Source: a virus. Taken from it: a DNA stretch of 29,148 nt. This document shows, one piece after another, positions 1 to 29,148 of the stretch. A program made the position numbers and the translations under genes. The notes under the pieces are model-generated. The model did not search any database and was not told the DNA's origin. It was given only the letters and a program-made list of their open reading frames with translations. The stretch covers positions 1-29,148 of IMG/VR virus record IMGVR_UViG_3300036832_000207. The stretch is one strand, 5' to 3'. Position 1 is the stretch's first letter. Each line of letters opens with the position of its first letter.

Positions 1-1617
1 GTGAGGATCGTTCGGATTGATATTCCAATTCGTGCCGGCGAAATCCCGATAGCCGAGATCGGGGCTCTGCCAGATCGCGTCATAGCGCCAGTTCGAGGTC
101 GTATCGCTCTGGTTGCCGCTCGCGCTGGAAACGACCGTTGGATAGCTATCGAACTCATCCGACCAGATCAGTGTCGCAGTTCCACCTTGATACCCAAGGG
201 CGGACCCAACACCGGATGCATTCCCAACGCCGGACACGAAGGTGATCGGGACCGTTGTCTGCGTCTCAACCTTGGCGACGCCTCGATTCGTAAATGTGTT
301 TCCTGATCCTGCCGCCCCAGGAGTAGCACTGTTCCACGTGGTCGTGAACGCATACCATCCGCAGACCTCGGTCGCCAGGGCGCCATCCGTCATGGATGCC
401 TGACCAGTGGTCGTTGCGTCAGTGGAGTTTTGATCGATGACGACGACCAGAGTGTCGCCGGTCGATAGCGTCAATCCCGGATGCGAGACGATGTCGGATA
501 CGAGCGCTTGAGCCTGAGCGCCAGCGCGCGGCCCGGTATAGCCCGACGCACCGCCGAACTTCACTTCAATTGGCGCGGCCGTCGTATCGAAACTCGAGCC
601 GGTCCATTTTCCAAACGAGACATTAGAGGCGTCTGAATAGGCACCGTTGCCACTCATATTGCAGACGACTTCAATCGTGAAGCGAAGTTGGCCCGCGCTA
701 TTTCCAGTGAGCGTGACGAGGTTTCGATGCGATCCTCTCTCGTTGTTATACCCCCACGATGTAATGGCCGGGTGATAGATGTCGTTGTAGCCAATCATCG
801 TGCCGGCGCCAACGCCGTTCGCGACGCCGTGATCTGTGGCCGTGCCCTTGGCACTGAACGTTGCGCGACCCACCGCGGCCGCGGTCACGGTGCCCCTCGC
901 GTCTCCAAATGCCACGCCCGGTGTGGTCGATCGACCAGCGCCGGTCGCACCGCCGAGGCCGGTCGCGAGCCCCACAGAGTATGTGGGACTTCTCCCGATG
1001 GCCGCTCCGACACCTGCGGCAAGACCCAAACTGGCGCCGCCGACCACTGGAGTTAGCAAGGGAGTTCCGTTCGTGCTGTAGACCGGCAACCAACCACTAA
1101 CGAAATTATTGTTGTAATAAAGAGGAGCTGGTGTGGCTGAGGTAGCGGCCGGACCGCGCATTGAGCCAGAGCCATCATCGCCGTAGACCCGACCATCTCC
1201 GCAGCAATCAAGTCCGACCATGAACGGACGGTACTCCGAGATTGTTATCTCATAGCCAAGCTTGGCCGCGAAGTCGATATAGAATTGCCGGGACTGAGCG
1301 CCCAGCAATGTCATGCGCTGAATGAGCGCGGTCTGTCTTTGATCGACGGTCTGCGGCGCCGTATAGCACGGGTCTGGCAGACCCCAATTGCGCTCCCAGT
1401 CCGGGAGCAACTCGACCGTGGTCCTGGGATCGCTCTCTATCTCCAGGAGGTCCGCCGCCCTGCCGTCCACATAACCCCAATACTCACACAGTCCATCGCT
1501 CGTCTGCCACAGCACGCTCCCGATCGCCTTCTTTGGCCATGCCTGCCCGTTCGGGAGCAGGTTGAAGAACGCCTCCCGATAATCGCTGCCTGACCTTCTG
1601 ACGTGCCTGTCAGTCAT
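1..1617 (-). CDS. Mu gp48/YmfQ-like baseplate protein fused to Gly/Ala repeats and a GH16-like glycanase domain (3' end off window)
   Basis: The frame is open for 539 codons from ATG 1617 to the left edge without a stop, so the C-terminus is missing. Residues 1-135 look like the Mu gp48/YmfQ (DUF2313) baseplate family: YREAFFNLLPNGQAWPK near residue 13, LLPDWERNWGLPDPC near 70, and GYEITISEYRPF near 121. The family is usually about 180-200 residues. Here it continues with copies of a 20-residue Gly/Ala repeat (about 193-275), a beta-rich region (about 276-460), one more repeat-like stretch (461-479), and then LIWSDEF at 483-489, which matches the N-terminal signature of GH16 glycanases. The catalytic ExDxxE motif would lie outside the window, so enzyme activity is inferred. 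The start overlaps the baseplate J stop by 8 bases, as expected for gp47-gp48. The likely role is a baseplate adaptor carrying a receptor-binding or capsule-degrading arm. The gp48 part is firm; the GH16 call is moderate. Confidence 0.8.
   Translation of the reverse strand, partial: MTDRHVRRSGSDYREAFFNLLPNGQAWPKKAIGSVLWQTSDGLCEYWGYVDGRAADLLEIESDPRTTVELLPDWERNWGLPDPCYTAPQTVDQRQTALIQRMTLLGAQSRQFYIDFAAKLGYEITISEYRPFMVGLDCCGDGRVYGDDGSGSMRGPAATSATPAPLYYNNNFVSGWLPVYSTNGTPLLTPVVGGASLGLAAGVGAAIGRSPTYSVGLATGLGGATGAGRSTTPGVAFGDARGTVTAAAVGRATFSAKGTATDHGVANGVGAGTMIGYNDIYHPAITSWGYNNERGSHRNLVTLTGNSAGQLRFTIEVVCNMSGNGAYSDASNVSFGKWTGSSFDTTAAPIEVKFGGASGYTGPRAGAQAQALVSDIVSHPGLTLSTGDTLVVVIDQNSTDATTTGQASMTDGALATEVCGWYAFTTTWNSATPGAAGSGNTFTNRGVAKVETQTTVPITFVSGVGNASGVGSALGYQGGTATLIWSDEFDSYPTVVSSASGNQSDTTSNWRYDAIWQSPDLGYRDFAGTNWNINPNDPH
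793..1041 (-). repeat. Copies of the 20-residue Gly/Ala repeat in the gp48-like fusion protein
   Basis: About four diverged copies (GLAAGVGAAIGRS, GLATGLGGATGAGRS, and others) have the same spacing and glycine positions as the repeats of the 893-residue protein at 24455-27136. A further half copy lies just before the GH16-like domain. Confidence 0.65.
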
Positions 1618-2692
1618 AGAGGATCGTCCCCAGCACGGCCATATTGCCAACGGAAGCCATGACGTAATCGGTATCCGTTGCCAGCGTGAACGATATGACC
1701 GACGGAGCATTCATGATCGCATAGCTGATCCAAGAGGCATAGATGGTCTGGCCAGGAGCCGCCTTCACTTTCAGCATGTTCTGGATGGAGAGCTCAATCT
1801 CCGCCTGGGCCTCCGTGGTGTTCGGAACTAAGTTCTCGATCATGACGTCGATGAATTGCTTGATCGGCGCCACAATGAAGCAATCCTTCACGGTGACCGG
1901 TCGCACGGTATCTATGTAGGCCGCTACCGTCGCAATATCCGATGGGGTCGGCCAACCATCATCGCTGGCACGCAGGTCATCCATCAGGAACCGGATGGTC
2001 ATGGTCCCGATGCCCATCTCGTTCGGGCTCGCCCAGGCCCTCGTCACGCCCGGCACCGCCAGCGCCCACTGCTCGTAGTCGGTCCGGTCTCCTCCCATCG
2101 GGGGCTGTTGGATGCGGCGCAGGATGCGTGTGCGAAGCTCGGAGTCGGTCTCCGTGTCCGTGCCACCATCCATGACCACGACGGTCGCCTGCCCGTCCAC
2201 TCCGGGAGGAGGAACGAGAAACCCTAGAGTATCCTCGGGCTCCAGATTGCCGACGGTGCCAGAGGTGAGCGCAGTGACCGGCACTTGCGTTGGTCCCGAC
2301 CCAACCACTGTCGTGGCCGTGGTCTGGTACTGGGCCTGCTGGGTCCCTGCACCGAGCAGAGACCCGGCTGGGACCGAGCTCCCGTTTAGCCCGGTAACGG
2401 CAATGATCCCGGTGGCCAGCGTGGATTGCTTCCTGCCGGTAGTGCCATCTGAATTAACGAGCCAAATATCGCCGTGCCTGTCCAACCACTCCGTCTCCGC
2501 CGTGTCCGGCAGGAGTTGCAGGGAGAGCCAGTCCACGTACTCCAGGGTAAGGAAGCACAGTGCGCCCTGGGTATCGCTCATGACCCGCAGCACGCTGTTC
2601 GGGATGGTCGCGTCGCTCCCAGGAAGCGAGCCGTGGATGCTATCCCGGACCAGGCTTCTCACTTCCCTCAGCGTGGGTGTGTTCCAGGGCAT
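1610..2692 (-). CDS. Baseplate J-like protein (Mu gp47)
   Basis: This is a 360-residue wedge protein of the baseplate J/gp47 family, which forms the ring linking the central hub to the fibre-bearing periphery. Family features seen are the N-terminal MPWNTPTLREVRSLV, a DWLSLQLLPDTAETEWLDRHG segment near residues 60-80, a central beta-rich domain, and a GGTDTETDSELRTRIL motif in the middle, where the family has its conserved D/E-S-D-x-x-L-R-x-R sequence. I chose ATG 2692, which overlaps the TAA of the gp46-like gene (TAATG) and gives the usual family start. A TTG seven codons upstream at 2713 is possible but less likely. Length and position between gp46 and gp48 homologues match Mu-type tails. 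Confidence 0.9.
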   Translation of the reverse strand: MPWNTPTLREVRSLVRDSIHGSLPGSDATIPNSVLRVMSDTQGALCFLTLEYVDWLSLQLLPDTAETEWLDRHGDIWLVNSDGTTGRKQSTLATGIIAVTGLNGSSVPAGSLLGAGTQQAQYQTTATTVVGSGPTQVPVTALTSGTVGNLEPEDTLGFLVPPPGVDGQATVVVMDGGTDTETDSELRTRILRRIQQPPMGGDRTDYEQWALAVPGVTRAWASPNEMGIGTMTIRFLMDDLRASDDGWPTPSDIATVAAYIDTVRPVTVKDCFIVAPIKQFIDVMIENLVPNTTEAQAEIELSIQNMLKVKAAPGQTIYASWISYAIMNAPSVISFTLATDTDYVMASVGNMAVLGTILYD

Positions 2693-3204
2693 TACGGCAT
2701 AATCCCTTGCCAAAGCATTTGATACATGAGATCGATGGCGACCTTGGGTCCCCTGTAGATGCGGACCACCGCGTTGATTTGTTGCTTGCTGACCCTCATC
2801 GAGAGGATTTGATAGCGAGTAGCGATCTTGCGATCTATGAATGGCTGGATGCAGTCTCGAATGTAGTTCATCGCCCAGGCCTGGGTGGATCCAAACCGGC
2901 TCTCGAAGCTATCGAGCGCGCTCCTGCGCAGCAGCCAGAGCTTCGTCCCTATCGGCCAAGCGTTCCAGATCACGTCCCCGTCGAAGTCTCCCCACCATCC
3001 CTCTCTATCGGTGCTGTCTGGGTCCGGCAGTCTATCGTCTATGTCGGCCAACGCGTTGGTCCCGAGCGCGACCACGACTGCCGTCGCCAGCGCCATGCTG
3101 TCATCCAGGTCCCCGGTGGAGAGTAGGGACCAGTCGATCGTGACCGAATACTGCGGGAAGGCTGTATTCTGGACGGTCCTGATATCTACCGGGACGGTAG
3201 TCAT
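2692..3204 (-). CDS. Mu gp46-like baseplate wedge protein
   Basis: This 170-residue protein has the hallmarks of the phage GP46 family (T4 gp25-like wedge component): a central LPDPDSTDREGWWGD block around residues 59-73, followed by GTKLWLLRRSALDSF and a C-terminal alpha/beta part. In Mu-type baseplates this small protein sits between spike and gp47 and contributes to the wedge and sheath initiation. Its ATG overlaps the TGA of the spike gene by 4 bases, and its TAA overlaps the ATG of the baseplate J gene, so translation is probably coupled. Length is close to the family norm. Confidence 0.88.
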   Translation of the reverse strand: MTTVPVDIRTVQNTAFPQYSVTIDWSLLSTGDLDDSMALATAVVVALGTNALADIDDRLPDPDSTDREGWWGDFDGDVIWNAWPIGTKLWLLRRSALDSFESRFGSTQAWAMNYIRDCIQPFIDRKIATRYQILSMRVSKQQINAVVRIYRGPKVAIDLMYQMLWQGIMP

Positions 3205-3965
3205 TTCTTGCCCTTGCTATTGACGCATGGTCCACTGACCGTGACGAGCATGTCGAACGTCCCGCTGCCGGCCTTGCCTCCCAAGTACACGTTGTTATCG
3301 CTGTTGACGTGAACGTAGGTGTTGCCGTCGGCCAGCATGAGATGACATTCAGTTCCGCTAACGCGGGTCTTGTCCTTCGTCACGTCGACGAACCTGAAGG
3401 TTTTCTGCCCGTCCTTGTACCTGGCCTGCTGGCCATTCTTCTGACCTGCCTGCGAGGAGCCCGAGGACCCTCCGGTGGTATCCAGCAGGCCCGCACCGCT
3501 CGAGCTCTGGCTCTGCTGCTGGTCGCTGTCCTCGTCCAGCAAGTGCATTCTCACGGTCTTGTCCCTGGGAGCGGTCCAGAACCCTCCGTCGGTAGACATG
3601 TGAAACTGTTGCTTGTCCTGCTTGGTCCGAAACATGGCCGTATCGCCCTTGGCCAGGTTCTGGAGCCTGTGGCGTCGGTCGTCCATATTCCCGAATACGG
3701 GAAAGCTCCTGTTGCCTCCCATGAAACTGACGAAGCTCTCGGCGCACGCAGTGATCTTTCCCTTGGCGTCCTTCTCCGCGTCCATCACCACGCTGGTAAA
3801 GCCGTAGTTCTGCGGACTCTCTATGGCCTTGCGTGCCTCGTTGGCCATGAAATTGCCGGCGCTCTCCTGCATGAGCTTCGTGTCGTCCACACCGGGGATG
3901 GTCGCTCGAGCGCCTCCAGCGACGTAGGCACGGAAGGAAGAATTGGCCGGGGTTGCTCTGTGCAT
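3201..3965 (-). CDS. Mu gp45-like baseplate assembly protein V / central spike
   Basis: This 254-residue protein has an OB-fold-like N-terminal half typical of Mu gp45/P2 gpV: NYGFTSVVMDAEKDAKGK near residue 53, FMGGNRSFPVFGNMDDRRHR near 81-100, and LAKGDTAMFR. The C-terminal third (about 190-254) is beta-rich and Gly-rich, as expected for the trimeric beta-helix needle that punctures the outer membrane. Between them lies a Gln/Ser/Gly-rich stretch (about 158-190) that is longer than in Mu and looks like an insertion or flexible loop. No clear HxH iron-binding tip motif is visible. It sits between hub and gp46 homologues as in Mu. Confidence 0.88.
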   Translation of the reverse strand: MHRATPANSSFRAYVAGGARATIPGVDDTKLMQESAGNFMANEARKAIESPQNYGFTSVVMDAEKDAKGKITACAESFVSFMGGNRSFPVFGNMDDRRHRLQNLAKGDTAMFRTKQDKQQFHMSTDGGFWTAPRDKTVRMHLLDEDSDQQQSQSSSGAGLLDTTGGSSGSSQAGQKNGQQARYKDGQKTFRFVDVTKDKTRVSGTECHLMLADGNTYVHVNSDNNVYLGGKAGSGTFDMLVTVSGPCVNSKGKK

Positions 3966-3973
3966 GCTGCACC

Positions 3974-5236
3974 TTAATCGACTGGAGGAATTTCCTCGCC
4001 GGGCTTCGTCGCGTCCGGGAGCTTGTTCGGAATAGAACTATCTGGCACGGATGGGGTGCGTCCATTCGGATCGCCTGGGTTCATCTGCGCGCTGTCCTTC
4101 AATGCCCACGGTTGCTTGAGGTCGAGTTGGGTCATCGTCCCATTGTTGTTGTCCTGCGTGAACGTGACCGTCTCTATCTTCATCATCATGTTCATGGGAC
4201 ACATGGGAGAGTAGACGAATACATTATCGCCCGGCCACCACAGGTTCGTGTCATCCCTGAACCAACCCTGCACGGAGACCGTGAGATCGATCTGGGGTCC
4301 CTCGTGCCACAGCGCCTCGTTCTTCGCTCGGTCTAAAACCTCCTGGATGTTCTTGACCGGCTGCTCCGATGGCGTGATCAGCAGACTGCCCTTGTAGCCA
4401 GTACCGGCCCAACTGCCCTCGAGCTCGCTGGCGCTGACGCCCCAGTTGTCATCGCTCGCAGCGGTCTGAGCAGTAGTCTTGTATTCGTCGTACACATGGT
4501 CCTTGTGGAACACGCATTGGCACTTCTTGATGTTCTGCCCCTCGATGAGTTGCGTATTCAGGACAGGCATCTGGTGATCGCCGATCGCCAGGAAATTCCC
4601 AAAGCTATCGGACCCGAGAATGATCCCGCGTGGTCTGGCGATCCTCTCCAAGAAATCCCAGATCTGTTCTCCGGGTTGGTTCTGAAGCTTGTCGAACGGA
4701 ATGCTATTCAGATTGCCTATCGGGATGATCTTTGTATCATACGGACTGACCACTTTCTGCGCGACTTGCATGAACGTCATACCGTCGAAGCTTCCGCTCT
4801 TGGTATTGACGCTGCTCCTGGCTATCGGCGCCGTCCAGCTCTTGCCCTGTAGCTCTATCCCATGCTGGTTGGCATCGTATGCGACTTGTCTCGTCTCGAT
4901 ATATCCCTTCAGGATATTCACGTCTCCGAGGTTGACCAACACCGGGGTCCCCGGCATGAACTGGAGCTTGTAAAATGCTCCGACCGGAGTATCGCGCTCA
5001 ACGCTGGCAAATCTGAAATAGGAAAAGCTATCGTGCCAGCGAAGCTGGACGAAGATGCTTTCCCAGTCCTGGAAGTTGATCCCATTGACGATCAGCGTGG
5101 CCTGATCTCTCGGTATCTGAGAATTGGCAGGGCGCGCCGGGATGGTGTACTGGGTAATGGGCGGATCGGTCTTCGTCGTCGTTGGAGGCGAGACGTATAG
5201 ACGCCCACTCGGTGTTTGAATCGCTCCATTTGCCAT
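3974..5236 (-). CDS. Mu gp44-like baseplate hub protein
   Basis: This 420-residue protein resembles the Mu gp44/P2 gpD/T4 gp27 hub family, the trimeric ring connecting tail tube and spike. The first 40 residues are Pro/Thr-rich and probably disordered. The body then has LIVNGINFQDWESIFVQL, a central region with PGEQIWDFLERIARPRGI (around residue 190), which is typical of the family, and a late WWPGDNVFVYSP motif matching the conserved segment near the end of gp44 proteins. The last 45 residues are again Pro/Asp-rich. Position between the DNA-circulation pair and the spike gene is the Mu order. ATG 5236 has GCG-rich spacing after the stop of the 34-residue gene. Confidence 0.87.
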   Translation of the reverse strand: MANGAIQTPSGRLYVSPPTTTKTDPPITQYTIPARPANSQIPRDQATLIVNGINFQDWESIFVQLRWHDSFSYFRFASVERDTPVGAFYKLQFMPGTPVLVNLGDVNILKGYIETRQVAYDANQHGIELQGKSWTAPIARSSVNTKSGSFDGMTFMQVAQKVVSPYDTKIIPIGNLNSIPFDKLQNQPGEQIWDFLERIARPRGIILGSDSFGNFLAIGDHQMPVLNTQLIEGQNIKKCQCVFHKDHVYDEYKTTAQTAASDDNWGVSASELEGSWAGTGYKGSLLITPSEQPVKNIQEVLDRAKNEALWHEGPQIDLTVSVQGWFRDDTNLWWPGDNVFVYSPMCPMNMMMKIETVTFTQDNNNGTMTQLDLKQPWALKDSAQMNPGDPNGRTPSVPDSSIPNKLPDATKPGEEIPPVD

Positions 5237-5239
5237 CGC

Positions 5240-5344
5240 TCAATCCTGAAAGTAGTGCATCAGGATCACGAGCACGGCGAGAAAGAAGATCAGCGCGCCG
5301 ATGAAGTAGGCCAGTTGGCGACGAGTGCGGATCGGTGTCATCAT
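5240..5344 (-). CDS. 34-residue single-span membrane peptide
   Basis: This is a tiny open frame from ATG 5344 to TGA 5240. The start overlaps the stop of the upstream gene as ATGA, the same arrangement most genes in this block use. The peptide begins MMTPIRTRRQLAY with four basic residues and continues with one hydrophobic span of about 18 residues (FIGALIFFLAVLVILM), then a short HYFQD tail. This predicts an inner-membrane peptide with a cytoplasmic basic N-terminus. It lies between the DNA-circulation C-half and the hub gene, where Mu has no gene. Its role is unknown; a holin-like, superinfection-related or ejection-related function is possible. Without it there would be a gap of about 100 bases in a block that otherwise has almost none. 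Confidence 0.65.
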   Translation of the reverse strand: MMTPIRTRRQLAYFIGALIFFLAVLVILMHYFQD

Positions 5345-6009
5345 TGAGAGAGTGCCTGACCTGTGGTTGGACAAAACGCTGGATGGATCACCTTGTTCTC
5401 TGCTCGTATCTCGTCGTATCTGCTGGCGTCCCCATAGAGCCTCTGGCTGATCACGAGGCTCGGCAGGGGTCTGGCAAATTGGTACGATAGCATGGACGGC
5501 AGTGGTCTCGCGGACGAGACGAGAAAATTGACTATCGAGGCCCGCAGCTGGATGATGGCCTCATAGTCCATCGCGTCCATATCGTCGGCCGCCACCTCCT
5601 CTGCCTTGTTGAACGGGGCCTGGATTTGGTAGATCAAATTATCCACGTCCTGACGGCTCGTGAATGTCATGTCCGATATGATCTTGCCCTCCTGGGCGAG
5701 CGCGAGCTGAATGCCTCGGTCCCTGATCATGGTGGCTCCCAGGGTCGTGGGAGTTTCCACGTCCAGCAATATCCTCACCTCGTCCATCTGAGGGAGAGAG
5801 CAGCCGGTCTGCCTGACGAGATCGAAGCAAAGGTCCAAGGGTTGTCCGAGTTGATCGTAGTATAGAAGCGTCCGGGCATTTGCCGCGACGAACCCTATGA
5901 CAACCTTGGCCTGGATGCCGAGTTGCCCCTTGTCATCGATCGCCAATAGCAGATTGGCCAGCAAGCGCTGGACGATCCCCTCTGCCTCTATCGCGTCTGG
6001 CTTCTGCAT
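5341..6009 (-). CDS. C-terminal half of a DNA circulation protein (Mu gp43-like), separate gene
   Basis: This 222-residue protein ends with LPSLVISQRLYGDASRYDE and then NKVIHPAFCPTTGQAL, which match the conserved C-terminal end of DNA-circulation/Mu gp43 proteins (LPS-vva-RLYgDa-R-dEi, N-hP-f-P-G). The N-terminal domain of that family is missing here but is encoded by the gene directly upstream (6009-6596). I chose ATG 6009, which overlaps that gene's TAA as TAATG; a TTG at 6021 is also in frame. The mid-part is helical and acidic. Family members work in the distal tail, next to tape measure and hub. Together the two proteins equal roughly one normal-length gp43. Confidence 0.72.
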   Translation of the reverse strand: MQKPDAIEAEGIVQRLLANLLLAIDDKGQLGIQAKVVIGFVAANARTLLYYDQLGQPLDLCFDLVRQTGCSLPQMDEVRILLDVETPTTLGATMIRDRGIQLALAQEGKIISDMTFTSRQDVDNLIYQIQAPFNKAEEVAADDMDAMDYEAIIQLRASIVNFLVSSARPLPSMLSYQFARPLPSLVISQRLYGDASRYDEIRAENKVIHPAFCPTTGQALSQ

Positions 6010-6596
6010 TACTGTCCCCAATTTCCAAATCGATCATTGAACGTGGCGTTCTCTGCGGGAGGGTCCGGCCCAGCCATGCCGGACTTAGCCTGGGCCCTCA
6101 GCGTATCCGCTGCCGTGTTCAGGGCCGTGCTCGTGTTCGCGGACGGAGTTAGATACTGCGGTGGCAAGCCAAACTCAGCAAACTCTATGTCGAACGTGCA
6201 GTAGCCACCGAACCTCTCCTCCTCGGAGAGCCTGTACCTCGTTACGACCACGTTCTCGGATGGACGCGTAGAAAAGACCAGGGTGCCTGGACCGGCCTGC
6301 TCTAGCGCAGTAACAAGAGCGTCGCGAGTAACCCGATAATCCACGTTATATAGGCCGTCCAGAAAAGGACCCTGCTGAGTAAATGGGTGCGTGATGCAGT
6401 AGGCCCGAATAGTGAAAGTCTTTGCTCTGCGGCCCATGTCCTCGGCATACGGTAATTCCTTCTTTGGAAATTCATGTTGGACTATTCTGCGACCGTTGTC
6501 CCTGCTGTTCGCCTCGCAGAAGAACGGCGCATTCCGGAACGAGGCCGTGACCCAGGCATCTCTGAACGGAAGGTGTATGTCCTTGATCGTGGCCAT
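6009..6596 (-). CDS. DNA circulation protein N-terminal domain (Mu gp43-like)
   Basis: This 195-residue protein matches the DNA_circ_N family: WVTASFRNAPFFCEANSR near residue 15, GRRIVQHEFPKKELPYAEDMG (36-55), RRAKTFTIRAYCI, then GPGTLVFSTRPSE and an FDIEFAEFGLPP strand near 135-146. In Mu the protein is a single polypeptide of about 490 residues located between tape measure and hub. Here it stops after the first domain, and the C-terminal domain is the next gene. The extreme C-terminus carries FNDRFGNW (186-193), which also occurs twice, once exactly, in the first tape-measure protein. The start overlaps the tape-measure stop as ATGA. Confidence 0.85.
   Translation of the reverse strand: MATIKDIHLPFRDAWVTASFRNAPFFCEANSRDNGRRIVQHEFPKKELPYAEDMGRRAKTFTIRAYCITHPFTQQGPFLDGLYNVDYRVTRDALVTALEQAGPGTLVFSTRPSENVVVTRYRLSEEERFGGYCTFDIEFAEFGLPPQYLTPSANTSTALNTAADTLRAQAKSGMAGPDPPAENATFNDRFGNWGQ
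6018..6043 (-). repeat. 26-bp repeat, copy A, encoding FNDRFGNW
   Basis: These 26 bases are identical to 9883-9908. Here they encode the extreme C-terminus of the DNA-circulation N-domain protein. The frame is the same in both genes. Confidence 0.9.
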
Positions 6597-8803
6597 CAGT
6601 CGGCCTCGATTGCTCTAGGACCCGTCGATGCCGGCTGCATCTGGGTGCTGCGCTCCGGGGAAGTGGGCTTGAACAATCGCTCGCTGCCCAACGTGGCATC
6701 GGAGCCCGATCCACCTCCTATGTTCACTGCCACCTTTCCGGTCGCATCCACCTTCACGGTCTTGACGCTCCTGCGATCGACCATATTCCTGGCCTCATCC
6801 GAGCTCGTTTTGGCGAGCGCAGAGGTACGCGCCTCGCGCCACTGCTCATCGGTCAGATGATACGGCTCTGAAGATTTTGTTTCATAACGAGACATCGCCT
6901 TGAGGAATTTGAGACCATCTTCAGACGCGAGAAATTCAGGAGTGATCTTCGTGTTACGAGAAATACCAGTCATGCCCTCGATGATCGGTGCATAGCTCTC
7001 ACCGTGACCAACCCACGTGCCTATCAAATCCTGCATCGTCTTGCCGCTGTACAGCGGACTGTTCGCCATCTTCCTGATGGCCGCGGCCGCACCGGCTTGT
7101 TTGCTTGGAAAGACCGACGGGGTATCGAACTGCGTGATTTGCTTACCGGGCAAACCACCTTGCCCCTTGGCGTAGCGGTCATACCACATATTGAATGGAT
7201 TGTTGAACCGCTCACCCGCGGCACGAGACTTATCGGAGAGCTCGCTTTCGGTCGGATAGGTGCCGGGGAAAGTTTTACCTGGAGTGAATTTATCTCCGCC
7301 GCCGCCCGGCACCGTTATCGGCGCCGTTCCACCAGACAGGCCTCGACCACCTCCAAATATGTCTCCACCGCCCCCAGACATTGAAGGACCCACGCTCGGT
7401 TGATTTCCACGACCGTCGCTTGAAGGACTACTAGTGTCGCCAACAGCACGCTTTGTTCCGTCTGAGGCGTCAGCGGACGCCACTCTTGCGTTTGAACTAG
7501 CTTGAGCTCCACCACCGCCGCCTCCTCCTGCCCCACTGCCCACACCGCCTCCTCCAACACCTAATTGCTGGGCGGCGAGATAATCGTTCAACCTCTTTAA
7601 TTGTCCCGTATTGTCCTTCATCGTGTCCGTGTGGGTCTCGGCGTCGTCGGACATGGAGGACATGAGGTGCGAGGCCCTGCCCTCTGCTCCCTCAGCAGGA
7701 GGCAGATTTCCAGCGCCGAGTTGATCGGCCATGCTCTTGCCGGTTTGATCCTGCACCGGGGGCTTTGCATGCAATCTGTCGTATAGTTCTTTCGCTATCC
7801 TGACTGGGATCATCTGCGGGTTCAGTGCCAGCGATCCGACGTCTGCCGCCGCTCCTGCAACCTTGCCTGTGATCGGTTGGTTCCATAATTCATGCAGCGT
7901 CTTGGTCAGAGTGATCGCGAGCTGAAGGCCCTGAACGAGGATGCCGTCCGGCGAGAGCGCGGACGTCTTGATCTCGTCCATCCAATCTTCCCACTCGTGC
8001 TTCAGATCTTTAACCCCCTTGTGCCACTCGGCGGTAGCCTTCGTCCTCTGATCCATCCTCTCTATTTCTTCTTGGCTCGTCTCCTGCAAGTGCTTGATCA
8101 GCGCAAACGTGGGATCGATCCCCCACGCTTCCAGAAACTTCTTTGTGAACTCTGTCGCGTCAGTTATGTTATTGTTGGTATCCTTCATTCGCTCGTTAAA
8201 TACGGTCTGGGACTGGGCGAGCGCCTCGTTCATTCTGGATGCCTGGGTGCGCTGCGCGAGCACGCTCTGGATGGAGGCCTCCATCTCGTTGTTAAACCTG
8301 CCAGCGGACTGCACGAGCGCGAGGTGCTCCTTGCTGCCTCGAATGCCCATCTTGGCGTAGGCCTCGTTGAACCTGGATACATTCGCATCGGTTATGTCCG
8401 CCGTTACTCCGATCCGATCCAACTGCTCCTCGATGTTCTTGAGGACGGCAGGGTGAACGCCCATAACCCTGGCCCTGTTGTTGAGGTCCGTTATCTTCGC
8501 GGAAAATTCATTCAGGCCCTTGATGCCCTCGGTCAATATCAAACCAAATCCCGCGACCGCTGCACCAGCAATACCGAACTTTCCAATGAAGCTCAGCATC
8601 GCCTTCTCGCCGCTGACGGTGAGCTCGCTCAGCTCCTTTATTTGTTTGGCCAGCTCGTTGTGGCTTCTCTTGAACCTCTCCACGTTGCCGGCGGTCGCAC
8701 CGCTTCCTAGCTGGGCGAACTGGGCACGCAACGCGGCAATGCCGGCGGACGCATTATCCGTCAGCGTGATTACGAGCCGTAGTTCCTCAACCTCGGTAGG
8801 CAT
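6596..8803 (-). CDS. Second tape-measure-like protein with C-terminal P5/muramidase-type domain
   Basis: This 735-residue protein is a paralogue of the one encoded just upstream. From residue 1 to about 310 the two align almost without gaps (MPTE-x-x-EL start, FIGKFG/YIGKFG at 72, WGIDP/WGLDP near 227, LHELW at 303). The region includes coiled-coil heptads and a hydrophobic Gly/Ala stretch (about 78-95). A Gly/Ser-rich linker (about 412-505) leads to a domain at about 530-660 with RFNNPFNMWYDRY, FDTPSVFPSKQAGAAAAIRK and IGTWVGHGESYAPIIEGMTG. I recognise this pattern from phage structural protein P5-like/muramidase-related domains. A VKTVKVDATGK segment near 680 is again shared with the paralogue. 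Start at ATG 8803 overlaps the upstream TGA; the TTG at 8806 is disfavoured. Tape-measure role comes from position and architecture. Confidence 0.8.
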   Translation of the reverse strand: MPTEVEELRLVITLTDNASAGIAALRAQFAQLGSGATAGNVERFKRSHNELAKQIKELSELTVSGEKAMLSFIGKFGIAGAAVAGFGLILTEGIKGLNEFSAKITDLNNRARVMGVHPAVLKNIEEQLDRIGVTADITDANVSRFNEAYAKMGIRGSKEHLALVQSAGRFNNEMEASIQSVLAQRTQASRMNEALAQSQTVFNERMKDTNNNITDATEFTKKFLEAWGIDPTFALIKHLQETSQEEIERMDQRTKATAEWHKGVKDLKHEWEDWMDEIKTSALSPDGILVQGLQLAITLTKTLHELWNQPITGKVAGAAADVGSLALNPQMIPVRIAKELYDRLHAKPPVQDQTGKSMADQLGAGNLPPAEGAEGRASHLMSSMSDDAETHTDTMKDNTGQLKRLNDYLAAQQLGVGGGGVGSGAGGGGGGGAQASSNARVASADASDGTKRAVGDTSSPSSDGRGNQPSVGPSMSGGGGDIFGGGRGLSGGTAPITVPGGGGDKFTPGKTFPGTYPTESELSDKSRAAGERFNNPFNMWYDRYAKGQGGLPGKQITQFDTPSVFPSKQAGAAAAIRKMANSPLYSGKTMQDLIGTWVGHGESYAPIIEGMTGISRNTKITPEFLASEDGLKFLKAMSRYETKSSEPYHLTDEQWREARTSALAKTSSDEARNMVDRRSVKTVKVDATGKVAVNIGGGSGSDATLGSERLFKPTSPERSTQMQPASTGPRAIEAD

Positions 8804-11034
8804 CAATCACCCATCGGCATCGTTCTATTCGTCTCGGTCTTGTTGAAGGCTCCCCCGCCCTCAACCTTTACTTCGGCGCCTCGAGGCGCGTTGACCTCTG
8901 CGCTCAGCTTTCCACTGACGTCCACCTTGACCGTCCTCACGCTCTTGACACCGGATTGATCGACGGCCGTCCTGTCTGCGGCCTGATCCCAATCGGGTCT
9001 CCTCAGCGTCATGCCAGAGGCACTTCTCCAGTTATACGAAACTCCTCCCTGCCCGGAGATCGTGCCGCCCTGGTTGCCACCGATGACCTGATACTCAGTG
9101 CCTCCTGGTCCTTGTCTCGTCTCGCCAGTGAGCATGGCGACGTGGTGGGGCCAGACCGCAATGTCACCGGTCTGAACTGGACCCTTCACGCCCTTGCCGT
9201 ACTTGTAGAAGCTCGCAGCGGCCAGGCTCCCGGTCCCCTTCATGCCGGCGTCTGCCAAGGAGGCATTCACGAACGCCGCACACCACGCGGTGGTCCTGGG
9301 ACTGATCTTAATTCCCTTCTTGGCAAACCACGCCGATAGCTTGCCCTCATCCCTGATCTCATCCTCGTTTAGATGCTGTCTGGCGATCGCGAGCGCCGCG
9401 GCTGGTCCCACCTCTCCTGTCCCAGCGCCGCTGGCTTCCGTAGGGGCCGTACTATCCGTGCTGCCTGCAGCGGCCCCGCCGCCCTTTCCCGACCCAGGAT
9501 GGCTCTCTCCGGCGCCGTCTCCAGTGCCTGGGCCAACTCTGCTCCCGTTCGGCGCGCCCCAGGTCCCCGTGGCGCCACCGCCCCCAAACCCCGGCAGACC
9601 GCCTAGACCCCTCAGCTCTGCCTGACCCTGGTCCAGCAACCTGAAATTATCATTCAGTTTCTTGGTCTCTGCCGTATTCTTTTCGATGGCGCTGAGATAG
9701 TCGTCTCCTTGTCGGAGACTTTCGTCGACTTGTCTGCGGTCCTCGATGTTGTTGGACCTTCGCATCCACTCCCAACCGCGGCCAATGCCTGGAATTTGAT
9801 CGCTTCCAGCCGCTGCGCCTCCAGCCATATCAGACATAAATCGAGCCGGCCGTGATCCAGCTCCATTCTCTTGACCAGCAGGCCAATTTCCAAATCGATC
9901 ATTGAACGGAGCCGCCGGAGCAGGCCAATTGCCATAGCGTTCGTCGAAGCTCGGTTTAATTTGTATATAATCTAACCAATCCTTCGCTTGCTTGGTCGTT
10001 GGTATGTGCTGACTTGCGGAGCTCAATCCCTTCAAGATGACGTACGGAGGGAGACCTTCCAAGAGACCCTTCGAGACCTCTTCCAATTTCGTCAACCACG
10101 GAGGAGGGTCTTTCCATAACTCGTGCAATTCCCTGACGAGACGCACGGCCAGGCTCAGGCCCCTCACGATCATGCCATCGGCGGACAGCATGCTCGTCTT
10201 CATGTCGTCGGAAAATTCCTCCCACTCCTGGGAGAGCTTGGTGACCTGATCCTTGTACCTAGAGGTCGCTGCCTCTCTGGCCGCGAACCGCTTCTTCTCT
10301 TCCTCGGTGACGTTGTGGATATTTCGCAGGACCTTGAGCGCCGGATCGAGCCCCCACATCTTTAGGAAATCATTCTCGAGCTTGTTCGCGTCGTCCAGAT
10401 TTCCGTCGGTCTCCTTCAGTCTATTTTCGTATACGTTCTGGGCCTGGATGAGCACCTCGTGGAGTTGATCGGACTTGGTCGTCTGCTCCTCGATCTTCTC
10501 GATGCTGACTTCCATCTCGTGACCGAACGCGCCGGCGGCCTGGATCATCTCCAGTCTCTTGCTTCCTCCTATCCTGTTTATCTCGGCCAGCGTGTTGGAA
10601 AAGCCAGCCATGCTCTGCTCGACCACTCCGGCGGAGACGCCGAGCCGCTCGTACTGCTCTATGATACTCTTCAGCTCCGCGGGGTTCATGCCGATGACCT
10701 TGGCCTTGTTGGTCAGGTCAACAATCTTATCTGAAAACTCCTTCAGGCTAGAGAGACCCACGACGAGCGTGCCAGCGAAGCCCGCGAAGGCCGCACCGGC
10801 CGCTCCAAATTTTCCAATGTATCCTACCAGCGCCTCGCCGCCACCCACGGCCAGCTCTGCCAGCTCCTTGACTTTCTTGGCGAGCTCCTCCTGCTCCTCC
10901 TTCAGTTTATCCATCGCGGCCTTGCCGGAGCCGGACTGGAAATCCTTCAGCTCATCCTTGAGTCGAGCGATGCCGAGCCCCGCCTCGTTGAGCAGAGCGA
11001 CCCGAAGCTGAAGCTCTTGTAGCTCGGTTGGCAT
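8803..11034 (-). CDS. First tape-measure-like protein with C-terminal TIGR02594/NlpC-type cysteine peptidase domain
   Basis: This 743-residue protein lies directly after the tail assembly chaperone, the standard place for the tape measure. The N-terminal 310 residues are Lys/Glu-rich coiled coil with a hydrophobic Gly/Ala stretch (about 74-95). Residues 361-384 contain two copies of an F-x-x-R-x-GNW peptide. A Gly-rich linker (about 475-540) precedes a peptidase-like domain at 545-680 with TAWCAAFVNASLADAG (probable nucleophile Cys585), GTGSLAAASF, GDIAVWPHHVAMLTG (probable His630/631) and IGGNQGG. That is the layout of TIGR02594-family NlpC/P60-like proteins, which cut peptidoglycan or its cross-links. 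It probably sets tail length and opens the cell wall at DNA entry. ATG follows immediately after the TAA of the frameshifted chaperone frame. Confidence 0.85.
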   Translation of the reverse strand: MPTELQELQLRVALLNEAGLGIARLKDELKDFQSGSGKAAMDKLKEEQEELAKKVKELAELAVGGGEALVGYIGKFGAAGAAFAGFAGTLVVGLSSLKEFSDKIVDLTNKAKVIGMNPAELKSIIEQYERLGVSAGVVEQSMAGFSNTLAEINRIGGSKRLEMIQAAGAFGHEMEVSIEKIEEQTTKSDQLHEVLIQAQNVYENRLKETDGNLDDANKLENDFLKMWGLDPALKVLRNIHNVTEEEKKRFAAREAATSRYKDQVTKLSQEWEEFSDDMKTSMLSADGMIVRGLSLAVRLVRELHELWKDPPPWLTKLEEVSKGLLEGLPPYVILKGLSSASQHIPTTKQAKDWLDYIQIKPSFDERYGNWPAPAAPFNDRFGNWPAGQENGAGSRPARFMSDMAGGAAAGSDQIPGIGRGWEWMRRSNNIEDRRQVDESLRQGDDYLSAIEKNTAETKKLNDNFRLLDQGQAELRGLGGLPGFGGGGATGTWGAPNGSRVGPGTGDGAGESHPGSGKGGGAAAGSTDSTAPTEASGAGTGEVGPAAALAIARQHLNEDEIRDEGKLSAWFAKKGIKISPRTTAWCAAFVNASLADAGMKGTGSLAAASFYKYGKGVKGPVQTGDIAVWPHHVAMLTGETRQGPGGTEYQVIGGNQGGTISGQGGVSYNWRSASGMTLRRPDWDQAADRTAVDQSGVKSVRTVKVDVSGKLSAEVNAPRGAEVKVEGGGAFNKTETNRTMPMGD
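9883..9908 (-). repeat. 26-bp repeat, copy B, encoding FNDRFGNW
   Basis: This is the identical copy inside the first tape-measure protein (residues 377-384). A diverged peptide copy, FDERYGNW, lies 14 residues before it at 363-370. Confidence 0.9.
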
Positions 11035-11699
11035 TTATTCTCCCGACTCTTGCGCACGCGTTCTCTCGAGCTGAGCAGTTCTGTGGAGGTGAAGCTGAAC
11101 CTCGGTCAGCGTCATTTCCAGGAATGTGCGGGGATCGAGATGATAGTAACTAGCCAACCGATAGCAGTCTATGATCATACTGTCGTCTATGACAGTCGTC
11201 ACCACGCCCGCAGATCGGGTAAAAAAAATTTGCGTAAACGATACGCACAGCTATTCCAATCGCGCGGGTCCATTGCCTCGAGCAGGGGAGGCAAGATGCC
11301 GCATAGAGCGCCCATGATGTAGGTCATCTTGCGCTCCTCGATGATGATCTCACCATCCCAGAGCATGCGGGTTGGATTTCCGATCCGATTGATTTCTGCC
11401 GCGCGAGGTTCTCTGAAGGTCAAACTATTGACCATCTCTCCCTTGTCGTTCTTGATCGGCCTATAGAGAAGCTCGACCGTGATCGGCCAATTCTCCGCGC
11501 TCTCCGCCACGCTCTTGCGGACCTGGTCCGCCTCGCTGATCGGAGGCTCGATCACCGGGGCTTGGGTTTCTTTTTGGAGGGGGAGCGGAGCTTGCGGCGC
11601 CGCGGACTGCGGCGATTCGAGTGGCGGAGAGGCTTCTTGGGGTACGAACCCTTCTTTGAACCGCGCTCCGCCATTTGTCTTGTTCGTTTCCGTTGACAT
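11035..11699 (-). CDS. Tail assembly chaperone, predicted -1 frameshift long form
   Basis: After codon 160 of the short form a -1 shift at T TTT TTA enters a frame that stays open for 61 more codons, giving 221 residues, and ends with TAA directly abutting the tape-measure ATG. The added segment contains DDSMIIDCYRLASYYHLDPR and TFLEMTLTEVQLHLHR, a plausible helical chaperone domain of the kind found in the T part of lambda gpG/gpGT and the P2 gpE/E' extension. This extension is the only reading of 11035-11198 that I can support. An independent start at ATG 11178 is possible but has no strong ribosome site that I can see. Frameshifting at this locus is very widespread in long-tailed phages; here it is inferred from sequence only. 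Confidence 0.78.
11199..11699 (-). CDS. Tail assembly chaperone, short form (Mu gp41/phage E family)
   Basis: This 166-residue protein has a Pro/Gln-rich N-terminal 60 residues, then a conserved part with NWPITVELLYRPIKNDKG, LTFREPRAAEINRIG and ERKMTYIMGALCGILPPLLEA, ending with DPRDWNSCAYRLRKFF. This fits the phage tail assembly chaperone family that includes P2 gpE and Mu gp41, proteins that keep the tape measure soluble and recruit tube subunits and are not found in the finished virion. It lies between tube and tape-measure genes as expected. A run of eight T (minus strand) near the 3' end provides the slip site for the long form. Confidence 0.85.
   Translation of the reverse strand: MSTETNKTNGGARFKEGFVPQEASPPLESPQSAAPQAPLPLQKETQAPVIEPPISEADQVRKSVAESAENWPITVELLYRPIKNDKGEMVNSLTFREPRAAEINRIGNPTRMLWDGEIIIEERKMTYIMGALCGILPPLLEAMDPRDWNSCAYRLRKFFLPDLRAW
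11220..11231 (-). promoter_or_regulatory. Programmed -1 ribosomal slippery site
   Basis: On the minus strand the codons read AAA TTT TTT TTA CCC. The heptamer T TTT TTA (11226-11220) is in the X XXY YYZ register and allows tandem re-pairing in the -1 frame. A small CCCG-ATCTG-CGGG hairpin follows at once, and a 6-bp stem with a 6-base loop lies at 11196-11179. Neither is a strong classical stimulator. Confidence 0.78.
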
Positions 11700-11708
11700 G
11701 TTGTTTCC

Positions 11709-12077
11709 TTATGCGATCGAAATCTCCTGGCAGGCCAGGCCCTCCCAGCGGACCCTGACCTGGCCGTCTCGAGTATTGTTCTCGAAGCCGGCCTTGCAGG
11801 TCCCACCGGTCAATGTGTATTGCATCCCGTTGGCCAGTTGGGCTACGACGGTCACATCCGTTTCCGCCTCGAGGTCCTCCAGCAGGAGACCCGGCACGGT
11901 GGACAGGTCTCCCTCTATGTAAGGCACTCGAGGCAATTCTTGATAGCCATGCACCCCGTCTTGTCCTGCGATCATGGTGCGCTCTACCGCGCTTGGACTG
12001 ACGGTGAAATTGCCGCGGAGGGCCAACTGCGTACCGTCCACGGTCAGGAAGGCGATCCCAGCGAAGCGCTGTGCCAT
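11709..12077 (-). CDS. Tail tube protein (Mu gpM-like)
   Basis: This 122-residue protein matches the phage tail tube family of Mu-type tails: RFAGIAFLTVDGTQLALRG at the N-terminus, then GVHGYQELPRVPYIEGDLS near residues 40-58, and a beta-rich C-terminal half with TGGTCKAGF and VRVRWEG. It forms the inner tube through which DNA passes. The length is normal for the family. AGAGGAGAAT lies upstream of the ATG as a clear ribosome-binding site, fitting a highly expressed structural gene, and the sheath gene is immediately upstream. Confidence 0.9.
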   Translation of the reverse strand: MAQRFAGIAFLTVDGTQLALRGNFTVSPSAVERTMIAGQDGVHGYQELPRVPYIEGDLSTVPGLLLEDLEAETDVTVVAQLANGMQYTLTGGTCKAGFENNTRDGQVRVRWEGLACQEISIA

Positions 12078-12091
12078 AGTCTATTCTCCTC

Positions 12092-13678
12092 TCAGTGTGC
12101 GCCGGATGAGGCTTGGAACGGTCCAGTGGTTTGGCCCATGATCTCGGTGTCGATGCCTCGATCATACTGGAGCCTGAACTGGGCCAGCACCGCGAAGATG
12201 CGGAGCTGATTGATCAGGTCCGGCGGATAGAGCACATTGACCCGGTTGGGATCATTCGGATCGCGCTCCACGATCAGGTTGGCCTTGAACGCCTTGAGGT
12301 TCTCGACCAAACCGTTCCACATATCCAGCTGATACTCGTTGACGAGCTCAGCCTTGATGATGCCCGGGGTCACGATCGCCTGGCCTGGACCGAACTTGGT
12401 CCCGTCGTCCGCCAGCTTGTGCCGAGGGAATTTGGACGTGATGGCATACTTCTGGTTTCGCAGAAGCTTCGCGAGCGTGGCCAAAGTGGTCACGAGCTCG
12501 TATGCGTCATCTCCCTGCCCATAGAGGTTGAGCTGATAGGTCGTCTGCTCCCTCAGGATCATCGGCTGACCATCGGTCCCTTGCTCTTGGATCGCCATGC
12601 CGTTGGAGGCCAAGCTGTTCACCTCCGGGAAGTTGAACTGATCCTGCAGCGGACAGCCCTTGATGTTGTTCAGGGAGAGGGTCTGCAGCGGTCTCGCGGG
12701 ATCGTTGATCAAGGCGCGCTGGGCCTTGGCCGTATAGGCCGCGCAGGCCTCCGGCATCGAGGATGCGGTCGTCGGCTCCCAGGCCATGATCGAGGTCACG
12801 CCGCTATTCCTCGTGTCACCGAACGCGAGCAGCGCGGCATAGGTCCCTCGCTTGGCGCTGAAGATGTGGCCGAACTGCTGGCGCTGCCATCCCCACCGAC
12901 CCTGATCGGTGAAGCCATACTCCGTCTCCCACGCTGCCAGCGTGGTACTGTCATTGTACGGCAATGCAACGTATTCAAAATTCTTCGTCTGGATATTGCT
13001 GATCGCGTTCGTGAACACAGGCACGCCGACCCCGCCGGTCAAGAGACCCGTTGCAGGGAGAGTGATGCCAAGTCCAACCGGCGTCGTCTCCGATCCAACC
13101 GCACCGTAGTAATTCAGTTGGACTGTAATTTCGTTTCCGTTGACACCCTTGTTGAGACAGAGCAACGTGACGACGCCGACGGCCGCGGTCGCAGAGACCG
13201 GGAGCGCCGGGGCTTGAATGCCGAGCGTGTAGTTATTGATCGCACTGGCAATAGCTGCTGCGATCGTGGTCGGCGTATCGGTCGTCATGACATTCACCGG
13301 AACTGGGGTCCCAGCGATGTACAGGTGGATCGTCCCGGCTGCGGTCGGTGGAGCCGTGATTGTTATGGTACCGGTGGCCGCCGTGCCTGCTGCGGGCTCT
13401 ATCACCGGGAGGCCCCAGACCTCGTTGGCAAAGTTGTTGGCGAAGAAGGCCTGGAACATTCTGGACAGTTCCGAGCCAGGACCGAAGTGCTTGTCGGCCT
13501 GGGCCTGACTTCCAATCGGAATTGGAATATCTGCCACGGCGTCTCCACCGGTGGACTTGATGCCGACCATCAATGCCTTCAGATTGATCGTCGTCAGCCC
13601 GGCCATAGATGGGTCGACCTCAACCCAGTAGAGAGGCACCTTGATATTTGCAGGAATGTTGGCAAAACTGATCGGCAT
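12092..13678 (-). CDS. Contractile tail sheath protein (Mu gpL-like)
   Basis: This 528-residue protein is the sheath subunit, which contracts to drive the tube through the envelope. The N-terminus (MPISFANIPANIKVPLYW, then QADKHFGPGSELSRMFQAFF) is that of Mu gpL-type sheaths. Residues about 95-205 form an inserted Ala/Thr-rich Ig-like domain that also occurs in Mu-type sheaths. The C-terminal part (ANLIVERDPNDPNRVNVLYP, then AVLAQFRLQYD) is the conserved polymerisation domain. The presence of this gene defines the phage as a myovirus type. A GAGGAG ribosome site precedes the ATG. A long opposite-strand open frame over this gene is a composition artefact. Confidence 0.95.
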   Translation of the reverse strand: MPISFANIPANIKVPLYWVEVDPSMAGLTTINLKALMVGIKSTGGDAVADIPIPIGSQAQADKHFGPGSELSRMFQAFFANNFANEVWGLPVIEPAAGTAATGTITITAPPTAAGTIHLYIAGTPVPVNVMTTDTPTTIAAAIASAINNYTLGIQAPALPVSATAAVGVVTLLCLNKGVNGNEITVQLNYYGAVGSETTPVGLGITLPATGLLTGGVGVPVFTNAISNIQTKNFEYVALPYNDSTTLAAWETEYGFTDQGRWGWQRQQFGHIFSAKRGTYAALLAFGDTRNSGVTSIMAWEPTTASSMPEACAAYTAKAQRALINDPARPLQTLSLNNIKGCPLQDQFNFPEVNSLASNGMAIQEQGTDGQPMILREQTTYQLNLYGQGDDAYELVTTLATLAKLLRNQKYAITSKFPRHKLADDGTKFGPGQAIVTPGIIKAELVNEYQLDMWNGLVENLKAFKANLIVERDPNDPNRVNVLYPPDLINQLRIFAVLAQFRLQYDRGIDTEIMGQTTGPFQASSGAH

Positions 13679-13684
13679 AGTCGT

Positions 13685-14017
13685 TTACTCCTCGCTGGTG
13701 TGCGACTTGTTGGCGTGGCGACCGTGAGGCTTCTCCTCGTGAGGCTTCTCCTCACCCTCACCGTTCTTATTCTTTTCCTCCTCGATCAATTTGATCGAGC
13801 CCTCCTTCAGCCTCCTGAAGGTGAAGGTGTCGTTGGGCCACTCAATGGGTCCCTCGGCTCGAAAACCTCCAGCGGTAGGATGCTTCAGCAGCCGGCGCAT
13901 ATCGTCATCGGCGGGCTCCACGCGGACGCCTGGGACCCTGTTGATATCCGCGACCTTCTTGATGCGAGCCTCCATGCGCTCACTCGGGGTCGGCATTTTC
14001 GTGTTCACGTCAACCAT
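13685..14017 (-). CDS. DUF2635/Mu gp38-like small tail protein
   Basis: This 110-residue protein contains VPGVRVEPADDDMRRLL followed by GPIEWPNDTFTFRRLKEGSI. This resembles the short DUF2635 proteins (Mu gp38) encoded just before the sheath, with the conserved pattern of a proline-proximal strand, W or Y, and RRL-x-G-x-V/I. The last 35 residues are a highly charged Glu/Lys/His-rich tail with two EEKPH repeats (minus-strand codons in 13725-13760), which is not usual in the family and may be disordered or metal-binding. The role is unknown. GAGGAGGAG precedes the ATG. The call rests mainly on position and a short motif. Confidence 0.65.
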   Translation of the reverse strand: MVDVNTKMPTPSERMEARIKKVADINRVPGVRVEPADDDMRRLLKHPTAGGFRAEGPIEWPNDTFTFRRLKEGSIKLIEEEKNKNGEGEEKPHEEKPHGRHANKSHTSEE

Positions 14018-14019
14018 GG

Positions 14020-14649
14020 CTAACTCCTCCTCGCCTCTCTTAGAACATTGAGCATGTACTTCACGGAGACTTGCTGACGCTGATCCATCTCCGCCTGAGT
14101 GTCTCCGGGTTTGACCCCAGTGCTAACGTCGATCTCATCCAGAGTATCTGTGATATCTGGATACCACTCACTTCGATTGAAACAACTCACCTCATACTGT
14201 AGTTCTGCGAACGGCGTCTCGTTGTTCAATCCGGTGGATCCAAATACGTGCTTCCTCGATCCCCTGACGACGCTCTCTATCCCCACGCCCTCTGGATTAT
14301 TGTTATTCAGAACGTTCATCAATTTGATATCGGTCCACAAAAGGCTCATTATCTTCAGATAGTCCGCGTCTATCCGGCGCTCGAGCGCCGCCTGATCGCT
14401 GTTGACCTCGACCACGGAGAACCCTATACGAGAAGTATGGTTGAACCGGATGCATCCGGCGTTTCCATCCCCATCGGGCACCATGAGCTCATCGACGATA
14501 TAGACGCCGAGATAAGGGATGAGCCCAGTCTGAACCGGGAGCATCTTCGTCTTGCGGAAAGTATAGCCAGCAAAATACGGATCGGCGGTCACGATGTTGT
14601 ACATCGCGTCTCGAATATCCAAGGTGAAAGTTTGGCTCTCAACGATCAT
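14020..14649 (-). CDS. Tail terminator-like protein (Mu gp37 position)
   Basis: This 209-residue protein lies between the head-completion gene and the gp38/sheath genes, the place of the tail terminator that caps the tube and joins it to the neck. Visible features are a helical N-terminus (LDIRDAMYNIVTADPYF), then LIPYLGVYIVDELMVPDGDG, a beta segment CIRFNHTSRIGFSVVEVN, an acidic helix (ERRIDADYLKIMSLLW) and a late ELQYEVSCFNR strand. The alternation of helix, strand and ERR-x-D helix is what tail terminators look like, but I do not have a diagnostic motif. Start and stop overlap both neighbours, suggesting translational coupling. Confidence 0.6.
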   Translation of the reverse strand: MIVESQTFTLDIRDAMYNIVTADPYFAGYTFRKTKMLPVQTGLIPYLGVYIVDELMVPDGDGNAGCIRFNHTSRIGFSVVEVNSDQAALERRIDADYLKIMSLLWTDIKLMNVLNNNNPEGVGIESVVRGSRKHVFGSTGLNNETPFAELQYEVSCFNRSEWYPDITDTLDEIDVSTGVKPGDTQAEMDQRQQVSVKYMLNVLREARRS

Positions 14650-14993
14650 ACCAACCTCTTCAATACGAGTGTTACCTCGCCTCCTCCATTATTCCATACA
14701 TCCGTGATCTCGAACGATCCCAAATCTGGAAGTCCGGAGATGGGCTCCGCCGGGATATCGATGATGTCTCCTTGTACCGGAAGCAAAGGAAAGTCGCCGG
14801 TTCTGATATCGAGGATGGTGTCTTGATCGGACAGGATGCTTCCATCCTCCAGCATCACGTTCAGCGACCTCGTGTCATAGATGCCGGTCCTCGTGCCCGT
14901 GAACGAATTGCCAGCAGAAGAAGAGAAGTTAACTGGTCTGCCGAACACCGTTTGGCACGGGCTATAGACCAGGGTTGACATATTTATCGCCAT
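14646..14993 (-). CDS. Head-completion/stopper-like protein (lambda gpFII type)
   Basis: This 115-residue beta-rich protein contains TGIYDTRSLNVMLEDGSILS, then LDIRTGDFPLLPVQGDIIDI, and ends with a short ITDVWNNGGGEVTLVL strand pair. The order of an F/YD strand, DG-x-x-x-S turn, LDIR, a P-x-x-GD motif and a glycine-led last hairpin is typical of small head-tail joining or stopper proteins that seal the connector and bind the tail. Its position after the connector and before the terminator supports this. No cofactor motif is seen. Confidence 0.68.
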   Translation of the reverse strand: MAINMSTLVYSPCQTVFGRPVNFSSSAGNSFTGTRTGIYDTRSLNVMLEDGSILSDQDTILDIRTGDFPLLPVQGDIIDIPAEPISGLPDLGSFEITDVWNNGGGEVTLVLKRLV

Positions 14994-15358
14994 GTCAGCT
15001 CCTTCGCCATCAATGCATCCATTCGCTCGCAGAGCTTCACGAACAATTCCTCCCTCAGGATGGGTCTATGCGTTCCCTTCCTCACGGGACCGAATACCGG
15101 ACGACCAGCCTTCCTGCGGGCCCTCATAATCGAGTTGATTTTTTTCTGATTGTTTTCCAACCATGGCCTGCCTCTAGGCCATATTTCCGTTGTGACCGCA
15201 TTGCCCTCTTTCTCAGTATTGGGATAGTGGCGATGCATGTCCTCAACCTGCCATGCGGTCAACTCATCGGCCATCTTGTCCGGAAATTGCTCGAGCTTCT
15301 CGGTCATCTTCTCCAGACGAGCAATCAAACCGCTCACGTCTAAAGAGATGACCAGCAT
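14984..15358 (-). CDS. Small neck/head-tail protein, unknown family
   Basis: This 124-residue basic protein begins MLVISLDVSGLIARLEKM followed by a long helix, has TTEIWPRGRPWLENNQKKIN in the middle with tryptophans and basic residues, and FGPVRKGTHRPILREELF near the C-terminus. In head-tail gene blocks this slot, between the gp6-like connector and the stopper, often holds an HK97 gp10-like or Mu gpG-like protein, and the length would fit. I see no motif that proves this. The start overlaps the upstream TGA as TGATG, and the end overlaps the next start by 10 bases. Confidence 0.55.
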   Translation of the reverse strand: MLVISLDVSGLIARLEKMTEKLEQFPDKMADELTAWQVEDMHRHYPNTEKEGNAVTTEIWPRGRPWLENNQKKINSIMRARRKAGRPVFGPVRKGTHRPILREELFVKLCERMDALMAKELTWR

Positions 15359-16017
15359 CAGACTTCCAACCTAATATAATGCATGAGCAGATTGTTGGCC
15401 GCTCCACCCAGCAGACCCGACATTGCGGAGCCGGAGAACAGGGCCTTGTTCGCCATCGTTGTGTTATCGAAGTACATCACCCTGCTTTCTTTGTGCGATA
15501 TGCTTCTGATCCCGCTCACGGCCAATCGGTTCATGAGCGCCTGACCTTCTCTGACCATCAGGATGGTGGCCTGCTTGAGCGCTGGAGGAGCCCCCTCTGG
15601 CAACTCGTAGCCACCGGAGTACGTCACTGAGATCGGTTCAGAGTTGGTCCCTAGAAATTCAATCTTGCCAGACTTTGCCTCGACGGCGTAGGTGGTCGGA
15701 TCGAGCGGAGTTCCAGTGGGGCTCTCTATGAAAATTCCAGCATCGGTATCGATCGGGTAGTGGCTCAAGAACAAGCGCTTCATTGAATTCGTGTCATCAT
15801 AGTTCACGCATCGCCAAATCTCCGAGACCTCCTCGTAGGCGAACACCCTATTGCAGAGGGTGGCAACCACGTCGGAGTATTGGCTGATGTAGGTTTGAAG
15901 CAACTCATCCTGGCTGGTATCCGTGGTCGGGATACCCATCATCAGCTTCACCTCATCGAGCGTGATGAGATCGTACGTGTCCGATGGAGTAATGATCTTG
16001 ACGATCCTATCAGCCAC
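15358..16017 (-). CDS. Head-tail connector protein (HK97 gp6/YqbG-like)
   Basis: This 219-residue protein has the gp6-like connector pattern: an N-terminal LITLDEVKLMMGIP helix, QDELLQTYISQYSDVVATLCN, a middle strand region with an FLSHYPI motif (the usual L-x-x-x-P segment), a YSGGYELPEG turn, and PALKQATILMVREGQ, the A-x-x-x-x-V-x-x-x helix typical of these proteins. It forms the ring below the portal. I chose GTG 16017 because GAGGAG at 16030-16025 lies 7 bases upstream; the GTG at 16023 would be only one base from that site. It overlaps the collagen-like gene by 8 bases. Confidence 0.8.
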   Translation of the reverse strand: MADRIVKIITPSDTYDLITLDEVKLMMGIPTTDTSQDELLQTYISQYSDVVATLCNRVFAYEEVSEIWRCVNYDDTNSMKRLFLSHYPIDTDAGIFIESPTGTPLDPTTYAVEAKSGKIEFLGTNSEPISVTYSGGYELPEGAPPALKQATILMVREGQALMNRLAVSGIRSISHKESRVMYFDNTTMANKALFSGSAMSGLLGGAANNLLMHYIRLEV

Positions 16018-17410
16018 GTCCACTCTCCTCGTTGTATTGCTCGAATAGATCGCGCATGCGGATCGGCTCCGCCTCCGTGCCGTCGGACAGGATCGGAGTA
16101 ATCATGTAGGACGCGCGATCTATCTTCCACATCAGGAAGCTCGATCCGTCCTTGCCGGGCATTCCTCCAGGACCTCGCTCGCCCTTCTCTCCTGGCTCCC
16201 CACGCTCTCCCTTTATGCCCGGCTTGCCCGGCTTGCCGGCGCTCGCGATCAACTGCCAGCCATCTCCTGGGCAAGGTCCTGGCTCATCGCACTTGGCAAT
16301 GAAGCTAGAGCCGTTCAGCGCAACGATATTGAGAAAGCGATATGCACCAGTCTCGTTGTAGGTCCCCTTGATCAAGGGAGTTGATGCACTACGGCCAGCG
16401 GCGGCGACACAGCCCCAATCCTCATGGGGAGGGACTGCGGCCGTGTCGCACTTTGCTTGGTATGTGCTGCCGTGATGCATAACCAGGTCGCCTCGGTAGT
16501 TGACGCGACCATCGACGAAGCTCCCGACCTCTCTCAGGAGCCCCGTCGCCCCATCTTTACCGGGCTCGCCGGCCTTACCTTCGAGCCCTTGTTCGCCCTT
16601 TTCGCCTCGATCGCCCTGTTCGCCGCGACCACCTTGTTCGCCTTTTTCGCCTTTCTCGCCATCTTTTCCTCCAACTCCTCTCTCGCCTTGCTCACCACGT
16701 TCACCCTGGGGACCAGGATCACCCTTCTCGCCGAGCTTCCCTTCGGGCCCCTGGGCACCAGGATCGCCATCTGTCCCGCGATCGCCCGGACTACCTCTTT
16801 CACCAGGGTCGCCCTTTTCACCGCGCTCACCGGGCTCGCCCTTCCCGTCGAGGCCTCGCTCGCCCTGCTGGCCCTGCTCGCCTCGATCTCCAGGCTCGCC
16901 CTTCTCTCCGCGCTCGCCCGGTTCTCCGCGTCCACCTGGCTCACCCTGCTTACCTGGTTCACCTGGCTCTCCGCGCTCTCCGAGCTCGCCCTTCTCTCCG
17001 CGTTCTCCTGGGCCACCTTGCTCTCCCTTTTCTCCTTGCTCACCCCGTAGACCTAGATCGCCCTTCTCGCCCATCGGTCCGGGGTCGCCCTTCTCTCCCT
17101 TCTCTCCAGGGGGTCCGGCAGCACCGGGCAGGCCGGGCGGGCCAATGCTGCCGTCTCTCAGTTCCGCGAGGCGAACGCTGATCCGTTCCTCCATGGAGCA
17201 GAACATCGTGACGATCTGAACTTCCAGTCTGGAGACAATTGCGGAAGATTGCGCCTCCATCAATTTATATTGGCGCTCCCAGTCCAGCGTTGCCTTATCG
17301 AGCGTCTCAGCTAACGCTATCCTCCACGCATCAAGAAGGATTTCTTCGCTGTCTTCCGACTTGCTCGGTGAGCCTAAGAAGGTTCCTAACTTCCCGTTGG
17401 ATGCTGTCAT
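16010..17410 (-). CDS. Collagen-like virion protein with two carbohydrate-binding-like modules
   Basis: This 466-residue protein has a helical N-terminus (about 22-86, coiled-coil-like), a Gly-X-Y collagen region (about 90-289, with one register break at GLDGKGEP near 187), two related modules (about 303-338 and 349-390), a second short collagen stretch (392-422), and a unique C-terminal 45 residues. The modules read YRGDLVMHHGSTYQAKCD...DWGCVA and GAYRFLNIVALNGSSFIAKCD...GWQLIA, the pattern of chitinase-type (CBM5/12-like) binding modules, each with extra Cys. Its place between portal and connector is not usual for a fibre; it may form neck or head whiskers. ATG 17410 overlaps the portal by 80 bases; a later start would lose the helical part. 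Confidence 0.8.
   Translation of the reverse strand: MTASNGKLGTFLGSPSKSEDSEEILLDAWRIALAETLDKATLDWERQYKLMEAQSSAIVSRLEVQIVTMFCSMEERISVRLAELRDGSIGPPGLPGAAGPPGEKGEKGDPGPMGEKGDLGLRGEQGEKGEQGGPGERGEKGELGERGEPGEPGKQGEPGGRGEPGERGEKGEPGDRGEQGQQGERGLDGKGEPGERGEKGDPGERGSPGDRGTDGDPGAQGPEGKLGEKGDPGPQGERGEQGERGVGGKDGEKGEKGEQGGRGEQGDRGEKGEQGLEGKAGEPGKDGATGLLREVGSFVDGRVNYRGDLVMHHGSTYQAKCDTAAVPPHEDWGCVAAAGRSASTPLIKGTYNETGAYRFLNIVALNGSSFIAKCDEPGPCPGDGWQLIASAGKPGKPGIKGERGEPGEKGERGPGGMPGKDGSSFLMWKIDRASYMITPILSDGTEAEPIRMRDLFEQYNEESGRG
16018..16030 (-). promoter_or_regulatory. Ribosome-binding site deciding the connector start
   Basis: GAGGAG at 16030-16025 sits inside the 3' end of the collagen-like gene with a 7-base spacer to GTG 16017. 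It is the reason for preferring that start over GTG 16023. Confidence 0.5.
16541..17152 (-). repeat. Collagen Gly-X-Y coding repeat array
   Basis: About 67 near-continuous Gly-X-Y triplets, rich in GEK, GER, GEP and GEQ, are encoded here. The 9-base periodicity is visible directly in the DNA. One triplet is short by a residue near codon 190. Confidence 0.9.
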
Positions 17411-18746
17411 GGCTGACCTTCTCTGGCGGCGGTCCGTCGCTCGGTTTTGCGTCTTGGGGTCCCGCGGCAGGGGGAGCGGCGGGAGCCGCAGGAATTTTAT
17501 CGGCGGCGCTCAGCGGGACGACTTGCTGCTGCACGCGAGGCTCATCTCCGAATGGAACGGAGTCGAGGCTCTCCGAATTGCGGGCCTCGTTGGGTGCATA
17601 GATGCCGCCCTGAACTCCTCGAGCGAGCGCCTCTATGCGGTCCTTCAGGGCAGAGCGCAGGAGCACCGCGGTATCGAACTCGACGTACTCGTCCGGCTGA
17701 CCCTTGAGCTGGAAAAGATTGCCGATCGCCTCCTCAACGTGGTTGAGGCAAAAGCCCAAACCCATGGCGATCCAGCTCTGCATCAGCAATTCGGTGGAAG
17801 CATACGGGGCGCCGCCGAGCCCGAGGATTTGCAGCGGGACCCTGAACGCGAGCGCGATGTGCTCGTTCGAGAGCTTGAGCATTTCTGCCGTGGCCGCATC
17901 CTTGCCGGCGACGGCCCATGGCTGAACCTTCAATCCTGCGGTCAGTATGGGAGTGCCACCCTGGTTGAGCCCCTTCACCTGCTCGTTCCATCTATCCCGC
18001 AGGGCCTGGACCTGATCCTTATCGAGCACGAGGTCGGTGGACAAGACCGCAGATGGTCTCGCCTCATTCATATAGAACGACATTTGTTGCTTGGCTATGG
18101 CCTCTGATACTCCGATGTCCCCATAGGTGGAGACGATCGGGCTCTCACCAACCAAGGGGATCGGGTAGCGACGCTTGATGTGGAGCCGAATGTGGAGCAC
18201 GTCGCGCGCTGGCACGACGAGATACTCCTCGTCCAACTGCTTTGCGATCACATCGTTGCCGCCGAGCCAATAGAATATCTCCCCACCCACGGCCAAGCGA
18301 GGGTAGGAGACATCGGGGTTCATGATGTGGAGTTCTGAGATTTCATATCTATCGTTGCGCAGGGCCAATGCATAGGCATTGCCGTTTAGATAAACGTGGC
18401 GCACGATGTTCAGCATGAAGTCGCTGATCGACTGGTAGGCATTGGGGTATCGCAGGATGCGGGCGAGCGCAGAGGTCTTGACCCTGTCTCGCCCGCCCTT
18501 CGAATTACCACGCCAGTGATCTCCAGGGCACATGGCGACGGTCTGCGCGTAGGCAGATACGCAGGCCTCCACCATGGCCGAGCACGTAGAGGCATACAGG
18601 GGGTTGTAACCCTCCTGCCACCAATTGATCGCCGCACCATTGGGCAACCATCCGCCGGTGATGGGCAGATGGTACGGCCCTGGACGAACGCTGCCCTCGA
18701 CTGCCTTTAGGACAGACCTCAGGGTACTGGCGATCAGAGCACGCAT
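17331..18746 (-). CDS. Portal protein (HK97 family)
   Basis: This 471-residue protein forms the dodecameric vertex through which DNA is packaged. Family features are the early NPLYASTCSAMVEACVSAYAQ helix, LARILRYPNAYQSISDFM with HVYLNGNAYALALR following (the classical L-x-x-P-N and L-x-x-GNAY segments), DVLHIRLHIKRRYPIPLVGESP, KQQMSFYMNEARPSAVL, and AFRVPLQILGLGGAPYASTE, corresponding to the conserved F-x-VPP-x-xLG motif. The last 70 residues are Ala/Pro-rich and then basic. The start lies 6 bases after the upstream stop. The gene comes after the capsid genes in transcription order, whereas in most HK97-type blocks it comes before them. Confidence 0.93.
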   Translation of the reverse strand: MRALIASTLRSVLKAVEGSVRPGPYHLPITGGWLPNGAAINWWQEGYNPLYASTCSAMVEACVSAYAQTVAMCPGDHWRGNSKGGRDRVKTSALARILRYPNAYQSISDFMLNIVRHVYLNGNAYALALRNDRYEISELHIMNPDVSYPRLAVGGEIFYWLGGNDVIAKQLDEEYLVVPARDVLHIRLHIKRRYPIPLVGESPIVSTYGDIGVSEAIAKQQMSFYMNEARPSAVLSTDLVLDKDQVQALRDRWNEQVKGLNQGGTPILTAGLKVQPWAVAGKDAATAEMLKLSNEHIALAFRVPLQILGLGGAPYASTELLMQSWIAMGLGFCLNHVEEAIGNLFQLKGQPDEYVEFDTAVLLRSALKDRIEALARGVQGGIYAPNEARNSESLDSVPFGDEPRVQQQVVPLSAADKIPAAPAAPPAAGPQDAKPSDGPPPEKVSHDSIQREVRNLLRLTEQVGRQRRNPS

Positions 18747-18752
18747 TCAGAT

Positions 18753-19055
18753 TTACTCGTGCTTGGTTTTGCCGGCCGTTTGCTCTTTGGTCTGATAGTT
18801 TTGCGCCCTGCTGTGGGGCGCGGCCTCCATGCTCTTGTTGTGGAGGGGATCATTCGGATCGGGATCACTCCCATCGGGATCGTGCTCGATGATGTGGGCA
18901 CCGAGCATGGCCATGTCATTCTCCTCCTGGGTAGGAGTAGGCCTACCCTTGGAGCGAGATGCATAATCAGCCCTGGACTTGTCAGAGACCCTACGCTCGG
19001 TTTCGAGAACCCTCTTGGCATTCTCGGTCATTTCATTTTCCGCATACTTGGTCAT
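18753..19055 (-). CDS. Small hydrophilic protein of unknown function
   Basis: This 100-residue, strongly charged protein has no hydrophobic segment. The N-terminal half is helical (ENAKRVLETERRVSDKSR), then RPTPTQEENDMAMLGAHIIE, a DPDGSDPDPNDP acidic turn with calcium-loop-like spacing, and a Lys/Gln-rich end. I recall similar small proteins next to portal genes in alphaproteobacterial phages but know no function. It has a good ribosome site (AAGGAGAG) and follows a hairpin after the capsid gene. A packaging, scaffold or decoration role would only be a guess. Confidence 0.7.
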   Translation of the reverse strand: MTKYAENEMTENAKRVLETERRVSDKSRADYASRSKGRPTPTQEENDMAMLGAHIIEHDPDGSDPDPNDPLHNKSMEAAPHSRAQNYQTKEQTAGKTKHE

Positions 19056-19077
19056 TCAATCTCTCCTTAAGGGGGTT

Positions 19078-19109
19078 AGTACGCCAAGGGAAACTCCCCA
19101 TGGCGTACT
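19078..19109 (-). terminator. Hairpin between capsid and portal-side genes
   Basis: A perfect 9-bp inverted repeat, AGTACGCCA (19078-19086) and TGGCGTACT (19101-19109), encloses a 14-base loop that can itself pair GGG with CCC. It lies in the largest intergenic gap of the window, 7 bases after the capsid stop. On the minus strand no T-run follows (AACCCCCTTAAGG instead), so it is more likely a weak or factor-assisted terminator, an mRNA processing site or a 3' stabiliser for the capsid message than a strong intrinsic terminator. Confidence 0.55.
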
Positions 19110-19115
19110 TGGTTT

Positions 19116-21242
19116 CTACCAGGTGACGTTCTGGACCCAGGCGACCGTGCCCGCGCGACGCTGCGTCCAGTTCAGGGGCAACACCATCCTCAGGGCAAGG
19201 CTGTCCGTCTGGAACAGAGAGCGCTGCGGAGAAGCCACCGTGCCCGGAGAGCCAGTGCCGACCAGCTCCAAGGGTGCGGTATCCTCCATGTGGAGCGTGG
19301 CCTGATCGGACATCTCCATTCGAGGAGCGTCACCGCCGATCACCACGAAGTCGGCAGCGTCCACCAAGATCATCGTTTTTGCGGGAATGGTCGCGCTATC
19401 GATGAACGGGATGGTGGCCAGAGACCCGCCGCGAATTTCCTCGCGGAACGGGAAGATACCGGTATTCGCCGCAGTGAGCAGGGACGCGCGGAGCATGTCG
19501 GTCTGGTTGACGAGCCAGACCAAATTCCGCACGTTGCCGAAAGTATTCGTGCTGATCGCATTGATCATATTGACCAGATCGCCGATCAGAGCAGCAATCG
19601 CACCATTCGTGATCGCCGTCGCAGTCTGCGCGGCCACGCCATTGAGCAGGCCCGCGGGCCTGATCGTGGTGGCCGGATTGGCGTCGATCAGAACGCTGTC
19701 GATCGCAACGCTGGTATCCTGTTGGATGGCTTCCCTGAGCAGGCCCTCAATCGCCGGGATGGAGTGCTCGTCCATCTCCCGCGTCCAGGTCGTGATCACT
19801 GCCATCTTCTTCGGAGTAAGCGTCTGGCTGGTGAACGCTCCCTGCCTGACTGGAATAGCCAGACCCTCACCGACGAACGAGCCAGCGAGGCTGGGCGTGC
19901 GCGAGCGTGTGGGAATGACGATCCTGCCGGCGCTCCCAAAGCTCAAGGCCAATCCCCTAGGCGCGAGCCGAGTGAGAATTGCATTGGGCATGAGCAGCGG
20001 CATCAGGGCAGTATAGGTGGTCTGCGCGAGCTCCTGGGCCCAACCCGCGACCGTAGTCAGGGCAGGAGCAGAGGCGGCACGAAGCACGATATCGGCCACA
20101 ATCTTGGTGGCCTCATCCTTGTACTCCGGGTGGCGCTCTCCGATCTTTGCCCTCGCGGCCTCGAGCGTGCTACCGGCTGCCTTGGCGAAATATACCAAGG
20201 TACTGGCCTTGACGAACAGTTCGAGCACGTCGAAGCTGTCCTTCTTTCGGTTCAGGATTACCGCCGGGGCCGCCGGGTCCTCCTTGTGATCCTTATGGAT
20301 CACGGTCGTGGAGAGAGCACGAGAGCCCTCCGGACCGGTGGTCTTGGCCAAGAGTTTCTCGCTGGCGATCAGGGCCTCGCGGGTCTTTTCCAACTGGCAA
20401 ATATCCGCGTTCAGCTTCGAGGTCGTCTCGAGGTCCGTATTGCTCACATTGCTGTCGTCCATCTTGCCAATGTGATCTTCGAGGTTCTCACGCTTGGAAG
20501 TGATTGCGGCCTCCAAGTCGATAATGCGCTGTGCTAGGCTAGACATATGTCTGCCCTTTCCGTTTCGATTATTATTTCTGGCGTGCCCGCCGTTGAGCCC
20601 TCGATGCCTGACCCGATCTCCATTGCCTTGCCCGGCGAAGATCATGCCGATAGTCTCGGGTGAAATATTCAAGCTCTTGGCCACAGCCAGTGCGTTCGGG
20701 TTCGCCGGAACGGCCACCACGCTGCATTCAACGAGCTCACTCTTCGTGTAGATAGAGCCCCAATCGGTGCCCTCTCTCCTCTTGGTCTCTATCGGTTTGA
20801 AACCAACGGAGACTGCCTTCAGGATGCCGGCGTCAACCAGCCTCCTAATCTCATCGATCCTGGGGCTCGTGCCCTCCGGCGCCATCTCTAGATTGGCCCT
20901 CAGGCTCTTGCTCTCCACGCGGATATTCTTCCACGTCCCTATCGGGAAGTCAGAACGATGACCAAATAGCGCGATCGGGTTTCTCTTGAAATCCTTAAAA
21001 TCCCAACCGTCGCTCATAATGATATCATCGAGACGATCAGGGGTCTCGTCGGACAGGATAAACTCCATCCCGCCTATGCTGCCCTCGTGGGTCTTGACCT
21101 TGAGGCCGCTCGCGCCTCGATCATCCCAGAGCATTTGGCAGACGTCCTCGTTGCCTATCTCGTCCACGCAATCGCTGATGAACTCATCCAACTCATCATC
21201 GTCGTATTCGCTCGGGTCGGGCACTTGCTTGGCCATATCCAT
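19116..21242 (-). CDS. Prohead protease-major capsid protein fusion (HK97 type)
   Basis: This 708-residue protein joins two functions. After an acidic 45-residue leader, residues 49-190 are an HK97-type prohead protease: GGMEFILSDETPDRLDDII, NPIALFGH with probable catalytic His95, and LKAVSVGF with probable Ser145, then VECSVVAVPANPNAL. A basic low-complexity linker (205-232) is followed by a helical delta/scaffold-like segment (234-300) and an HK97-fold capsid domain (about 335-708) with LRAASAPALTTVAGWAQELA, FVGEGLAIPVRQ and a QTDSLALRMVLPLNW end. Protease-capsid fusions occur in several phages. The capsid domain is paralogous to the gene at 22986-24050. An internal ATG at codon 233 has a good ribosome site. 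GAGGAGAT precedes the main ATG. Confidence 0.92.
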   Translation of the reverse strand: MDMAKQVPDPSEYDDDELDEFISDCVDEIGNEDVCQMLWDDRGASGLKVKTHEGSIGGMEFILSDETPDRLDDIIMSDGWDFKDFKRNPIALFGHRSDFPIGTWKNIRVESKSLRANLEMAPEGTSPRIDEIRRLVDAGILKAVSVGFKPIETKRREGTDWGSIYTKSELVECSVVAVPANPNALAVAKSLNISPETIGMIFAGQGNGDRVRHRGLNGGHARNNNRNGKGRHMSSLAQRIIDLEAAITSKRENLEDHIGKMDDSNVSNTDLETTSKLNADICQLEKTREALIASEKLLAKTTGPEGSRALSTTVIHKDHKEDPAAPAVILNRKKDSFDVLELFVKASTLVYFAKAAGSTLEAARAKIGERHPEYKDEATKIVADIVLRAASAPALTTVAGWAQELAQTTYTALMPLLMPNAILTRLAPRGLALSFGSAGRIVIPTRSRTPSLAGSFVGEGLAIPVRQGAFTSQTLTPKKMAVITTWTREMDEHSIPAIEGLLREAIQQDTSVAIDSVLIDANPATTIRPAGLLNGVAAQTATAITNGAIAALIGDLVNMINAISTNTFGNVRNLVWLVNQTDMLRASLLTAANTGIFPFREEIRGGSLATIPFIDSATIPAKTMILVDAADFVVIGGDAPRMEMSDQATLHMEDTAPLELVGTGSPGTVASPQRSLFQTDSLALRMVLPLNWTQRRAGTVAWVQNVTW
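20544..20561 (-). promoter_or_regulatory. Possible internal ribosome-binding site and start inside the protease-capsid fusion
   Basis: GGAAAGGG at 20561-20554 stands 7 bases before ATG 20546, which is codon 233. This is exactly where the basic linker ends and the scaffold-like helix (MSSLAQRIIDLEAAI) begins. Starting here would give a 476-residue delta-capsid protein without protease. This is inference only. Confidence 0.4.
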
Positions 21243-21245
21243 CTG

Positions 21246-21800
21246 CTATCTCCTCATAAAGGCCAGCCAAGAGTTTTTTACGCTCACTATCGGCCAGCCC
21301 TGCTCGTGGAGGCTCCTTAGTGCCTCGGTGACTTCCACCCCCGGATTTTGATAATCGTGCCAGACTATGATGCCGCCTTCCCTGACCAAGTCTCTCGCTA
21401 TCAGACTCTCGTGGATCACGGCCCTGAAACTATGGTCACCGTCTATAAATACCGCGTCGCATGGCTCTAATTCTTTCGTGGACAGGAATTGCGTTGGTCT
21501 GGTCAAGAGATAGAAGCGATCATCTTCAGCGTAACGCCCAGCCTCGTATGGGACCTCGGACAGTTGACATGCCAGAGTCGTTTTATAATCGGGCCACACA
21601 TCTATGCCGATGTATCTTTCCAGCGTGGGCACGTTCTCCAGGACCTGCTTGGCCGTGATCCCCAGGTTGCATCCGAACTCAATCATTACCCTCGGCTCAA
21701 CGCTCTTGACCAAGTCGACTAGAATCGAGCACTCCGTGGCACCGAGATAGTGGGAGAAATGTCCGGCCAAAATAGGAGGTGTTATGGTCTCGGTTCTCAT
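21246..21800 (-). CDS. Class I SAM-dependent methyltransferase (Methyltransf_24-like)
   Basis: This 184-residue protein is a compact Rossmann methyltransferase. Motif I is RVMIEFGCNLGITAKQV (38-54, the E-F-G-x-x-x-G loop that binds SAM), followed by YIGIDVWP (63-70, acidic ribose contact), DAVFIDGDHSF (115-125) and GGIIVWHDYQNPGVEV (142-157). The IDGDH and HDY motifs are those of Methyltransf_24-type enzymes, often acting on sugars or small polar groups in surface-glycan loci. ATG 21800 overlaps the TGA of the glycosyltransferase-like gene as ATGA; the TTG at 21824 is disfavoured. It lies between two capsid genes, so a virion glycan or capsid protein is the likely but unproven substrate. Confidence 0.82.
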   Translation of the reverse strand: MRTETITPPILAGHFSHYLGATECSILVDLVKSVEPRVMIEFGCNLGITAKQVLENVPTLERYIGIDVWPDYKTTLACQLSEVPYEAGRYAEDDRFYLLTRPTQFLSTKELEPCDAVFIDGDHSFRAVIHESLIARDLVREGGIIVWHDYQNPGVEVTEALRSLHEQGWPIVSVKNSWLAFMRR

Positions 21801-22981
21801 CTCTGTGCCAGCGCGCTCGCCCAATCGTTCGTCTTCGTCTGCCTCAGCAATTCAACGTTGTCGTACCACCTTGCCGTCCACCTCCAGCTCGCCCAATTCG
21901 ATAGGAGCCCATAGACGGTCGAGTGACCTATGGCGCCGGCCAAGTGCAGGGCCGCCGTGTCGACGCTGATGATCTCATCCATGCAGCACATCAACGCCGC
22001 GCAATCCTCGAAGTCTTTGAAGTCGTGCGTGTTGACGCCGCACGCGTTGGCCTGCTCGACGTCCTGACGCTGGACGCTGTGAAGCTCCGCATCCGTATCC
22101 AACAGATCAACTAGTTGTCTGATATCGATTTCCCTCGGGTAATCATCCTTGTTTGGATAGCCCACGGACCAGGCCAGACCGATCTTTTTCTTCCTCGAAC
22201 TCAACCTCAGCTCCCACCTGTGGGCGAGGTCCTCGTTGGGCTCTAGATATTTCTCTCCGCTCACCATATCCGGAGTGAAAATGCCTCGCATGTATGGCAG
22301 GTGGAATATCGGACAGAAGAAATCAGCGTCGACCAAATTCGGTGTTGTTAGACCAACCTGTCTGGCCAGGGCCATGAGCTCCGGCGGCATCACCATCACC
22401 GAGTTGCCCAGACCCCCGACGTACCGCAGGCACATGATCGTATCGCCGAACCCGTGGGAGTGAAGCAACAGCAATCTGCGACCCTCGAGCTCCTCGCCCA
22501 TCCATGGTTTCAATCCAGCGGCGAGCGCGGCCTTGACCTGCGGCCTCATGAACAGATTGTGTTGCTCGGCCCTCCAATACTCGGTAAAGCCTTCCTTCCA
22601 GAGCCCAGCGGCCAACAGGAGGAAACTGCGACCGAAGCGGGCGGTCAGCGTGGGAGCCACCCGCAGGGTCAGATCGCTTTCTTCTAGCGCCTCCGAAATT
22701 CTATTTGTTTTGTAGAGGTCCATCACCCTGTTGAAGTGGAGCAGATACTCGTCTATATCTATTCCATCGTGATTGCTCACGCTCCTTTTGCCGATCGCTA
22801 TCCCGCCCCTCGCCACCGTGATCGAGCTCGGCACACCGGTAAAGTGCCCGTTGGTCTTGACCTCGAGCACCTCTCCATTTTCTGTCAAACCCCTCCAACC
22901 GTAGGGGGTCTGCTCGTGAGCGATCACCGGATCGAGCTCCGGGAGGTCATCCACATAGGGACTGACGTGCGGCTCATTCAT
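21797..22981 (-). CDS. TPR-glycosyltransferase-like protein (GT9/GT41-type fold)
   Basis: This 394-residue protein has an N-terminal region of unknown type (1-75), a TPR-like helical pair (about 76-140, HFNRVMDLYKTNRISEALEES), and a GT-B-like part. There LLLLHSHGFGDTIMCLRYV (170-188) parallels the E-Q-G-x-GDTI-x-x-RY motif of TPR-linked glycosyltransferases, KKIGLAWSVGYPNKDDYPRE (265-284) the GL-x-W-x-G-x-P-x-H segment, and VDTAALHLAGAIGHSTVYGL (340-359) the conserved DTA-x-x-HLAGA sugar-nucleotide region. It probably glycosylates a protein or a glycan acceptor. It starts at ATG 22981, 4 bases after the capsid stop; TTG 23014 is disfavoured. It overlaps the methyltransferase gene, so the two are probably co-translated. 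Confidence 0.78.
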   Translation of the reverse strand: MNEPHVSPYVDDLPELDPVIAHEQTPYGWRGLTENGEVLEVKTNGHFTGVPSSITVARGGIAIGKRSVSNHDGIDIDEYLLHFNRVMDLYKTNRISEALEESDLTLRVAPTLTARFGRSFLLLAAGLWKEGFTEYWRAEQHNLFMRPQVKAALAAGLKPWMGEELEGRRLLLLHSHGFGDTIMCLRYVGGLGNSVMVMPPELMALARQVGLTTPNLVDADFFCPIFHLPYMRGIFTPDMVSGEKYLEPNEDLAHRWELRLSSRKKKIGLAWSVGYPNKDDYPREIDIRQLVDLLDTDAELHSVQRQDVEQANACGVNTHDFKDFEDCAALMCCMDEIISVDTAALHLAGAIGHSTVYGLLSNWASWRWTARWYDNVELLRQTKTNDWASALAQR

Positions 22982-22985
22982 TGGC

Positions 22986-24050
22986 TTACTTCCAAATCGG
23001 AGTGGTCCAGGCAACTCCCCTCGCGTCCCTCAGGACCCAGGACACCGGCCAGCGAACCTTGATCGCGATCGCATCCGTCTGCCACACGCTGCGCTCCGGC
23101 CCCATGGTGCCGGCTGCTCCGGGCGCGGTATCCATGACCAGCGTGGCCGCATTTCCGGTCTCGATGTCCGGATCGGGACTGATGGCCGCGGCCACCGCCT
23201 GCGCGGCCACGGCGATTATATCGTTTCCAACTGCGGCCGAAGGAACGACCACGAGCTCTGGGTCGTTCGTCACGAACCGTTGCTTCATGGTGCCATATCT
23301 TCCAACGTTGCCGATTAGGTAGTACGGACCACGTCCTCCCACGGCGCCAACCACATTGAGCAATGCGGCCACGTCCTCAAATGCCGAGCCGAACGGATCG
23401 GTGTTGGCCGACGGAGCGGTCGTGGATATCCCGTTCCTGATCCCAGCTGGCCTGCCCGCACTGGACGCGACGTTATCGAAGAACGCCGCGTCGATCGCGA
23501 GCGCGGCAGACTTGACCAATGCGTCAGAGATCAATGCCTCGGCGTTCGAACTCTCCATCATCTCCCGCGACAGGACGCTGATCGATGCGACCTTGTAGGG
23601 ATTGAGTTGAGTAGAAGCGGAGGAGAATTGCCTGACCGGAATGGGCGAGCCCTCTGCGACGAAGCCACCGTTGCCAGCGCTGGCAGCGAGCGCGGGAACG
23701 GTAATGGCTCCGTAGCCATCCCAGCCCACCACCAGACCTGCCTGCATCACCTCGACGGCACTGGTGGCCGCGGCCAGGGCCTCCGCTGCATCGGCCACGA
23801 CCTTCTGGGCGAGCTCTGCCGCCCAACCGGCCACCGTGGTCATAGCTGGGGCGGATGTGGCCCGCAGCAAGATCGCGGCCTGGAGCGACTTGTCGTTGGG
23901 CCACATCGCCTCGGCCACGTCCTGCATCTTGCAACGCTTCAGCGTGGCGAGCGTCTTGGCGGTCAGCAGTCGCGTGAACAGATTTCCGCTCGGCAAATCC
24001 AACAGCGGCTCTTTCTTGATGAACGGTTTGACCGGAGCTAAGGAGTTCAT
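22986..24050 (-). CDS. Second HK97-fold major capsid protein, stand-alone
   Basis: This 354-residue protein is a paralogue of the capsid half of the fusion at 19116-21242. LLRATSAPAMTTVAGWAAELA (61-81), FVAEGSPIPVRQ (130-141), the SREMMESS/TREMDEHS helix start (161), ALAIDAAFFD (183-192) and the end SVWQTDAIAIKVRWPVSW (321-338) each have a counterpart there in the same order. It has only about 25 residues before the capsid domain and no protease or obvious scaffold segment, so it would depend on the fusion protein for assembly and maturation. The gene has an AGAGGGAAAC ribosome site. It could be a second shell protein, a pentamer-specific subunit or a capsid variant. The fold call is firm; the role is not. 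Confidence 0.87.
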   Translation of the reverse strand: MNSLAPVKPFIKKEPLLDLPSGNLFTRLLTAKTLATLKRCKMQDVAEAMWPNDKSLQAAILLRATSAPAMTTVAGWAAELAQKVVADAAEALAAATSAVEVMQAGLVVGWDGYGAITVPALAASAGNGGFVAEGSPIPVRQFSSASTQLNPYKVASISVLSREMMESSNAEALISDALVKSAALAIDAAFFDNVASSAGRPAGIRNGISTTAPSANTDPFGSAFEDVAALLNVVGAVGGRGPYYLIGNVGRYGTMKQRFVTNDPELVVVPSAAVGNDIIAVAAQAVAAAISPDPDIETGNAATLVMDTAPGAAGTMGPERSVWQTDAIAIKVRWPVSWVLRDARGVAWTTPIWK

Positions 24051-24059
24051 GTTTCCCTC

Positions 24060-24458
24060 TCACATCACGTTGTGTCTCGGAACCTTGCCAACAAGATTGA
24101 CCACCTGGGTCTCTCTCTTGACTGCCACAGCTGTTGCTACGAATGGATCGGCCATCACGCTGAGCTTGCCAGTATAAGGCGTTGAAGTAATTCCGCCGGT
24201 TATGATCCTGAGCGCGTGGGCATAGTTGGCAGTCAGCAATCTCGTGGACACATTCGATCCAATCTTCACGGATAGCTTCCCGCCAACTGCATTGGTGATG
24301 GTAATGGTCGTTTCATTTGCCGCAATAACTCTGTGTCCGGATTGATCTAGGATCGTCCACAGCGTCTGCGGTGATCCGCTCAGATCAAGTGGGAGCCCAT
24401 CCGCGTCCACTAGTGTGAAGCGAAGCTCCCAATCGTCGCCGGCTATCAGGTCTGTCAT
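24060..24458 (-). CDS. Small beta-rich virion protein (BppU-N-like fold suspected)
   Basis: This 132-residue protein begins MTDLIAGDDWELRFTLVDAD and continues GLPLDLSGSPQTLWTILD, then a TITITNAVGGKLSVKI strand pair, LTANYAHALRI and YTGKLSVMADPF. The GDD-W-x-L-x-F-x-L-x-D-x-DG-x-P-x-DLS pattern with later G-x-L/I-x-V strands is common in small phage structural proteins related to the N-terminal domain of baseplate/fibre proteins such as BppU. It ends just before the second capsid gene, so a capsid-decorating role is equally plausible. Its start overlaps the stop of the repeat protein by 4 bases. Confidence 0.62.
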   Translation of the reverse strand: MTDLIAGDDWELRFTLVDADGLPLDLSGSPQTLWTILDQSGHRVIAANETTITITNAVGGKLSVKIGSNVSTRLLTANYAHALRIITGGITSTPYTGKLSVMADPFVATAVAVKRETQVVNLVGKVPRHNVM

Positions 24459-27136
24459 GGCATGTGCCCAGTGTTATCGATCGGCCCGCCCACGTCACCT
24501 TCCAGAGACGGAGGAGAAGAGACCCGACCGGTGAGGTCAGGTCTCTTCACCTGTCCGAGGCGTGGAGAGAGCGCCGCGAGTTGTCCAATAAATTCTGGTC
24601 TCTTGACCTGACCGACGAAGTCTCCCCCGAACATTCGCCCGCTGGTATCTCTTCGTCCTACGGCAGAGGCCGCACCCAATCCAAGCGCGATACCGTTTGC
24701 GCTGACCAGCGCCTTGCCTATGCTCGAGACCGTAGCCTGACCGACCGCGAGACCCTGCGAGCTTCTAAGCCCGGTGCCGACCGCGAGGCAAGTAGAGGTC
24801 CCGTGGGCAGAGCCTACGGCAAACTTGATCCCGGTACCGAGCGCAGTGCCGATGCCCGATCCCTGCGCGAGACCCTGGGCCGCTGCCTTAGTAGCTCCGA
24901 CCGCAGAGGCGGCACCGAGCCCGGAGGCAACACCCTGGCTTTGACCAGTAACGGCAGAGGTGGCGGCCGCGGCGCCGGTGCCGGACGCGAGACCCTGCGA
25001 GCTATTAATTCCGGTGCCAACTGCGGACGCGGTGCTCGTGCCCGCTGCCGCGCCCTGGGCTATTGCTAATCCAGTACCAAGGGCAGAAGCAGAACCTATA
25101 CCGGAGGCTGAGCCCTTGCTCGCCCCAACGGTGGCAGAGGCAGCGCCTATGCCGGCAGCGAGACCAGTAGCAGAGTTAATCCCAGTCCCAACTGCGCTTG
25201 CGCTGCTCGTTCCAGCAGAGGCGCCGACGGAAGAATTAATCCCAGTTGCTACGGCGGAGGCACTGCCCGCGCCCGCTGCCGTTCCCTGTCCTGCCGCCTT
25301 GCCCGTTGCCGCGCCAAGCCCTGCGGCCAAGCCCTGCGAGGCCATGGCGCCAACGGCCGCGCCCACTCCTGCAGCGAGGCCCTGGGCCGCGGCCTTAGAT
25401 GCGCCAACGGCAGACGCGGCCCCGATGCCGGATGCCGCTCCAACGAAGGTCCCGCCGGCAATTCCAGTAACCGTGCTTATGCCTGCGGCAGAACCCTGGG
25501 CGCTAGCGAGAGAAGCACCCACGCCGGATACGGTAGAACTACCGGCGCTTAGACCCGCGGCAGAGAGGATGCCGGCGCCACTCGCCGCGCCCAGCCCCGA
25601 GGCAGAACCAACAGAAACCGCATTACTCGAACCAACGGCGCTCGCCGCGCCCGTGCCCGAGGCCGCTCCTTGCGAGAGTGCGGCAGACCTTCCAACGGCG
25701 GCCGCTGCGCCAATGCCGGCCGTCTGGCCCTGCCCAAATAGTATGCCGGTACCAACGGCAGTAGCCGCGCCAATACCAGAGGCCGCACCGGCGGAGCTAG
25801 CCGTGCTCCTCCCGACTGCTACGCCAGCTCCTACACCACTGGCCGTACCAGCGGCAGGATTAATCCCAGTCCCCACGGCGCTCGCCGCGCCGGTGCCGGA
25901 TGCCAGTCCTGGCGAGTTGGCCGTGCTCGCTCCGATAGCGCTCGCCGCACCTAATCCAGCGGCCGCACCCTGGGCGGAAGTAATCGCGCTGCCAACTGCG
26001 CTCGCGGCGCCAATCCCAGCCGCCGCGCCCTGCGCGACGTTCAGCGCTATACCGACAGCGGCCGCGCTACCTAGTCCTGCGGCCGCGCCCTGCCCGGTAA
26101 AGCGGCTCGCGCCGGTTGCGGTCGCCGCGCCTAGTCCTGCCGCAGAGCCCTGCGACCTATCGAGAGCAGCGCCGACCGCCGTTGCAGCGCCGACGCCGGA
26201 CGCGGCACCGGTGCTGATGGTGAGAGCGATACCAACCGCAGCGACTGCGCTCGTAGACCAATTGCCGAAACCGGCCGGCGCCGTCGCGGCATAGGCCGTT
26301 GCGCCGAAATTGAAAGTGAATTGATCCGGCGTCCAAGGCAGACCAATCGCGGGCCATACTTTGCCGGTCAGCGCCGTGAACAATGCAGCGCCGGTCCCGG
26401 TGGCGGGATTGGCCGTGCCGCTTGAGTTCCAGCCTGACGCGGCCGTTATGTCTATGACCCACGCCCCGTGGCCATCGACGTCGATAGCCATGCCATAGAC
26501 GTGGCCGGTGACGTGCGTTACGCCAACATCAACGCCGGAATTGTCAGTACCAAACCATTGTCCGACTTGATTGTTGCCGATGCTCTTGGTGGCATCTTGG
26601 CCTAGCTGCGCAGAGCGCACCTCAGAAGCGTTCGCCAATCCAACGAGATTATTGCTGCTGCTGTTTGCCGTGTACTCAAAATAATATTTACCGGTTGCCT
26701 TGCCTATGTTCGCGAGCGAATTGCCATTATCGCCTCCAGAGGAGGCCGTGAGATTACCATTGGAGAGCGTAACCAAAGAACCTAATTGCGCCGGATCAAG
26801 CGTTGCAGTGACGGCAAACGAACCGCCAGCCGCCGCGCCTTGCGCGGTGATGATGCCGGTGCCGACTGCTGTTGCCGCACCGACGCCGGACGCGGCACCG
26901 ACGCTCGCGCCAGCTACACTGACCGCAGTCGCTGCGCCTAGTCCTGCGGCCGCGCCGACCGCCGCATTGATGCCGGTGCCGACCGCGTTGACCGTGGCCG
27001 TGCTCGTTGAAGAACCAACACCAGAAGTAACGCCGCCGCCGCCAAACAGGATCGGAAGCCTGTTATAGCCGAACTGTTGCGGTGCAGACCAGCCGGCATA
27101 CCTATAATGGCGAAAGACCGGCCCGCGAAACGTCAT
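24455..27136 (-). CDS. SPRY-domain protein with long 20-residue Gly/Ala repeat array
   Basis: This 893-residue protein begins with an aromatic N-terminus (MTFRGPVFRHYRYAGW) and a GGGG hinge. Two to three copies of a 20-residue repeat (55-110) are followed by a SPRY-like domain (about 113-293: LSNGNLTASSGGDN, GKYYFEYTANSS, VGLANASE, then WPAIGLPWTPDQFTFNFGAT). About 26 further copies run from 310 to 828 with consensus G-A-A-S/A-G-x-G-A-A-S/T-A-V-G-x-x-x-x-x-x-Q. The last 65 residues carry GQVKRPEFIGQL and GQVKRPDLTGRV, a second small repeat. The array is low in charge and has few aromatic residues, as in a rigid beta-solenoid or Gly-rich helical bundle. It is probably a long virion surface fibre. 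No coiled coil or enzyme motif is seen. Confidence 0.8.
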   Translation of the reverse strand: MTFRGPVFRHYRYAGWSAPQQFGYNRLPILFGGGGVTSGVGSSTSTATVNAVGTGINAAVGAAAGLGAATAVSVAGASVGAASGVGAATAVGTGIITAQGAAAGGSFAVTATLDPAQLGSLVTLSNGNLTASSGGDNGNSLANIGKATGKYYFEYTANSSSNNLVGLANASEVRSAQLGQDATKSIGNNQVGQWFGTDNSGVDVGVTHVTGHVYGMAIDVDGHGAWVIDITAASGWNSSGTANPATGTGAALFTALTGKVWPAIGLPWTPDQFTFNFGATAYAATAPAGFGNWSTSAVAAVGIALTISTGAASGVGAATAVGAALDRSQGSAAGLGAATATGASRFTGQGAAAGLGSAAAVGIALNVAQGAAAGIGAASAVGSAITSAQGAAAGLGAASAIGASTANSPGLASGTGAASAVGTGINPAAGTASGVGAGVAVGRSTASSAGAASGIGAATAVGTGILFGQGQTAGIGAAAAVGRSAALSQGAASGTGAASAVGSSNAVSVGSASGLGAASGAGILSAAGLSAGSSTVSGVGASLASAQGSAAGISTVTGIAGGTFVGAASGIGAASAVGASKAAAQGLAAGVGAAVGAMASQGLAAGLGAATGKAAGQGTAAGAGSASAVATGINSSVGASAGTSSASAVGTGINSATGLAAGIGAASATVGASKGSASGIGSASALGTGLAIAQGAAAGTSTASAVGTGINSSQGLASGTGAAAATSAVTGQSQGVASGLGAASAVGATKAAAQGLAQGSGIGTALGTGIKFAVGSAHGTSTCLAVGTGLRSSQGLAVGQATVSSIGKALVSANGIALGLGAASAVGRRDTSGRMFGGDFVGQVKRPEFIGQLAALSPRLGQVKRPDLTGRVSSPPSLEGDVGGPIDNTGHMP
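24653..26209 (-). repeat. Diverged 60-bp tandem repeat array (main block)
   Basis: About 26 in-frame copies of a 60-base unit encode the 20-residue Gly/Ala repeat. The period is kept almost perfectly from codon 310 to about 515, with a few units of 18 or fewer residues (around codons 510-620) and recovery afterwards. The copies differ at many third positions, so the array is not recent. Confidence 0.88.
26807..26974 (-). repeat. Upstream copies of the 60-bp repeat
   Basis: Two to three copies of the same 20-residue unit (GAAAGLGAATAVS, GAASGVGAATAVG) precede the SPRY domain. The domain therefore looks inserted into, or capped on both sides by, the repeat. Confidence 0.75.
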
Positions 27137-27160
27137 CGCTCAAACTCCCCTAGTCCTCCA

Positions 27161-27670
27161 TCAGTAGGGCTCATACATGATGTGCGAGCTCGCTGCGCCG
27201 GACGTCGAGCCGGTGTAGGCCGATAAGATGCAGCCACCGAGCGGTTGCGTGTTGCCGACCATGGACCATTTCTGGTCAGGCCCGGCATTCCATCGCATCA
27301 CGCCTCCGAACAAATTGACGTTCAGCGCGAGCCGCGCGTCGGTGATGTTGGCCGAGCGTTGTGGTTGGGTCGTCGCCGACACGCATACCACTGGAGGATT
27401 AACCAGCGCCACCGTTGCCGGGTGCATCGGACCATCGGTGTTTGGCGCGGTGAGCGCGGCCGGCGTGACCGGGAGCGTGGAGCACCGCGCCCATTGCATG
27501 AATGAGACGGCAGCCGCGGCGGCGAGACCCACGATGTTGATCTCGGTGATCTCAATGATCTGCGTGCTGAGCGCACCTCCTACGTACATGAACTGCGAGG
27601 CCACTGCCGCCGTCGTGTCGGCGAGCGCCGCGAAGGTCAAGTTGTGAGTCGAGAATAAGCGCTTAGCCAT
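27161..27670 (-). CDS. Small virion-type protein of unknown function
   Basis: This 169-residue, Ala/Thr-rich protein is probably mostly beta. It begins MAKRLFSTHNLTFAALADTT, has a hydrophobic middle (EINIVGLAAAAAVSFMQW) too polar at its flanks for a membrane span, then PQRSANITDARLALNVNLFG, GVMRWNAGPDQKW and a C-terminal GCILSAYTGSTSGAASSH. The RWNA-x-P-x-Q-x-W segment with a Gly/Ser-rich end is something I associate with small structural proteins of alphaproteobacterial phages. No function is known to me. It overlaps the stop of the zinc-ribbon gene by 8 bases and is followed by the repeat protein gene after 24 bases. Confidence 0.65.
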   Translation of the reverse strand: MAKRLFSTHNLTFAALADTTAAVASQFMYVGGALSTQIIEITEINIVGLAAAAAVSFMQWARCSTLPVTPAALTAPNTDGPMHPATVALVNPPVVCVSATTQPQRSANITDARLALNVNLFGGVMRWNAGPDQKWSMVGNTQPLGGCILSAYTGSTSGAASSHIMYEPY

Positions 27671-28022
27671 GCACCGACTCCTTCCGCTTCAGGATCGGAT
27701 CAATAGAACTGCCTCCGGTGATCACGAATTTTCCGGAGTTCACCATGTCGGCGACTTCCATGAAGGTCCGATGCACATAGCCGCTCTTGTGCATCAACGC
27801 ATAGCAGAGATCGCAGACGTAGCGATCGCAGACGAAGCAAAAGCCGCGCTCGCGCGTTCGCTTGGGATTGATCACCTGGACGCCGTGACAGTGGCGACAC
27901 CCCAGCGTCGGGACCTCGTAGACCCTGCCCTCGCCTAGATCGGGATTATCGCATTTGATCCCGGGCGAGTTTCGGTGATCGACGACCAGATAACCTTCGT
28001 GCGTGCGCTGCGAGAATGCCAT
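27663..28022 (-). CDS. Cys-rich zinc-ribbon-like small protein
   Basis: This 119-residue protein carries three CxxC pairs: C42-RH-C45, C62-FV-C65 and C70-DL-C73, with C24, H44 and H46 nearby. The 42/45 and 62/65 pairs are spaced as in a zinc ribbon, and the 70/73 pair could complete a second site. The N-terminus (HEGYLVVDHRNSPG) and the C-terminus (GKFVITGGSSIDPIL) are conserved-looking but unknown to me. It has no DNA-binding helix that I can recognise. It lies among virion accessory genes, so a structural zinc protein, an assembly factor or a late regulator are all possible. It starts 1 base after the stop of the preceding gene. Confidence 0.7.
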   Translation of the reverse strand: MAFSQRTHEGYLVVDHRNSPGIKCDNPDLGEGRVYEVPTLGCRHCHGVQVINPKRTRERGFCFVCDRYVCDLCYALMHKSGYVHRTFMEVADMVNSGKFVITGGSSIDPILKRKESVHG

Positions 28023-28023
28023 T

Positions 28024-29148
28024 TCAAAACCATGCTTGAGGCATCAATACGTCGGGAGCCGCGGCAGCAGTGAGTTGATTGAGAGCCGTTGCCACAAAGC
28101 CCTGATCGTGCGCTGTGCTCTGGGTCTGCGTTAGTGCAACGGAAGCGCCGGAGGCGATCCCGTAGTTTCCATTGTAGCCGTTGACGGATGCAGACGTAGT
28201 ACCCTGCGTGCTCGGCCACGCGGTTTGATTGAACGTCGCGCCGCCGGCATTGCTGGAGAACATCGCGAGCGCCGCATCGCCAGCATTTGTCACGACGGTC
28301 GCCGTCAGAACCGTGCCCGTTCCAGTGCTGTTGACTTGGGAATTTTTAAAAGTCGTGGCGCCGCCGGTCTGATCTACTCCGTTGAACGATATATACGCGA
28401 TGATGCTACTGGTGCTCGTATTGAGACCGGCCACCGAGAGCGTCTTGAGACCGGCCGTGGGATTGACCAATCCGAACAAGAATATTCTGACCGGCGACGA
28501 CTCCCGATTATCCACGTCGGTCGCGATCAACGTCATTGCTTGGTTGGCGCCAGTGCTGTCCCAATTGCAGGTTGGAGCAGTTGGCGCGACACCCTCGCAG
28601 GCCAGAGCGACGAGCAGCGCTCTATTTATTCCGGCCCCAACGGTGAAAGTATTGTTGGTAAAGCTGGCGACGCTCTGGGCCGCAGTAAAATTCGACTTGG
28701 CATCGATGACGACGCCCGCGGGCAAGATCGCAATGACGCCGACGAACCACCTGGTTGCAGTCGTAGCGCTTTGCGTGAACGTGCCGGCGATGGCGGCCCG
28801 TGCTGCCTGAGTTTGGTCCTCGGTATAGATCGGCGCAACAACTGCGGTTTGGCTTTGACGAATCGTAAAGCCGGTGCCGGCAACCGCAGTGAGAGCGGTC
28901 GTTTCGTTGATCGCGGTGCCGTAGATCAAGCAACCATTCGTCACTGGCGTGACAGTGCCTGACGTGATCGCGTTCGCTGTCGTTGCCGCAACCGAAAGAT
29001 TGACAAGCTTGTGCGCTGCGCCGTCTACCGGATTGCTGAGCGGAGCTACGCCGGAATATTCGTCAAGCCAAATAGCAATTTCATCCGAGCCGGTCCCGGT
29101 GAAGGTGACTGTCGTTGGCCCGTTCAGAATATTGCCGAGAACGAACGT
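28024..29148 (-). CDS. Beta-rich virion protein, 5' end off window
   Basis: The frame is open without a start or stop from the right edge to TGA 28024, giving at least 374 residues. The GTG at 28944 that could serve as a start is not needed, since the frame continues upstream with protein-like sequence (FTGTGSDEIAIWLDEYSGV, then VDGAAHKLVNLSV). It is rich in Thr, Ala, Ser, Asn and Gly. It seems to contain two related beta-sandwich units: IAIWLDEYSGV...TVTPVTNGCLIYGT in the first and IIAYISFNGVDQTGGATTF...TNAGDAALAMFSSN in the second. This kind of domain is common in phage surface and fibre proteins. There are few charged residues and no enzyme motif. The role is probably receptor binding or decoration, inferred from composition and neighbours. 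Confidence 0.65.
   Translation of the reverse strand, partial: TFVLGNILNGPTTVTFTGTGSDEIAIWLDEYSGVAPLSNPVDGAAHKLVNLSVAATTANAITSGTVTPVTNGCLIYGTAINETTALTAVAGTGFTIRQSQTAVVAPIYTEDQTQAARAAIAGTFTQSATTATRWFVGVIAILPAGVVIDAKSNFTAAQSVASFTNNTFTVGAGINRALLVALACEGVAPTAPTCNWDSTGANQAMTLIATDVDNRESSPVRIFLFGLVNPTAGLKTLSVAGLNTSTSSIIAYISFNGVDQTGGATTFKNSQVNSTGTGTVLTATVVTNAGDAALAMFSSNAGGATFNQTAWPSTQGTTSASVNGYNGNYGIASGASVALTQTQSTAHDQGFVATALNQLTAAAAPDVLMPQAWF

Follow-up and report, generated by a model that had tools for sequence, protein, structure and literature searches.

How shell subunits divide their labour is understood chiefly from phage T4, whose gp24 is thought to derive from gp23 by duplication. In this phage, gp24 forms the pentamers, is ca. 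20 % identical to gp23 and has a propeptide of only 10 residues, and it can be bypassed by mutations in gp23, some of them in the A domain (PMC9958956). The preliminary description of the locus analyzed here regarded a phage with two capsid genes of one family as a rare arrangement; separate hexamer and pentamer subunits do have a precedent in the gp23/gp24 pair (PMC9958956). In the open-licence literature, T4 was the clear case of a phage with two HK97-fold shell subunits. Capsid-forming PICIs (cf-PICIs) carry their own capsid protein, protease, portal, connectors and both terminase subunits (PMC10690885), and the glycosyltransferases encoded by some mycobacteriophages, such as Che8 and Rita, are suspected of modifying capsid proteins (PMC11256854).

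The window, i.e. the whole stretch of 29,148 bases analyzed from an IMG/VR virus record, is a piece of a myovirus genome with its head and tail genes on the - strand. In 5′ to 3′ order, this strand starts with genes for an 893-aa repeat protein and for a 132-aa phrog_1084 protein. Next come the free capsid gene (24050-22986), the TPR/GT9-like and Methyltransf_24 genes and then the fusion of protease and capsid (21242-19116), followed by genes for a 100-aa protein, portal, collagen-like fibre, connectors, contractile sheath and baseplate. The relevant features are:

22986..24050, - strand: free HK97-fold capsid subunit, 354 aa, lacking protease and delta/scaffold parts
21797..22981, - strand: TPR / GT9-like (heptosyltransferase-like) glycosyltransferase, between the capsid genes in most relatives
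21246..21824, - strand: Methyltransf_24 methyltransferase, frequent but sometimes missing
19116..21242, - strand: prohead protease - major capsid protein fusion, 708 aa, phrog_617
20673..21059, - strand: S78 prohead protease domain of the fusion, about residues 62-190, from Pfam and PHROG matches
20240..20672, - strand: linker/delta-like (scaffold) part of the fusion, about residues 190-335, limits inferred
19119..20240, - strand: HK97-fold mature capsid part of the fusion, about residues 335-708
18753..19055, - strand: small 100-aa protein between capsid and portal, kept across the family
17331..18746, - strand: portal protein (PF04860, phrog_12)

Both ORFs of the proposed pair of capsid homologues, one fused to a protease and one free, were confirmed on the - strand, and sequence comparison indicates that the free protein resembles the capsid half of the fusion over its full length and far above chance. 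The two proteins are 32 % identical over 322 aa (BLASTP, E 2e-32), and profiles built from 40 relatives of the free copy and 43 of the fused copy match with probability 100 and E 2e-52 over free residues 19-351; these two E values rule out a chance resemblance of motifs. A joint alignment contains 47 positions conserved in both families, so that the shared blocks named in the preliminary description are real. Since both ORFs are complete, a frame-split artefact is ruled out for the window; the pair of "capsid proteins" in Stenotrophomonas phage SOVA965 consists of neighbouring halves of a single capsid gene and offers no parallel.

The fused protein matched Peptidase_S78 (residues 88-186, E 6.5e-9) and Phage_capsid (residues 407-645, E 6.8e-11) in Pfam, and phrog_617 over almost its entire length (E 9.7e-85). 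In contrast, the free protein matched phrog_617 over the capsid part only (profile positions 300-520, E 8.5e-17) and has no S78 protease fused to its N terminus, which corresponds approximately to the start of the mature capsid part in the fusion; the protease and scaffold-like parts are thus exclusive to the fused copy, as previously proposed. Neither a Pfam family for the free protein nor a match of its profile to PDB sequences was found. Its AlphaFold (AF2) model (pLDDT 80, pTM 0.68) produced 257 matches to PDB structures at E ≤ 0.001, of which the best 50 were all HK97-fold shell proteins (E 1e-11 to 7e-8); those listed include phages R4C, HK97 and D3, encapsulins, P4/P2 and GTA. The model and the profile-profile match together indicate a complete HK97 fold, with N-arm, E-loop, spine helix, A-domain and P-domain, in agreement with the earlier reading of the free copy as a full capsid domain. 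The model of the fused capsid part was poor (pLDDT 56), for which reason its fold assignment rests on the Phage_capsid and phrog_617 matches.

The two-capsid arrangement is a trait of a family of soil phages, found here also as Bradyrhizobium prophages. We identified 41 free-copy loci and at least 129 fusion loci in IMG/VR. After removing loci that repeat a contig, both genes occur together in 62 distinct contigs, some of them near-identical assemblies of one population, and the free copy is always upstream of the fusion and on the same strand. Within the two-capsid clade, 57 contigs extend 3 kb or farther upstream from the fusion, and the free copy is present in 53 of them; the remaining four end inside the cassette, with the glycosyltransferase gene or a third capsid paralogue at the edge. 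No close relative of the free copy was found among INPHARED phages, nor did a search of genome contigs with the single free-copy sequence return any match; a profile search led to Bradyrhizobium stylosanthis. Close relatives occur in three of 266 Bradyrhizobium species genomes, one of which has them in three separate prophages, and the prophage order is TerL - free - GT (MT) - fusion - portal wherever TerL was recognized in the stretch fetched. By its gene coordinates, the B. stylosanthis BR 446 prophage is the same locus as IMG/VR contig L073, and in another Bradyrhizobium prophage (G058, locus L200) the fusion is immediately preceded by a free-like gene of very divergent sequence. A sister clade, including prophages in Aureimonas, Mesorhizobium and Enterovirga, contains only the fusion: the free copy was found in none of nine contigs with enough upstream sequence, nor in four records of 45-77 kb searched whole. 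A shell can therefore be built without it.

According to the preliminary description, the two capsid copies enclose two transferase genes. Both are recognizable, one as Methyltransf_24 (E 8.5e-12) and the other as GT9-like by a weak PF01075 match, seen in 11 of the 14 members of its family and with no E value better than 2e-4, but they form a frequent and separable cassette, so their enclosure is no part of a two-capsid mechanism. Of the 62 distinct contigs, 37 have both genes between the copies, 18 have only GT there and seven have neither; six of the seven come from one population, and one of the seven is the BR 446 prophage. In addition, two single-capsid relatives have GT (L108) or GT plus MT (L116) between capsid and portal. 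These contigs do not support GT and MT as a functional part of the two-capsid system; by analogy, their products may modify the capsid or the fibres. Similarity among the nearest GT relatives starts at about the ATG near 22981, which is most likely the start codon, rather than TTG 23014, and would leave GT free of overlap with the free capsid gene.

Across the 37 genomes with both genes, the mean difference is 44 % for the free copy and 26 % for the mature capsid part, the corrected distances of the free copy being 1.9 times those of the main one. Distances of the two copies are correlated (r 0.69; Mantel test, 0 of 2000). For pairs with measurable dS, dN/dS is about 0.03-0.37 in the free copy and 0.05-0.23 in the main capsid part, well below 1 and hence indicative of purifying selection on both. 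Divergence between the two families differs among blocks, whose limits are approximate because they derive from the moderate-confidence monomer model of the free copy (pTM 0.68): the E-loop block has a consensus identity of 0.46, the spine block of 0.41 and the C-terminal block of 0.40, as against 0.19 for the A-domain block and 0.20 for the N-arm. The conserved AaNTGIFPFR region of the fusion family (residues ~590-600) is mostly gone from the free family, and five of the 16 sites conserved differently between families fall in the 54-residue A-domain block. In the joint alignment, these block identities suggest that inter-capsomere contacts are kept and those at the capsomere axis changed.

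We consider it probable that the free gene codes for a second subunit dedicated to the shell and assembled together with the fusion-derived one, best interpreted as a minor or vertex-type protein resembling T4 gp24. A two-subunit shell was also proposed in the preliminary description, and it is the most economical reading because the free copy is a complete HK97 protein conserved throughout the family; this much of the proposal stands, and we infer from sequence that the protein would be present in virions, co-assemble and occupy vertices. The fused precursor would nucleate the shell on the portal, and the free subunit, which has neither delta/scaffold domain nor protease, probably joins afterwards. 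Its conserved E-loop, spine-helix and C-terminal P-domain blocks would tie adjacent capsomeres together, and the altered A-domain part, which would meet at the capsomere axis, points to capsomeres of its own, most likely pentamers. The proposed vertex position follows from this combination of kept inter-capsomere blocks and a changed A-domain part.

A tree of 65 sequences separated free copies (100/99), third paralogues (100/98) and fused capsid parts (100/98). Outside the phages, the nearest relatives of the free copies are lone HK97 genes of other Bradyrhizobium genomes (support 98/79 for the wide clade and 100/99 for its core). Forcing phage capsid and free copies together, with the lone genes excluded, was rejected (lnL -108, AU p 6e-5), whereas the wide clade of free and lone genes was not (AU p 0.49); deep placements are unsure owing to long branches. 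The designation of the copies as paralogues holds, but the AU test argues, with the caveat of long branches, against an origin of the free copy by recent tandem duplication within the same phage. Its closest outside relatives being lone capsid proteins of satellite type, which may differ in function, counts against a vertex position.

We examined the context of eight lone HK97 genes. Three of them (L195, L196 and L207) show the order integrase - primase - lone HK97 - TerS, L207 having also a TerL-like fragment; these loci thus include an integrase, a primase/replication gene and a packaging gene, and no tail genes, nor any portal or protease near the HK97 gene, were found in them. The other five (L197-L199, L206 and L208) have an integrase without a recognized primase or TerS. 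An OLD-like ATPase occurs in two loci and a reverse-transcriptase-like polymerase in one. A search limited to the PF04860 portal family was negative on the contigs of these loci and throughout genomes G282, G096, G266 and G089. By gene content, the lone-HK97 loci are a lead to a putative family of satellite-like elements.

These elements make it conceivable that the free protein is instead an interfering or regulatory capsid homologue, dominant-negative or size-redirecting, which was captured from satellites or is directed against them and lies outside the normal make-up of the phage's virion. The AU result, which places the free copy closer to the satellite-like proteins than to the capsid protein of its own phage, and the three elements with primase and TerS are consistent with this alternative. 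We nevertheless regard it as unlikely, since an optional gene would be expected to come and go, whereas practically all contigs of the clade that are of sufficient length have the free copy in the head operon beside the capsid-portal genes, and its sequence diverges in step with that of the capsid gene and shows purifying selection. A broader scenario, possible although we hold it as doubtful, is that scaffold-less HK97 subunits are a lineage common to phages and satellites, with which satellite-like elements, carrying this subunit alone, would remodel the shell of their helper and which the Bradyrhizobium phage clade has turned into a permanent second shell protein, serving its own vertices, head size or defence against hijacking. 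Transfer between phages and satellite-like elements may have run in either direction.

A third paralogue of about 333-344 aa is present in some relatives (L044, L093/L094, L139 and L145, plus the free-copy contig L038). It is unforeseen by a simple hexamer/pentamer split and counts against the vertex reading. By suggesting more than two subunit roles, it would fit a mosaic shell in which the free subunit is inserted, randomly or at set positions, inside hexamers of the main protein or, in a variant, occurs only in special capsomeres, around the portal or at a size switch, and not at vertices. The E-loop and P-domain blocks, the best kept between families, point in the same direction, but the A-domain block, which packs like subunits within a capsomere, is the most divergent (19 %); this disfavours mixed capsomeres and leaves the mosaic arrangement with a small probability. 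A redundant or decaying copy without function, left by duplication or recombination, would account for the faster evolution of the free gene, but is highly improbable and largely refuted by its dN/dS, open frames and kept position.

The two-capsid clade, its one-capsid sister clade and the occasional members with three capsid genes offer a natural series for studying why and how hexamer and pentamer roles are split. The relationship with lone capsid genes hints at an exchange of shell subunits between phages and satellites and offers a testable new route by which satellites could take over the heads of their helpers.

Compared with described systems, the Bradyrhizobium satellite-like elements do not match any listed class exactly. 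They share with cf-PICIs an HK97-type capsid protein and TerS, but show only these two, plus a TerL-like fragment in one case; a portal of their own (PF04860), protease, connectors and TerL were not found. As in mycobacteriophages Che8 and Rita, the family carries phage-borne glycosyltransferase genes, although here the GT9-like gene, whose role is putative, is inside the head operon and between two capsid genes. The fused protein is a member of the phrog_617 fusions, represented by Pseudomonas phage PAJU2, Salmonella phage FSL SP-016 and Rhizobium phage RHph_X2_26, in all of which a single frame encodes both S78 protease and HK97 capsid and precedes the portal gene; those three phages have a single capsid gene adjoining TerL, whereas the family described here has an extra free copy between TerL and the fusion, and a contractile tail. 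As in T4, the phage encodes, besides its major capsid protein, a homologue of it that has the HK97 fold and a short propeptide or none, and a state with one protein is viable, through bypass mutants in T4 and in the sister clade here. Unlike in T4, the main copy is fused to the protease, no sequence relation of the free protein to gp24 was detected by Pfam or PDB searches, and its place at the vertices is a proposal; furthermore, the free copy is tied phylogenetically to satellite-type capsid proteins, and some members possess a third paralogue.

Genes of the kind that in the window separate the free HK97-fold capsid gene from the protease-capsid fusion, GT (TPR/GT9-like) and MT (Methyltransf_24), also occur between capsid and portal in two phage relatives carrying only the fusion:

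L108, 10471-11145: GT gene
L116, 6050-7500: MT and GT genes

This location indicates that the cassette is able to occupy either side of the capsid gene. A possible target of the GT/MT pair is the product of a collagen-like fibre gene, itself possibly a head fibre, that follows the portal gene throughout the family. In the window, the following were located:

16010-17410, - strand: gene for the collagen-like fibre, which overlaps the end of the portal gene
24455-27136, - strand: low-complexity repeat protein (893 aa; GAASAVGTG-like units; phrog_10080 region)

The repeat protein adjoins a 132-aa phrog_1084 protein, and relatives of one or both are situated elsewhere within the head region of the related contigs L050, L068 and L071.

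Among relatives of the two-capsid clade (free copy plus fusion), some encode one more HK97 paralogue, the third, of about 333-344 aa. Its gene precedes the fusion or lies on a contig with the free copy:

L044, 4631-5641
L038 (free-copy contig), 5251-6282
L094, 3955-4953
L139, 1892-2893
L145, 3-956

In another Bradyrhizobium prophage (L200, genome G058), the fusion is directly preceded by a very divergent free-like HK97 gene (8785-9828).

A lone HK97 capsid protein is also carried by satellite-like integrative elements of Bradyrhizobium (L195-L199, L206-L208). In three of them the gene order is integrase, primase, HK97, TerS, and neither portal nor protease nor tail genes were detected close by:

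L195, 6316-14521
L196, 6992-15057
L207, 3165-12904

Two others contain genes that might represent defence cargo:

L199, 3725-8249: OLD-like AAA ATPase and reverse-transcriptase-like polymerase
L198, 2186-4156: OLD-like AAA ATPase, from its similarity to L199
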